Shown piece by piece: positions 1-64,000 of a stretch of DNA of 64,000 bases. Source of the DNA: Plasmopara viticola (taxonomy: Eukaryota > Oomycota > Peronosporomycetes > Peronosporales > Peronosporaceae); the NCBI GenBank assembly GCA_001695595.3, contig MBPM02000008.1, positions 1,664,297 to 1,728,296 of the forward strand, given 5' to 3'. A program made the position numbers and the translations under genes. Numbering within the stretch: the stretch's first letter is position 1; every line of letters starts with the position of its first letter. The notes under the pieces are model-generated. The model saw only the letters and a list, made by a program, of their open reading frames with translations, was not told the origin of the DNA and did no database searches.

Positions 1-320
1 ATCATACCTTTATTACGGCGTAAGATAAAATATAGACCACTTTTAGCTAGCTTGACTAGTAGAGGGATACACCCAAGATACTTCCGTCTCTATTAGCATT
101 TAACTTTATCGGTGATGCCCTTTTAAGCGTACCTCCTTTTGAAACTCCCGATTTCTCCGATAAAGTTAGAACTATAGCGGTAAGTTATCAGCAAAATTCG
201 GGCTCCCCATAAAACCCAATTAAGTACACCCAGGCCATAGCGATGGCGTGCAGACTGTTTCGTGTGATGGCAATGTAGATAGTGTGTTGTCGTCGGCAGC
301 AATTGCCCCTATAGCTCAGT

Positions 321-579
321 TGAAAGTTGTCATGTATTTAATCTTAACACAACCTATACCTTCTCGGCTTGGCTAGGATTTCTACATTTACATTTTTAGT
401 CTGAATATTCTTTTTCGTCTTGTTATTGTCTTTTTCTTGATCGGGGTCGGAAATATTTCGCTTGGGGCCGTCCTCTCCCCAAGTCTGGTTGATTACGAAG
501 TTTGTCCGGTGTGGGGCTCGAACCCGCACCACACACCGTGAGGACCAGAAGCATAATCCACTAACCCACGCCACCGGGT
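321..579 (-). mobile_element. tRNA-headed SINE, copy 1 (reference description)
   Basis: An insert of 259 bp between a 16-base tRNA stub (305-320) and an intact tRNA at 580. Read on the minus strand, it opens with a degenerate tRNA-like head (about 578 down to 504). The head has a good B box (514-524, GGTTCGAGCCC), a D stem GCGT/ATGC with an enlarged D loop, and a poorly paired anticodon arm readable as CCT or CTC depending on register. An unrelated A-rich body follows. The end reads GACAACTTTCAA, matching the LINE 3' ends in this window. It has no reverse transcriptase, so it must be moved in trans. Confidence 0.88.
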
Positions 580-651
580 GCCCCTATAGCTCAGTGGTAG
601 AGCACCCGCTTAGTAAGCGGAAGGTCGGTAGTTCAATCCTGCCTGGGGGCA
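580..651 (+). tRNA. tRNA-Thr(AGT)
   Basis: Consensus 72-nt gene. Its first 16 bases are the right-hand target duplication of the SINE at 321-579, so the gene is complete despite the insertion. Confidence 0.95.
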
Positions 652-1055
652 TTTCTCAGACAATTATAACAAAACTCGTTCATCTCGCCCTCAGCAATCG
701 TGAGCAGTGTGTCTAATAATTTCTCTATTTATGCGTTATCAATAATACACTATCAAACCTCCATTACGGCGTAAGATAAAATATAGACCTTTTTTAGCTA
801 GCTTGACTAGTAGAGGGATACACCCAAGATACTTCCGTCTCTATTAGCATTTAACTTTATCGGCGGTGCCCTTTTAAGCGTACCTCCTTTTGAAACTCCC
901 GATTTCTCCCATAAAGTTAGAACTATAGCGGGAAGTTATCAGCAAAATTCGGGCTCCCCATAAAACCCAATTAAGTACACCCAGGCCATAGCGATGGCGT
1001 GCAGACTGTTTCGTGTGATGGCAATGTAGATAGTGTGTTGTCGTCGGCAGCAATT

Positions 1056-1127
1056 GCCCCTATAGCTCAGTGGTAGAGCACCCGCTTAGTAAGCGGAAGG
1101 TCGGTAGTTCAATCCTGCCTGGGGGCA
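1056..1127 (+). tRNA. tRNA-Thr(AGT)
   Basis: Consensus 72-nt gene; structure described at 19997. Confidence 0.96.
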
Positions 1128-1531
1128 TTTCTCAGACAATTATAACAAAACTCGTTCATCTCGCCCTCAGCAATCGTGAGCAGTGTGTCTAATAATTTCT
1201 CTGTTTATGCGTTATCAATAATACACTATCATACCTTTATTAAGGCGTAAGATAAAATATAGACCTTTTTTAGCTAGCTTGACTAGTAGAGGGATACACC
1301 CAAGATACTTCCGTCTCTATTAGCATTTAACTTTATCGGTGATGCCCTTTTAAGCGTACCTCCTTTTGAAACTCCCAATTTCTCCGATAAAGTTAGAACT
1401 ATAGCGGGAAGTTATCAGCAAAATTCGGGCTCCCCATAAAACCCAATTAAGTACACCCTGGCCATAGCGATGGCGTGCAGACTGTTTCGTGTGATGGCAA
1501 TGTAGATAGTGTGTTGTCGTCGGCAGCAATT

Positions 1532-1602
1532 GCCCCTATAGCTCAGTGGTAGAGCACCCGCTTAGTAAGCGGAAGGTCGGTAGTTCAATCCTGCCTGGGG
1601 CA
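1532..1602 (+). tRNA. tRNA-Thr(AGT), one-base variant
   Basis: 71 nt: one G is missing from the 3' acceptor G run, which weakens or shifts the acceptor stem. It is either a damaged copy or a homopolymer error. Confidence 0.85.
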
Positions 1603-2027
1603 TTTCTCAGACAATTATAACAAAACTCGTTCATCTCGCCCTCAGCAATCGTGAGCAGTGTGTCTAATAATTTCATTGCTCTATTTATGCGTTATCAATA
1701 ATACACTATCATACCTTTATTACGGCGTAAGATAAAATATAGACCACTTTTAGCTAGCTTGACTAGTAGAGGGATACACCCAAGATACTTCCGTCTCTAT
1801 TAGCATTTCACTTTATCGGTGATGCCCTTTAAAGCGTACCTCCTTTTGAAACTCCCGATTTCTCCCATAAAGTTAGAACTATAGCGGGAAGTTATCAGCA
1901 AAATTCGGGCTCCCCATAAAACCCAATTGAGTACACCCAGGCCATAGCGATGGCGTGCAGACTGTTTCGTGTGATGGCAATGTAGATAGTGTGTTGTCGT
2001 CGGCAGCAATTGCCCCTATAGCTCAGT

Positions 2028-2289
2028 TGAAAGTTGTCATGTATTTAATCTTAACACAACCTATACCTTCTCGGCTTGGCTAGGATTTCTACATTTACAT
2101 TTTTAGTCTGAATATTCTTTTTCGTCTTGTTATTGTCTTTTTCTTGATCGGGGTCGGAAATATTTCGCTTGGGGCCGTCCTCTCCCCAAGTCTGGTTGAT
2201 TACGTAATTTGTCCGATGTGAGGCTCGAACCCGCACCACACACCGTGAGGACCAGAAGCATAATCCACTAACCCACGCCACCGGGTCAA
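2028..2289 (-). mobile_element. tRNA-headed SINE, copy 2
   Basis: 262 bp, with left tRNA stub at 2012-2027. The T-arm differs from the other copies (GATGTGAG for GGTGTGGG on the plus strand). The right junction is gggtcaa followed by the tRNA. Confidence 0.88.
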
Positions 2290-2361
2290 GCCCCTATAGC
2301 TCAGTGGTAGAGCACCCGCTTAGTAAGCGGAAGGTCGGTAGTTCAATCCTGCCTGGGGGCA
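2290..2361 (+). tRNA. tRNA-Thr(AGT)
   Basis: Consensus gene rebuilt on the right side of the SINE at 2028-2289. Confidence 0.95.
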
Positions 2362-2786
2362 TTTCTCAGACAATTATAACAAAACTCGTTCATCTCGCCC
2401 TCAGCAATCGTGAGCAGTGTGTCTAATAATTTCATTGCTCTATTTATGCGTTATCAATAATACACTATCAAACCTCCATTACGGCGTAAGATAAAATATA
2501 GACCACTTTTAGCTAGCTTGACTAGTAGAGGGATACACCCAAGATACTTCCGTCTCTATTAGCATTTAACTTTATCGGCGGTGCCCTTTTAAGCGTACCT
2601 CCTTTTGAAACTCCCGATTTCTCCCATAAAGTTAGAACTATAGCGGGAAGTTATCAGCAAAATTCGGGCTCCCCATAAAACCCAATTGAGTACACCCAGG
2701 CCATAGCGATGGCGTGCAGACTGTTTCGTGTGATGGCAATGTAGATAGTGTGTTGTCGTCGGCAGCAATTGCCCCTATAGCTCAGT

Positions 2787-3047
2787 TGAAAGTTGTCATG
2801 TATTTAATCTTAACACAACCTATACCTTCTCGGCTTGGCTAGGATTTCTACATTTACATTTTTTAATCTGAAGATTCTTTTTCGTCTTGTTATTGTCTTA
2901 TTCTTGATCGGGGTCGGAAATATTTCGCTTGGGGCCGTCCTCTCCCAAGTCTGGTTGATTACGAAGTTTGTCCGGTGTGGGGCTCGAACCCGCACCACAC
3001 ACCGTGAGGACCAGAAGCATAATCCACTAACCCACGCCACCGGGTCT
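2787..3047 (-). mobile_element. tRNA-headed SINE, copy 3
   Basis: 261 bp, left stub 2771-2786. It occupies the monomer immediately after the one holding copy 2. It lacks one base in the gtcctctccc(c)aag stretch. Confidence 0.88.
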
Positions 3048-3119
3048 GCCCCTATAGCTCAGTGGTAGAGCACCCGCTTAGTAAGCGGAAGGTCGGTAGT
3101 TCAATCCTGTCTGGGGGCA
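3048..3119 (+). tRNA. tRNA-Thr(AGT)
   Basis: 72 nt with one C-to-T change in the 3' strand of the T stem, which leaves a G-U pair. Otherwise consensus; rebuilt beside SINE copy 3. Confidence 0.93.
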
Positions 3120-3539
3120 TTTCTCAGACAATTATAACAAAACTCGTTCATCTCGCCCTCAGCAATCGTGAGCAGTGTCTCTAATAATTTCTCTGTTTAT
3201 GCGTTATCAATAATACACTATCATACCTTTATTACGGCGTAAGATAAAATATAGACCACTTTTAGCTAGCTTGACTAGTAGAGGGATACACCCAAGATAC
3301 TTCCGTCTCTATTAGCATTTAACTTTATCGGCGGTGCCCTTTTAAGCGTACCTCCTTTTGAAACTCCCGATTTCTCCCATAAAGTTAGAACTATAGCGGG
3401 AAGTTATCAGCAAAATTCGGGCTCCCCATAAAACCCAATTAAGTACACCCAGGCCATAGCGATGGCGTGCAGACTGTTTCGTGTGATGGCAATGTAGATA
3501 GTGTGTTGTCGTCGGCAGCAATTGCCCCTATAGCTCAGT

Positions 3540-3798
3540 TGAAAGTTGTCATGTATTTAATCTTAACACAACCTATACCTTCTCGGCTTGGCTAGGATTT
3601 CTACATTTACATTTTTATTCTGAAGATTCTTTTTCGTCTTGTTATTGTCTTTTTCTTGATCGGGGTCGGAAATATTTCGCTTGGGCCGTCCTCTCCCCAA
3701 GTCTGGTTGATTACGAAGTTTGTCCGGTGTGGGGCTCGAACCCGCACCACACACCGTGAGGACCAGAAGCATAATCCACTAACCACGCCACCGGGTCT
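3540..3798 (-). mobile_element. tRNA-headed SINE, copy 4
   Basis: 259 bp, left stub 3524-3539. It lies in the third consecutive SINE-bearing monomer and has single-base losses in the cttggggcc and aacccacg stretches. Confidence 0.88.
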
Positions 3799-3870
3799 GC
3801 CCCTATAGCTCAGTGGAAGAGCACCCGCTTAGTAAGCGGAAGGTCGGTAGTTCAATCCTGCCTGGGGGCA
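3799..3870 (+). tRNA. tRNA-Thr(AGT)
   Basis: 72 nt with a T-to-A change at the end of the D loop (gtggaaga). The stems are intact. Confidence 0.92.
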
Positions 3871-4271
3871 TTTCTCAGACAATTATAACAAAACTCGTTC
3901 ATCTCGCCCTCAGCAATCGTGAGCAGTGTGTCTAATAATTTCTCTGTTTATGCGTTATCAATAATACACTATCATACCTTTATTAAGGCGTAAGATAAAA
4001 TATAGACCTTTTTTAGCTAGCTTGACTAGTAGAGGGATACACCCAAGATACTTCCGTCTCTATTAGCATTTAACTTTATCGGTGATGCCCTTTTAAGCGT
4101 ACCTTTTTGAAACTCCCAATTTTTCCGATAAAGTTAGAACTATAGCGGGAAGTTATCAGCAAAATTCGGGCTCCCATAAAACCCAATTAAGTACACCCTG
4201 GCCATAGCGATGGCGTGCAGACTGTTTCGTGTGATGGCAATGTAGATAGTGTGTTGTCGTCGGCAGCAATT

Positions 4272-4342
4272 GCCCCTATAGCTCAGTGTAGAGCACCCGC
4301 TTAGTAAGCGGAAGGTCGGTAGTTCAATCCTGCCTGGGGGCA
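4272..4342 (+). tRNA. tRNA-Thr(AGT), D-loop deletion
   Basis: 71 nt: one of the two D-loop Gs (equivalent to G18/G19) is missing. This should weaken the D-loop/T-loop contact. Confidence 0.85.
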
Positions 4343-4741
4343 TTTCTCAGACAATTATAACAAAACTCGTTCATCTCGCCCTCAGCAATCGTGAGCAGTG
4401 TGTCTAATAATTTCTCTATTATGCGTTATCAATAATACACTATCAAACCTCCAATACGGCGTAAGATAAAATATAGACCTTTTTTAGCTGGCTTGACTAG
4501 AGGGATACACCCAAGATACTTCCGTCTCTATTAGCATTTTACTTTATCGGTGGTGCCCTTTTAAGCGTACCTCCTTTTGAAACTCCCGATTTCTCCCATA
4601 AAGTTAGAACTATAGCGGTAAGTTATCAGCAAAATTCGGGCTCCCCATAAAACCCAATTGAGTACACCAGGCCATAGCGATGGCGTGCAGACTGTTTCGT
4701 GTGATGGCAATGTAGATAGTGTGTTGTCGTCGGCAGCAATT

Positions 4742-4813
4742 GCCCCTATAGCTCAGTGGTAGAGCACCCGCTTAGTAAGCGGAAGGTCGGTAGTTCAATC
4801 CTGCCTGGGGGCA
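4742..4813 (+). tRNA. tRNA-Thr(AGT)
   Basis: Consensus 72-nt gene. Confidence 0.96.
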
Positions 4814-5214
4814 TTTCTCAGACAATTATAACAAAACTCGTTCATCTCGCCCTCAGCAATCGTGAGCAGTGTGTCTAATAATTTCTCTATTTATGCGTTA
4901 TCAATAATACACTATCAAACCTCCATTACGGCGTAAGATAAAATATAGACCTTTTTAGCTAGCTTGACTAGTAGAGGGATACACCCAAGATACTTCCGTC
5001 TCTATTAGCATTTAACTTTATCGGTGATGCCCTTTTAAGCGTACCTCCTTTTGAAACTCCCGATTTCTCCCATAAAGTTAGAACTATAGCGGGAAGTTAT
5101 CAGCAAAATTCGGGCTCCCATAAAACCAATTGAAGTACACCCAGGCCATAGCGATGGCGTGCAGACTGTTTCGTGTGATGGCAATGTAGATAGTGTGTTG
5201 TCGTCGCAGCAATT

Positions 5215-5286
5215 GCCCCTATAGCTCAGTGGTAGAGCACCCGCTTAGTAAGCGGAAGGTCGGTAGTTCAATCCTGCCTGGGGGCA
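5215..5286 (+). tRNA. tRNA-Thr(AGT)
   Basis: Consensus 72-nt gene. The upstream spacer lacks one G (gtcgtcgcagc). Confidence 0.96.
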
Positions 5287-5690
5287 TTTCTCAGACAATT
5301 ATAACAAAACTCGTTCATCTCGCCCTCAGCAATCGTGAGCAGTGTGTCTAATAATTTCTCTATTTATGCGTTATCAATAATACACTATCAAACCTCCATT
5401 ACGGCGTAAGATAAAATATAGACCTTTTTTAGCTAGCTTGACTAGTAGAGGGATACACCCAAGATACTTCCGTCTCTATTAGCATTTAACTTTATCGGTG
5501 ATGCCCTTTTAAGCGTACCTCCTTTTGAAACTCCCGATTTCTCCGATAAAGTTAGAACTATAGCGGGAAGTTATCAGCAAAATTCGGGCTCCCCATAAAA
5601 CCCAATTAAGTACACCCAGGCCATAGCGATGGCGTGCAGACTGTTTCGTGTGATGGCAATGTAGATAGTGTGTTGTCGTCGGCAGCAATT

Positions 5691-5762
5691 GCCCCTATAG
5701 CTCAGTGGTAGAGCACCCGCTTAGTAAGCGGAAGGTCGGTAGTTCAATCCTGCCTGGGGGCA
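5691..5762 (+). tRNA. tRNA-Thr(AGT)
   Basis: Consensus 72-nt gene. Confidence 0.96.
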
Positions 5763-6181
5763 TTTCTCAGACAATTATAACAAAACTCGTTCATCTCGCC
5801 CTCAGCAATCGTGAGCAGTGTGTCTAATAATTTCCTTGCTCTATTTATGCGTTATCAATAATACACTATCAAACCTCCATTACGGCGTAAGATAAAATAT
5901 AGACCTTTTTTTAGCTAGCTTGACTAGTAGAGGGATACACCCAAGATACTTCCGTCTCTATTAGCATTTAACTTTATCGGTGGTGCCCTTTTAAGCGTAC
6001 CTCCTTTTGAAACTCCCGATTTCTCCGATAAAGTTAGAACTATAGCGGGAAGTTATCAGCAAAATTCGGGCTCCCCATAAAACCCAATTAAGTACACCCA
6101 GGCCATAGCGATGGCGTGCAGACTGTTTCGTGTGATGGCAATGTAGATAGTGTGTTTTAGCAATTGCCCCTATAGCTCAGT

Positions 6182-6443
6182 TGAAAGTTGTCATGTATTT
6201 AATCTTAACACAACCTATACCTTCTCGGCTTGGCTAGGATTTCTACATTTACATTTATAGTCTGAAGATTCTTTTTCGTCTTGTTATTGTCTTTTTCTTG
6301 ATCGGGGTCGGAAATATTTCGCTTGGGGCCGTCCTCTCCCCAAGTCTGGTTGATTACGAAGTTTGTCCGGTGTGGGGCTCGAACCCGCACCACACACCGT
6401 GAGGACCAGAAGCATAATCCACTAACCCACGCCACCGGGTCTT
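6182..6443 (-). mobile_element. tRNA-headed SINE, copy 5
   Basis: 262 bp, left stub 6166-6181. The right junction reads gggtc before ttgcccc, so the target duplication may be 18 bp here. It sits in a monomer of the short pre-tRNA spacer type (tgtgttttagcaatt). Confidence 0.88.
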
Positions 6444-6515
6444 GCCCCTATAGCTCAGTGGTAGAGCACCCGCTTAGTAAGCGGAAGGTCGGTAGTTCAA
6501 TCCTGCCTGGGGGCA
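6444..6515 (+). tRNA. tRNA-Thr(AGT)
   Basis: Consensus gene rebuilt beside SINE copy 5. Confidence 0.95.
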
Positions 6516-6917
6516 TTTCTCAGACAATTATAACAAAACTCGTTCATCTCGCCCTCAGCAATCGTGAGCAGTGTGTCTAATAATTTCATTGTTCTATTTA
6601 TGCGTTATCAATAATACACTATCAAACCTCCATTACGGCGTAAGATAAAATATAGACCTTTTTTAGCTGGCTTGACTAGTAGAGGGATACACCCAAGATA
6701 CTTCCGTCTCTATTAGCATTTTACTTTATCGGTGGTGCCCTTTTAAGCGTACCTCCTTTTGAAACTCCCGATTTCTCCGATAAAGTTAGAACTATAGCGG
6801 TAAGTTATCAGCAAAATTCGGGCTCCCCATTAAACACAAATAAGTATACCCAGGCCATAGCGATGGCGTGCAGACTGTTTCGTGTGATGGCAATGTAGAT
6901 AGTGTGTTTTAGCAATT

Positions 6918-6989
6918 GCCCCTATAGCTCAGTGGTAGAGCACCCGCTTAGTAAGCGGAAGGTCGGTAGTTCAATCCTGCCTGGGGGCA
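6918..6989 (+). tRNA. tRNA-Thr(AGT)
   Basis: Consensus 72-nt gene. Confidence 0.96.
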
Positions 6990-7411
6990 TTTCTCAGACA
7001 ATTATAACAAAACTCGTTCATCTCGCCCTCAGCAATCGTGAGCAGAGTGTCTAATTACCTTGCTCTATTTATGCGTTATCAATAATACACTATCAAACCT
7101 CCATTACGGCGTAAGAGAAAATATAGACCTCTTTTAGCTAGCTTGACTAGTAGAGGGATACACCCAAGATACTTCCGTCTCTATTAGCATTTTACTTTAT
7201 CGGTGGTGCCCTTTTAAGCGTACCTCCTTTTGAAACTCCCGATTTCTCCGATAAAGTTAGAACTATAGCGGTAAGTTATCAGCAAAATTCGGGCTCCCCA
7301 TAAAACCCAAATAAGTATACCCAGGCCATAGCGATGGCGTGCAGACTGTTTCGTGTGATGGCAATGTAGATAGTGTGTTGTCGTCGGCAGCAATTGCCCC
7401 TATAGCTCAGT

Positions 7412-7674
7412 TGAAAGTTGTCATGTATTTAATCTTAACACAACCTATACCTTCTCGGCTTGGCTAGGATTTCTACATTTACATTTTTTAGTCTGAAGAT
7501 TCTTTTTCGTCTTGTTATTGTCTTTTTCTTGATCGGGGTCGGAAATATTTCGCTTGGGGCCGTCCTCTCCCCAAGTCTGGTTGATTACGAAGTTTGTCCG
7601 GTGTGGGGCTCGAACCCGCACCACACACCGTGAGGACCAGAAGCATAATCCACTAACCCACGCCACCGGGTCTT
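7412..7674 (-). mobile_element. tRNA-headed SINE, copy 6
   Basis: 263 bp, left stub 7396-7411. One extra T lies in the body T run compared with copy 1; otherwise nearly identical. Confidence 0.88.
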
Positions 7675-7746
7675 GCCCCTATAGCTCAGTGGTAGAGCAC
7701 CCGCTTAGTAAGCGGAAGGTCGGTAGTTCAATCCTGCCTGGGGGCA
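7675..7746 (+). tRNA. tRNA-Thr(AGT)
   Basis: Consensus gene rebuilt beside SINE copy 6. Confidence 0.95.
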
Positions 7747-8147
7747 TTTCTCAGACAATTATAACAAAACTCGTTCATCTCGCCCTCAGCAATCGTGAGC
7801 AGTGTGTCTAATAATTTCATTGTTCTATTTATGCGTTATCAATAATACACTATCAAACCTCCATTACGGCGTAAGATAAAATATAGACCTTTTTTAGCTG
7901 GCTTGACTAGTAGAGGGATACACCCAAGATACTTCCGTCTCTATTAGCATTTAACTTTATCGGTGGTGCCCTTTTAAGCGTACCTCCTTTTGAAACTCCC
8001 GATTTCTCCGATAAAGTTAGAACTATAGCGGTAAGTTATCAGCAAAATTCGGGCTCCCCATTAAACCAAATAAGTATACCCAGGCCACAGCGATGGCGTG
8101 CAGACTGTTTCGTGTGATGGCAATGTAGATAGTGTGTTTTAGCAATT

Positions 8148-8219
8148 GCCCCTATAGCTCAGTGGTAGAGCACCCGCTTAGTAAGCGGAAGGTCGGTAGT
8201 TCAATCCTGCCTGGGGGCA
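8148..8219 (+). tRNA. tRNA-Thr(AGT)
   Basis: Consensus 72-nt gene. Confidence 0.96.
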
Positions 8220-8560
8220 TTTCTCAGACAATTATAACAAAACTCGTTCATCTCGCCCTCAGCAATCGTGAGCAGTGTGTCTAATAATTTCATTGTTCTA
8301 TTTATGCGTTATCAATAATACACTATCAAACCTCCATTACGGCGTAAGATAAAATATAGACCTTTTTTAGCTGGCTTGACTAGTAGAGGGATACACCCAA
8401 GATACTTCCGTCTCTATTAGCATTTACTTTATTCGGTGGTGCCCTTTTAAGCGTACCTCCTTTTGAAACTCCCGATTTCTCCGATAAAGTTGGAACTATA
8501 GCGGTAAGTTATCAGCAAAATTCGGGCTCCCCATTAAAACCCAAATAAGTATACCCAGGC

Positions 8561-8594
8561 CGGAAGGTCGGTAGTTCAATCCTGCCTGGGGGCA
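8561..8594 (+). pseudogene. tRNA-Thr 3' half (deletion remnant)
   Basis: Only the last 34 bases of the gene remain: the distal anticodon stem, variable region, T arm and 3' acceptor. The spacer runs straight from atacccaggc into cggaaggtcg, so roughly 150 bp of spacer and the 5' half of the gene are gone. A short GGC/GCGG likeness at the junction suggests slippage or unequal exchange. Confidence 0.9.
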
Positions 8595-8985
8595 TTTCTC
8601 AGACAATTATAACAAAACTCGTTCATCTCGCCCTCAGCAATCGTGAGCAGTGTGTCTAATAATTCATTGTTCTATTTATGCGATATCAATATACACTATC
8701 AAACCTCCATTACGGCGTAAGATAAAATATAGACCTTTTTTAGCTGGCTTGACTAGTAGAGGATACACCCAAGATACTTCCGTCTCTATTAGCATTTAAC
8801 TTTATCGGTGGTGCCCTTTTAAGCGTACCTCCTGAAACTCCCGATTTCTCCGATAAAGTTGACTATAGCGTAAGTTATCAGCAAAATTCGGGCTCCCCAT
8901 CAAACCCAAATAAGTATCCCAGGCCATAGCGATGGCGTGCAGACTGTTTCGTGTGATGGCAATGTAGATAGTGTGTTTAAGCAAT

Positions 8986-9055
8986 GCCCCTATAGCTCAG
9001 TGGTAGAGCACCCGCTTAGTAAGCGGAAGGTCGTAGTTCAATCCTGCCTGGGGCA
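8986..9055 (+). tRNA. tRNA-Thr(AGT), two deletions
   Basis: 70 nt: one G is lost before the T arm and one G from the acceptor run. The anticodon arm is intact. It is probably non-functional or contains sequence errors. Confidence 0.75.
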
Positions 9056-9455
9056 TTTCTCAGACAATTATAACAAAACTCGTTCATCTCGCCCTCAGCA
9101 TCGTGAGCAGTGTGTCTAATAATTTCAATGTTCTATTTATGCGTTATCAATAATACACTATCAACCTCCATTACGGCGTAAGATAAAATATAGACCTTTT
9201 TAGCTGGCTTGACTAGTAGAGGGATACACCCAAGATACTTCCGTCTCTATTAGCATCTAACTTTATCGGTGGTGCCTTTTAAGCGTACCTCCTTTTGAAA
9301 CTCCCGATTTCTCGATAAAGAATTAGAAACTATAGCGGTAAGTTATCAGCAAAATTCGGGCTCCCCATTAAACCCAAATAAGTATACCCAGGCCATAGCG
9401 ATGGCGTGCAGACTGTTTCGTGTGATGGCAATGTAGATAGTGTGTTTTAGCAATT

Positions 9456-9523
9456 GCCCCTATAGCTCAGTGTAGAGCACCCGCTTAGTAAGCGGAAGTC
9501 GGTATTCAATCCTGCCTGGGGCA
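9456..9523 (+). pseudogene. tRNA-Thr, four single-base losses
   Basis: 68 nt: bases are missing from the D loop, variable region, T stem and acceptor G run. The anticodon stem-loop remains. Neighbouring monomers show similar one-base losses. Confidence 0.75.
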
Positions 9524-9942
9524 TTTCTCAGACAATTATAACAAAACTCGTTCATCTCGCCCTCAGCAATCGTGAGCAGTGTGTCTAATAATTTCATTGC
9601 TTCTATTTATGCGTTATCAATAATACACTATCAAACCTCCATTACGGCGTAAGATAAAATATAGACCTTTTTTAGCTGGCTTGACTAGTAGAGGGATACA
9701 CCCAAGATACTTCCGTCTCTATTAGCATTTTACTTTAAGGTGGTGCCCTTTTAAGCGTACCTCTTTTTTGAAACTCCCGACTTCTCCGATAAAGTTGGAA
9801 CTATAGCGGTAAGTTATCAGCAAAATTCCGGCTCCCCATTAAACCCAAATAAGTATATTCAGGCCATAGCGATGGCGTGCAGACTGTTTCGTGTGATGGC
9901 AATGTAGATAGTGTGTTTTAGCAATTGCCCCTATAGTTCAGT

Positions 9943-10205
9943 TAAAAGTTGTCATGTATTTAATCTTAACACAACCTATACCTTCTCGGCTTGGCTAGGA
10001 TTTCTACATTTACATTTTTTAGTCTGAAGATTCTTTTTCGTCTTGTTATTGTCTTTTTCTTGATCGGGGTCGGAAATATTTCGCTTGGGGCCGTCCTCTC
10101 CCCAAGTCTGGTTGATTACGAAGTTTGTCCGGTGTGGGGCTCGAACCCGCACCACACACCGTGAGGACCAGAAGCATAATCCACTAACCCACGCCACCGG
10201 GTCTT
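9943..10205 (-). mobile_element. tRNA-headed SINE, copy 7
   Basis: 263 bp, left stub 9927-9942 with a C-to-T change (tatagttcagt). Its left edge reads ttaaaagttg, closer to the LINE edge (ttaaagtt) than the usual tgaaagttg. It lies one monomer before LINE copy 1. Confidence 0.88.
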
Positions 10206-10277
10206 GCCCCTATAGCTCAGTGGTAGAGCACCCGCTTAGTAAGCGGAAGGTCGGTAGTTCAATCCTGCCTGGGGGCA
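10206..10277 (+). tRNA. tRNA-Thr(AGT)
   Basis: Consensus gene rebuilt beside SINE copy 7; last complete tRNA before LINE copy 1. Confidence 0.95.
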
Positions 10278-10679
10278 TTTCTCAGACAATTATAACAAAA
10301 CTCGTTCATCTCGCCCTCACCAATCGTGAGCAGTGTGTCTAATAATTTCATTGTTCTATTTATGCGTTATCAATAATACACTATCAAACCTCCATTACGG
10401 CGTAAGATAAAATATAGACCTTTTTTAGCTGGCTTGACTAGTAGAGGGATACACCCAAGATACTTCCGTCTCTATTAGCATTTTACTTTATCGGTGGTGC
10501 CCTTTTAAGCGTACCTCCTTTTGAAACTCCCGATTTCTCCGATAAAGTTAGAACTATAGCGGTAAGTTATCAGCAAAATTCGGGCTCCCCATCAAACACA
10601 AATAAGTATACCCAGGCCATAGCGATGGCGTGCAGACTGTTTCGTGTGATGGCAATGTAGATAGTGTGTTTTAGCAATT

Positions 10680-10695
10680 GCCCCTATAGCTCAGT
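10680..10695 (+). repeat. Target-site duplication, left of LINE copy 1
   Basis: gcccctatagctcagt is tRNA-Thr bases 1-16. The same 16 bases recur right of the element at 19518-19533 as the start of an intact tRNA. Adding the shared preceding T could make the duplication 17 bp. Confidence 0.92.
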
Positions 10696-10704
10696 TTAAA
10701 GTTT

Positions 10705-10725
10705 GTCTATTACGTTTAAATAGAC
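10705..10725 (-). other. 3'-terminal hairpin of LINE copy 1
   Basis: A perfect 7-bp stem GTCTATT/AATAGAC with a 7-base loop lies 9 bases from the insertion junction. The equivalent stem in LINE copy 2 is GTCTATA/TATAGAC, a paired change that keeps the helix. In LINE-SINE pairs with a shared 3' tail (eel UnaL2/UnaSINE1), such a hairpin is the site recognised by reverse transcriptase; I infer the same role here. Confidence 0.7.
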
Positions 10726-10895
10726 TAAGTTGCTTCTCAATCTACCGGTAACTGACTAATCTTACTGATATAAATACTAATTTACACTTTTTTGGAGTTG
10801 TACCTTTTATGTAAGCGACGGTCCTTGAATCTTACCTGAACAGATGTTTTGTTGTCGATGTTTCTTGGTGGAGGTTGTTATGCCGAAAAATTCAA

Positions 10896-10968
10896 GATCA
10901 ACTGGCTCAAACGGTAGAGCACTCGCTTTCCAAGCGGGAGGTCGTGGGTTCAAACCCCACAACGTACA
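10896..10968 (+). pseudogene. tRNA-Gly(TCC)-like sequence inside the LINE 3' UTR
   Basis: Plus-strand cloverleaf parts are clear: D stem GCTC/GAGC, anticodon stem CTCGC/GCGGG with loop TTTCCAA (anticodon TCC), and T arm GTGGG/CCCAC with loop TTCAAAC. The acceptor strands GATCAAC and AACGTAC hardly pair, so this is not a normal tRNA gene. It is antisense to the LINE and also present in copy 3, so it belongs to the family. It may be a captured tRNA or an old SINE head with usable Pol III boxes. Confidence 0.6.
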
Positions 10969-11199
10969 GCATTTGATTCCGGATCGCTTCCTCCATAACG
11001 TAGAATGGCCGATATGGGTTTCACAACCCTAGCCGAACAAACTTGGAGAGGGTGAGAAAGATCCTCCGCGCGTACACTAAGTCCCATTGGCGGAGTCCCT
11101 TCTGTCCAGTCTCCCGGGTACACTGTACCTTAAGAGGCAAAGACAAAACGGCTCCAGGTGTACAGAGGTCGGATCACTCATCAGAGTTTCCTTTTTAAC

Positions 11200-11210
11200 T
11201 TTTTTTTTTT
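11200..11210 (-). other. Internal A-rich tract after the ORF3 stop
   Basis: Eleven T on the plus strand, i.e. poly(A) in the LINE sense, a few bases after the ORF3 stop codon but ~500 bp before the real 3' end. LINE copies 2 and 3 also have such a tract just after their last stop codon. Confidence 0.8.
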
Positions 11211-11213
11211 CTT

Positions 11214-12457
11214 TTAAGTCACCTTCACCCTGCGGATGAACTTGATCATGCGCAGCCATGTCTGATCGCCGATGCCGGAGTCAATGCCGTCTTCGCGCAC
11301 GATGATGTCTTCGTCGTCTGTCACTTCCATCGCGAAGCAATGTGCACGCATGTTCCGCTTGAATGCACCGACGATGTATACTCCCGGCTTCAGCACTCGC
11401 ACGCCTTGCTCGTTTGGGAGGACTCGAGTCGCGAAAGCCATGGGGCCCGCACCATCGCCGTCAAAGAAGTTGACCCGGAGTGTCTTGAGGTCGAGCTTAA
11501 TCCCGCACTTGGTGACGCCCTTGGCGCAGTAGCGCAGGATCTCGCTTGTTTTGTGAAAGCCTTGTTGTAGCTGGACCTTCGCAGCAAGCGCGTCTGTCAG
11601 GTACTCCGACCAGATTGCCGGGAGAAGGGCGCCCTGTTCTTGGTAGCCAAGCAGCTCGAGCGCCATCTGAAAGGCATGTGGCACGCAGGAGTTGTCTTCA
11701 TTGTCAGCGACAGCTGCGAATGCTCGGGCGTTGCGGCTGATGAATGCTTGGAACGTCACCTCCCGGTTGGGATACCACTCGAGATACGAGTCGAGCGTCT
11801 CGACCAGGTTAGTATTGCCGTCTTCGATCAGCTGGTCTCGTGGCAGCCAGATCGGGTCGGCGCCGTCGCTCCAAGTCACACGATACTCGAAGCCGCTGGA
11901 CACCTCCCGTCGGTTGTCGATGCAGTCAATCTCGCCGACCTCAACGCTGGGCTTGGATCGCCGAGTGCGCTTGACTGGGCGCATAGCTTCGAGTTGGTCG
12001 GCTGTGCGCTTGCGGAGCGTGTAGCCGCACACAGTTGTTGTCGCAGCAAGGTCGAGAACAGGAGGCGGGGAAAACGAGGATGCTGGAGTCAGGATGAAAG
12101 GCCTGTCGTCGATACCGTCGTCGCTGTTGCCGTCGTCGCTGTGCTGTTGTTATTGCTTGCACCATCGTCGTCTCCTTCGCCATCTTCTTCGCCGCACTGT
12201 GAGGCTGGTGGTACGTCGGACGGCCCATCCATGGTGTCGTCGACCAGCCCCTCCTCTTCCATCGGTTTCTCAACCCTACCCTCACCGCTCTTGTCCGAGT
12301 TCTCTGCCTGGCTTTCCTCTGGGCTCATGCCCCCCGTCCCCCTTTCGGGTGCAGCCGGAGACAATACAGTCCGCAGAGGGAAGTCAGGTTTCGAACCGGT
12401 TAAGGCGGCTTGGGTAAAGTCGACGGGGCCGATGGCGTGGAGGTGCTGAGGGGACAT
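11214..12457 (-). CDS. LINE copy 1 ORF3: chromodomain plus putative cysteine protease
   Basis: A third LINE protein downstream of reverse transcriptase. The likely start is the ATG at 12457 (MSPQHLHAIG), 131 bases after the RT stop; an intact version would be about 414 residues. An acidic, Ser/Thr-rich N-terminal part is followed by a continuous frame from about 12140 to the stop. Counting from the Met-like codon at 12032, residues about 32-86 look like a chromodomain (FEYRVTWSDG, then IWLPRDQL). Residues about 108-250 look like a papain-fold protease, with candidate Cys116 (DNSCVPHAF), His231 (RAHCFAME) and Asp248. Copy 1 lacks one G near 12140 compared with copy 3, which breaks the frame. 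The protease call is by motif only. Some LINEs (Dualen) carry an OTU-type protease; a chromodomain could tether the element to chromatin. Confidence 0.72.
12313..12384 (-). ncRNA. Conserved 72-nt structured element inside ORF3 of LINE copy 1
   Basis: The 59-base core (from gggctcatg to cgcagagg) differs by one base from two copies in the 3' UTR of the diverged LINE copy 2. It is bracketed by complementary arms CTTTCCTCTG and CAGAGGGAAG. Inside, GGGC/GCCC, CCC/GGG and CGGA/UCCG hairpins can form. It also encodes PLRTVLSPAAPERG in the ORF3 frame. Function unknown; RNA structure is inferred. Confidence 0.55.
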
Positions 12458-12587
12458 CTTGGTTCGCTTGTGCAGGTGCGGGAAAATTCGGAAATGAGAC
12501 GTTTGGACTTGTGGCGGTCTGTGGCGGAAATTAATAACTCTCAAACAGCATAATGTCGACTCGATTTTCTCGATCGGAGGACTTCGG

Positions 12588-15500
12588 TCATAAACTTGAC
12601 TTAACACTGGTGATGTTCGGTTGCCGGTCTGCAAAGTCACCGAATGCCGAATGAGTCTTCATCGCTTCGATCACTCGTTGTAGCCCGCGACTCTCTTCCC
12701 GATCGTACAACCGCCGTTGGAAGAACCGAACGTGCGCACAGAACGTCGAGAAGATCACCGCGAGCGCCGGAGCTACTGGTGTCGGCTGTCTTCCGTCGAA
12801 CAGACACCTGTTGCGATCCGTCCAAATCGTGTGTAGCGTCTCAGCTCGGAGAACGTGCCACACGTCGTGTACTACGTCAGCGCACTCGTCCCAGTCTTCG
12901 CGGACGCGCAGCTTGTTCCCGAGAGCGATGTCAAGCCAGCCAGAGCGAGAGACGAAGAAAGGCGAGACGAGTATCAAGACCTGCCGCCACAACTGCGATG
13001 CGGGCATGCAGTCGAAGAACAGGTGTTGTTCCGTCTCGATTGCTTCGCAGCTGTCGCGCACACAGATGCGGATGCCCGGACGTGATGGTTCCAGGAACCA
13101 AAAGCGTGAGCGCACGGGAAGCAGCCGGAACGCGAGTCGAAACTGCAAGTCGTCGAAGACCGGCAGCAAGATCTTACTCAGTCTCCTGCCGTGTTTGACG
13201 AATGCCTTGATTCGGTGTTCGTTGACACGCTGAGAGAAGATGGTCATCGGATGTGGCTTGCTCGGCAGCTTGGGTGTCCAGATGACTTGCAGAAGCGCCG
13301 ATCTCGGGATCGCCGGGATCAAGCACTTCCTCGTGCCACTCGTGCATCCCAAGTGCGGGAGTAGACGCTGCGAGCTGGTGTTTGACGAGTTTCGCACCAG
13401 CTGCAGTGCACCAAGTCGATCCACAATCTGCGTTGCCTCGCCATACAGTGCACGTAGCCACTTTGCTTGTACACCCGGCAGAACCGGTACAAATGTGAAG
13501 TCGATGTGGCGTTGGACGAAGTCTTCACAGGTCGGCCACGCCTCACCCTCGAGTCGGAAGTCGGCAAGCGACCGCAGATTAAACACACGCGAGACATGCA
13601 GACGAAAGCTGCGCTGTGGCTCGGGAACCATGCCGAGACATCGTCGATGTGCTTCTGTTGTTGCTGTCCGCATGGCCTTCTCATAGTGCAGCTCTGCGTC
13701 TGCATGGAACCAGATCGGCTGATTTAGACCATACATTGCGCGATCGTTCGGCGGCAGGCCGCGCCACGTAATCTCCCAGCGCGACTTGTACCACCACGTC
13801 CACGTTGCTCTCCACCATATTGACACTTGACTCCATCCGATGAGCTTGCCGTGTCGAAGCGGAGAGATTGTGAGGAAATCCAGCGCGGTGCGTCTGCCGT
13901 AGCAAGGCATCACGGATGTCAGTAACTCAACGCTCGCAGTTGCCCAGTTCCTCACATGGGTCGCACTCGCCGCGTGCATGAACTGCAGCAGTAGTGCGAG
14001 ACGCTGACACCTAAGCTGCGCGTCGAGTCTTGGAATTCCCAATCCACCGTCACTGCGCCGCTGGTGCAAGAACTCACTCGGGATGAGCTGTACATGCTTT
14101 GCATCGCGGTCGTGTTTGCGGCATAAGACGAAGCGGTTGAGCATCGACTGCCAGCGTCGCACAACTGTCTGTGGAATTGCTACATGCTGTGTGTAGTGCC
14201 ACAGGCGCGAGAGCACCATCGTCTGTGCTACTAGGAGTCGACCACGAAGCGTGCGCGCGCGTCGGTACCAAGCCTTAAAGCCGTCGTAAAAGCGCTGATC
14301 AAGAAACTCGATGATCATGTTGTTTAGAGGCGCTTGTCCGAATGGAATGCCCAAGTATTTGACCGTGTCCGTGCGCGCGAGTACATGGACGCCAGGCATC
14401 GCAGGGCATACGACATTCCGATTCAGCGCCAGCAGCACAGACTTGGACAAGTTGAGTTTTGCACCAGAGCCTTGGCAATACTCGTCCACGGACGCAAGTT
14501 GCTCCTGGAGGTTCACGATCGAGCTGGCGAGAAGCGTCGAGTCGTCCGCGAAAAATACACTTGTCACCGTGTGGTCTGCGTTCAGGCACAGGCCGTGTTC
14601 CTCGTGCGCGCGCAGCATGTTCCCGAGCGGCTTGATCGTGAGCACGAAGAGTAACGCCGAGAGCGGATCGCCTTGCTTCACGCCGCGTGTCGGATGTAAT
14701 GCTGGCTGGACGTTGCCGTTGATCAGCAAGTGCGCTTGGGGGTTCGTGTACAACAGTCGGATCCACTTGATGAAGCTCTGTCCAAAGCCCATGCGCTTAA
14801 GCAGCCGGAACATGTAGTCCCAGTTGACGCGGTCGAAGGCCTTCTGAAAGTCCAAGAATAGCGCGTATGCCTCTTCGTCACGGTTTGTGACGAGTTCTTG
14901 TAGGTCGGATAGGAAGCGCACGTGGTGATGGATCGAGCGGCCTTTGACAAATCCCTTCTGGTCCGGATGGATCAAATCAAGGATTACGCCCTGCAGCCGA
15001 AACGTAAGCGCTTTCGAAAGCACCTTCACATCGACTGGTATGAGCGCGATCGGCCGGTAATTGCTAGGCTCGGCGCGTGAGCCCTTTTTGTGGAGTAGCA
15101 CGACGGCCGACTTGCGCTGAGACGCCAGGAGCTCACCGCGTCGGAGTCGGTCTGAGAACACAATCGCCAAGCACTCGCCAAACACGTCGGGCGCCACCTG
15201 GTAGAAACCAGCGGTCAAGCCATCCATTCCCGGCGATGACGTCGCCTTCATATGCTTGATCGCACCTGCGAGGTCTGCTGCTGTCAACTCAGCGTCGAGC
15301 ATCTCGCGGTCAGAGTCCGCGACAAAGCACGAGACTGAGTCGAGAAGCTTGCGCTGCATGGCGTCATTGGGTGGATGAGCTCGTCCTCCAGGGCTGTCAA
15401 GGTCTCCCATTTCAGACCCCCAGTGCTCCAGGAAGCGGAGCGAGATCTCGTGCGGATTCGTCGAGACACTTCCACTTGGTGTCACAACTTCCTCGATCGA

Positions 15501-15614
15501 GACTCGTCGCAAGCTCGTGTCCAGCGGACGGAAGAAGTGCTTCGTGGACTTCTCGGAGTTGGCGGCCTGGAAGTCGAACGCAGTGTCTTGATTGTACTGA
15601 CTCGTCCGCATCAC
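12588..15614 (-). CDS. LINE copy 1 ORF2b: reverse transcriptase
   Basis: A 1008-residue frame whose ATG overlaps the endonuclease stop in TGATG (the first Met shown is a GTG one codon earlier). It copies element RNA at the nicked target. Motifs in order: SSPGMDG (about 127-132), NYRPIAL (185), DQKGFVKGRS (218-227), motif A LDFQKAFD with Asp255, motif B GVKQGDPLS (311-319), catalytic FADD (355-358), motif D KLNLSKS, motif E KYLGIP (419-424). A C-x4-C-x7-H-x4-C knuckle (C851, C856, H864, C869, ending HLFFDC) is the zf-RVT type. There is no RNase H. The architecture fits the L1/Tx1 superfamily. In LINE copy 2 this domain is fused in frame to the endonuclease. Confidence 0.95.
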   Translation of the reverse strand: MMRTSQYNQDTAFDFQAANSEKSTKHFFRPLDTSLRRVSIEEVVTPSGSVSTNPHEISLRFLEHWGSEMGDLDSPGGRAHPPNDAMQRKLLDSVSCFVADSDREMLDAELTAADLAGAIKHMKATSSPGMDGLTAGFYQVAPDVFGECLAIVFSDRLRRGELLASQRKSAVVLLHKKGSRAEPSNYRPIALIPVDVKVLSKALTFRLQGVILDLIHPDQKGFVKGRSIHHHVRFLSDLQELVTNRDEEAYALFLDFQKAFDRVNWDYMFRLLKRMGFGQSFIKWIRLLYTNPQAHLLINGNVQPALHPTRGVKQGDPLSALLFVLTIKPLGNMLRAHEEHGLCLNADHTVTSVFFADDSTLLASSIVNLQEQLASVDEYCQGSGAKLNLSKSVLLALNRNVVCPAMPGVHVLARTDTVKYLGIPFGQAPLNNMIIEFLDQRFYDGFKAWYRRARTLRGRLLVAQTMVLSRLWHYTQHVAIPQTVVRRWQSMLNRFVLCRKHDRDAKHVQLIPSEFLHQRRSDGGLGIPRLDAQLRCQRLALLLQFMHAASATHVRNWATASVELLTSVMPCYGRRTALDFLTISPLRHGKLIGWSQVSIWWRATWTWWYKSRWEITWRGLPPNDRAMYGLNQPIWFHADAELHYEKAMRTATTEAHRRCLGMVPEPQRSFRLHVSRVFNLRSLADFRLEGEAWPTCEDFVQRHIDFTFVPVLPGVQAKWLRALYGEATQIVDRLGALQLVRNSSNTSSQRLLPHLGCTSGTRKCLIPAIPRSALLQVIWTPKLPSKPHPMTIFSQRVNEHRIKAFVKHGRRLSKILLPVFDDLQFRLAFRLLPVRSRFWFLEPSRPGIRICVRDSCEAIETEQHLFFDCMPASQLWRQVLILVSPFFVSRSGWLDIALGNKLRVREDWDECADVVHDVWHVLRAETLHTIWTDRNRCLFDGRQPTPVAPALAVIFSTFCAHVRFFQRRLYDREESRGLQRVIEAMKTHSAFGDFADRQPNITSVKSSL

Positions 15615-16663
15615 CGTCTCTTGTAGTTGCTCATAGCTTCGTCGAAGAGCTCGCGGTCAATGTCACTCGACGACACGCGGAACCGCGCGGCAGCTTGATC
15701 CAGCGCGACGCGGGAGCCCTCGATGGCTTGTGAGTCCTGCTGTCTGAGCTTCTTCTGCATGTCTTGTAGCTGCTTCTTGATGCTCGCCTTCCACTGGTCC
15801 CAGATCTTACCCGGGTTCTCCACGCTGCGCAGTTGATCACGTATTATCTCTGCTTCCTTCTCGATCGCCGAAACGACCTGTGGGAAGTCTAGCAGGTACC
15901 GTGGGAACTTCCAGTATCCACGACCGTGAAGCTGCGTGCTGGAGCGGAGCGAGACGCTGTGCGCAAGGTGGTCGCCGGCATGCTTGGGCAAGAAGTACTT
16001 GGACTTGTCGTAAAAGCGGTCACAGAACCGTTCCGACATCAAGATGTAGTCCAGCCGGTTCTTCCGTGGAAGCGGACCGGTGAATACGTCATTGTGGATC
16101 CGCCAGGCGTCGACGACCCCAAGCTTTGCGAGCCACTCCAGACAGCTGGAACGACTTGAGTCGTAGCGCAGATCGGGCGTAGAGCAGTCTAGTCGCGGAT
16201 CAAGCGGTGTGTTCAGGTCCCCGAGCACTAAGTGCGTCGCGTCATCCTCAAATCCATCGGTCGACAGACTCATGAAGAATTGTTGCTTCTCTTGGCGATC
16301 AACTGGTGCGTACACGTTGTGAATGTAGACGGGAGCAGGCTCGACGGTCACTTTCACGACGAGGTACCTCCCTGACACTGAAAGGCGCGATATCTCAGCA
16401 GCCGTGTCGAAGCCGGGGAAATCGGAGCGTAATAGCGTCAGGACTCCATTGCATCGACCACGCGTGGGTCGACCCAGTAACGCGTTTGGGTCATTTACGA
16501 AGATTTTGTGCGTGAAGCTCGAGTCGAGGTGGAAATTGAAGGTTGAGAGGTGTTGTGCGTCGCCAAACTTGGTTTCTTGGACGCACGACACCGAATGCTT
16601 TGAGAGGAGGTTGTCAATGAAAAGGTGGCCGTTTTTCTTGATGCCGTTGGTGTTCACGGTCAT
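15611..16663 (-). CDS. LINE copy 1 ORF2a: APE-type endonuclease
   Basis: A 350-residue endonuclease/exonuclease/phosphatase domain that would nick the tRNA-Thr target and prime reverse transcription. Expected APE residues are seen: Asn6 in NTNG, Glu30 in QETK, NVYAP (116-120), GDLN (148-151, Asp149 and Asn151), LDYI (Asp205), and GDH (230-232) for the catalytic His. It lacks three residues at about 192 (9 bases at ~16089) present in both other LINEs. The frame ends in TGA that overlaps the RT ATG. The frame is open upstream to the ORF1 stop, so this Met may not be the true start; it lies 44 bases downstream of ORF1. Confidence 0.92.
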   Translation of the reverse strand: MTVNTNGIKKNGHLFIDNLLSKHSVSCVQETKFGDAQHLSTFNFHLDSSFTHKIFVNDPNALLGRPTRGRCNGVLTLLRSDFPGFDTAAEISRLSVSGRYLVVKVTVEPAPVYIHNVYAPVDRQEKQQFFMSLSTDGFEDDATHLVLGDLNTPLDPRLDCSTPDLRYDSSRSSCLEWLAKLGVVDAWRIHNDVFTGPLPRKNRLDYILMSERFCDRFYDKSKYFLPKHAGDHLAHSVSLRSSTQLHGRGYWKFPRYLLDFPQVVSAIEKEAEIIRDQLRSVENPGKIWDQWKASIKKQLQDMQKKLRQQDSQAIEGSRVALDQAAARFRVSSSDIDRELFDEAMSNYKRR

Positions 16664-16706
16664 CAGAGAGACGGCATTCCAGGCGTGCTGTGCAGCCGAG
16701 GCAACT

Positions 16707-17795
16707 TTAGCAACGGGTGGACAAGCCTCCCGCTACCGTCATTGCGTGGCCGTCAGCATCCACGCAGACCTTCAGCACCGACGAGTCGACCGGGTAGTAA
16801 CCTTCGAGCTTTCGCAGCGCCTCTAGGTCGTCGAGCAAGTGACCTTGCCACTGTACCTCACTCCACTGCTGCAAGCAGTGTGAGCCAAGGTCTGACCGCA
16901 GCAGTCGCAGCAGCGTGTTTGGGTGCAGGAAACGCATGTGGTGCGCCGGGATCCACTCAACCGGCTGGCCCGTAACGTACTGGACCCAATGGTCGTTCTT
17001 AAACAGCGTCGGTGCGATCGACATGAGTGCGAGCTCAAACATGCCGAGCGCCTTGGACGCACGCGACAGCTCTGTGATCGCGTCTGTGTGGGTCCACCAC
17101 TTGGCACACTCCTTGAAGATGTCTTGACGCTTCGGCAACATCGACATCCCCATGACGCGCTTCCACTTCGTCACAAATGTTGTGTCTTCGTCAGGATACG
17201 TCGCGCACAACACGCGGTTGATCGCGTGAAGCTGGGCGAGCTCCTCGATCGAGTTGCCGTCACCATCCATCGCGATCGATAGCGCGCTGTTGAACGCGAG
17301 CGGACAAGCAGCGGCCGACTTCACGATGTGGTCGGGGTTTGTCGCGTTCTCGATGAGCTTCACCATACTGGGAACCTTTGCGTCTGCTTCTGTGAGACGG
17401 TCCGGGAGAATGTTGAGCAGTGCTGTATTCTCATCGTTGATCATCGACTCGGTCACCTCAAGTATCGGCGACGCCTTAGCTGCCTTCTTGATCCTTGTGT
17501 GGTGCTTCTCAACGAAGAATGCCGACTCCGCTGCGGTCGTCAGCGCCTCGGGACGCTTCACATTGGTCGGCACGACCTGCTTGCGCACGCCGTGCTTCTT
17601 GTTCGCGGTGGCGTTTTTGACCACGAGATCGACTTCCATAGACTGGAGTGCTTCGAAGTAGTTTGCAGTCGCGACGCCATCGAGGGGCTGCGGTTGCTGC
17701 TTCGTGAGCAAAGCAGTGAAGTCGATGTCACTGCGTCTACGCCTCTTTTTATTCTGGACCGTCGAGAATACGTCCGCGTTGCTGCCATTCATCAA
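16707..17795 (-). CDS. LINE copy 1 ORF1, C-terminal part
   Basis: 362 residues matching the C-terminal half of the uninterrupted 847-residue ORF1 of LINE copy 2 (shared QPLDGVATANYF, DENTALLN, NATNPDHI, VEWIPAHH and QWQGHLLD). I recognise no known domain. The first ATG is shown, but the homology continues upstream in this frame to the G9 tract at 17837-17845. This is therefore the second half of one split ORF1, not an independent gene. It ends with TAA; the ORF2 frame, offset by one base, runs across the stop. Confidence 0.85.
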   Translation of the reverse strand: MMNGSNADVFSTVQNKKRRRRSDIDFTALLTKQQPQPLDGVATANYFEALQSMEVDLVVKNATANKKHGVRKQVVPTNVKRPEALTTAAESAFFVEKHHTRIKKAAKASPILEVTESMINDENTALLNILPDRLTEADAKVPSMVKLIENATNPDHIVKSAAACPLAFNSALSIAMDGDGNSIEELAQLHAINRVLCATYPDEDTTFVTKWKRVMGMSMLPKRQDIFKECAKWWTHTDAITELSRASKALGMFELALMSIAPTLFKNDHWVQYVTGQPVEWIPAHHMRFLHPNTLLRLLRSDLGSHCLQQWSEVQWQGHLLDDLEALRKLEGYYPVDSSVLKVCVDADGHAMTVAGGLSTRC

Positions 17796-19108
17796 GAGTA
17801 AGATCGGAGCTTTCGTCTTGCCGTTAGGACTGCCGGGGGGGGGAATTTTCCGTTGGATCCTTCGAACGTTGAGATCGACAGAGCGTCGTCTTGGGTGGTT
17901 GGGATCTTCGCGAGCTGGTTGGTGCCAGGAGGCGAGCCATGCGGAGCTCCGCTTTGGAGCTTCCCATTGCGCTTCTTGGACTCCTCAACTGCCTTCTGCA
18001 GCGAGGTCATTTGCTTGCCGGTTGACGCCGCTTGCGTAGGGATCGTTGGCATAGCTTGTTGATGTTTCTTGGGTTGCTTCGACGCCTGTGACGACGACGA
18101 CGGCGACTCGACCGGAGGGTCTGGACGCGGGAAGACTTCGTCGCTTGTGAGCAGGTCGATGCCGTGGAGCGAGCGATAACCATACGGTAGACGCTCGGAC
18201 TGAAACAATGCGCTCTTGCCGTGAGCTGGGTGCAGCTTGTTGTCGAACAGGATCTGGTCACATACCGAGCCGTTCACCATCAGCTGTAGTGGACACGTGT
18301 TCGAGAGGAAGTACACTCGCCACGTCGCCGAAGTGATGCCGGTAGCCATATTTACCTCGCGGAACGTGTCATAGATCGGCTTGCACCCAAGGATGAAGAG
18401 CCGATGCAGGATCGCGTCCGTGTTAGTGTCCGAATCGACGTTGGAAATGTCGAGGAAGTACTTGCCTGCGAGGACGTCGAACTCCTTGAACGAGAAGACA
18501 CCGCCCAAGATGTTCACTTTTGTGCGCTCAAGCTTGAGGCAGGCTTCCTTTGTCTTGATCTTTATGCGTAAATTACCGCCAGGGAGCTTCGACACTTGGC
18601 CGATCGCATGCTCGCTGTACAGGTTCTCAAGCGCGTCGTTACCGTGGTGCGAACCAGCCAGCGACGCCATGATCTTCTGTAGCGGAGTCTTCGCGAAAGT
18701 GCGACCCGTGTCAATGACCATGTCGTAACGCGCGCGGGGCAATGCGTACGGCCGCGCTTGGTCCATCTGCGAGGCGATGAATGACCAGCCACGCCCAGCA
18801 GCGTACTGGCGCTCGATCGACTCGATGTCACACGCGAGCGGTTTTGGCGTCTCGATGCGGCTTCTATTCGCTTCGACTTTGGCTTCGTCGCGACGGATGG
18901 TCTCCTGCTCTCGCAGCAGTGCGGCCATCGTTGGACGCTTGTCGATAGGTGTAGTCAACGCTTTAACAGTTGGAGGTAACTCCATCGGCTCGTCATTGTG
19001 ATCTGCGATCACAGTCGTGCTGCAGTCCACGGCGTTGGCGGGGGAAAGAACAACAGCAGACACGGCAGCAGCAGCGACGTTAGTGACAGAAATCGGAGGC
19101 GCATCCAT
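17792..19108 (-). CDS. LINE copy 1 ORF1, N-terminal part (RRM-like)
   Basis: 438 residues, probably the RNA-binding ORF1 protein that packages element RNA. A low-complexity start is followed by a region shared with copy 2 (TPKPLA, IERQYA, LPRARYDMVI). Two stretches look like RRM folds: about 127-208 (YDMVIDTG to GGVFSFKEF) and about 215-285 (YFLDISNVDSDTNT to TSATWRVYF). No CCHC knuckle is present. The frame leaves the homology at a run of nine G (17837-17845 on the plus strand) and stops soon after; one more base in the run would join it to the C-terminal part. A Ser/Pro-rich open stretch upstream (19439-19080) in another frame may be a further N-terminal portion lost by frameshift. Confidence 0.88.
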   Translation of the reverse strand: MDAPPISVTNVAAAAVSAVVLSPANAVDCSTTVIADHNDEPMELPPTVKALTTPIDKRPTMAALLREQETIRRDEAKVEANRSRIETPKPLACDIESIERQYAAGRGWSFIASQMDQARPYALPRARYDMVIDTGRTFAKTPLQKIMASLAGSHHGNDALENLYSEHAIGQVSKLPGGNLRIKIKTKEACLKLERTKVNILGGVFSFKEFDVLAGKYFLDISNVDSDTNTDAILHRLFILGCKPIYDTFREVNMATGITSATWRVYFLSNTCPLQLMVNGSVCDQILFDNKLHPAHGKSALFQSERLPYGYRSLHGIDLLTSDEVFPRPDPPVESPSSSSQASKQPKKHQQAMPTIPTQAASTGKQMTSLQKAVEESKKRNGKLQSGAPHGSPPGTNQLAKIPTTQDDALSISTFEGSNGKFPPPAVLTARRKLRSYS

Positions 19109-19517
19109 CGGCTCGTCTTCCGAGTTTTAAGCGCGGGTGCAGGCGGCTCGGAGGGCGCGGACGAGGGGGCGACAAAGGTACGAGAGGCGACGGTGGCGCA
19201 GCTGGATGGGTGGCTGGCGAGGCGTCATCAGAGGAACTAGAGCCGGTTGGAGAATCCGAGGGAGATGGACTTCTCGAGGTACTCAGATTGCTGGGTGCCG
19301 ACTGGATTCTTGATGCAGAGACAGGCGAAGATCCGGCTGCGTCGCGTGGCGACTGGACAGCAGATGGCGAGGAGGCGTAGGAAGGGGGGTTGCGAAACTT
19401 CCTGCGCTTGATTTTCCATCTGTACTGGCTAGAGAGCAAAAAGATGGCTGGGAAAGAGGGTGAGGGTTGGGTTCTTCTGAAGAGTCGACTTGTGGGGTTG
19501 CCGGCAAATTGAGAAGT
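19109..19517 (-). promoter_or_regulatory. LINE copy 1 5' UTR with conserved 5' terminus
   Basis: The outermost ~49 bases match the 5' end of LINE copy 2 with about four differences. Shared pieces are agtcgactt and gccggcaaattgagaagt at the junction (plus strand). Conservation beyond the coding region suggests an internal promoter or RNA element; no known promoter motif is recognised. Confidence 0.6.
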
Positions 19518-19589
19518 GCCCCTATAGCTCAGTGGTAGAGCACCCGCTTAGTAAGCGGAAGGTCGGTAGTTCAATCCTGCCTGGGGGCA
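19518..19589 (+). tRNA. tRNA-Thr(AGT)
   Basis: Consensus gene. Its first 16 bases are the right target duplication of LINE copy 1, so it is intact although its 5' flank is now the LINE 5' end. Confidence 0.95.
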
Positions 19590-19996
19590 TTTCTCAGACA
19601 ATTATAACAAAACTCGTTCATCTCGCCCTCAGCAATCGTGAGCAGTGTGTCTAATAATTTCATTGTTATTTATGCGTTATCAATAATACACTATCAAACC
19701 TCCATTACGGCGTAAGATAAAATATAGACCTTTTTTAGCTAGCTTGACTAGTAGAGGGATACACCCAAGATACTTCCGTCTCTATTAGCATTTAACTTTA
19801 TCGGTGGTGCCCTTTTAAGCGTACCTCCTTTTGAAACTCCCGATTTCTCCGATAAAGTTAGAACTATAGCGGTAAGTTATCAGCAAAATTCGGGCTCCCC
19901 ATAAAACCCAAATAAGTATACCCAGGCCATAGCGATGGCGTGCAGACTGTTTCGTGTGATGGCAATGTAGATAGTGTGTTGTCGTCGGCAGCAATT

Positions 19997-20068
19997 GCCC
20001 CTATAGCTCAGTGGTAGAGCACCCGCTTAGTAAGCGGAAGGTCGGTAGTTCAATCCTGCCTGGGGGCA
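19997..20068 (+). tRNA. tRNA-Thr(AGT) (reference description)
   Basis: 72 nt including discriminator A. Acceptor GCCCCTA pairs with TGGGGGC (T6-G67 wobble). D stem is GCTC/GAGC. The anticodon stem is CCCGC/GCGGA with one mismatch at the top, and loop TTAGTAA has U33 and anticodon AGT at 34-36. T stem is GGTAG/CTGCC with loop TTCAATC. A34 would be read as inosine, decoding ACU, ACC and ACA. CCA is not encoded. The A box TAGCTCAGTGG matches the Pol III consensus and GTTCAATCC serves as B box. The LINE/SINE insertion point is T16^G17, inside the A box. Confidence 0.98.
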
Positions 20069-20210
20069 TTTCTCAGACAATTATAACAAAACTCGTTCAT
20101 CTCGCCCTCAGCAATCGTGAGCAGTGTGTCTAATAATTTCATTGCTCTATTTATGCGTTATCAATAATACACTATCAACCTCCATTACGGCGTAAGATAA
20201 AATATAGACC

Positions 20211-20216
20211 TTTTTT
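20211..20216 (+). terminator. First T-run after the tRNA, representative monomer
   Basis: The sequence right after the tRNA is TTTCTC, with no run of four T. The first clear Pol III-type T run in this monomer is T6 here, 142 bases past the tRNA end. The same position holds T4-T7 in the other monomers. Confidence 0.5.
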
Positions 20217-20468
20217 AGCTAGCTTGACTAGTAGAGGGATACACCCAAGATACTTCCGTCTCTATTAGCATTTAACTTTATCGGTGGTGCCCTTTTAAGC
20301 GTACCTCCTTTTGAAACTCCCGATTTCTCCGATAAAGTTAGAACTATAGCGGTAAGTTATCAGCAAAATTCGGGCTCCCCATAAACCCAAATAAGTATAC
20401 CCAGGCCATAGCGATGGCGTGCAGACTGTTTCGTGTGATGGCAATGTAGATAGTGTGTTTTAGCAATT

Positions 20469-20540
20469 GCCCCTATAGCTCAGTGGTAGAGCACCCGCTT
20501 AGTAAGCGGAAGGTCGGTAGTTCAATCCTGCCTGGGGGCA
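20469..20540 (+). tRNA. tRNA-Thr(AGT)
   Basis: Consensus gene; short upstream spacer type (tttagcaatt). Confidence 0.96.
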
Positions 20541-20940
20541 TTTCTCAGACAATTATAACAAAACTCGTTCATCTCGCCCTCAGCAATCGTGAGCAGTGTG
20601 TCTAATAATTTCTTGCTCTATTTATGCGTTATCAATAATACACTATCAAACCTCCATTACGGCGTAAGATAAAATATAGACCTTTTTTAGCTAGCTTGAC
20701 TAGTAGAGGGATACACCCAAGATACTTCCGTCTCTATTAGCATTTACTTTATCGGTGGTGCCCTTTTAAGCGTACCTCCTTTTGAAACTCCCGATTTCTC
20801 CGATAAAGTTAGAACTATAGCGGTAAGTTATCAGCAAAATTCGGGCTCCCCATAAAACCCAAATAAGTATACCCAGGCCATAGCGATGGCGTGCAGACTG
20901 TTTCGTGTGATGGCAATGTAGATAGTGTGTTTTAGCAATT

Positions 20941-21012
20941 GCCCCTATAGCTCAGTGGTAGAGCACCCGCTTAGTAAGCGGAAGGTCGGTAGTTCAATCC
21001 TGCCTGGGGGCA
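20941..21012 (+). tRNA. tRNA-Thr(AGT)
   Basis: Consensus gene; short upstream spacer type. Confidence 0.96.
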
Positions 21013-21420
21013 TTTCTCAGACAATTATAACAAAACTCGTTCATCTCGCCCTCAGCAATCGTGAGCAGTGTGTCTAATAATTTCATTGCTCTTTTATGCG
21101 TTATCAATAATACACTATCAAACCTCCATTACGGCGTAAGATAAAATATAGACCTTTTTTAGCTAGCTTGACTAGTAGAGGGATACACCCAAGATACTTC
21201 CGTCTCTATTAGCATTTAACTTTATCGGTGGTGCCCTTTTAAGCGTACCTCCTTTTGAAACTCCCGATTTCTCCGATAAAGTTAGAACTATAGCGGTAAG
21301 TTATCAGCAAAATTCGGGCTCCCCATAAAACCCAAATAAGTATACCCAGGCCATAGCGATGGCGTGCAGACTGTTTCGTGTGATGGCAATGTAGATAGTG
21401 TGTTGTCGTCGGCAGCAATT

Positions 21421-21491
21421 GCCCCTATAGCTCAGTGGTAGAGCACCCGCTTAGTAAGCGGAAGGTCGGTAGTTCAATCCTGCCTGGGGCA
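21421..21491 (+). tRNA. tRNA-Thr(AGT), one-base variant
   Basis: 71 nt: one G is missing from the acceptor G run, the only non-consensus copy I see in array B. Confidence 0.87.
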
Positions 21492-21899
21492 TTTCTCAGA
21501 CAATTATAACAAAACTCGTTCATCTCGCCCTCAGCAATCGTGAGCAGTGTGTCTAATAATTTCATTGCTCTATTTATGCGTTATCAATAATACACTATCA
21601 ACCTCCATTACGGCGTAAGATAAAATATAGACCTTTTTTAGCTAGCTTGACTAGTAGAGGGATACACCCAAGATACTTCCGTCTCTATTAGCATTTAACT
21701 TTATCGGTGGTGCCCTTTTAAGCGTACCTCCTTTTGAAACTCCCGATTTCTCCGATAAAGTTAGAACTATAGCGGTAAGTTATCAGCAAAATTCGGGCTC
21801 CCCATAAAACCCAAATAAGTATACCCAGGCCATAGCGATGGCGTGCAGACTGTTTCGTGTGATGGCAATGTAGATAGTGTGTTGTCGTCGGCAGCAATT

Positions 21900-21971
21900 G
21901 CCCCTATAGCTCAGTGGTAGAGCACCCGCTTAGTAAGCGGAAGGTCGGTAGTTCAATCCTGCCTGGGGGCA
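21900..21971 (+). tRNA. tRNA-Thr(AGT)
   Basis: Consensus 72-nt gene. Confidence 0.96.
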
Positions 21972-22372
21972 TTTCTCAGACAATTATAACAAAACTCGTT
22001 CATCTCGCCCTCAGCAATCGTGAGCAGTGTGTCTAATAATTTCTCTATTTATGCGTTATCAATAATACACTATCAAACCTATTACGGCGTAAGATAAAAT
22101 ATAGACCTTTTTAGCTAGCTTGACTAGTAGAGGGATACACCCAAGATACTTCCGTCTCTATTAGCATTTAACTTTATCGGTGGTGCCCTTTTAAGCGTAC
22201 CTCCTTTTGAAACTCCCGATTTCTCCGATAAAGTTAGAACTATAGCGGTAAGTTATCAGCAAAATTCGGGCTCCCCATAAAACCCAAATAAGTATACCCA
22301 GGCCATAGCGATGGCGTGCAGACTGTTTCGTGTGATGGCAATGTAGATAGTGTGTTGTCGTCGGCAGCAATT

Positions 22373-22444
22373 GCCCCTATAGCTCAGTGGTAGAGCACCC
22401 GCTTAGTAAGCGGAAGGTCGGTAGTTCAATCCTGCCTGGGGGCA
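22373..22444 (+). tRNA. tRNA-Thr(AGT)
   Basis: Consensus 72-nt gene. Confidence 0.96.
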
Positions 22445-22853
22445 TTTCTCAGACAATTATAACAAAACTCGTTCATCTCGCCCTCAGCAATCGTGAGCAG
22501 TGTGTCTAATAATTTCATTGCTCTATTTATGCGTTATCAATAATACACTATCAAACCTCCATTACGGCGTAAGATAAAATATAGACCTTTTTTAGCTAGC
22601 TTGACTAGTAGAGGGATACACCCAAGATACTTCCGTCTCTATTAGCATTTAACTTTATCGGTGGTGCCCTTTTAAGCGTACCTCCTTTTGAAACTCCCGA
22701 TTTCTCCGATAAAGTTAGAACTATAGCGGTAAGTTATCAGCAAAATTCGGGCTCCCCATAAAACCCAAATAAGTATACCCAGGCCATAGCGATGGCGTGC
22801 AGACTGTTTCGTGTGATGGCAATGTAGATAGTGTGTTGTCGTCGGCAGCAATT

Positions 22854-22925
22854 GCCCCTATAGCTCAGTGGTAGAGCACCCGCTTAGTAAGCGGAAGGTC
22901 GGTAGTTCAATCCTGCCTGGGGGCA
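22854..22925 (+). tRNA. tRNA-Thr(AGT)
   Basis: Consensus 72-nt gene. Confidence 0.96.
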
Positions 22926-23325
22926 TTTCTCAGACAATTATAACAAAACTCGTTCATCTCGCCCTCAGCAATCGTGAGCAGTGTGTCTAATAATTTCATT
23001 GCTCTATTTATGCGTTATCAATAATACACTATCATACCTCCATTACGGCGTAAGATAAAATATAGACCTTTTAGCTAGCTTGACTAGTAGAGGGATACAC
23101 CCAAGATACTTCCGTCTCTATTAGCATTTAACTTTATCGGTGGTGCCCTTTTAAGCGTACCTCCTTTTGAAACTCCCGATTTCTCCGATAAAGTTAGAAC
23201 TATAGCGGTAAGTTATCAGCAAAATTCGGGCTCCCCATAAAACCCAATTAAGTATACCCAGGCCATAGCGATGGCGTGCAGACTGTTTCGTGTGATGGCA
23301 ATGTAGATAGTGTGTTTTAGCAATT

Positions 23326-23397
23326 GCCCCTATAGCTCAGTGGTAGAGCACCCGCTTAGTAAGCGGAAGGTCGGTAGTTCAATCCTGCCTGGGGGCA
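23326..23397 (+). tRNA. tRNA-Thr(AGT)
   Basis: Consensus gene; short upstream spacer type. Confidence 0.96.
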
Positions 23398-23797
23398 TTT
23401 CTCAGACAATTATAACAAAACTCGTTCATCTCGCCCTCAGCAATCGTGAGCAGTGTGTCTAATAATTTCATTGCTCTATTTATGCGTTATCAATAATACA
23501 CTATCAACCTCCATTACGGCGTAAGATAAAATATAGACCTTTTTAGCTAGCTTGACTAGTAGAGGGATACACCCAAGATACTTCCGTCTCTATTAGCATT
23601 TAACTTTATCGGTGGTGCCCTTTTAAGCGTACCTCCTTTTGAAACTCCCGATTTCTCCGATAAAGTTAGAACTATAGCGGTAAGTTATCAGCAAAATTCG
23701 GGCTCCCCATAAAACCCAAATAAGTATACCCAGGCCATAGCGATGGCGTGCAGACTGTTTCGTGTGATGGCAATGTAGATAGTGTGTTTTAGCAATT

Positions 23798-23869
23798 GCC
23801 CCTATAGCTCAGTGGTAGAGCACCCGCTTAGTAAGCGGAAGGTCGGTAGTTCAATCCTGCCTGGGGGCA
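23798..23869 (+). tRNA. tRNA-Thr(AGT)
   Basis: Consensus gene; short upstream spacer type. Confidence 0.96.
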
Positions 23870-24274
23870 TTTCTCAGACAATTATAACAAAACTCGTTCA
23901 TCTCGCCCTCAGCAATCGTGAGCAGTGTGTCTAATAATTTCATTGCTCTATTTATGCGTTATCAATAATACACTATCAAACCTCCATTACGGCGTAAGAT
24001 AAAATATAGACCTTTTAGCTAGCTTGACTAGTAGAGGGATACACCCAAGATACTTCCGTCTCTATTAGCATTTAACTTTATCGGTGGTGCCCTTTTAAGC
24101 GTACCTCCTTTTGAAACTCCCGATTTCTCCGATAAAGTTAGAACTATAGCGGTAAGTTATCAGCAAAATTCGGGCTCCCCATAAACCCAATAAGTATACC
24201 CAGGCCATAGCGATGGCGTGCAGACTGTTTCGTGTGATGGCAATGTAGATAGTGTGTTGTCGTCGGCAGCAATT

Positions 24275-24346
24275 GCCCCTATAGCTCAGTGGTAGAGCAC
24301 CCGCTTAGTAAGCGGAAGGTCGGTAGTTCAATCCTGCCTGGGGGCA
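24275..24346 (+). tRNA. tRNA-Thr(AGT)
   Basis: Consensus 72-nt gene. Confidence 0.96.
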
Positions 24347-24752
24347 TTTCTCAGACAATTATAACAAAACTCGTTCATCTCGCCCTCAGCAATCGTGAGC
24401 AGTGTGTCTAATAATTTCATTGCTCTATTTATGCGTTATCAATAATACACTATCAAACCTCCATTACGGCGTAAGATAAAATATAGACCTTTTAGCTAGC
24501 TTGACTAGTAGAGGGATACACCCAAGATACTTCCGTCTCTATTAGCATTTAACTTTATCGGTGGTGCCCTTTTAAGCGTACCTCCTTTTGAAACTCCCGA
24601 TTTCTCCGATAAAGTTAGAACTATAGCGGTAAGTTATCAGCAAAATTCGGGCTCCCCATAAAACCCAATAAGTATACCCAGGCCATAGCGATGGCGTGCA
24701 GACTGTTTCGTGTGATGGCAATGTAGATAGTGTGTTGTCGTCGGCAGCAATT

Positions 24753-24824
24753 GCCCCTATAGCTCAGTGGTAGAGCACCCGCTTAGTAAGCGGAAGGTCG
24801 GTAGTTCAATCCTGCCTGGGGGCA
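24753..24824 (+). tRNA. tRNA-Thr(AGT)
   Basis: Consensus 72-nt gene. Confidence 0.96.
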
Positions 24825-25231
24825 TTTCTCAGACAATTATAACAAAACTCGTTCATCTCGCCCTCAGCAATCGTGAGCAGTGTGTCTAATAATTTCATTG
24901 CTCTATTTATGCGTTATCAATAATACACTATCAAACCTCCATTACGGCGTAAGATAAAATATAGACCTTTTAGCTAGCTTGACTAGTAGAGGGATACACC
25001 CAAGATACTTCCGTCTCTATTAGCATTTAACTTTATCGGTGGTGCCCTTTTAAGCGTACCTCCTTTTGAAACTCCCGATTTCTCCGATAAAGTTAGAACT
25101 ATAGCGGTAAGTTATCAGCAAAATTCGGGCTCCCCATAAAACCCAATTAAGTATACCCAGGCCATAGCGATGGCGTGCAGACTGTTTCGTGTGATGGCAA
25201 TGTAGATAGTGTGTTGTCGTCGGCAGCAATT

Positions 25232-25303
25232 GCCCCTATAGCTCAGTGGTAGAGCACCCGCTTAGTAAGCGGAAGGTCGGTAGTTCAATCCTGCCTGGGG
25301 GCA
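25232..25303 (+). tRNA. tRNA-Thr(AGT)
   Basis: Consensus 72-nt gene. Confidence 0.96.
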
Positions 25304-25710
25304 TTTCTCAGACAATTATAACAAAACTCGTTCATCTCGCCCTCAGCAATCGTGAGCAGTGTGTCTAATAATTTCATTGCTCTATTTATGCGTTATCAAT
25401 AATACACTATCAAACCTCCATTACGGCGTAAGATAAAATATAGACCTTTTAGCTAGCTTGACTAGTAGAGGGATACACCCAAGATACTTCCGTCTCTATT
25501 AGCATTTAACTTTATCGGTGGTGCCCTTTTAAGCGTACCTCCTTTTGAAACTCCCGATTTCTCCGATAAAGTTAGAACTATAGCGGGAAGTTATCAGCAA
25601 AATTCGGGCTCCCCATAAAACCCAATTAAGTATACCCAGGCCATAGCGATGGCGTGCAGACTGTTTCGTGTGATGGCAATGTAGATAGTGTGTTGTCGTC
25701 GGCAGCAATT

Positions 25711-25782
25711 GCCCCTATAGCTCAGTGGTAGAGCACCCGCTTAGTAAGCGGAAGGTCGGTAGTTCAATCCTGCCTGGGGGCA
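25711..25782 (+). tRNA. tRNA-Thr(AGT)
   Basis: Consensus 72-nt gene. Confidence 0.96.
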
Positions 25783-26190
25783 TTTCTCAGACAATTATAA
25801 CAAAACTCGTTCATCTCGCCCTCAGCAATCGTGAGCAGTGTGTCTAATAATTTCATTGCTCTATTTATGCGTTATCAATAATACACTATCAAACCTCCAT
25901 TACGGCGTAAGATAAAATATAGACCTTTTTAGCTAGCTTGACTAGTAGAGGGATACACCCAAGATACTTCCGTCTCTATTAGCATTTAACTTTATCGGTG
26001 GTGCCCTTTTAAGCGTACCTCCTTTTGAAACTCCCGATTTCTCCGATAAAGTTAGAACTATAGCGGTAAGTTATCAGCAAAATTCGGGCTCCCCATAAAA
26101 CCCAATTAAGTACACCCAGGCCATAGCGATGGCGTGCAGACTGTTTCGTGTGATGGCAATGTAGATAGTGTGTTGTCGTCGGCAGCAATT

Positions 26191-26262
26191 GCCCCTATAG
26201 CTCAGTGGTAGAGCACCCGCTTAGTAAGCGGAAGGTCGGTAGTTCAATCCTGCCTGGGGGCA
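26191..26262 (+). tRNA. tRNA-Thr(AGT)
   Basis: Consensus 72-nt gene. Confidence 0.96.
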
Positions 26263-26668
26263 TTTCTCAGACAATTATAACAAAACTCGTTCATCTCGCC
26301 CTCAGCAATCGTGAGCAGTGTGTCTAATAATTTCATTGCTCTATTTATGCGTTATCAATAATACACTATCAACCTTTATTACGGCGTAAGATAAAATATA
26401 GACCTTTTAGCTAGCTTGACTAGTAGAGGGATACACCCAAGATACTTCCGTCTCTATTAGCATTTAACTTTATCGGTGGTGCCCTTTTAAGCGTACCTCC
26501 TTTTGAAACTCCCGATTTCTCCGATAAAGTTAGAACTATAGCGGTAAGTTATCAGCAAAATTCGGGCTCCCCATAAAACCCAATTAAGTACACCCAGGCC
26601 ATAGCGATGGCGTGCAGACTGTTTCGTGTGATGGCAATGTAGATAGTGTGTTGTCGTCGGCAGCAATT

Positions 26669-26740
26669 GCCCCTATAGCTCAGTGGTAGAGCACCCGCTT
26701 AGTAAGCGGAAGGTCGGTAGTTCAATCCTGCCTGGGGGCA
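26669..26740 (+). tRNA. tRNA-Thr(AGT)
   Basis: Consensus 72-nt gene. Confidence 0.96.
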
Positions 26741-27143
26741 TTTCTCAGACAATTATAACAAAACTCGTTCATCTCGCCCTCAGCAATCGTGAGCAGTGTG
26801 TCTAATAATTTCATTGCTCTATTTATGCGTTATCAATAATACACTATCAACCTCCATTACGGCGTAAGATAAAATATAGACCTTTTTAGCTAGCTTGACT
26901 AGTAGAGGGATACACCCAAGATACTTCCGTCTCTATTAGCATTTAACTTTATCGGTGGTGCCCTTTTAAGCGTACCTCCTTTTGAAACTCCCGATTTCTC
27001 CGATAAAGTTAGAACTATAGCGGTAAGTTATCAGCAAAATTCGGGCTCCCCATAAAACCCAATTAAGTATACCCAGGCCATAGCGATGGCGTGCAGACTG
27101 TTTCGTGTGATGGCAATGTAGATAGTGTGTTGTCGTAGCAATT

Positions 27144-27215
27144 GCCCCTATAGCTCAGTGGTAGAGCACCCGCTTAGTAAGCGGAAGGTCGGTAGTTCAA
27201 TCCTGCCTGGGGGCA
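27144..27215 (+). tRNA. tRNA-Thr(AGT)
   Basis: Consensus gene; the upstream spacer has an intermediate form (gttgtcgtagcaatt). Confidence 0.96.
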
Positions 27216-27622
27216 TTTCTCAGACAATTATAACAAAACTCGTTCATCTCGCCCTCAGCAATCGTGAGCAGTGTGTCTAATAATTTCATTGCTCTATTTA
27301 TGCGTTATCAATAATACACTATCAACCTCCATTACGGCGTAAGATAAAATATAGACCTTTTTAGCTAGCTTGACTAGTAGAGGGATACACCCAAGATACT
27401 TCCGTCTCTATTAGCATTTAACTTTATCGGTGGTGCCCTTTTAAGCGTACCTCCTTTTGAAACTCCCGATTTCTCCGATAAAGTTAGAACTATAGCGGTA
27501 AGTTATCAGCAAAATTCGGGCTCCCCATAAAACCCAATTAAGTACACCCAGGCCATAGCGATGGCGTGCAGACTGTTTCGTGTGATGGCAATGTAGATAG
27601 TGTGTTGTCGTCGGCAGCAATT

Positions 27623-27694
27623 GCCCCTATAGCTCAGTGGTAGAGCACCCGCTTAGTAAGCGGAAGGTCGGTAGTTCAATCCTGCCTGGGGGCA
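27623..27694 (+). tRNA. tRNA-Thr(AGT)
   Basis: Consensus 72-nt gene. Confidence 0.96.
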
Positions 27695-28103
27695 TTTCTC
27701 AGACAATTATAACAAAACTCGTTCATCTCGCCCTCAGCAATCGTGAGCAGTGTGTCTAATAATTTCATTGCTCTATTTATGCGTTATCAATAATACACTA
27801 TCAAACCTCCATTACGGCGTAAGATAAAATATAGACCTTTTTTAGCTAGCTTGACTAGTAGAGGGATACACCCAAGATACTTCCGTCTCTATTAGCATTT
27901 AACTTTATCGGTGGTGCCCTTTTAAGCGTACCTCCTTTTGAAACTCCCGATTTCTCCGATAAAGTTAGAACTATAGCGGTAAGTTATCAGCAAAATTCGG
28001 GCTCCCCATTAAACCCAAATAAGTACACCCAGGCCATAGCGATGGCGTGCAGACTGTTTCGTGTGATGGCAATGTAGATAGTGTGTTGTCGTCGGCAGCA
28101 ATT

Positions 28104-28175
28104 GCCCCTATAGCTCAGTGGTAGAGCACCCGCTTAGTAAGCGGAAGGTCGGTAGTTCAATCCTGCCTGGGGGCA
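28104..28175 (+). tRNA. tRNA-Thr(AGT)
   Basis: Consensus 72-nt gene. Confidence 0.96.
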
Positions 28176-28585
28176 TTTCTCAGACAATTATAACAAAACT
28201 CGTTCATCTCGCCCTCAGCAATCGTGAGCAGTGTGTCTAATAATTTCATTGCTCTATTTATGCGTTATCAATAATACACTATCATACCTTTATTACGGCG
28301 TAAGATAATATATAGACCTTTTTTTAGCTGGCTTGACTAGTAGAGGGATACACCCAAGATACTTCCGTCTCTATTAGCATTTAACTTTATCGGTGATGCC
28401 CTTTTAAGCGTACCTCCTTTTGAAACTCCCAATTTCTCCGATAAAGTTAGAACTATAGCGGGAAGTTATCAGCAAAATTCGGGCTCCCCATAAAACCCAA
28501 TTAAGTACACCCAGGCCATAGCGATGGCGTGCAGACTGTTTCGTGTGATGGCAATGTAGATAGTGTGTTGTCGTCGGCAGCAATT

Positions 28586-28657
28586 GCCCCTATAGCTCAG
28601 TGGTAGAGCACCCGCTTAGTAAGCGGAAGGTCGGTAGTTCAATCCTGCCTGGGGGCA
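28586..28657 (+). tRNA. tRNA-Thr(AGT)
   Basis: Consensus gene. The spacer before it has array-A-type variants (ggtgatgccc, actcccaatt). Confidence 0.96.
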
Positions 28658-29066
28658 TTTCTCAGACAATTATAACAAAACTCGTTCATCTCGCCCTCAG
28701 CAATCGTGAGCAGTGTGTCTAATAATTTCCTTGCTCTATTTATGCGTTATCAATAATACACTATCAAACCTCCATTACGGCGTAAGATAAAATATAGACC
28801 TTTTTTAGCTAGCTTGACTAGTAGAGGGATACACCCAAGATACTTCCGTCTCTATTAGCATTTAACTTTATCGGCGGTGCCCTTTTAAGCGTACCTCCTT
28901 TTGAAACTCCCGATTTCTCCGATAAAGTTAGAACTATAGCGGTAAGTTATCAGCAAAATTCGGGCTCCCCATAAAACCCAATTAAGTACACCCAGGCCAT
29001 AGCGATGGCGTGCAGACTGTTTCGTGTGATGGCAATGTAGATAGTGTGTTGTCGTCGGCAGCAATT

Positions 29067-29138
29067 GCCCCTATAGCTCAGTGGTAGAGCACCCGCTTAG
29101 TAAGCGGAAGGTCGGTAGTTCAATCCTGCCTGGGGGCA
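29067..29138 (+). tRNA. tRNA-Thr(AGT)
   Basis: Consensus 72-nt gene. Confidence 0.96.
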
Positions 29139-29546
29139 TTTCTCAGACAATTATAACAAAACTCGTTCATCTCGCCCTCAGCAATCGTGAGCAGTGTGTC
29201 TAATAATTTCCTTGCTCTATTTATGCGTTATCAATAATACACTATCAAACCTCCATTACGGCGTAAGATAAAATATAGACCTTTTTAGCTAGCTTGACTA
29301 GTAGAGGGATACACCCAAGATACTTCCGTCTCTATTAGCATTTAACTTTATCGGTGGTGCCCTTTTAAGCGTACCTCCTTTTGAAACTCCCGATTTCTCC
29401 GATAAAGTTAGAACTATAGCGGTAAGTTATCAGCAAAATTCGGGCTCCCCATAAAACCCAATTAAGTACACCCAGGCCATAGCGATGGCGTGCAGACTGT
29501 TTCGTGTGATGGCAATGTAGATAGTGTGTTGTCGTCGGCAGCAATT

Positions 29547-29618
29547 GCCCCTATAGCTCAGTGGTAGAGCACCCGCTTAGTAAGCGGAAGGTCGGTAGTT
29601 CAATCCTGCCTGGGGGCA
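29547..29618 (+). tRNA. tRNA-Thr(AGT)
   Basis: Consensus 72-nt gene. Confidence 0.96.
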
Positions 29619-30023
29619 TTTCTCAGACAATTATAACAAAACTCGTTCATCTCGCCCTCAGCAATCGTGAGCAGTGTGTCTAATAATTTCATTGCTCTAT
29701 TTATGCGTTATCAATAATACACTATCAAACCTTTATTACGGCGTAAGATAAAATATAGACCTTTTAGCTAGCTTGACTAGTAGAGGGATACACCCAAGAT
29801 ACTTCCGTCTCTATTAGCATTTAACTTTATCGGTGGTGCCCTTTTAAGCGTACCTCCTTTTGAAACTCCCGATTTCTCCGATAAAGTTAGAACTATAGCG
29901 GTAAGTTATCAGCAAAATTCGGGCTCCCCATAAAACCCAATTAAGTACCCAGGCCATAGCGATGGCGTGCAGACTGTTTCGTGTGATGGCAATGTAGATA
30001 GTGTGTTGTCGTCGGCAGCAATT

Positions 30024-30095
30024 GCCCCTATAGCTCAGTGGTAGAGCACCCGCTTAGTAAGCGGAAGGTCGGTAGTTCAATCCTGCCTGGGGGCA
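30024..30095 (+). tRNA. tRNA-Thr(AGT)
   Basis: Consensus 72-nt gene. Confidence 0.96.
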
Positions 30096-30502
30096 TTTCT
30101 CAGACAATTATAACAAAACTCGTTCATCTCGCCCTCAGCAATCGTGAGCAGTGTGTCTAATAATTTCATTGCTCTATTTATGCGTTATCAATAATACACT
30201 ATCAAACCTCCATTACGGCGTAAGATAAAATATAGACCTTTTTTAGCTAGCTTGACTAGTAGAGGGATACACCCAAGATACTTCCGTCTCTATTAGCATT
30301 TAACTTTATCGGTGGTGCCCTTTTAAGCGTACCTCCTTTTGAAACTCCCGATTTCTCCGATAAAGTTAGAACTATAGCGGTAAGTTATCAGCAAAATTCG
30401 GGCTCCCCATAAAACCCAATTAAGTACCCAGGCCATAGCGATGGCGTGCAGACTGTTTCGTGTGATGGCAATGTAGATAGTGTGTTGTCGTCGGCAGCAA
30501 TT

Positions 30503-30574
30503 GCCCCTATAGCTCAGTGGTAGAGCACCCGCTTAGTAAGCGGAAGGTCGGTAGTTCAATCCTGCCTGGGGGCA
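30503..30574 (+). tRNA. tRNA-Thr(AGT)
   Basis: Consensus 72-nt gene. Confidence 0.96.
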
Positions 30575-30983
30575 TTTCTCAGACAATTATAACAAAACTC
30601 GTTCATCTCGCCCTCAGCAATCGTGAGCAGTGTGTCTAATAATTTCATTGCTCTATTTATGCGTTATCAATAATACACTATCAAACCTCCATTACGGCGT
30701 AAGATAAAATATAGACCTTTTTTAGCTAGCTTGACTAGTAGAGGGATACACCCAAGATACTTCCGTCTCTATTAGCATTTAACTTTATCGGTGGTGCCCT
30801 TTTAAGCGTACCTCCTTTTGAAACTCCCGATTTCTCCGATAAAGTTAGAACTATAGCGGTAAGTTATCAGCAAAATTCGGGCTCCCCATAAAACCCAATT
30901 AAGTACACCCAGGCCATAGCGATGGCGTGCAGACTGTTTCGTGTGATGGCAATGTAGATAGTGTGTTGTCGTCGGCAGCAATT

Positions 30984-31055
30984 GCCCCTATAGCTCAGTG
31001 GTAGAGCACCCGCTTAGTAAGCGGAAGGTCGGTAGTTCAATCCTGCCTGGGGGCA
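30984..31055 (+). tRNA. tRNA-Thr(AGT)
   Basis: Consensus 72-nt gene. Confidence 0.96.
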
Positions 31056-31464
31056 TTTCTCAGACAATTATAACAAAACTCGTTCATCTCGCCCTCAGCA
31101 ATCGTGAGCAGTGTGTCTAATAATTTCATTGCTCTATTTATGCGTTATCAATAATACACTATCAAACCTCCATTACGGCGTAAGATAAAATATAGACCTT
31201 TTTTAGCTAGCTTGACTAGTAGAGGGATACACCCAAGATACTTCCGTCTCTATTAGCATTTAACTTTATCGGTGGTGCCCTTTTAAGCGTACCTCCTTTT
31301 GAAACTCCCGATTTCTCCGATAAAGTTAGAACTATAGCGGTAAGTTATCAGCAAAATTCGGGCTCCCCATAAAACCCAATTAAGTACACCCAGGCCATAG
31401 CGATGGCGTGCAGACTGTTTCGTGTGATGGCAATGTAGATAGTGTGTTGTCGTCGGCAGCAATT

Positions 31465-31536
31465 GCCCCTATAGCTCAGTGGTAGAGCACCCGCTTAGTA
31501 AGCGGAAGGTCGGTAGTTCAATCCTGCCTGGGGGCA
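31465..31536 (+). tRNA. tRNA-Thr(AGT)
   Basis: Consensus 72-nt gene. Confidence 0.96.
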
Positions 31537-31940
31537 TTTCTCAGACAATTATAACAAAACTCGTTCATCTCGCCCTCAGCAATCGTGAGCAGTGTGTCTA
31601 ATAATTTCATTGCTCTATTTATGCGTTATCAATAATACACTATCAAACCATTACGGCGTAAGATAAAATATAGACCTTTTTAGCTAGCTTGACTAGTAGA
31701 GGGATACACCCAAGATACTTCCGTCTCTATTAGCATTTAACTTTATCGGTGGTGCCCTTTTAAGCGTACCTCCTTTTGAAACTCCCGATTTCTCCGATAA
31801 AGTTAGAACTATAGCGGTAAGTTATCAGCAAAATTCGGGCTCCCCATAAACCCAATTAAGTACACCCAGGCCATAGCGATGGCGTGCAGACTGTTTCGTG
31901 TGATGGCAATGTAGATAGTGTGTTGTCGTCGGCAGCAATT

Positions 31941-32012
31941 GCCCCTATAGCTCAGTGGTAGAGCACCCGCTTAGTAAGCGGAAGGTCGGTAGTTCAATCC
32001 TGCCTGGGGGCA
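31941..32012 (+). tRNA. tRNA-Thr(AGT)
   Basis: Consensus 72-nt gene. Confidence 0.96.
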
Positions 32013-32420
32013 TTTCTCAGACAATTATAACAAAACTCGTTCATCTCGCCCTCAGCAATCGTGAGCAGTGTGTCTAATAATTTCATTGCTCTATTTATGC
32101 GTTATCAATAATACACTATCAAACCTCCATTACGGCGTAAGATAAAATATAGACCTTTTTAGCTAGCTTGACTAGTAGAGGGATACACCCAAGATACTTC
32201 CGTCTCTATTAGCATTTAACTTTATCGGTGGTGCCCTTTTAAGCGTACCTCCTTTTGAAACTCCCGATTTCTCCGATAAAGTTAGAACTATAGCGGTAAG
32301 TTATCAGCAAAATTCGGGCTCCCCATAAAACCCAATTAAGTATACCCAGGCCATAGCGATGGCGTGCAGACTGTTTCGTGTGATGGCAATGTAGATAGTG
32401 TGTTGTCGTCGGCAGCAATT

Positions 32421-32492
32421 GCCCCTATAGCTCAGTGGTAGAGCACCCGCTTAGTAAGCGGAAGGTCGGTAGTTCAATCCTGCCTGGGGGCA
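32421..32492 (+). tRNA. tRNA-Thr(AGT)
   Basis: Consensus 72-nt gene. Confidence 0.96.
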
Positions 32493-32898
32493 TTTCTCAG
32501 ACAATTATAACAAAACTCGTTCATCTCGCCCTCAGCAATCGTGAGCAGTGTGTCTAATAATTTCATTGCTCTATTTATGCGTTATCAATAATACACTATC
32601 AAACCTCCATTACGGCGTAAGATAAAATATAGACCTTTTAGCTAGCTTGACTAGTAGAGGGATACACCCAAGATACTTCCGTCTCTATTAGCATTTAACT
32701 TTATCGGTGGTGCCCTTTTAAGCGTACCTCCTTTTGAAACTCCCGATTTCTCCGATAAAGTTAGAACTATAGCGGTAAGTTATCAGCAAAATTCGGGCTC
32801 CCCATAAACCCAATTAAGTACACCCAGGCCATAGCGATGGCGTGCAGACTGTTTCGTGTGATGGCAATGTAGATAGTGTGTTGTCGTCGGCAGCAATT

Positions 32899-32970
32899 GC
32901 CCCTATAGCTCAGTGGTAGAGCACCCGCTTAGTAAGCGGAAGGTCGGTAGTTCAATCCTGCCTGGGGGCA
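32899..32970 (+). tRNA. tRNA-Thr(AGT)
   Basis: Consensus 72-nt gene. Confidence 0.96.
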
Positions 32971-33376
32971 TTTCTCAGACAATTATAACAAAACTCGTTC
33001 ATCTCGCCCTCAGCAATCGTGAGCAGTGTGTCTAATAATTTCATTGCTCTATTTATGCGTTATCAATAATACACTATCAAACCTTTATTACGGCGTAAGA
33101 TAAAATATAGACCTTTTAGCTAGCTTGACTAGTAGAGGGATACACCCAAGATACTTCCGTCTCTATTAGCATTTAACTTTATCGGTGGTGCCCTTTTAAG
33201 CGTACCTCCTTTTGAAACTCCCGATTTCTCCGATAAAGTTAGAACTATAGCGGTAAGTTATCAGCAAAATTCGGGCTCCCCATAAAACCCAATAAGTACA
33301 CCCAGGCCATAGCGATGGCGTGCAGACTGTTTCGTGTGATGGCAATGTAGATAGTGTGTTGTCGTCGGCAGCAATT

Positions 33377-33448
33377 GCCCCTATAGCTCAGTGGTAGAGC
33401 ACCCGCTTAGTAAGCGGAAGGTCGGTAGTTCAATCCTGCCTGGGGGCA
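33377..33448 (+). tRNA. tRNA-Thr(AGT)
   Basis: Consensus 72-nt gene. Confidence 0.96.
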
Positions 33449-33857
33449 TTTCTCAGACAATTATAACAAAACTCGTTCATCTCGCCCTCAGCAATCGTGA
33501 GCAGTGTGTCTAATAATTTCATTGCTCTATTTATGCGTTATCAATAATACACTATCAAACCTCCATTACGGCGTAAGATAAAATATAGACCTTTTTTAGC
33601 TAGCTTGACTAGTAGAGGGATACACCCAAGATACTTCCGTCTCTATTAGCATTTAACTTTATCGGTGGTGCCCTTTTAAGCGTACCTCCTTTTGAAACTC
33701 CCGATTTCTCCGATAAAGTTAGAACTATAGCGGTAAGTTATCAGCAAAATTCGGGCTCCCCATAAAACCCAATTAAGTACACCCAGGCCATAGCGATGGC
33801 GTGCAGACTGTTTCGTGTGATGGCAATGTAGATAGTGTGTTGTCGTCGGCAGCAATT

Positions 33858-33929
33858 GCCCCTATAGCTCAGTGGTAGAGCACCCGCTTAGTAAGCGGAA
33901 GGTCGGTAGTTCAATCCTGCCTGGGGGCA
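33858..33929 (+). tRNA. tRNA-Thr(AGT)
   Basis: Consensus 72-nt gene. Confidence 0.96.
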
Positions 33930-34337
33930 TTTCTCAGACAATTATAACAAAACTCGTTCATCTCGCCCTCAGCAATCGTGAGCAGTGTGTCTAATAATTT
34001 CATTGCTCTATTTATGCGTTATCAATAATACACTATCAAACCTCCATTACGGCGTAAGATAAAATATAGACCTTTTTTAGCTAGCTTGACTAGTAGAGGG
34101 ATACACCCAAGATACTTCCGTCTCTATTAGCATTTAACTTTATCGGTGGTGCCCTTTTAAGCGTACCTCCTTTTGAAACTCCCGATTTCTCCGATAAAGT
34201 TAGAACTATAGCGGTAAGTTATCAGCAAAATTCGGGCTCCCCATAAACCCAATTAAGTACACCCAGGCCATAGCGATGGCGTGCAGACTGTTTCGTGTGA
34301 TGGCAATGTAGATAGTGTGTTGTCGTCGGCAGCAATT

Positions 34338-34409
34338 GCCCCTATAGCTCAGTGGTAGAGCACCCGCTTAGTAAGCGGAAGGTCGGTAGTTCAATCCTGC
34401 CTGGGGGCA
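34338..34409 (+). tRNA. tRNA-Thr(AGT)
   Basis: Consensus 72-nt gene. Confidence 0.96.
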
Positions 34410-34814
34410 TTTCTCAGACAATTATAACAAAACTCGTTCATCTCGCCCTCAGCAATCGTGAGCAGTGTGTCTAATAATTTCATTGCTCTATTTATGCGTT
34501 ATCAATAATACACTATCATACCTTTATTACGGCGTAAGATAAAATATAGACCATTAGCTAGCTTGACTAGTAGAGGGATACACCCAAGATACTTCCGTCT
34601 CTATTAGCATTTAACTTTATCGGTGGTGCCCTTTTAAGCGTACCTCCTTTTGAAACTCCCGATTTCTCCGATAAAGTTAGAACTATAGCGGTAAGTTATC
34701 AGCAAAATTCGGGCTCCCCATAAAACCCAATAAGTACACCCAGGCCATAGCGATGGCGTGCAGACTGTTTCGTGTGATGGCAATGTAGATAGTGTGTTGT
34801 CGTCGGCAGCAATT

Positions 34815-34886
34815 GCCCCTATAGCTCAGTGGTAGAGCACCCGCTTAGTAAGCGGAAGGTCGGTAGTTCAATCCTGCCTGGGGGCA
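34815..34886 (+). tRNA. tRNA-Thr(AGT)
   Basis: Consensus gene. The T run of the monomer before it is shortened (agaccattagc). Confidence 0.96.
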
Positions 34887-35288
34887 TTTCTCAGACAATT
34901 ATAACAAAACTCGTTCATCTCGCCCTCAGCAATCGTGAGCAGTGTGTCTAATAATTTCTCTGTTTATGCGTTATCAATAATACACTATCAACCTCCATTA
35001 CGGCGTAAGATAAAATATAGACCACTTTTAGCTAGCTTGACTAGTAGAGGGATACACCCAAGATACTTCCGTCTCTATTAGCATTTAACTTTATCGGTGG
35101 TGCCCTTTTAAGCGTACCTCCTTTTGAAACTCCCGATTTCTCCGATAAAGTTAGAACTATAGCGGTAAGTTATCAGCAAAATTCGGGCTCCCCATAAAAC
35201 CCAATTAAGTACCCCAGGCCATAGCGATGGCGTGCAGACTGTTTCGTGTGATGGCAATGTAGATAGTGTGTTGTCGTCGGCAGCAATT

Positions 35289-35360
35289 GCCCCTATAGCT
35301 CAGTGGTAGAGCACCCGCTTAGTAAGCGGAAGGTCGGTAGTTCAATCCTGCCTGGGGGCA
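35289..35360 (+). tRNA. tRNA-Thr(AGT)
   Basis: Consensus 72-nt gene. Confidence 0.96.
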
Positions 35361-35768
35361 TTTCTCAGACAATTATAACAAAACTCGTTCATCTCGCCCT
35401 CAGCAATCGTGAGCAGTGTGTCTAATAATTTCATTGCTCTATTTATGCGTTATCAATAATACACTATCATACCTTTATTACGGCGTAAGATAAAATATAG
35501 ACCACTTTTAGCTAGCTTGACTAGTAGAGGGATACACCCAAGATACTTCCGTCTCTATTAGCATTTAACTTTATCGGTGGTGCCCTTTTAAGCGTACCTC
35601 CTTTTGAAACTCCCGATTTCTCCGATAAAGTTAGAACTATAGCGGTAAGTTATCAGCAAAATTCGGGCTCCCCATAAAACCCAATAAGTACACCCAGGCC
35701 ATAGCGATGGCGTGCAGACTGTTTCGTGTGATGGCAATGTAGATAGTGTGTTGTCGTCGGCAGCAATT

Positions 35769-35840
35769 GCCCCTATAGCTCAGTGGTAGAGCACCCGCTT
35801 AGTAAGCGGAAGGTCGGTAGTTCAATCCTGCCTGGGGGCA
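35769..35840 (+). tRNA. tRNA-Thr(AGT)
   Basis: Consensus 72-nt gene. Confidence 0.96.
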
Positions 35841-36249
35841 TTTCTCAGACAATTATAACAAAACTCGTTCATCTCGCCCTCAGCAATCGTGAGCAGTGTG
35901 TCTAATAATTTCATTGCTCTATTTATGCGTTATCAATAATACACTATCAAACCTCCATTACGGCGTAAGATAAAATATAGACCTTTTTTAGCTAGCTTGA
36001 CTAGTAGAGGGATACACCCAAGATACTTCCGTCTCTATTAGCATTTAACTTTATCGGTGGTGCCCTTTTAAGCGTACCTCCTTTTGAAACTCCCGATTTC
36101 TCCGATAAAGTTAGAACTATAGCGGTAAGTTATCAGCAAAATTCGGGCTCCCCATAAAACCCAATTAAGTACACCCAGGCCATAGCGATGGCGTGCAGAC
36201 TGTTTCGTGTGATGGCAATGTAGATAGTGTGTTGTCGTCGGCAGCAATT

Positions 36250-36321
36250 GCCCCTATAGCTCAGTGGTAGAGCACCCGCTTAGTAAGCGGAAGGTCGGTA
36301 GTTCAATCCTGCCTGGGGGCA
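36250..36321 (+). tRNA. tRNA-Thr(AGT)
   Basis: Consensus 72-nt gene. Confidence 0.96.
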
Positions 36322-36730
36322 TTTCTCAGACAATTATAACAAAACTCGTTCATCTCGCCCTCAGCAATCGTGAGCAGTGTGTCTAATAATTTCATTGCTC
36401 TATTTATGCGTTATCAATAATACACTATCAAACCTCCATTACGGCGTAAGATAAAATATAGACCTTTTTTAGCTAGCTTGACTAGTAGAGGGATACACCC
36501 AAGATACTTCCGTCTCTATTAGCATTTAACTTTATCGGTGGTGCCCTTTTAAGCGTACCTCCTTTTGAAACTCCCGATTTCTCCGATAAAGTTAGAACTA
36601 TAGCGGTAAGTTATCAGCAAAATTCGGGCTCCCCATAAAACCCAATTAAGTACACCCAGGCCATAGCGATGGCGTGCAGACTGTTTCGTGTGATGGCAAT
36701 GTAGATAGTGTGTTGTCGTCGGCAGCAATT

Positions 36731-36802
36731 GCCCCTATAGCTCAGTGGTAGAGCACCCGCTTAGTAAGCGGAAGGTCGGTAGTTCAATCCTGCCTGGGGG
36801 CA
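36731..36802 (+). tRNA. tRNA-Thr(AGT)
   Basis: Consensus 72-nt gene. Confidence 0.96.
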
Positions 36803-37210
36803 TTTCTCAGACAATTATAACAAAACTCGTTCATCTCGCCCTCAGCAATCGTGAGCAGTGTGTCTAATAATTTCATTGCTCTATTTATGCGTTATCAATA
36901 ATACACTATCAAACCTCCATTACGGCGTAAGATAAAATATAGACCACTTTTAGCTAGCTTGACTAGTAGAGGGATACACCCAAGATACTTCCGTCTCTAT
37001 TAGCATTTAACTTTATCGGTGGTGCCCTTTTAAGCGTACCTCCTTTTGAAACTCCCGATTTCTCCGATAAAGTTAGAACTATAGCGGTAAGTTATCAGCA
37101 AAATTCGGGCTCCCCATAAACCCAATTAAGTACACCCAGGCCATAGCGATGGCGTGCAGACTGTTTCGTGTGATGGCAATGTAGATAGTGTGTTGTCGTC
37201 GGCAGCAATT

Positions 37211-37282
37211 GCCCCTATAGCTCAGTGGTAGAGCACCCGCTTAGTAAGCGGAAGGTCGGTAGTTCAATCCTGCCTGGGGGCA
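37211..37282 (+). tRNA. tRNA-Thr(AGT)
   Basis: Consensus 72-nt gene. Confidence 0.96.
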
Positions 37283-37689
37283 TTTCTCAGACAATTATAA
37301 CAAAACTCGTTCATCTCGCCCTCAGCAATCGTGAGCAGTGTGTCTAATAATTTCATTGCTCTATTTATGCGTTATCAATAATACACTATCAAACCTCCAT
37401 TACGGCGTAAGATAAAATATAGACCTTTTAGCTAGCTTGACTAGTAGAGGGATACACCCAAGATACTTCCGTCTCTATTAGCATTTAACTTTATCGGTGG
37501 TGCCCTTTTAAGCGTACCTCCTTTTGAAACTCCCGATTTCTCCGATAAAGTTAGAACTATAGCGGTAAGTTATCAGCAAAATTCGGGCTCCCCATAAAAC
37601 CCAATTAAGTACACCCAGGCCATAGCGATGGCGTGCAGACTGTTTCGTGTGATGGCAATGTAGATAGTGTGTTGTCGTCGGCAGCAATT

Positions 37690-37761
37690 GCCCCTATAGC
37701 TCAGTGGTAGAGCACCCGCTTAGTAAGCGGAAGGTCGGTAGTTCAATCCTGCCTGGGGGCA
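37690..37761 (+). tRNA. tRNA-Thr(AGT)
   Basis: Consensus 72-nt gene. Confidence 0.96.
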
Positions 37762-38168
37762 TTTCTCAGACAATTATAACAAAACTCGTTCATCTCGCCC
37801 TCAGCAATCGTGAGCAGTGTGTCTAATAATTTCATTGCTCTATTTATGCGTTATCAATAATACACTATCAAACCTCCATTACGGCGTAAGATAAAATATA
37901 GACCTTTTTAGCTAGCTTGACTAGTAGAGGGATACACCCAAGATACTTCCGTCTCTATTAGCATTTAACTTTATCGGTGGTGCCCTTTTAAGCGTACCTC
38001 CTTTTGAAACTCCCGATTTCTCCGATAAAGTTAGAACTATAGCGGTAAGTTATCAGCAAAATTCGGGCTCCCCATAAAACCCAATAAGTACACCCAGGCC
38101 ATAGCGATGGCGTGCAGACTGTTTCGTGTGATGGCAATGTAGATAGTGTGTTGTCGTCGGCAGCAATT

Positions 38169-38240
38169 GCCCCTATAGCTCAGTGGTAGAGCACCCGCTT
38201 AGTAAGCGGAAGGTCGGTAGTTCAATCCTGCCTGGGGGCA
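38169..38240 (+). tRNA. tRNA-Thr(AGT)
   Basis: Consensus 72-nt gene. Confidence 0.96.
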
Positions 38241-38644
38241 TTTCTCAGACAATTATAACAAAACTCGTTCATCTCGCCCTCAGCAATCGTGAGCAGTGTG
38301 TCTAATAATTTCATTGCTCTATTTATGCGTTATCAATAATACACTATCAAACCTCCATTACGGCGTAAGATAAAATATAGACCTTTTTTAGCTAGCTTGA
38401 CTAGTAGAGGGATACACCCAAGATACTTCCGTCTCTATTAGCATTTAACTTTATCGGTGGTGCCCTTTTAAGCGTACCTCCTTTTGAAACTCCCGATTTC
38501 TCCGATAAAGTTAGAACTATAGCGGTAAGTTATCAGCAAAATTCGGGCTCCCCATAAAACCCAATAAGTACACCCAGGCCATAGCGATGGCGTGCAGACT
38601 GTTTCGTGTGATGGCAATGTAGATAGTGTGTTGTCGTAGCAATT

Positions 38645-38716
38645 GCCCCTATAGCTCAGTGGTAGAGCACCCGCTTAGTAAGCGGAAGGTCGGTAGTTCA
38701 ATCCTGCCTGGGGGCA
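38645..38716 (+). tRNA. tRNA-Thr(AGT)
   Basis: Consensus gene; intermediate upstream spacer (gttgtcgtagcaatt). Confidence 0.96.
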
Positions 38717-39124
38717 TTTCTCAGACAATTATAACAAAACTCGTTCATCTCGCCCTCAGCAATCGTGAGCAGTGTGTCTAATAATTTCATTGCTCTATTT
38801 ATGCGTTATCAATAATACACTATCAAACCTCCATTACGGCGTAAGATAAAATATAGACCTTTTTTAGCTAGCTTGACTAGTAGAGGGATACACCCAAGAT
38901 ACTTCCGTCTCTATTAGCATTTAACTTTATCGGTGGTGCCCTTTTAAGCGTACCTCCTTTTGAAACTCCCGATTTCTCCGATAAAGTTAGAACTATAGCG
39001 GTAAGTTATCAGCAAAATTCGGGCTCCCCATTAAACCCAATAAGTACACCCAGGCCATAGCGATGGCGTGCAGACTGTTTCGTGTGATGGCAATGTAGAT
39101 AGTGTGTTGTCGTCGGCAGCAATT

Positions 39125-39196
39125 GCCCCTATAGCTCAGTGGTAGAGCACCCGCTTAGTAAGCGGAAGGTCGGTAGTTCAATCCTGCCTGGGGGCA
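39125..39196 (+). tRNA. tRNA-Thr(AGT)
   Basis: Consensus 72-nt gene. Confidence 0.96.
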
Positions 39197-39605
39197 TTTC
39201 TCAGACAATTATAACAAAACTCGTTCATCTCGCCCTCAGCAATCGTGAGCAGTGTGTCTAATAATTTCATTGCTCTATTTATGCGTTATCAATAATACAC
39301 TATCAAACCTCCATTACGGCGTAAGATAAAATATAGACCTTTTTTAGCTAGCTTGACTAGTAGAGGGATACACCCAAGATACTTCCGTCTCTATTAGCAT
39401 TTAACTTTATCGGTGGTGCCCTTTTAAGCGTACCTCCTTTTGAAACTCCCGATTTCTCCGATAAAGTTAGAACTATAGCGGTAAGTTATCAGCAAAATTC
39501 GGGCTCCCCATTAAACCCAAATAAGTACACCCAGGCCATAGCGATGGCGTGCAGACTGTTTCGTGTGATGGCAATGTAGATAGTGTGTTGTCGTCGGCAG
39601 CAATT

Positions 39606-39677
39606 GCCCCTATAGCTCAGTGGTAGAGCACCCGCTTAGTAAGCGGAAGGTCGGTAGTTCAATCCTGCCTGGGGGCA
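39606..39677 (+). tRNA. tRNA-Thr(AGT)
   Basis: Consensus gene; last complete tRNA before LINE copy 2. Confidence 0.96.
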
Positions 39678-40078
39678 TTTCTCAGACAATTATAACAAAA
39701 CTCGTTCATCTCGCCCTCAGCAATCGTGAGCAGTGTGTCTAATAATTTCATTGCTCTATTTATGCGTTATCAATAATACACTATCAAACCTCCATTACGG
39801 CGTAAGATAAAATATAGACCTTTTTAGCTAGCTTGACTAGTAGAGGGATACACCCAAGATACTTCCGTCTCTATTAGCATTTAACTTTATCGGTGGTGCC
39901 CTTTTAAGCGTACCTCCTTTTGAAACTCCCGATTTCTCCGATAAAGTTAGAACTATAGCGGTAAGTTATCAGCAAAATTCGGGCTCCCCATTAAACCCAA
40001 ATAAGTATACCCAGGCCATAGCGATGGCGTGCAGACTGTTTCGTGTGATGGCAATGTAGATAGTGTGTTTTAGCAATT

Positions 40079-40094
40079 GCCCCTATAGCTCAGT
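40079..40094 (+). repeat. Target-site duplication, left of LINE copy 2
   Basis: tRNA-Thr bases 1-16, repeated at 47685-47700 on the far side of the element. The cut point is the same as for LINE copies 1 and 3. Confidence 0.92.
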
Positions 40095-40102
40095 TTAAAG
40101 TT

Positions 40103-40123
40103 GTCTATATTAATTTTATAGAC
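40103..40123 (-). other. 3'-terminal hairpin of LINE copy 2
   Basis: Stem GTCTATA/TATAGAC with a 7-base loop, 8 bases from the junction. The stem's last base pair differs from LINE copy 1 on both strands, which supports a maintained helix. Confidence 0.7.
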
Positions 40124-40473
40124 GATTGACTAATCAACTTGCCTGACCTAATATCTAATTTGAACTAATTCTGTGTAATGTACATAATCTAGTGTAAAGT
40201 TGGTGTGTAGGGTTTCGGTTCTACATTTTGCCCTGTTTTGAATCAGAAAATGGCGTGCTGGACCCTCCACGCGGGTCGAAATTTCTCGATAGCTACTGCG
40301 AGTTAAGTGCTGGTGCTTCGGCCATATGTGCAGCATATATATAGCCAGGTGTGTACCAACTGGCTGCACGTGTAGTTCACTCTGGCGCCGAAACGCACGA
40401 CTGGTCCTCTAGCTCACTGTCGCTTCGTTCCGCCTCCAGACCGTCACTTTCCTCGAGCCGGCTCTAAAGCGGG

Positions 40474-40545
40474 CTCTCCTCAGGGCTCATGCCCCCCGTC
40501 CCCCTTTCGGGTGCAGCCGGAGACAACACAGTCCGCAGAGGAGAG
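40474..40545 (-). ncRNA. Conserved structured element, LINE copy 2, unit 1
   Basis: The 59-base core differs at one position from that in LINE copy 1. The arms are CTCTCCTC and GAGGAGAG, a perfect 8-bp helix extendable to 11 bp with one G-U. The arm bases differ from family A but still pair. Confidence 0.55.
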
Positions 40546-40614
40546 CTCGGTTTAAGCCGGCGAGTCGAGCTTCAGTATGGAGGGGTCCGGGACTTTCCTC
40601 AAGCCGGCATTTAA

Positions 40615-40695
40615 GTGAACTCCCTCTGGGCTCATGCCCCCCGTCCCCCTTTCGGGTGCAGCCGGAGACAACACAGTCCGCAGAGGAGAGTCCAC
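40615..40695 (-). ncRNA. Conserved structured element, LINE copy 2, unit 2
   Basis: The same core, bracketed by GTGAACTCCCTCTG and CAGAGGAGAGTCCAC, which pair with one bulge and one mismatch. Confidence 0.55.
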
Positions 40696-40819
40696 TTTTA
40701 GCCGGCGAGTACTGGAGTTGCTGGACGCTTGAGCCTTAGCCGGCAAATTCGAAAGTGAATAATAAAACTGGTGGCGGACAAAAATCCCTCCAAACAGCAT
40801 ACCATGCTATCTGAAAGGA

Positions 40820-40832
40820 TTTTTTTTTTTTT
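40820..40832 (-). other. Internal poly(A) tract after the ORF2 stop
   Basis: Thirteen T on the plus strand, ten bases beyond the ORF2 stop and over 700 bp from the 3' end of the element. Confidence 0.8.
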
Positions 40833-40842
40833 GGACACCCAG

Positions 40843-42732
40843 TTAGACTGTCTGGCGGACACTGGTGATACCCGGATGGAGATCAGTGAAGTTGCCGAAA
40901 GCCGGCTGGGACTGCATCTTGCGCACAATTTTGCTCAGGGTTAGCTTGTCATCGACCCCATACAAGCGCCTATAAAAGTGTCGAACGTGCGCCGCAAATG
41001 TCGTAAATACCATTTGTAGCGCCGGGATCGGTGGCGTAGGCTGTCTCCCGTCGAACAAACACCGATTGCGATCCGTCCACAGAAAATGAAGCGTCACTGC
41101 GCGGAGGACATGCCATACGTCATCTGCGACCGCCTCATGGTCCTTCCATTCATCGCGCACTCGCATCCTTCGTGCAAGCGCGATGTCGAGCCACGTTGGC
41201 TTCTGGTTGAAGAGCCTGCTCGCGATGTCAAGCACATGTAGCCACAAGTCCGACGCAAGCGAGCAGTCAAAGAACAGATGTTGTTCCGACTCAATTGCAT
41301 TACAATTATCGCGCACACATGTGCGAATGCCAGTATTTGTGTGCTCCAAAAACCAGAAGCGCGACCGGACTGGCAGTAGTCGGAATGCCAATCTGAACTG
41401 GAGGTCCTCAAAGATTGGAAGCAGTACCTTCCGCAGTCGCTTGCCTCGCTTTGCATGCTCTCTTACGAATCTGACGTCGATATTATCCCAATAGACCTTC
41501 ATCGGATGCGGCTTTATTGGTGATTTTGGCTTCCATACGATACGCAGAACCGCCGAGCGTGAGATCGCAGGAAATAATTGCAGCTTCTCGTCGCTGAAAA
41601 CTCCGACGTATGGTATCAATCTCGGGCTACCTCTGGCAGATATCGAAAAAGCAGCTCCACATGATTTTAGCCGATCCACGATCTGCGTCGCCTCGTTATA
41701 CAATACGCGTAGCCACTTGATTTGTTGACCCGGCGTGATGTCCTTCAGCGTAAAGTCAATGTGTCGATCCACGAAGTCGACTTGCGACGGCCACGTGCGC
41801 TGACCGCGCATAAAGTCAGCAAGCGACCGAAGACCGAATACGCGAGAAATGTGTAGCCGAAAGCTTCGTTGTGGCTCTGGCACCATACCAATGCAGCGCC
41901 GATGCGCCAAAGTCGTGCCATCACGCATTCGTTGTTCGTAGTGAAGACTGGCGTCTGAGTGAAACCAGATCGGCTGGAAAAGTGCATAGTCGATGCGCTC
42001 GTTGGACGGCAAGTCGTGCCACGTCATTTCCCAGCTTGAGCGGTGCCACCAGGTCCAAGTTGTCTTCCACCACGTCGACGTACGACTCCACTTGATCATC
42101 TCGCCGTGGCGCTGTGGGGATATTGTAAGCAGATCGAGCGCATGGCATTTGCTGTACCGAGGAAGGATTGACCTCAATAACTCTGTACTAGCAGTCGTCC
42201 ACCAACGTCCGGTAGACGCTCGAGCCTGTGCTACGAAGTGCATCAGAAGCACAAAGCGTTGCCGCTTAAGCTGTGCTTCAAGACTTGGAATACCAATACC
42301 ACCGTCCGCTCGTCGAAGATAAAGAAATTCATTTGGAATCAGCTGTATGTGTGTCGCGCCGCGGTCGTGCTTGCGACTCAGCACAAATCGGTTTAGCGTC
42401 GACTGCCATCTTTTGACGACCGCCAACGGAATTGACACGTGCTGTGTGCAGTGCCATAAGCGCGACAGAACCATGGTTTGAGCAACCAAGAGACGCCCGC
42501 GAAGCGTTCGAGCGCGACGGTACCACAGTTTGAAGCCTTCATAAAAGCGCTGGTCAAGCGACACGAGGATGCGATCGTCGACGGGTGACTGGCTGAAAGG
42601 AATGCCAAGATACTTGACCGACTCCGAGCGTCCGAGGACGCGTACACCGGGCATGTGCGGGCAGTCTTGATTCCGGTTCAGAGCCAGCAGCACCGACTTT
42701 GACAAGTTCAGCCTCGCCCCGAGCCTTGGCAA
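40843..42732 (-). CDS. LINE copy 2 ORF2, C-terminal part (RT thumb to zf-RVT)
   Basis: Continuation of the reverse transcriptase after a one-base deletion at about 42715-42721 (gcctcgccccgagcc, where copy 1 has one more base). The true homology begins with ARLNLSKS (motif D); the first residues are out-of-frame sequence. It contains motif E KYLGIPFS, the RRARTLRGRLLVAQTMVLSRL region and the knuckle CVRDNC...HLFFDC. It ends directly before a poly(A) tract; no ORF3 follows. Confidence 0.9.
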   Translation of the reverse strand: MPRLGARLNLSKSVLLALNRNQDCPHMPGVRVLGRSESVKYLGIPFSQSPVDDRILVSLDQRFYEGFKLWYRRARTLRGRLLVAQTMVLSRLWHCTQHVSIPLAVVKRWQSTLNRFVLSRKHDRGATHIQLIPNEFLYLRRADGGIGIPSLEAQLKRQRFVLLMHFVAQARASTGRWWTTASTELLRSILPRYSKCHALDLLTISPQRHGEMIKWSRTSTWWKTTWTWWHRSSWEMTWHDLPSNERIDYALFQPIWFHSDASLHYEQRMRDGTTLAHRRCIGMVPEPQRSFRLHISRVFGLRSLADFMRGQRTWPSQVDFVDRHIDFTLKDITPGQQIKWLRVLYNEATQIVDRLKSCGAAFSISARGSPRLIPYVGVFSDEKLQLFPAISRSAVLRIVWKPKSPIKPHPMKVYWDNIDVRFVREHAKRGKRLRKVLLPIFEDLQFRLAFRLLPVRSRFWFLEHTNTGIRTCVRDNCNAIESEQHLFFDCSLASDLWLHVLDIASRLFNQKPTWLDIALARRMRVRDEWKDHEAVADDVWHVLRAVTLHFLWTDRNRCLFDGRQPTPPIPALQMVFTTFAAHVRHFYRRLYGVDDKLTLSKIVRKMQSQPAFGNFTDLHPGITSVRQTV

Positions 42733-44969
42733 TATTTCTCCACAGTCTCAAGTTGTGCCTGCAGATTTGTGATGGAGCTTCCGATCAGCGTCGAGTCATC
42801 TGCGAAGAATAAACTCGTTGCAGTATCGTTGTCGTTCAGACACACACCGTACTCTTCGTGTGAGCGCAGCATGTTTCCAAGTGGCTCAATCGTTAAGATG
42901 AACAGCAGTGCGGACAGAGGGTCTCCTTGTTTCACTCCGCGTGAAGGATGCAGCGCTGGCTGAATGACGCCGTTGATCAGCAGGTGAGCAAGCGGATCCG
43001 TGTAGAGCAACTTTACCCAGCGTGTGAAGCCTATGCCGATCCCCATACGCTCAAGCAACCGGAACATGTAATCCCAGTTGACTCGATCAAATGCCTTCTG
43101 AAAATCCAAGAATAGCGCGTACGCCTCTTCGGCTCTACTAGTCACCAGGTCTTGGAGATCAGCGAGGAAACGTACGTGGTGGTGAATCGAGCGGCCGCGG
43201 ACAAAACCTTTTTGGTCCGTATGGACCAATTTTGGGATAGCTGACTGCAGCCGATACGCCAGCGCCTTAGAAAGTATCTTTACATCGACTGGGATGAGCG
43301 CGATCGGTCGGTAGTTGCCTGGATCTGCACGCGAACCCTTCTTGTGCAACAGCACCACCGCCGACTTGCGCTGTGATGCAAGCAGTTTCCCGCGCTTGAG
43401 GCGATCATTGAAGACCAGCGCTAGGCACTGGCCAAACACATCCGGTGCGACTTGGTAAAATCCCGCTGTCAAGCCATCGATACCTGGAGATGACGTCGTT
43501 TTCATGCGCTTGATAGCTTCTGTCAAGTCGATGGAGCTCACGTCCTTGTCAAGAGCCTGCCTATCGGGCTCCGATAGCGTGCGAACGACAGAGTCGAGAA
43601 GCTTACGTTGCATCGTGTTGTCTGGTGGGGATGCTGTCCCCGTTTGACTGTCTGGGTCACCCATCTCCGACCCCCAATGCTCGAGGAAGTGAAGGCTGAT
43701 CTCGTTTGGGTTGGTTGAGATACTTCCATTCGGGAGTAAGACTTCCTCAATCGAGATTCGCCGCAAGCTTGTGTCCAAAGGTCGAAAAAAGTGCTTTGTC
43801 GACTTCTCGGAGTTTGCAGCTTGGAAATCGAACGCAGTGTCTTGATGATACTGGCTCGACCGGGTCACTATCTCCTTGTAGTTTTTCATAGCTTCCTCGT
43901 ACATCTTACAATTAGCATCGTGGGCAGCAGCTCGGTGACACGCGGCCGTGCGATCCAGCACGACGCGGGCATTTTCAACTGCTTGGGAATCTTGAGCCCG
44001 GAGCTTCTTCTGCAACTTCTGCAGCTGCATTTTGATGTCCGACTTCCACTGCTCCCATATCCGCCCTGGATTCTGCGAAGTGTGAAGCTTCGATAGGATG
44101 TCATCAGCTTCGCGCTGAATTGCCGATACCACTAGCGGGTATTCGAGCAGATAGTGCGGAAACTTCCAGTAACCTCTACCATGCAGTTGGGATCCCGACT
44201 TGAAAGTCACGCTATGTGCCAGATGGTCTCCGGCATGTGATGGTAAGAAGTACTTGGCATCACCGTAGAAGCTGCTACAAAATATGTCCGAGACAAGGAT
44301 GTAGTCAAGGCGGTTCTTGCGAGGCATCGGTCCCGTGAACACGCGTGCTGTATCGTGGTGAATTCGCCAGGCGTCTACGACGCCCAGTCGAGCCAACCAA
44401 TCCAAGCAGCACGAACGACTTGAGTCATAACGCAAGTCCAACATTGAACAGTCCAAGGTCGGGTCCAGCGGAGTATTAAGGTCGCCAAGTACCAGATGTG
44501 TTGCGTCGTCTTCGAATCCTTCCGTTGCTAAATCTGAAAAGAACGCTTGTTTCTCTTGTTTATGCACAGGCGCGTAGACGTTGTGGATATAGACGGGAGC
44601 AAGCTTGACCATTACACGCACGACGAGGTACCGGCCAGGGACGGTCAGATGGGTGAGCTCCACTGCCGATTCAAAGCCTGGAAAGTCGGACCGCAGCAAT
44701 GTTAGTACTCCGTTGCTTCGACCGCGTGTCGGCCGGTCCAGGAGTGTGTTCACATCGCTCAGGAACAACTTGTGTTTGAAGGTAGACTCGAGGTGAAACT
44801 TGAAACTTGCAAGATGCGAGCGGTCCGCAAATTTAGTCTCTTGAATGCACGACATCCCGTACTTTGATAGCAGATTGTCGATCAGAAGGTGCCCGTTATT
44901 CTTGACGCCATTCGTGTTCACAGTTAGCACACTGGTGTTGTTCCAAGTCAGGTGCGACGTCGAGATCAC
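42708..44969 (-). CDS. LINE copy 2 ORF2, endonuclease plus RT catalytic part
   Basis: 753 residues in which endonuclease and reverse transcriptase are one uninterrupted frame, unlike family A. APE motifs include NTNG, QETK (Glu44), NVYAP, GDLN, LDYI and GDH. RT motifs include SSPGIDG, NYRPIAL, LDFQKAFD, GVKQGDPLS and FADD. The frame is then lost by one base just before motif D. The annotated start is a GTG two bases after the ORF1 TAA. No in-frame ATG occurs before the endonuclease domain begins (first Met at about residue 39), so initiation probably depends on ORF1 translation. Confidence 0.92.
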   Translation of the reverse strand: MISTSHLTWNNTSVLTVNTNGVKNNGHLLIDNLLSKYGMSCIQETKFADRSHLASFKFHLESTFKHKLFLSDVNTLLDRPTRGRSNGVLTLLRSDFPGFESAVELTHLTVPGRYLVVRVMVKLAPVYIHNVYAPVHKQEKQAFFSDLATEGFEDDATHLVLGDLNTPLDPTLDCSMLDLRYDSSRSCCLDWLARLGVVDAWRIHHDTARVFTGPMPRKNRLDYILVSDIFCSSFYGDAKYFLPSHAGDHLAHSVTFKSGSQLHGRGYWKFPHYLLEYPLVVSAIQREADDILSKLHTSQNPGRIWEQWKSDIKMQLQKLQKKLRAQDSQAVENARVVLDRTAACHRAAAHDANCKMYEEAMKNYKEIVTRSSQYHQDTAFDFQAANSEKSTKHFFRPLDTSLRRISIEEVLLPNGSISTNPNEISLHFLEHWGSEMGDPDSQTGTASPPDNTMQRKLLDSVVRTLSEPDRQALDKDVSSIDLTEAIKRMKTTSSPGIDGLTAGFYQVAPDVFGQCLALVFNDRLKRGKLLASQRKSAVVLLHKKGSRADPGNYRPIALIPVDVKILSKALAYRLQSAIPKLVHTDQKGFVRGRSIHHHVRFLADLQDLVTSRAEEAYALFLDFQKAFDRVNWDYMFRLLERMGIGIGFTRWVKLLYTDPLAHLLINGVIQPALHPSRGVKQGDPLSALLFILTIEPLGNMLRSHEEYGVCLNDNDTATSLFFADDSTLIGSSITNLQAQLETVEKYCQGSGRG

Positions 44970-44970
44970 C

Positions 44971-47514
44971 TTAGCAGCGAGTGGCTATGCCGCCCGCTAC
45001 TGGTGTCACCGATCCGTCGTCTGCGACAAGAAGCTGGAGAACCGATTTGTCTGTTGGGTAATGACCTTCTAGTTTTCTCAATTCTTCGAGCTCGTCGAGC
45101 AAGTGACCTTGCCATTGGATCTCACGCCAATGCACCATGCATAGCTCGCCAAGCTTCGACCGCAGAAGACTCAGCAGCGTGTTTGGGTGTAGCAGGCGAG
45201 CGTGGTGGGCGGGAATCCACTCAACCGGATGACCCGTGACGTATTGAATCCAGTGGTCATTTGCAAACAGCGTTGGTGCGATCGACATGAGCGTTAGCTC
45301 AAATGCAGACAGCGCCTTAGTAAAACGCGTCAGCTCAAAGATCTTCGGCGTCGCCTTCCACCACTTGCCACACGCAGCGAAGATATCCTGACGCTTGGAC
45401 GGAACCGATGTCTTCATAAGCCTCTTCCATTTCGCTACGAATGTCGTGTCTTCGTTCGGCTTGTTCGCGCTCAGCACTCGATTAATCATGTGCAATTGCG
45501 CAAGCTCCTCAATCTCGTTACCGCTAGCTGCCATCTTGAGGGATAGCGCACTGTTAAACGCGAGCGGAGACTCAGTCGCTTTCTTCATGATGTGGTCCGG
45601 ATTAGTCGCGTTTCTAAGAATTGTGGATATGCTCTCAACTTTTCTGTCCGCATCCTCGAGACGGTCGTCAAGTGTGTTCAATAGCGCCGTATTTTCATCG
45701 CTGATCATAGAGTCAGTCACCTCAACAACAGGCGAAGGAATAGACGCCTTCCGAATTTTTGTATGATGCTTCTCGACAAAGAACGCGGACTCTTTGGACG
45801 ATTTGAGAGCTTCGGGACGCTTTACGTCAACCGGACGAACGTGATGACGGATGCCGTACTTCTTGTCCCTGGTCGCATCAATCAACTCAAACTTGACTTC
45901 TAGCGTCTGGAGTGCCTGAAAGTAGTTCGTCGTTGCGACTCCATCCAGTGGTTTTGGCATCTGTTTTGTCAACATGTTAGTGAAGTCGATACCTCCACGC
46001 GAGCGTTTCTTTTTGTTCGTGACAGTAATGAATTCGTCTGAACCATTCGTCAGCATGAGCATTGGCTTAGGCGAAGCCTTTGGACTCGCTGGAGGCGAAA
46101 GACGACTTCCAGATCCAGTGGATGTTGAAATCGAGAGCACGTCATCGATGTCGATGACCCTCTTTGCGAGTTGGGTGGCCATAATTTGCTGGCCATGCTG
46201 AGCTCCGGGCTGGAGCTGGCCATCCTCTTTCGTCTCTTCATTCTCAAGCGCGTTGTCAATCAAGGAAAGAACTGGTTCGGCCTGTGGAGCATGTGATTTT
46301 TTCGACTGAGTCCGTGATGGCTTTGACTTAGGAGCAGGCTGTGCGGTCTGTCTGTGGACGTTTCGAGTAAATTCAGCATTCGACGAGTTGAGCGACCCTA
46401 AGTCAATGCTATGGTGGGAGCGGAAGCCGAATGGAAGCCGCTCAGACGCAAATGGCGCGTCTTTGCCATGCACCGGATATAATTTGTTGTTAAACACGAG
46501 CTGGTCGCACACGGAGCCGTTCACCACCAGTGGAGGTGGACAGTCGCTCGACCGGAAGTACACTCGCCACGTTGCCGAAGTGAGACCCGTCGCCAGGTTC
46601 ACATCGCGATACGTGTCGTACACTGGCTCGCATCTGAGTAGGTAAAGACGACGTAAAACAAGATCCGTGTTCGTATCCGAGTCAACGTTAGAAATATCCA
46701 GGAAGAACTTGCTCGCGAGGACATCAAACGGCTTAAACGGGTACACGTTGCCAAGGATGCTAACGGTCGTGCGCTCAAGTTCCATACACGCCTCGCGGTC
46801 CTTGAGCTTGAGACGCAAGTTTCCACCTGGCATCTTTGATACCTGGCCGACTCTTTTCTGCTCGTAAAGACGGTCAAGCGTACGATTGCGATGATTCGTC
46901 CCCACGAGCGCGGCCATAATTTTGGTCAGCGATGTCTTAGTAAACGTCGTACCCGTCTCAATCACCATGTCGTACCTGGCTCGGGGAAGCTCGTACGGGC
47001 GCGACTGGTGGATACAAGAAGCTATGTCGGACCAGTCACCACCGGTAGCATACTGGCGCTCTATTGCTTCAATATCGACAGCGAGAGGCTTGGGAGTTTC
47101 CACCCGGCGACGCGCAGTATCAGCTTTGACGTTGTCACGACGGATAGCTTCTTGCTGGCGAAGCAGCATTGCCATCGATGGACGTGGATCATTCACATCC
47201 TTATCAACAACACTTTTGACCGCATCATCGTCAGTAATAGCGGCAGAGGCGCCATCTTCCGGGAGTGCAGTCGGCATCGCCTCGTCATTATCCGTCTTGA
47301 CGATGGTGAGAGACGAAGCAGAATGAGCAGGCGATGTTGACATAGGCAGCGCGAGCGGTGACGGCGAGGAAGTCACCGCGACAAGAGGTGCGGATCTTTC
47401 TGCGCCGTCGAGGGGAGCAGTACAGAACCCACCTACAGAAGAGTCGGCAGGATCCGCATGAGAAAAAGGGGCCGAGCGGCCCGACGGGTGGTCAGGAGCA
47501 GTTACAGCTGCCAA
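44971..47514 (-). CDS. LINE copy 2 ORF1 (847 residues, intact)
   Basis: Best full-length ORF1 in the window. Residues 1-110 are Ser/Pro/Ala-rich. Residues 140-180 are conserved with family A (TPKPLAVDIEAIERQY). Two RRM-like stretches follow at about 181-261 and 268-342 (FLDISNVDSDTNTD to TSATWRVYF), then a low-complexity linker to about 490. A conserved C-terminal domain of unknown fold (about 510-847) includes DENTALLN, WKRLMK, VEWIPAHH and QWQGHLLDELE. No zinc knuckle is seen. Probable role: RNA binding and particle formation. ORF2 begins across its stop. Confidence 0.92.
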   Translation of the reverse strand: MAAVTAPDHPSGRSAPFSHADPADSSVGGFCTAPLDGAERSAPLVAVTSSPSPLALPMSTSPAHSASSLTIVKTDNDEAMPTALPEDGASAAITDDDAVKSVVDKDVNDPRPSMAMLLRQQEAIRRDNVKADTARRRVETPKPLAVDIEAIERQYATGGDWSDIASCIHQSRPYELPRARYDMVIETGTTFTKTSLTKIMAALVGTNHRNRTLDRLYEQKRVGQVSKMPGGNLRLKLKDREACMELERTTVSILGNVYPFKPFDVLASKFFLDISNVDSDTNTDLVLRRLYLLRCEPVYDTYRDVNLATGLTSATWRVYFRSSDCPPPLVVNGSVCDQLVFNNKLYPVHGKDAPFASERLPFGFRSHHSIDLGSLNSSNAEFTRNVHRQTAQPAPKSKPSRTQSKKSHAPQAEPVLSLIDNALENEETKEDGQLQPGAQHGQQIMATQLAKRVIDIDDVLSISTSTGSGSRLSPPASPKASPKPMLMLTNGSDEFITVTNKKKRSRGGIDFTNMLTKQMPKPLDGVATTNYFQALQTLEVKFELIDATRDKKYGIRHHVRPVDVKRPEALKSSKESAFFVEKHHTKIRKASIPSPVVEVTDSMISDENTALLNTLDDRLEDADRKVESISTILRNATNPDHIMKKATESPLAFNSALSLKMAASGNEIEELAQLHMINRVLSANKPNEDTTFVAKWKRLMKTSVPSKRQDIFAACGKWWKATPKIFELTRFTKALSAFELTLMSIAPTLFANDHWIQYVTGHPVEWIPAHHARLLHPNTLLSLLRSKLGELCMVHWREIQWQGHLLDELEELRKLEGHYPTDKSVLQLLVADDGSVTPVAGGIATRC

Positions 47515-47684
47515 AGCCGGGACTGCACAGGCAGTGGAGGTGGCAGGTCGAGAAGACGGTGCGACAGCTGGATTTTCATCACAGAAAAAGAACAGCAGAA
47601 GGCTTAAGAAGCTTGAAGCAGGAAAGAGATGGGATGGGTTCTTCCGAAAAGTCGACTTGAGGGGTAGCCGGCAAATTGAGAAGT
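47515..47684 (-). promoter_or_regulatory. LINE copy 2 5' UTR
   Basis: 170 bases. The outer ~49 are shared with LINE copy 1 (gggttcttc, agtcgactt, gccggcaaattgagaagt on the plus strand). Confidence 0.6.
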
Positions 47685-47756
47685 GCCCCTATAGCTCAGT
47701 GGTAGAGCACCCGCTTAGTAAGCGGAAGGTCGGTAGTTCAATCCTGCCTGGGGGCA
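47685..47756 (+). tRNA. tRNA-Thr(AGT)
   Basis: Consensus gene whose first 16 bases are the right target duplication of LINE copy 2. Confidence 0.95.
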
Positions 47757-48157
47757 TTTCTCAGACAATTATAACAAAACTCGTTCATCTCGCCCTCAGC
47801 AATCGTGAGCAGTGTGTCTAATAATTTCATTGTCTATTTATGCGTTATCAATAATACACTATCAAACCTCCATTACGGCGTAAGATAAAATATAGACCTT
47901 TTTTAGCTAGCTTGACTAGTAGAGGGATACACCCAAGATACTTCCGTCTCTATTAGCATTTAACTTTATCGGTGGTGCCCTTTTAAGCGTACCTCCTTTT
48001 GAAACTCCCGATTTCTCCGATAAAGTTAGAACTATAGCGGTAAGTTATCAGCAAAATTCGGGCTCCCCATAAAACCCAAATAAGTATACCCAGGCCATAG
48101 CGATGGCGTGCAGACTGTTTCGTGTGATGGCAATGTAGATAGTGTGTTTTAGCAATT

Positions 48158-48228
48158 GCCCCTATAGCTCAGTGGTAGAGCACCCGCTTAGTAAGCGGAA
48201 GGTCGGTAGTTCAATCCTGCCTGGGGCA
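48158..48228 (+). tRNA. tRNA-Thr(AGT), one-base variant
   Basis: 71 nt; one G is missing from the acceptor run. Confidence 0.86.
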
Positions 48229-48640
48229 TTTCTCAGACAATTATAACAAAACTCGTTCATCTCGCCCTCAGCAATCGTGAGCAGTGTGTCTAATAATTTC
48301 ATTGTTCTATTTATGCGTTATCAATAATACACTATCAAACCTCCATTACGGCGTAAGATAAAATATAGACCTTTTTTAGCTAGCTTGACTAGTAGAGGGA
48401 TACACCCAAGATACTTCCGTCTCTATTTAGCATTATAACTTTATCGGTGGTGCCCTTTTAAGCGTACCTCCTTTTGAAGCTCCCGATTTCTCCGATAAAG
48501 TTAGAACTATAGCGGTAAGTTATCAGCAAAATTCGGGCTCCCCATTAAACCCAAATATAAGTATACCCAGGCCATAGCGATGGCGTGCAGACTGTTTCTT
48601 TGATGGCAATGTAAATAGTGTGTTGTCGTCGGCAGCAATT

Positions 48641-48715
48641 GCCCCTTATAGCTCAGTGGTAGAGCACCCGCTTAGTTAAGCGGAAGGTCGGTAGTTCAAT
48701 CCTGCCTGGGGGGCA
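48641..48715 (+). pseudogene. tRNA-Thr with three insertions
   Basis: 75 nt: an extra T in the 5' acceptor, an extra T in the anticodon loop (cttagttaag) and an extra acceptor G. The enlarged anticodon loop would disable decoding unless these are sequence errors. Confidence 0.78.
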
Positions 48716-49122
48716 ATTTCTCAGACAATTATAACTAAAACTCGTTCATCTCGCCCTCAGCAATCGTGAGCAGTGTGTCTAATAATTTCATTGTTCTTAT
48801 TTATGCGTTATCAATAATACACTATCAAAAACCTCCATTACGGCGTAGATAAAATATAACCTTTTTTAGCTGAGCTTGACTAGTAGAGGGATACACCCAA
48901 GATACTTCCGTCTCTATTAGCATTTAACTTTATCGGTGGTGCCCCTTTTAAGCTACCTCCTTTTGAAACTCCCGATTTCTCCGATAAAGTTAGAACTATA
49001 GCGGTAAGTTATCAGCAAATTCGGGCTCCCCATTAAACCACAAATAAGTGTATACCAGGCCATAGCGATGGCGGTGCAGACTGTTTCGTGTGATGGCAAT
49101 GTAGTAGTGTGTTTTAGCAATT

Positions 49123-49192
49123 GCCCCTATAGCTCAGTGGTAGAGCAACCCGCTTAGAAGCGAAGGTCGGTAGTTCAATCCTGCCTGGGGCA
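49123..49192 (+). pseudogene. tRNA-Thr with several indels
   Basis: 70 nt: one A is gained before the anticodon stem, and bases are lost in the anticodon loop (cttagaag), the anticodon stem and the acceptor run. Confidence 0.78.
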
Positions 49193-49615
49193 TTTCTCAG
49201 ACCAATTATAACAAAAACTCGTTCATCTCGCCCTCAGCAATCGTGAGCAGTGTGTCTAATAATTTCATTGTTCTATTTATGCGTTATCAATAATACACTA
49301 TCAAACCTCCATTACGGGCGTAAGATAAAATATAGACCTTTTTTAGCTGGTCTTGACTAGTAGAGGGATACAACCCAAGATACTTCCGTCTCTATTAGCA
49401 TTTACTTTATCGGTGGTGCCCTTTTTAAGCGTACCTCTTTTGAAACTCCCGATTTCTCCTATAAAAGTTGGAACTATAGCGGTAAGTTATCAGCAAAATT
49501 CGGGCTCCCCATTAAACCCAAATAAGTATACCCAGGCCATAGCGATGGCGTGCAGACTGTTTCGTGTTGATGGCAATGTAGATAGTGTGTTTAGCAATTG
49601 CCCCCTAGCTTCAGT

Positions 49616-49874
49616 TGAAAGTTGTTCATGTATTAATCTTAACACAACCTATACCTTCTCGGCTTGGCTAGGATTTCTACATTTACATTTATAGTCTGAA
49701 GATTCTTTTTCGTCTTGTTATTGTCTTTTTCTTGATCGGGGTCGGAAATATTTCGCTTGGGCCGTCCTCTCCCCAAGTCTGGTTGATTACGAAGTTTGTC
49801 CGGTGTGGGGCTCGAACCCGCACCACACACCGTGAGGACCAGAAGCATAATCCACTAATCCACGCCACCGGTCT
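49616..49874 (-). mobile_element. tRNA-headed SINE, copy 8
   Basis: 259 bp. The left stub (49600-49615) is altered to gccccctagcttcagt. The right edge lacks a G (ccaccggtct). Confidence 0.86.
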
Positions 49875-49946
49875 GCCCGTATAGCTCAGTGGTAGAGCAC
49901 CCGCTTAGTAAGCGGAAGGTCGGTAGTTCAATCCTGCCTGGGGGCA
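49875..49946 (+). tRNA. tRNA-Thr(AGT), acceptor mismatch
   Basis: 72 nt with C5 changed to G, which breaks the C5-G68 pair. Otherwise consensus. Confidence 0.87.
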
Positions 49947-50360
49947 TTTCTCAGACAATTATAACACAAACTCGTTCATCTCGCCCTCAGCAATCGTGAG
50001 CAGTGTGTCTAATAATTTCATTGTTCTATTTATGCGTTATCAATAATACACTATCAAACCTCCATTACGGCGTAAGATAAAATATAGACCTTTTTTAGCT
50101 GGCTTGACTAGTAGAGGGATACACCAAGATACTTCCGTCTCTATTAGCATTTTACTTTATCGGTGGTGCCCTTTTAAGCGTACCTCCTTTTGAAACTCCC
50201 GATTTCTCGATAAAGTTGGAACTATAGCGGTAAGTTATCAGCAAAATTCGGGCTCCCATTAAACCCAAATAAGTATACCAGGCCATAGCGATGGCGTGCA
50301 GACTGTTTCGTGTGATGGCAATGTAGATAGTGTGTTTTAGCAATTGCCCTATAGCTCAGT

Positions 50361-50617
50361 TGAAAGTTGTCATGTATTAAATCTTAACACAACCTATACC
50401 TTCTCGGCTTGGCTAGGATTTCTACATTTACATTTATAGTCTGAAGATTCTTTTTCGTCTTGTTATTGTCTTTTTCTTGATCGGGGTGGAAATATTTCGC
50501 TTGGGGCCGTCCTCTCCCAAGTCTGGTTGATTACGAAGTTTGTCCGGTGTGGGGCTCGAACCCGACCACACACCGTGAGGACCAGAAGCATAATCCACTA
50601 ACCACGCCACGGGTCTT
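50361..50617 (-). mobile_element. tRNA-headed SINE, copy 9
   Basis: 257 bp. The left stub is 15 bases (50346-50360, one C lost). A few single-base losses lie in the head and body. Confidence 0.87.
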
Positions 50618-50689
50618 GCCCCTATAGCTCAGTGGTAGAGCACCCGCTTAGTAAGCGGAAGGTCGGTAGTTCAATCCTGCCTGGGGGCA
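50618..50689 (+). tRNA. tRNA-Thr(AGT)
   Basis: Consensus gene rebuilt beside SINE copy 9. Confidence 0.95.
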
Positions 50690-51094
50690 TTTTTCAGACA
50701 ATTATAACAAAACTCGTTCATCTCGCCCTCACAATCGTGAGCAGTGTGTCTAATAATTTCATTGTTCTATTTATGCGTTATCAATAATACACTATCAAAC
50801 CTCCATTACGGCGTAAGATAAAATATAGACCTTTTTTAGCTGGCTTGACTAGTAGAGGGATACACCCAAGATACTTCCGTCTCTATTAGCATTTTACTTT
50901 ATCGGTGGTGCCTTTTAAGCGTACCTCCTTTTGAAACTCCCGATTTCTCCGATAAAGTTAGAACTATAGCGGTAAGTTATCAGCAAAATTCGGGCTCCCC
51001 ATTAAACCCAAATAAGTATACCAGGCCATAGCGATGGCGTGCAGACTGTTTTGTTGATGGCAATGTAAATAGTGTGTTGTCGTCGGCAGCAATT

Positions 51095-51165
51095 GCCCCT
51101 ATAGCTCAGTGGTAGAGCACCCGCTTAGTAAGCGGAAGGTCGTAGTTCAATCCTGCCTGGGGGCA
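51095..51165 (+). tRNA. tRNA-Thr(AGT), one-base variant
   Basis: 71 nt; one G is missing at the start of the T stem (aaggtcgtag). Confidence 0.86.
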
Positions 51166-51565
51166 TTTCTCAGACAATTATAACAAAACTCGTTCATCTC
51201 GCCCTCAGCAATCGTGAGCAGTGTGTCTAATAATTTCATTGTTCTATTTATGCGTTATCAATAATACACTATCAAACCTCCATTACGGCGTAAGATAAAA
51301 TATAGACCTTTTTTAGCTGGCTTGACTAGTAGAGGGATACACCCAAGATACTTCCGTCTCTATTAGCATTTACTTTATCGGTGGTGCCCTTTTAAGCGTA
51401 CCTCCTTTTGAAACTCCCGATTTCTCCGATAAAGTTAGAACTATAGCGGTAAGTTATCAGCAAAATTCGGGCTCCCCATTAAACACAAATAAGTATACCC
51501 AGGCATAGCGATGGTGTGCAGACTGTTTCGTGTGATGGCAATGTAGATAGTGTGTTTTAGCAATT

Positions 51566-51637
51566 GCCCCTATAGCTCAGTGGTAGAGCACCCGCTTAGT
51601 AAGCGGAAGGTCGGTAGTTCAATCCTGCCTGGGGGCA
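51566..51637 (+). tRNA. tRNA-Thr(AGT)
   Basis: Consensus 72-nt gene. Confidence 0.96.
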
Positions 51638-52039
51638 TTTCTCAGACAATTATAACAAAACTCGTTCATCTCGCCCTCAGCAATCGTGAGCAGTGTGTCT
51701 AATAATTTCATTGTTCTATTTATGCGTTATCAATAATACACTATCAAACCTCCATTACGGCGTAAGATAAAATATAGACCTTTTTTAGCTGGCTTGACTA
51801 GTAGAGGGATACACCCAAGATACTTCCGTCTCTATTAGCATTTTACTTTATCGGTGGTGCCCTTTTAAGCGTACCTCCTTTTGAAACTCCCGATTTCTCC
51901 GATAAAGTTAGAACTATAGCGGTAAGTTATCAGCAAAATTCGGGCTCCCCATTAAACACAAATAAGTATACCCAGGCCATAGCGATGGCGTGCAGACTGT
52001 TTCGTGTGATGGCAATGTAGATAGTGTGTTTTAGCAATT

Positions 52040-52111
52040 GCCCCTATAGCTCAGTGGTAGAGCACCCGCTTAGTAAGCGGAAGGTCGGTAGTTCAATCCT
52101 GCCTGGGGGCA
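52040..52111 (+). tRNA. tRNA-Thr(AGT)
   Basis: Consensus 72-nt gene. Confidence 0.96.
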
Positions 52112-52527
52112 TTTCTCAGACAATTATAACAAAACTCGTTCATCTCGCCTCAGCAATCGTGAGCAGTGTGTCTAATAATTTCATTGTTCTATTTATGCGT
52201 TATCAATAATACACTATCAAACCTCCATTACGGCGTAAGATAAAATATAGACCTTTTTTAGCTGGCTGACTAGTAGAGGGATACACCCAAGATACTTCCG
52301 TCTCTATTAGCATTTTACTTTATCGGTGGTGCCCTTTTAAGCGTACCTCCTTTTGAAACTCCCGATTTCTCCGATAAAGTTGGAACTATAGCGGTAAGTT
52401 ATCAGCAAAATTCGGGCTCCCCATTAAACACAAATAAGTATACCCAGGCCATAGCGATGGCGTGCAGACTGTTTCGTGTGATGGCAATGTAGATAGTGTG
52501 TTTTAGCAATTGCCCCTATAGCTCAGT

Positions 52528-52789
52528 TGAAAGTTGTCATGTATTTAATCTTAACACAACCTATACCTTCTCGGCTTGGCTAGGATTTCTACATTTACAT
52601 TTATAGTCTGAAGATTCTTTTTCGTCTTGTTATTGTCTTTTTCTTGATCGGGGTCGGAAATATTTCGCTTGGGGCCGTCCTCTCCCCAAGTCTGGTTGAT
52701 TACGAAGTTTGTCCGGTGTGGGGCTCGAACCCGCACCACACACCGTGAGGACCAGAAGCATAATCCACTAACCCACGCCACCGGGTCTT
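52528..52789 (-). mobile_element. tRNA-headed SINE, copy 10
   Basis: 262 bp, left stub 52512-52527. The best-preserved copy of array C and nearly the same as copy 5. Confidence 0.88.
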
Positions 52790-52861
52790 GCCCCTATAGC
52801 TCAGTGGTAGAGCACCCGCTTAGTAAGCGGAAGGTCGGTAGTTCAATCCTGCCTGATGGCA
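52790..52861 (+). tRNA. tRNA-Thr(AGT), acceptor changes
   Basis: 72 nt; the 3' acceptor reads TGATGGC instead of TGGGGGC, which removes two pairs with the 5' strand. Confidence 0.83.
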
Positions 52862-53261
52862 TTTTTCAGACAATTATAACAAAACTCGTTCATCTCGCCC
52901 TCAGCAATCGTGAGCAGTGTGTCTAATAATTTCATTGTTCTATTTATGCGTTATCAATAATACACTATCAAACCTCCATTACGGCGAAGATAAATATAGA
53001 CCTTTTTTAGCCGGCTTGACTAGTAGAGGGATACACCCAAGATACTTCCGTCTCTATTAGCATTTTACTTTATCGGTGGTGCCCTTTTAAGCGTACCTCC
53101 TTTTGAAACTCCCGATTTCTCCGATAAAGTTAGAACTATAGCGGTAAGTTATCAGCAAAATTCGGGCTCCCCATTAAACACAAATAAGTATACCCAGGCC
53201 ATAGCGATGGCGTGCAGACTGTTTCGTGTGATGGCAATGTAGATAGTGTGTTTTAGCAATT

Positions 53262-53332
53262 GACCCTATAGCTCAGTGGTTGAGCACCCGCTTAGTAAGC
53301 GGAAGGTCGGTAGTTCAATCCTGCTGGGGGCA
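53262..53332 (+). tRNA. tRNA-Thr(AGT), degraded
   Basis: 71 nt: C2 to A, A to T at the end of the D loop, and one C lost from the T stem/acceptor boundary. Confidence 0.78.
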
Positions 53333-53735
53333 TTTCTCAGACAATTATAACAAAACTCGTTCATCTCGCCCTCAGCAATCGTGAGCAGTGTGTCTAATAA
53401 TTGTTCTATTTATGCGTTATCAATAATACACTATCAAACCTCCATTACGGCGTAAGATAAATATAGACCTTTTTTAGCTGGCTTGACTAGTAGAGGGATC
53501 ACCCAAGATACTTCCGTCTCTATTAGCATTTACTTTATCGGTGGTGCCCTTTTAAGCGTTCCTCTTTTGAAACTCCGATTTCTCCGATAAAGTTGGAACT
53601 ATAGCGGTAAGTTATCAGCAAAATTCGGGCTCCCATTAAACCAATAAGTATACCAGGCCATAGCGATGGCGTGCAGACTGTTTCGTGTGATGGCAATGTA
53701 GATAGTGTGTTTAGCAATTGCCCCTATAGCTCAGT

Positions 53736-53996
53736 TGAAAGTTGTCATGTATTTAATCTTAACACAACCTATACTTCTCGGCTTGGCTAGGATTTCTACA
53801 TTTACATTTATAGTCTGAAGATTCTTTTTCGTCTTGTTATTGTCTTTTTCTTGATCGGGGTCGGAAATATTTCGCTTGGGGCCGTCCTCTCCCCAAGTCT
53901 GGTTGATTACGAAGTTTGTCCGGTGTGGGGCTCGAACCCGCACCACATACCGTGAGGACCAGAAGCATAATCCACTAACCCACGCCACCGGGTCTT
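53736..53996 (-). mobile_element. tRNA-headed SINE, copy 11
   Basis: 261 bp, left stub 53720-53735. One C-to-T change in the head (accacatacc) and one C lost in the tail region. Confidence 0.87.
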
Positions 53997-54067
53997 GCCC
54001 CTATAGCTCAGTGGTAGAGCACCCCTTAGTAAGCGGAAGGTCGGTAGTTCAATTCTGCCTGGGGGCA
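53997..54067 (+). tRNA. tRNA-Thr(AGT), one-base loss in anticodon stem
   Basis: 71 nt; the anticodon stem lost a G (gcaccccttag) and the T loop/stem boundary has C to T. Confidence 0.8.
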
Positions 54068-54465
54068 TTTTCAGACAATTATAACAAAACTCGTTCATCT
54101 CGCCCTCAGCAATCGTGAGCAGTGTGTCTAATAATTTCATTGTTCTATTTATGCGTTATCAATAATACACTATCAAACCTCCATTACGGCGTAAGATAAA
54201 ATATAGACCTTTTTTAGCTGGCTTGACTAGTAGAGGGATACACCAAGATACTTCCGTCTCTATTAGCATTTAACTTTATCGGTGGTGCCTTTTAAGCGTA
54301 CCTCCTTTTGAAACTCCCGATTTCTCCGATAAAGTTAGAACTATAGCGGTAAGTTATCAGCAAAATTCGGGCTCCCATTAACACCAAATAAGTATACCCA
54401 GGCCACAGCGATGGCGTGCAGACTGTTTCGTGTGATGGCAATGTAGATAGTGTGTTTTAGCAATT

Positions 54466-54537
54466 GCCCCTATAGCTCAGTGGTAGAGCACCCGCTTAGT
54501 AAGCGGAAGGTCGGTAGTTCAATCCTGCTTGGGGGCA
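54466..54537 (+). tRNA. tRNA-Thr(AGT)
   Basis: 72 nt; one C-to-T change closing the T stem leaves a G-U pair. Confidence 0.92.
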
Positions 54538-54950
54538 TTTCTCAGACAATTATAACAAAACTCGTTCATCTCGCCCTCAGCAATCGTGAGCAGTGTGTCT
54601 AATAATTTCATTGTTCTATTTATGCGTTATCAATAATACACTATCAAACCTCCATTACGGCGTAAGATAAAATATAGACTTTTTTAGCTGGCTTGACTAG
54701 TAGAGGGATACACCCAAGATACTTCCGTCTCTATTAGCATTTTACTTTATCGGTGGTGCCCTTTTAAGCGTACTCCTTTTGAAACTCCCGATTTCTCCGA
54801 TAAAGTTGGAACTATAGCGGTAAGTTATCAGCAAAATTCGGCTCCCATTAACCCAAATAAGTATACCCAGGCCATAGCGATGGCGTGCAGACTGTTTCGT
54901 GTGATGGCAATGTAGATAGTGTGTTTTAGCAATTGCCCCTATAGCTCAGT

Positions 54951-55209
54951 TGAAAGTTGTCATGTATTTAATCTTAACACAACCTATACCTTCTCGGCTT
55001 GGCTAGATTTCTACATTTACATTTATAGTCTGAAGATCTCTTTTTCGTCTTGTTATTGTCTTTTCTTGATCGGGGTCGGAAATATTTCGCTTGGGGCCGT
55101 CCTCTCCCCAAGTCTGGTTGATTACGAATTTGTCCGGTGTGGGGCTCGAACCCGCACCACACACCGTGAGGACCAGAAGCATAATCCACTAACCCAGCCA
55201 CCGGGTCTT
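54951..55209 (-). mobile_element. tRNA-headed SINE, copy 12
   Basis: 259 bp, left stub 54935-54950, with several single-base losses (gctagattt, ttacgaattt, acccagcc). Confidence 0.86.
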
Positions 55210-55278
55210 GCCTATAGCTCAGTGGTAGAGCACCCGCTTAGTAAGCGGAAGGTCGGTAGTTCAATCCTGCTGGGGGCA
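55210..55278 (+). pseudogene. tRNA-Thr, shortened acceptor
   Basis: 69 nt: two Cs are missing from the 5' acceptor (gcctatag) and one C from the 3' T stem. Confidence 0.78.
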
Positions 55279-55670
55279 TTTTTTCAGACAATTATAACAA
55301 AACTCGTTCATCTCGCCTCACAATCGTGAGCAGTGTGGTCTAATAATTTCATTGTTCTATTTATGCGTTATCAATAATACACTATCAAACCTCCATTACG
55401 GCGTAAGATAATATAGACTTTTTTAGCTGGCTTGACTAGTAGAGGGATACACCAAGATACTTCCGTCTCCTATTAGCATTTTACTTTATCGTGGTGCCTT
55501 TAAGCAGTACCTCTTTTGAAACTCCCGATTTCTCCGATAAAGTTAAATATAGCGGTAAGTTATCAGCAAAATTCGGGCTCCCATCAAACCCAAATAGTAT
55601 AATCCAGGCCATAGCGATGGCGTGCAGACTGTTTCGTGTGATGGCAATGTAGATAGTGTGTTTTAGCATT

Positions 55671-55739
55671 GCCCTATGCTCTGGTAGAGCACCCGCTTAG
55701 TAAGCGGAAGGTCGGTAGTTTCAATCCTGCCTGGGGGCA
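55671..55739 (+). pseudogene. tRNA-Thr, degraded 5' half
   Basis: 69 nt: bases are missing throughout the acceptor and D arm (gccctatgctctgg) and a T is inserted before the T loop. The anticodon arm is intact. Confidence 0.77.
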
Positions 55740-56145
55740 TTTTGTCAAGACAATTATAACAAAACTCGTTCATTCGCCCTCAGCAATCGTGAGCAGTGTG
55801 TCTAATAATTTCATTGTTTATTTATGCGTTATCAATAATACATATCAAACCTCCATTACGCGTAAGATAAATAGACCTTTTTTAGGCTGGCTTGACTGTA
55901 GAGGGTACACCCAAGATACTTCCGTCTCTATTAGCATTTTACTTTATCGTGGTGCCCTTTTAGCGTACTCCTTTTGAAACTCCCGATTTTCTCCGATAAA
56001 GTTAGAATATGCGGTAAGTTATCAGCAAAATTCGGGCCTCCCATTAAACCCAAATAAGTATACCCAGGCATAGCGATGGCGTGCAGACTGTTTCGTGTGA
56101 TGGCAATGTAGATAGTGTGTTTTAGCAATTGCCCCTTAGCTCAGT

Positions 56146-56402
56146 AAAAGTTGTATGTATTTAATCTTAACACAACTATACCTTCTCGGCTTGGCTAGGA
56201 TTTCTACATTTACATTTATATCTGAAGATTCTTTTTCGTCTTGTTATTGTCTTTTTTCTTGATCGGGGTCGGAAATATTTCGCTTGGGGCCGTCCTCTCC
56301 CCAAGTCTGGTTGATTACGAAGTTTGTCCGGTGTGGGGCTCGAACCCGCACCAACACCGTGAGGACCAGAAGCATAATCCACTAACCACGCCACCGGGTC
56401 TT
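56146..56402 (-). mobile_element. tRNA-headed SINE, copy 13
   Basis: 257 bp. The left stub is 15 bases (56131-56145) and the edge reads aaaagttg. It lies one monomer before LINE copy 3, just as copy 7 precedes LINE copy 1. Confidence 0.86.
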
Positions 56403-56474
56403 GCCCCTATAGCTCAGTGGTAGAGCACCCGCTTAGTAAGCGGAAGGTCGGTAGTTCAATCCTGCCTGGGGGCA
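56403..56474 (+). tRNA. tRNA-Thr(AGT)
   Basis: Consensus gene; last complete tRNA before LINE copy 3. Confidence 0.95.
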
Positions 56475-56867
56475 TTTTCAGACAATTATACAAACTCGTT
56501 CATTCGCCCTACCAATCGTGAGCAGTGTGTCTAATAATTTCATTGTTCTATTTATGCGTTATCAATAATACCTATCAACCTCCATTACGGCGTAAGATAA
56601 AATATAGACCTTTTTTAGCTGGCTTGACTAGTAGAGGGATACACCCAAGATACTTCCGTCTCTATTAGCATTTTACTTTATCGGTGGTGCCCTTTTAAGC
56701 GTACCTCCTTTTGAAACTCCCGATTTCTCCGATAAAGTTAGAACTATAGCGGTAAGTTATCAGCAAATTCGGGCTCCCATCAAACAAAATAAGTATACCA
56801 GGCCATAGCGATGGCGTGCAGACTGTTTCGTGTGATGGCAATGTAGATAGTGTGGTTTTAGGCAATT

Positions 56868-56883
56868 GCCCCTATAGCTCAGT
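56868..56883 (+). repeat. Left target-site duplication of LINE copy 3
   Basis: tRNA-Thr bases 1-16. The matching right copy lies beyond the window. Confidence 0.9.
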
Positions 56884-56892
56884 TTAAAGTTT

Positions 56893-56913
56893 GTCTATTA
56901 CGTTAAAATAGAC
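56893..56913 (-). other. 3'-terminal hairpin of LINE copy 3
   Basis: Stem GTCTATT/AATAGAC as in copy 1, with loop acgttaa. Confidence 0.68.
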
Positions 56914-57084
56914 TGAGTTGCTTCTCAATCTACCGGTAACTGACTAATCTTACTGATATAAATACTAATTTACACTTTTTTGGAGTTGTACCTTTTATGT
57001 AAGCGACGGTCCTTGAATCTTACCTGAACAGATGTTTTGTTGTCGATGTTTCTTGGTAGAGGTTGTTATGCCGAAAAAATTCAA

Positions 57085-57156
57085 GATCAACTGGCTCAAA
57101 CGGTAGAGCACTCGCTTTCCAAGCGGGAGGTCTTGGTTCAAACCCCACAACGTACA
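57085..57156 (+). pseudogene. tRNA-Gly(TCC)-like sequence, copy 3
   Basis: Same D and anticodon arms as at 10896. The 5' strand of the T stem is damaged (ggtcttggttc). Confidence 0.55.
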
Positions 57157-57401
57157 GCATTTGATTCCGGATCGCTTCCTCCATAACGTAGAAATGGCCG
57201 ATATGGGTTTCACAACCCTAGCCGAACAAACTTGGAGAGGGTGAGAAAGATCCTCCGCGCGTACACTAAGTCCCATTGGCGGAGTCCCTTCTGTCCAGTC
57301 TCCCGGGTACACTGTACCTTAAGAGGCAAAGACAAAACGGCTCCAGGTGTACAGAGGTCGGATCACTCATCAGAGTTTCCTTTTTAACTTTTTTTTTTTT
57401 C

Positions 57402-58642
57402 TTAAGTCACCTTCACCCTGCGGATGAACTTGATCATGCGCAGCCATGTCTGGTCGCCGATGCCGGAGTCAATGCCGTCTTCGCGCACGATGATGTCCTC
57501 GTCGTCTGTCACTTCCATCGCGAAGCAATGTGCACGCATGTTCCGCTTGAATGCACCGACGATGTATACTCCCGGCTTCAGCACTCGCACGCCTTGCTCG
57601 TTTGGGAGGACTCGAGTCGCGAAAGCCATGGGGCCCGCACCATCGCCGTCAAAGAGGTTGACCCGGAGTGTCTTGAGGTCGAGCTTAATCCCGCACTTGG
57701 TGACGCCCTTGGCGCAGTAGCGCAGGATCTCGCTTGTTTTGTGGAAGCCTTGTTGTAGCTGGACCTTCGCAGCAAGCGCGTCTGTCAGGTACTCCGACCA
57801 GATTGCCGGGAGAAGGGCGCTCTGTTCTTGGTAGCCAAGCAGCTCGAGCGCCATCTGAAAGGCATGTGGCACGCAGGAGTTGTCTTCATTGTCAGCGACA
57901 GCTGCGAATGCTCGGGCGTTGCGGCTGATGAATGCTTGGAACGTCACCTCCCGGTTGGGATACCGCTCGAGATACGAGTCGAGCGTCTCGACCAGGTTGG
58001 TATTGCCGTCTTCGATCAGCTGGTCTCGTGGCAGCCAGATCGGGTCGGCGCCGTCGCTCCAAGTCACGCGATACTCGAAGCCGCTGGACACCTCCCGTCG
58101 GTTGTCGATGCAGTCAATCTCGCCGACCTCAACGCTGGGCTTGGATCGCCGAGTGCGCTTGACTGGGCGCATAGCTTCGAGTTGGTCGGCTGTGCGCTTG
58201 CGGAGCGTGTAGCCGCACACAGTTGTTGTCGCAGCAAGGTCGAGAACAGGAGGCGGGAAACGAGGATGCTGGAGTCAGGATGAAAGGCCTGTCGTCGATA
58301 CCGTCGTCGCTGTTGCCGTCGTCGCTGGTGCTGTTGTTATTGCTTGCACCATCGTCGTCTCCTTCGCCATCTTCTTCGCCGCACTGTGAGGCTGGTGGCA
58401 CGTCGGACGGCCCATCCATGGTGTCGTCGACCAGCCCCTCCTCTTCCATCGGTTTCTCAACCCTACCCTCACCGCTCTTGTCCGAGTTCTCTGCCTGGCT
58501 TTCCTCTGGGCTCATGCCCCCGTCCCCTTTCGGGTGCAGCCGGAGACAATACAGTCCGCAGAGGGAAGTCAGGTTTCGAACCGGTTAAGGCGGCTTGGGT
58601 AAAGTCGACGGGGCCGATGGCGTGGAGGTGCTGAGGGGACAT
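57402..58642 (-). pseudogene. LINE copy 3 ORF3: chromodomain plus putative cysteine protease
   Basis: The C-terminal 272 residues (58220-57402) are intact and differ from copy 1 at few positions. The chromodomain and the candidate Cys/His/Asp residues are unchanged. Upstream, two C runs in the ccccgtcccc stretch (~58517-58530) and the gggaaa stretch (~58257) are each shorter than in copy 1, giving two breaks. The frame intact here at 58300-58340 is the one broken in copy 1. The presumed start is the ATG at 58642. Confidence 0.7.
58499..58568 (-). ncRNA. Conserved structured element, LINE copy 3
   Basis: Same arms as copy 1 (CTTTCCTCTG/CAGAGGGAAG). The core is two C shorter in its C runs. Confidence 0.5.
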
Positions 58643-58771
58643 CTTGGTTCGCTTGTGCAGGTGCGGGAAAATTCGGAAATGAGACGTTTGGACTTGTGGC
58701 GGTCTGTGGCGGAAATTAATAACTCTCAAACAGCATAATGTCGACTCGATTTCTCGATCGGAGGACTTCGG

Positions 58772-61700
58772 TCATAAACTTGACTTAACACTGGTGATGT
58801 TCGGTTGCCGGTCTGCAAAGTCACCGAATGCCGAATGAGTCTTCATCGCTTCGATCACTCGTTGTAGCCCGCGACTCTCTTCCCGATCGTACAACCGCCG
58901 TTGGAAGAACCGAACGTGCGCACAGAACGTCGAGAAGATCACCGCGAGCGCCGGAGCTACTGGTGTCGGCTGTCTTCCGTCGAACAGACACCTGTTGCGA
59001 TCCGTCCAAATCGTGTGTAGCGTCGCAGCTCGGAGAACGTGCCACACGTCGTGCACCACGTCAGCGCACTCGTCCCAGTCTTCGCGGACGCGCAGCTTGT
59101 TCCCGAGAGCGATGTCAAGCCAGCCAGAGCGAGAGACGAAGAAAGGCGAGACGAGTATCAAGACCTGCCGCCACAACTGCGATGCGGGCATGCAGTCGAA
59201 GAACAGGTGTTGTTCCGTCTCGATTGCTTCGCAGCTGTCGCGCACACAGATGCGGATGCCCGGACGTGATGGTTCCAGGAACCAAAAGCGTGAGCGCACG
59301 GGAAGCAGCCGGAACGCGAGTCGAAACTGCAAGTCGTCGAAGACCGGCAGCAAGATCTTACTCAGTCTCCTGCCGTGTTTGACGAATGCCTTGATTCGGT
59401 GTTCGTTGACACGCTGAGAGAAGATGGTCATCGGATGTGGCTTGCTCGGCAGCTTGGGTGTCCAGATGACTTGCAGAAGCGCCGATCTCGGGATCGCCGG
59501 GATCAAGCACTTCCTCGTGCCACTCGTGCATCCCAAGTGCGGGAGTAGACGCTGCGAGCTGGTGTTTGACGAGTTTCGCACCAGCTGCAGTGCACCAAGT
59601 CGATCCACAATCTGCGTTGCCTCGCCATACAGTGCACGTAGCCACTTTGCTTGTACACCCGGCAGAACCGGTACAAATGTGAAGTCGATGTGGCGTTGGA
59701 CGAAGTCTTCACAGGTCGGCCACGCCTCACCCTCGAGTCGGAAGTCGGCAAGCGACCGCAGATTAAACACACGCGAGACATGCAGACGAAAGCTGCGCTG
59801 TGGCTCGGGAACCATGCCGAGACATCGTCGATGTGCTTCTGTTGTTGCTGTCCGCATGGCCTTCTCATAGTGCAGCTCTGCGTCTGCATGGAACCAGATC
59901 GGCTGATTTAGACCATACATTGCGCGATCGTTCCGGCAGGCCGCGCCACGTAATCTCCCAGCGCGACTTGTACCACCACGTCCACGTTGCTCTCCACCAT
60001 ATTGACACTTGACTCCATCCGATGAGCTTGCCGTGTCGAAGCGGAGAGATAGTGAGGAAATCCAGCGCGGTGCATCTGCCGTAGCAAGGCATCACGGATG
60101 TCAGTAACTCAACGCTCGCAATTGTCCAGTTTCTCACATGGGTTGCACTCGCCGCGTGCATGAACTGCAGCAGTAGTGCGAGACGCTGACACCTAAGTGC
60201 GCGTCGAGTCTTGGAATTCCCAATCCACCGTCACTGCGCCGCTGGTGCAAGAACTCACTCGGGATGAGCTGTACATGCTTTGCATCGCGGTCGTGCTTGC
60301 GGCATAAGACGAAGCGGTTGAGCATCGACTGCCAGCGTCGCACAACTGTCTGTGGAATTGCTACATGCTGTGTGTAGTGCCACAGGCGCGAGAGCACCAT
60401 CGTCTGTGCTACTAGGAGTCGACCACGAAGCGTGCGCGCGCGTCGGTACCAAGCCTTAAAGCCGTCGTAAAAGCGCTGATCAAGAAACTCGATGATCATG
60501 TTGTCTAGAGGCGCTTGTCCGAATGGAATGCCCAAGTATTTGACCGTGTCCGTGCGCGCGAGTACATGGACGCCAGGCATCGCAGGGCATACGACATTCC
60601 GATTCAGCGCCAGCAGCACAGACTTGGACAAGTTGAGTTTTGCACCAGAGCCTTGGCAATACTCGTCCACGGACGCAAGTTGCTCCTGGAGGTTCACGAT
60701 CGAGCTTGCGAGAAGCGTCGAGTCGTCCGCGAAAAATACACTTGTCACCGTGTGGTCTGCGTTCAGGCACAGGCCGTGTTCCTCGTGCGCGCGCAGCATG
60801 TTCCCGAGCGGCTTGATCGTGAGCACGAAGAGTAGCGCCGAGAGCGGATCGCCTTGCTTCACGCCGCGTGTCGGATGTAATGCTGGCTGGACGTTGCCGT
60901 TGATCAGCAAGTGCGCTTGGGGGTTCGTGTACAACAGTCGGATCCACTTGATGAAGCTCTGTCCAAAGCCCATGCGCTTAAGCAGCCGGAACATGTAGTC
61001 CCAGTTGACGCGGTCGAAGGCCTTCTGAAAGTCCAAGAATAGCGCGTATGCCTCTTCGTCACGGTTTGTGACGAGTTCTTGTAGGTCGGATAGGAAGCGC
61101 ACGTGGTGATGGATCGAGCGGCCTTTGACAAATCCCTTCTGGTCCGGATGGATCAAATCAAGGATTACGCCCTGCAGCCGAAACGTAAGCGCTTTCGAAA
61201 GCACCTTCACATCGACTGGTATGAGCGCGATCGGCCGGTAATTGCTAGGCTCGGCGCGTGAGCCCTTTTTGTGGAGTAGCACGACGGCCGACTTGCGCTG
61301 AGACGCCAGGAGCTCACCGCGTCGGAGTCGGTCTGAGAACACAATCGCCAAGCACTCGCCAAACACGTCGGGCGCCACCTGGTAGAAACCAGCGGTCAAG
61401 CCATCCATTCCCGGCGATGACGTCGCCTTCATATGCTTGATCGCACCTGCGAGGTCTGCTGCTGTCAACTCAGCGTCGAGCATCTCGCGGTCAGAGTCCG
61501 CGACAAAGCACGAGACTGAGTCGAGAAGCTTGCGCTGCATGGCGTCATTGGGTAGATGAGCGCGTCCTCCAGGGCTTTCAAGGTCTCCCATTTCAGACCC
61601 CCAGTGCTCCAGGAAGCGGAGCGAGATCTCGTGCGGATTCGTCGAGACACCTCCACTTGGTGTCACAACTTCCTCGATCGAGACTCGTCGCAAGCTCGTG

Positions 61701-61795
61701 TCCAGCGGACGGAAGAAGTGCTTCGTGGACTTCTCGGAGTTGGCGGCCTGGAAGTCGAACGCAGTGTCTTGATTGTACTGACTCGTCCGCATCAC
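58772..61795 (-). pseudogene. LINE copy 3 ORF2b: reverse transcriptase, broken
   Basis: All RT motifs of copy 1 are present (LDFQKAFD, GVKQGDPLS, FADD, KYLGIP, and the CVRDSC...HLFFDC knuckle). Losses at about 60197 (cctaagtgcgcg) and about 59932 (gttccggcagg) split the frame into three pieces. The catalytic part (61795 to about 60200) is unbroken and starts at the same TGATG overlap as copy 1. Confidence 0.9.
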
Positions 61796-62850
61796 CGTCT
61801 CTTGTAGTTGCTCATAGCTTCGTCGAAGAGCTCGCGGTCAATGTCACTCGACGACACGCGGAACCGCGCGGCAGCTTTATCCAGCGCGACGCGGGAGTCC
61901 TCGATGGCTTGTGAGTCCTGCTGTCTGAGCTTCTTCTGCATGTCTTGTAGCTGCTTCTTGATGCTCGCCTTCCACTGGTCCCAGATCTTACCCGGGTTCT
62001 CCACGCTGCGCAGTTGATCACGTATTATCTCTGCTTCCTTCTCGATCGCCAAAATGACCTGTGGGAAGTCTAGCAGGTACCGTGGGAACTTCCAGTATCC
62101 GACCGTGAAGCTGCGTGCTGGAGCGGAGCGAGACGCTGTGCGCAAGGTGGTCGCCGGCATGCTTGGGCAAGAAGTACTTGGACTTGTCGTAGAAGCGGTC
62201 ACAGAACCGTTCCGACATCAAGATGTAGTCCAGCCGGTTCTTCCGTGGAAGCGGACCGGTGAATACGCGCTTAGTGTCATTGTGGATCCGCCAGGCGTCG
62301 ACGACCCCAAGCTTTGCGAGCCACTCCAGACAGCTGGAACGACTTGAGTCGTAGCGCAGATCGGGCGTAGAGCAGTCTAGTCGCGGATCAAGCGGTGTGT
62401 TCAGGTCCCCGAGCACTAAGTGCGTCGCGTCATCCTCAAATCATCGGTCGACAGACTCATGAAGAATTGTTGCTTCTCTTGGCGATCAACTGGCGCGTAC
62501 ACGTTGTGAATGTAGACGGGAGCAGGCTCGACCGTCACTTTCACGACGAGGTACCTCCCTGACACTGAAAGGCGCGATATCTCAGCAGCCGTGTCGAAGC
62601 CGGGGAAATCGGAGCGTAATAGCGTCAGGACTCCATTGCATCGACCACGCGTGGGTCGATCCAGTAACGCGTTTGGGTCATTTACGAAGATTTTGTGCGT
62701 GAAGCTCGAGTCGAGGTGGAAATTGAAGGTTGAGAGGTGTTGTGCGTCGCCAAACTTGGTTTCTTGGACGCACGACACCGAATGCTTTGAGAGGAGGTTG
62801 TCAATGAAAAGGTGGCCGTTTTTCTTGATGCCGTTGGTGTTCACGGTCAT
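61792..62850 (-). pseudogene. LINE copy 3 ORF2a: APE-type endonuclease, broken
   Basis: NTNG, QETK, NVYAP, GDLN, LDYI and GDH are all readable. One-base or two-base losses near 62440 and 62100 split the frame. It retains the TKR segment before VFTGPLP that copy 1 has lost, as does LINE copy 2. It ends in the same TGATG stop-start overlap. Confidence 0.88.
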
Positions 62851-62893
62851 CAGAGAGACGGCATTCCAGGCGTGCTGTGCAGCCGAGGCAACT

Positions 62894-64000
62894 TTAGCAA
62901 CGGGTGGACAAGCCTCCCGCTACCGTCATTGCGTGGCCGTCAGCATCCACGCAGACCTTCAGCACCGACGAGTCGACCGGGTAGTAACCTTCGAGCTTTC
63001 GCAGCGCCTCTAGGTCGTCGAGCAAGTGACCTTGCCACTGTACCTCACTCCACTGCTGCAAGCAGTGTGAGCCAAGGTCTGACCGCAGCAGTCGCAGCAG
63101 CGTGTTTGGGTGCAGGAAACGCATGTGGTGCGCCGGGATCCACTCAACCGGCTGGCCCGTAACGTACTGGACCCAATGGTCGTTCTTAAACAGCGTCGGT
63201 GCGATCGACATGAGTGCGAGCTCAAACATGCCGAGCGCCTTGGACGCACGCGACAGCTCTGTGATCGCGTCTGTGTGGGTCCACCACTTGGCACACTCCT
63301 TGAAGATGTCTTGACGCTTCGGCAACATCGACATCCCATGACGCGCTTCCACTTCGTCACAAATGTTGTGTCTTCGTCAGGATACGTCGCGCACAACACG
63401 CGGTTGATCGCGTGAAGCTGGGCGAGCTCCTCGATCGAGTTGCCGTCACCATCCATCGCGAGCGATAGCGCGCTGTTGAACGCGAGCGGACAAGCAGCGG
63501 CCGACTTCACGATGTGGTCGGGGTTTGTCGCGTTCTCGATGAGCTTCACCATACTGGGAACCTTTGCGTCTGCTTCTGTGAGACGGTCCGGGAGAATGTT
63601 GAGTAGTGCTGTATTCTCATCGTTGATCATCGACTCGGTCACCTCAAGTATCGGCGACACCTTAGCTGCCTTCTTGATCCTTGTGTGGTGCTTTTCAACG
63701 AAGAATGCCGACTCCGCTGCGGTCGTCAGCGCCTCGGGACGCTTCACATTGGTCGGCACGACCTGCTTGCGCACGCCGTGCTTCTTGTTCGCGGTGGCGT
63801 TTTTGACCACGAGATCGACTTCCATAGACTGGAGTGCTTCGAAGTAGTTTGCAGTCGACGCCATCGAGGGGCTGCGGTTGCTGCTTCGTGAGCAAAGCAG
63901 TGAAGTCGATGTCACTGCGTCTACGCTCTTTTTATTCTGGACCGTCGAGAATACGTCCGCGTTGCTGCCATTCATCAAGAGTAAGATCGGAGCTTTCGTC
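62894..64000 (-). pseudogene. LINE copy 3 ORF1, C-terminal part, broken and truncated
   Basis: Matches the 362-residue part of copy 1, with frame losses near 63337, 63857 and 63925. The N-terminal RRM-like part would lie beyond the window. Confidence 0.85.

Follow-up and report, generated by a model that had tools for sequence, protein, structure and literature searches.

A LINE lineage of the wide L1 group and a companion SINE at the A box of tRNA genes in Plasmopara viticola

The window, by which we mean the whole 64,000-nucleotide stretch of DNA analysed here, is a tandem array of units mostly 458–484 bp long, each carrying one tRNA-Thr. ARAGORN made 74 tRNA calls across it, two of them without identity, and because of this tandem structure the 16-mer formed by the first bases of the gene, GCCCCTATAGCTCAGT, is matched 88 times in the window with up to two mismatches, compared to 0.02 matches expected from shuffles. 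Three LINEs belonging to two families (A and B) lie in the array, all after the same tRNA-Thr base and within 16-bp duplications. The preliminary description had placed their 3' ends at 10695/10696, 40094/40095 and 56883/56884, each after GCCCCTATAGCTCAGT, and had noted that the two visible 5' ends abut a second copy of these bases which begins an intact tRNA; both observations are confirmed, with ARAGORN calling tRNA-Thr(AGT) at 19517 and 47684. The 16-bp target-site duplication, together with two unlike ends and no LTR, identifies the insertions as LINEs. The two family A copies are 99% identical over 7.1 kb, while A1 and B share 71% DNA identity over their main aligned 4-kb stretch, and A-type copies elsewhere in the genome show 72–73% identity to LINE B in the endonuclease–reverse transcriptase (EN-RT) protein. 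All genomic evidence presented here comes from one assembly of one genome. The features of the array and its LINEs are as follows.

10680..10695, + strand: 3'-side target duplication of LINE A1, tRNA-Thr bases 1–16 (sequence)
10696..19517, - strand: LINE A1, with its 5' and 3' ends, oriented antisense to the tRNA genes (junctions)
10696..10726, - strand: LINE A 3' hairpin and tail, GTCTATT..AATAGAC plus AAACTTTAA, a form common to other LINE families and the SINE
11214..12149, - strand: ORF3 of LINE A1, predicted chromodomain-like and papain-fold cysteine-peptidase-like parts (relatives, alignment, model)
12588..15656, - strand: ORF2 reverse-transcriptase part of LINE A1 (RVT_1, E 7.6e-37)
15611..16732, - strand: ORF2 endonuclease part of LINE A1, apurinic-type (Exo_endo_phos), in a different frame from the RT part
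16707..19126, - strand: ORF1 region of LINE A1, split between two frames (17792-19126 and 16707-17984), without a Pfam match
19518..19533, + strand: 5'-side target duplication of LINE A1, starting a complete tRNA-Thr (ARAGORN 19517-19590)
19996..20069, + strand: tRNA-Thr(AGT) of the array without an insertion, shown as an empty target (ARAGORN)
40079..40094, + strand: 3'-side target duplication of LINE B
40095..47684, - strand: LINE B, both ends present (junctions)
42708..44984, - strand: LINE B endonuclease and first RT part (domain search)
44971..47688, - strand: LINE B ORF1 region, a 905-codon open frame, no Pfam or NCBIfam match
47685..47700, + strand: 5'-side target duplication of LINE B, starting a tRNA-Thr (ARAGORN 47684-47757)
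56868..56883, + strand: 3'-side target duplication of LINE A2
56884..64000, - strand: LINE A2, incomplete, cut by the window end, which is the end of contig C8

The presence of RVT_1 with Exo_endo_phos upstream of it marks these elements as LINEs with an apurinic-type endonuclease, and this domain speaks against membership of the NeSL, R2 or Utopia types, which have a restriction-like one. The best PDB match of the RT part is human L1 ORF2p, and the endonuclease part is best matched by L1 ORF2p and the L1 endonuclease. Among LINEs with solved structures, the only ones that this comparison covers, the RT is closer to L1 (ORF2p, 5.8e-46) than to R2 and R2-like proteins (1.1e-23 or weaker), and by this measure the elements belong to the L1 group in the wide sense. 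ORF3 of LINE A1 has no match in Pfam, and a model of the A2 copy reached a mean pLDDT of 66.5 with weak fold matches. The zebrafish element Dewa is a member of the Tx1 clade, whose classical members are RNA-gene-specific LINEs with an apurinic-type endonuclease. The elements described here could conceivably be Tx1 elements with a new target, since they combine such an endonuclease with an L1-like RT and a multicopy RNA-gene target; however, the named close relatives of their proteins are oomycete proteins first, followed by proteins of Closterium and plants, and we consider a Tx1 assignment doubtful. Relatives are present in Globisporangium, Peronospora and Plasmopara halstedii.

A second kind of element, overlooked in the preliminary description, occupies the same insertion base. 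This is a SINE of about 262 bp, present in 13 copies in the window, all found by the SINE search.

321..579, - strand: SINE copy, same site
2028..2289, - strand: SINE copy, with an extra 5' TTG ahead of the common start
2787..3047, - strand: SINE copy used as query
3540..3798, - strand: SINE copy
6182..6443, - strand: SINE copy
7412..7674, - strand: SINE copy
9943..10205, - strand: SINE copy
49616..49874, - strand: SINE copy next to an altered A box
50361..50617, - strand: SINE copy
52528..52789, - strand: SINE copy
53736..53996, - strand: SINE copy
54951..55208, - strand: SINE copy
56147..56401, - strand: SINE copy next to an altered A box

Read from the target side, the SINE tail TGAAAGTTGTC resembles the LINE tails TTAAAGTTTGTC and TTAAAGTTGTC, and its tail AACTTTCA is that of LINE family C (L080, L081, L096); it is this pairing of a short element with a LINE-shared tail that identifies it as a SINE. 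The stretch GGTTCGAGCCC within it fits the B box motif GTTCRANNC, and there are no Rfam tRNA matches at E<=1. Genome-wide there are 137 exact SINE tails, 124 of which are directly followed by ACTGAGC[CT]. Eleven of the other 13 were read: seven adjoin tRNA A boxes that contain a point change and four lie away from tRNA. Two of these four, L206 and L212, share a flank; they agree with the SINE at 15–16 of the 20 positions that precede the tail end, continue with AGTGAGC, and may therefore be off-tRNA relatives. The similarity search for the SINE covered 40 scored candidates of 258.

The preliminary description had proposed tabulating the junctions of all genomic copies; we tabulated part of them, comprising 64 3' tails and 60 5' ends. 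Of the fetched 3' ends, 62 of 64 adjoin a tRNA A box at nucleotide 15/16, so that among the copies examined most do not lie at unrelated sites, and the A box named earlier as the target holds. These 62 tails (60 LINE, 2 SINE) were located via RT position, 3' UTR or SINE similarity, with the exception that the site list helped to locate L080 and L081, without which the count is 60 of 62. Tails found via the site itself were excluded as circular (L079, L082–L085, L087–L090, L092 and L093), and L086 and L091 were rejected as insertions, being tRNA point variants. Also left out were C245:49239 and C306:3 (contig ends) and two rows on C8 (4 of 33 rows), C6:1442550 and C344:1 (2 of 16) plus two window rows, and L095, which stops at a contig start. 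Tail L070 has a flank of only 8 bases. One of the 62, L057, is oriented opposite to its tRNA, a tRNA-Leu. Of 948 first-look candidates the RT search scored 59, which puts more divergent copies, perhaps at other places, outside its scope. A pattern for LINE tails of the class I type gave 113 matches compared to 18 for a reversed-pattern control, with ACTGAG directly following in 81 of the 113 and in none of the control; at least 12 of the 32 tails without an exact ACTGAG are fetched tRNA sites.

The targets are tRNA genes for at least eleven amino acids, with 18 anticodons represented, and the earlier suggestion of a tRNA-Thr-specific lineage must be given up. Class I families are found in tRNA genes for Thr, Tyr, Met, Ile, Ala, Phe, Lys, Cys and Arg, where ..CTCAG(T) on the coding strand directly precedes the element 3' end. 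The users of class II tRNA genes (Leu and Ser, which have CCGAGT for CTCAGT) form a single clade (9 rows, support 100/100) that joins after ..CCGAG(T). The copy of LINE B in the window is 99.94% identical over 5.27 kb to a copy on contig C55 that lies in a tRNA-Tyr, thus one element enters many tRNAs; near-identical copies also occur in tRNA-Ala and tRNA-Phe (100%) and in tRNA-Tyr and tRNA-Arg (99.92%), each over about 5.27 kb. The shared site of the diverged families A and B had been taken as a sign that targeting is old; the sharing extends to families with as little as 54% EN-RT identity.

A possible, although in our view rather unlikely, explanation for this target choice is that the elements are aimed at the Pol III machinery (TFIIIC/TFIIIB at active tRNA genes) and that the endonuclease cuts a CAG-like step at a fixed distance, as has been proposed for Dictyostelium TRE5-A upstream of tRNA genes. 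TFIIIC binds the A box, which is part of the promoter, and simple arithmetic predicts tens of thousands of chance occurrences of CTCAGT in 93 Mb, making the string too common to account for near-exclusive use of tRNA genes. For TRE5-A itself, dependence on the B box is reported, as is binding of the ORF1 protein to a TFIIIB subunit in vitro (PMC5391098). Against this, the junctions are precise to a single base and track the letters of the A box, including the other spelling, CCGAGT, used in Leu and Ser genes by a separate clade. The two tails with no visible tRNA gene around them (L220 and L221) nevertheless lie directly before ACTGAG, and the fetched set contains no case of insertion outside a tRNA gene at a constant distance from it.

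The 5' ends tell what becomes of the gene entered. There are 71 exact 5' motifs, of which 2 lie within the window, 60 were fetched and 9 were left out. Among those fetched, 43 of 60 lie 0–2 nt from the start of a called tRNA (36 at base 1, 4 at base 2 and 3 at base 3), and the remaining 17, without a called tRNA, comprise 6 stacks, 4 apparently decayed or unusual tRNAs from base 1 (by eye) and 7 truncated or rearranged ends. For the class II family, the element start adjoins tRNA-Leu or tRNA-Ser in all eight fetched 5' regions; a family F copy on C48 (L180) has neither a tRNA nor the 5' motif within the 1.2 kb fetched. The 5' end, ACTTCTCAATTTGCC, is conserved between families that are just 54–60% alike in EN-RT. 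Since the 16-bp duplication consists of tRNA bases 1–16, a whole tRNA gene is rebuilt at most insertions examined and stands beside the element's 5' end, in reverse orientation to it; neither this rebuilding nor the stacking of elements had been pointed out in the preliminary description. In ten stack junctions (L059, L062, L065/L107, L105, L106, L121, L140/L160, L143, L162 and L213) elements follow one another with a single 16-mer between them, as expected if a second element inserted into the rebuilt gene. With 62 of 64 tails at A boxes, and 43 of 60 5' ends plus the 6 stacks at tRNA genes, the elements are target-specific LINEs within the 59 of 948 RT candidates scored.

Many copies form part of tandem arrays or of segmental duplicates, and these are not independent events. 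We consider it very improbable, however, that LINE and SINE copies spread chiefly via unequal crossing-over and gene conversion of tRNA arrays rather than through recurrent insertion at a single base. Tandem arrays are indeed present, and junctions shared by descent are clear in L103/L127/L144 and in L125/L126; but the same elements occur on many contigs in tRNA genes that are not homologous to each other, separate copies of several families sit at one base, and the SINE copies vary in their 5' additions (AAG, AG, none or TTG).

Taken from the junctions and domains, the most satisfactory account is very probably that of a LINE lineage, equipped with an apurinic-type endonuclease, whose copies share a single position within the A box, in tRNA genes of many amino acids, and are predicted to arrive there by coding-strand nicking and RNA copying. 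The nick would follow nucleotide 15 or 16 of the strand that encodes the tRNA, its position being ambiguous by 1–2 bases because target and tail have letters in common, and the element RNA would be copied from this nick. The endonuclease would be the main source of specificity, a second nick would fall 16 bases upstream, the 3' hairpin and tail would be recognised by the RT, and the SINE would borrow the LINE proteins. The rebuilt tRNA gene may still be expressed, hence the host cost of an insertion would be low, and with a complete tRNA gene beside each new copy it is likely that spread of the element would do little harm.

LINEs in single tRNA genes are already known; it is the combination of an apurinic-type endonuclease, generality across A boxes and rebuilding of the gene for which we found no published lineage in the literature searched. 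NeSL-1_TV (tRNA-Pro), LIN15_SM (tRNA-Arg) and LIN25_SM (tRNA-Glu) are, like the present elements, described as tRNA-specific non-LTR retrotransposons (PMC4640811), but they belong to the NeSL/R5/LIN lineage with one tRNA each, in contrast to the apurinic-type endonuclease and many amino acids found here; the same source assigns a restriction-like endonuclease to those target-specific LINEs that belong to neither the Tx1 nor the R1 clade. Utopia, of oomycetes and others, likewise comprises site-specific LINE families, which in oomycetes have long persisted in a multicopy RNA gene, and is reported to show occasional tandem insertion, in a wasp, comparable to the stacks here; however, its target is U2 snRNA, its endonuclease is restriction-like, and the first 38 bp are described as absent from disrupted U2 genes (PMC4640811). 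Dewa is also reported as a LINE associated with tRNA genes (PMC3706591). TRE5-A resembles our elements in being a LINE aimed at many kinds of tRNA (83% of tRNA positions), and the A box is proposed to set its insertion distance, but its insertion point lies about 47 bp upstream of the gene and seems to be chosen via Pol III factors (PMC5391098); membership of TRE5/TRE3 is ruled out by insertion within the tRNA gene. Several families of Dada DNA transposons enter tRNA nucleotides 8–13, within the A box, with the site TAGCTC, then AG, in Perkinsus and with tRNA genes of its own for each family, but they carry a DDE transposase, produce 6–7-bp duplications and are described as disrupting the tRNA gene (PMC8869645, PMC3706591). 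A Dada identity is ruled out by the RT, the endonuclease and the 16-bp duplication.

Whereas published site-specific LINEs are mostly bound to one gene, the target here is a promoter motif that many genes share, and a target duplication that rebuilds the gene entered is a way for a retrotransposon to exploit essential genes unbroken. The natural change of specificity between sister clades (CTCAGT and CCGAGT) makes DNA reading by an apurinic-type endonuclease directly testable, and there is a matching SINE. We put forward only tentatively, as an idea that may well prove wrong, that this is an addition-only retrotransposon, which would cut in a promoter string common to tRNA genes with a stagger equal to the distance to base 1, provide in ACTTCTCAATTTGCC a ready tRNA leader, and with each full-length insertion return a working tRNA gene and a fresh target. 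If so, the A box would be a landing code, re-read once by the lineage (CTCAGT to CCGAGT), and the huge tRNA arrays of oomycetes and the LINE would feed each other. Some oomycetes are reported to have thousands of tRNA genes (PMC9584435), and the lineage may bear on the cause of these numbers.

The window is a tandem tRNA-Thr(AGT) array at the end of contig MBPM02000008.1 (C8; the genome comprises 92,937,831 bases in 358 contigs), with one plus-strand gene per unit and a unit length of mostly 458–484 bp; ARAGORN made 74 tRNA calls within it, two of them without identity. Giant tRNA arrays are also known in Phytophthora infestans (PMC9584435). Three minus-strand LINEs and 13 copies of a SINE in the window share one insertion point, after the T of GCCCCTATAGCTCAGT, and the A box is altered beside two of the 13 SINE copies. 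The junctions of the three LINEs (A1, 10696–19517; B, 40095–47684; A2, from 56884) had been placed correctly in the preliminary description, as re-reading of the junction sequences showed.

A protein search of the genome found at least 62 reverse transcriptase (RT) matches, whose identity to family B ranges from 54 to 100%; this is a lower bound skewed to close copies, from a search that scored 59 of 948 first-look candidates. All 40 tails (element 3' ends; 38 LINE, 2 SINE) in a first set of 3' flanks adjoin A boxes, and 39 of them are antisense to the tRNA gene, the exception being L057, a tail in the D loop of a tRNA-Leu gene, in the opposite orientation and after CAG on the other strand. 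A second set placed 18 of 18 tails at A boxes, and with four further loci (L080, L081, L096 and L094) the tally is 62/62, or 62/64 with two later tails, L220 and L221; these counts, like those for 5' ends and SINEs, describe one genome, in which array copies are not independent events. Targets were assigned by matching the tail-adjoining 15-mers to complete tRNA genes at 5' ends or nearby, and include tRNA-Met, Lys, Tyr, Thr (three kinds), Ala, Ile, Phe, Cys, Arg, Leu and Ser genes, so that the specificity for tRNA-Thr proposed earlier was not borne out; the L162 target, GCTCTCGTAGCTCAG, has no match among those complete genes. The tail pattern of class I LINEs (families at CTCAGT A boxes) has 113 matches genome-wide, compared to 18 for a reversed-pattern control. 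ACTGAG follows directly in 81 of the 113 (control 0), including the off-tRNA L220 and L221. The remaining 32 comprise at least 12 tRNA sites without the extra A or with a small change, and the rest come close to the number predicted by the control.

The 18-base LINE 5' end has 97 genome matches at ≤ 1 mismatch, 71 of them exact, of which 2 lie in the window and 60 had their flanks read (L097–L156). In 43 of these 60 a tRNA call (ARAGORN, introns allowed) lies 0–2 bases from the element, starting at base 1 (36), base 2 (4) or base 3 (3); the Pro (L131, L132) and Ser (L135) labels in this list resemble altered Tyr and Thr genes. The other 17 include six stacks, in which the 16-mer (tRNA bases 1–16) is followed by another element, four decayed or unusual tRNAs running from base 1 as judged by eye (L100, L111, L145, L156), and seven truncated or rearranged ends (L103, L125, L126, L127, L138, L144, L151). 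In most copies examined, therefore, the duplicated bases 1–16 leave a complete tRNA gene 5' of the element, in head-to-head orientation. This differs from Utopia, for which disrupted U2 genes are described as lacking their first 38 bp (PMC4640811), and from Dada, which is reported to disrupt the tRNA genes that it enters (PMC8869645). The sequence ACTTCCTAATTTGCCGGC, one letter off the LINE 5' end, occurs at tRNA-free places, and the six read (L214–L219) lie in unrelated sequence.

The SINE is about 262 bp long, its ending AACTTTCA resembles that of LINE family C, and it contains GGTTCGAGCCC, consistent with a B box; it has no tRNA match in Rfam at E ≤ 1. There are 137 exact SINE tails genome-wide, 124 of them followed directly by ACTGAGC[CT]. 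Reading 11 of the 13 exceptions showed seven A boxes with a point change and four sites off tRNA genes. Two of these four (L202, L203) agree with the SINE at only 10–11 of the last 20 letters checked. The other two (L206, L212) have a common flank, and since 15–16 of their last 20 letters agree and AGTGAGC follows, they may be old off-tRNA relatives of the SINE. Added 5' bases vary among the window copies (AAG, AG, none, TTG), which favours separate insertions. A related tail belongs to a ~1.06-kb insert read in one tRNA-Thr unit (L079, contig C133, about 65–91 kb), where regular site spacing suggests many successive units with such an insert.

LINEs insert by target-primed reverse transcription. 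In these elements the coding-strand 3' OH at ..CTCAG(T) would prime synthesis where the tail joins, with a nick position uncertain by 1–2 bases, and the predicted second nick lies at tRNA base 1, 16 bases upstream. A hairpin adjoins the short tail in 10 of 11 tails folded (the exception is the 1-kb non-autonomous unit), and because it forms despite differing stem sequences it is likely to be the start signal for the RT. Both off-tRNA LINE tails, L220 and L221, retain ACTGAG; either CTCAGT would be read directly by the endonuclease, or the letters would have been carried by RNA from the source. At a tRNA-Arg insertion (L033/L056/L134) the tail-side base differs from the tRNA letter across the element (CAG versus CAA), and at a tRNA-Leu insertion (L034/L057) a C lies beside the tail, as if the last letter at each had been contributed by the element RNA. 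The 3' UTRs of families A and C contain 9 and 11 bases, respectively, complementary to the element 5' end, ~40–50 nt from the 3' end.

ORF2 contains apurinic-type endonuclease and RT domains, and the nearest solved structure for both is human L1 ORF2p (5.8e-46 for the RT part); among solved structures, R2-type RTs match the RT part at 1.1e-23 or weaker. Among the matches listed, the named protein relatives come first from oomycetes: Globisporangium splendens (the best, 72–74%), a record with the truncated name 'Plasmo' (74%), Peronospora and, at a greater distance, Phytophthora, Aphanomyces and others. Closterium and plant proteins follow. Because two Globisporangium proteins (P0004, P0006) nest among the LINE families of this genome in the tree, these families are likely to be older than the split of these oomycete genera. 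Three further features were noted in the elements:

About 12300–12400 and 40446–40710, minus strand: structured RNA motif (also at L157, L158, L161, L164–L166)
11214–12149 and 57402–58274, minus strand: third ORF of LINE A, with oomycete relatives
10903–10960, plus strand: tRNA-like stretch (Rfam tRNA, 46 bits), antisense within the LINE A 3' UTR

The RNA motif, with core CCCGAAAGGG.GACGGG.GGC..GAGCC, lies towards the 3' end in families A and B and in the class II family; family B and several class II copies contain it twice. Across 10 sequences, two-sided changes preserve pairing at 16 of its 29 predicted pairs, and its A and B regions have no Rfam match at E ≤ 1. Relatives of the third ORF in other oomycetes include two named chromo domain-containing, and its structure model suggests a chromodomain-like part and a papain-like-peptidase-like part with C134 and H249 invariant.

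Searches of openly accessible papers turned up neither an apurinic-type LINE located within tRNA genes nor a generally A-box-specific LINE. LINEs described in single tRNA genes include NeSL-1_TV, LIN15_SM and LIN25_SM (PMC4640811); Dewa inserts in a tRNA-Leu spacer (PMC3706591), Dada targets tRNA bases 8–13 (PMC8869645) and TRE5-A inserts upstream of tRNA genes (PMC5391098).

Over about 5.27 kb, copies in Thr (C8) and Tyr (contig C55) genes are 99.94% identical, those in Ala and Phe genes 100%, and those in Tyr, Arg and Leu genes 99.8–99.9%. Such near-identity at non-homologous tRNA loci argues for recent movement, and for specificity towards the shared A box rather than a particular tRNA.

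Families at 54–60% RT identity fall into two groups. The class II clade comprises nine RT rows (three on contig C96, two on C112 and one each on C268, C72, C211 and C288) and targets tRNA-Leu (tag, caa, cag) and tRNA-Ser (cga, aga) genes. Its tails follow ..GGCCGAG or ..GCCCGAG in 9/9 cases, and ACTTCTCAATTTGCC lies beside the Leu/Ser tRNA, with 0–2 extra bases, in all eight 5' regions read. In a tree labelled with nine class II rows, 33 class I rows and 16 rows without label, class II forms a single clade (support 100/100, present in all 200 bootstrap trees), and its sister rows (C233, C48) are at CTCAG sites. Compared with class I, the insertion position in the tRNA is unchanged and the stagger is still 16–18 bases. 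The simplest reading of these sequences is a single switch of target, from CTCAGT to CCGAGT.
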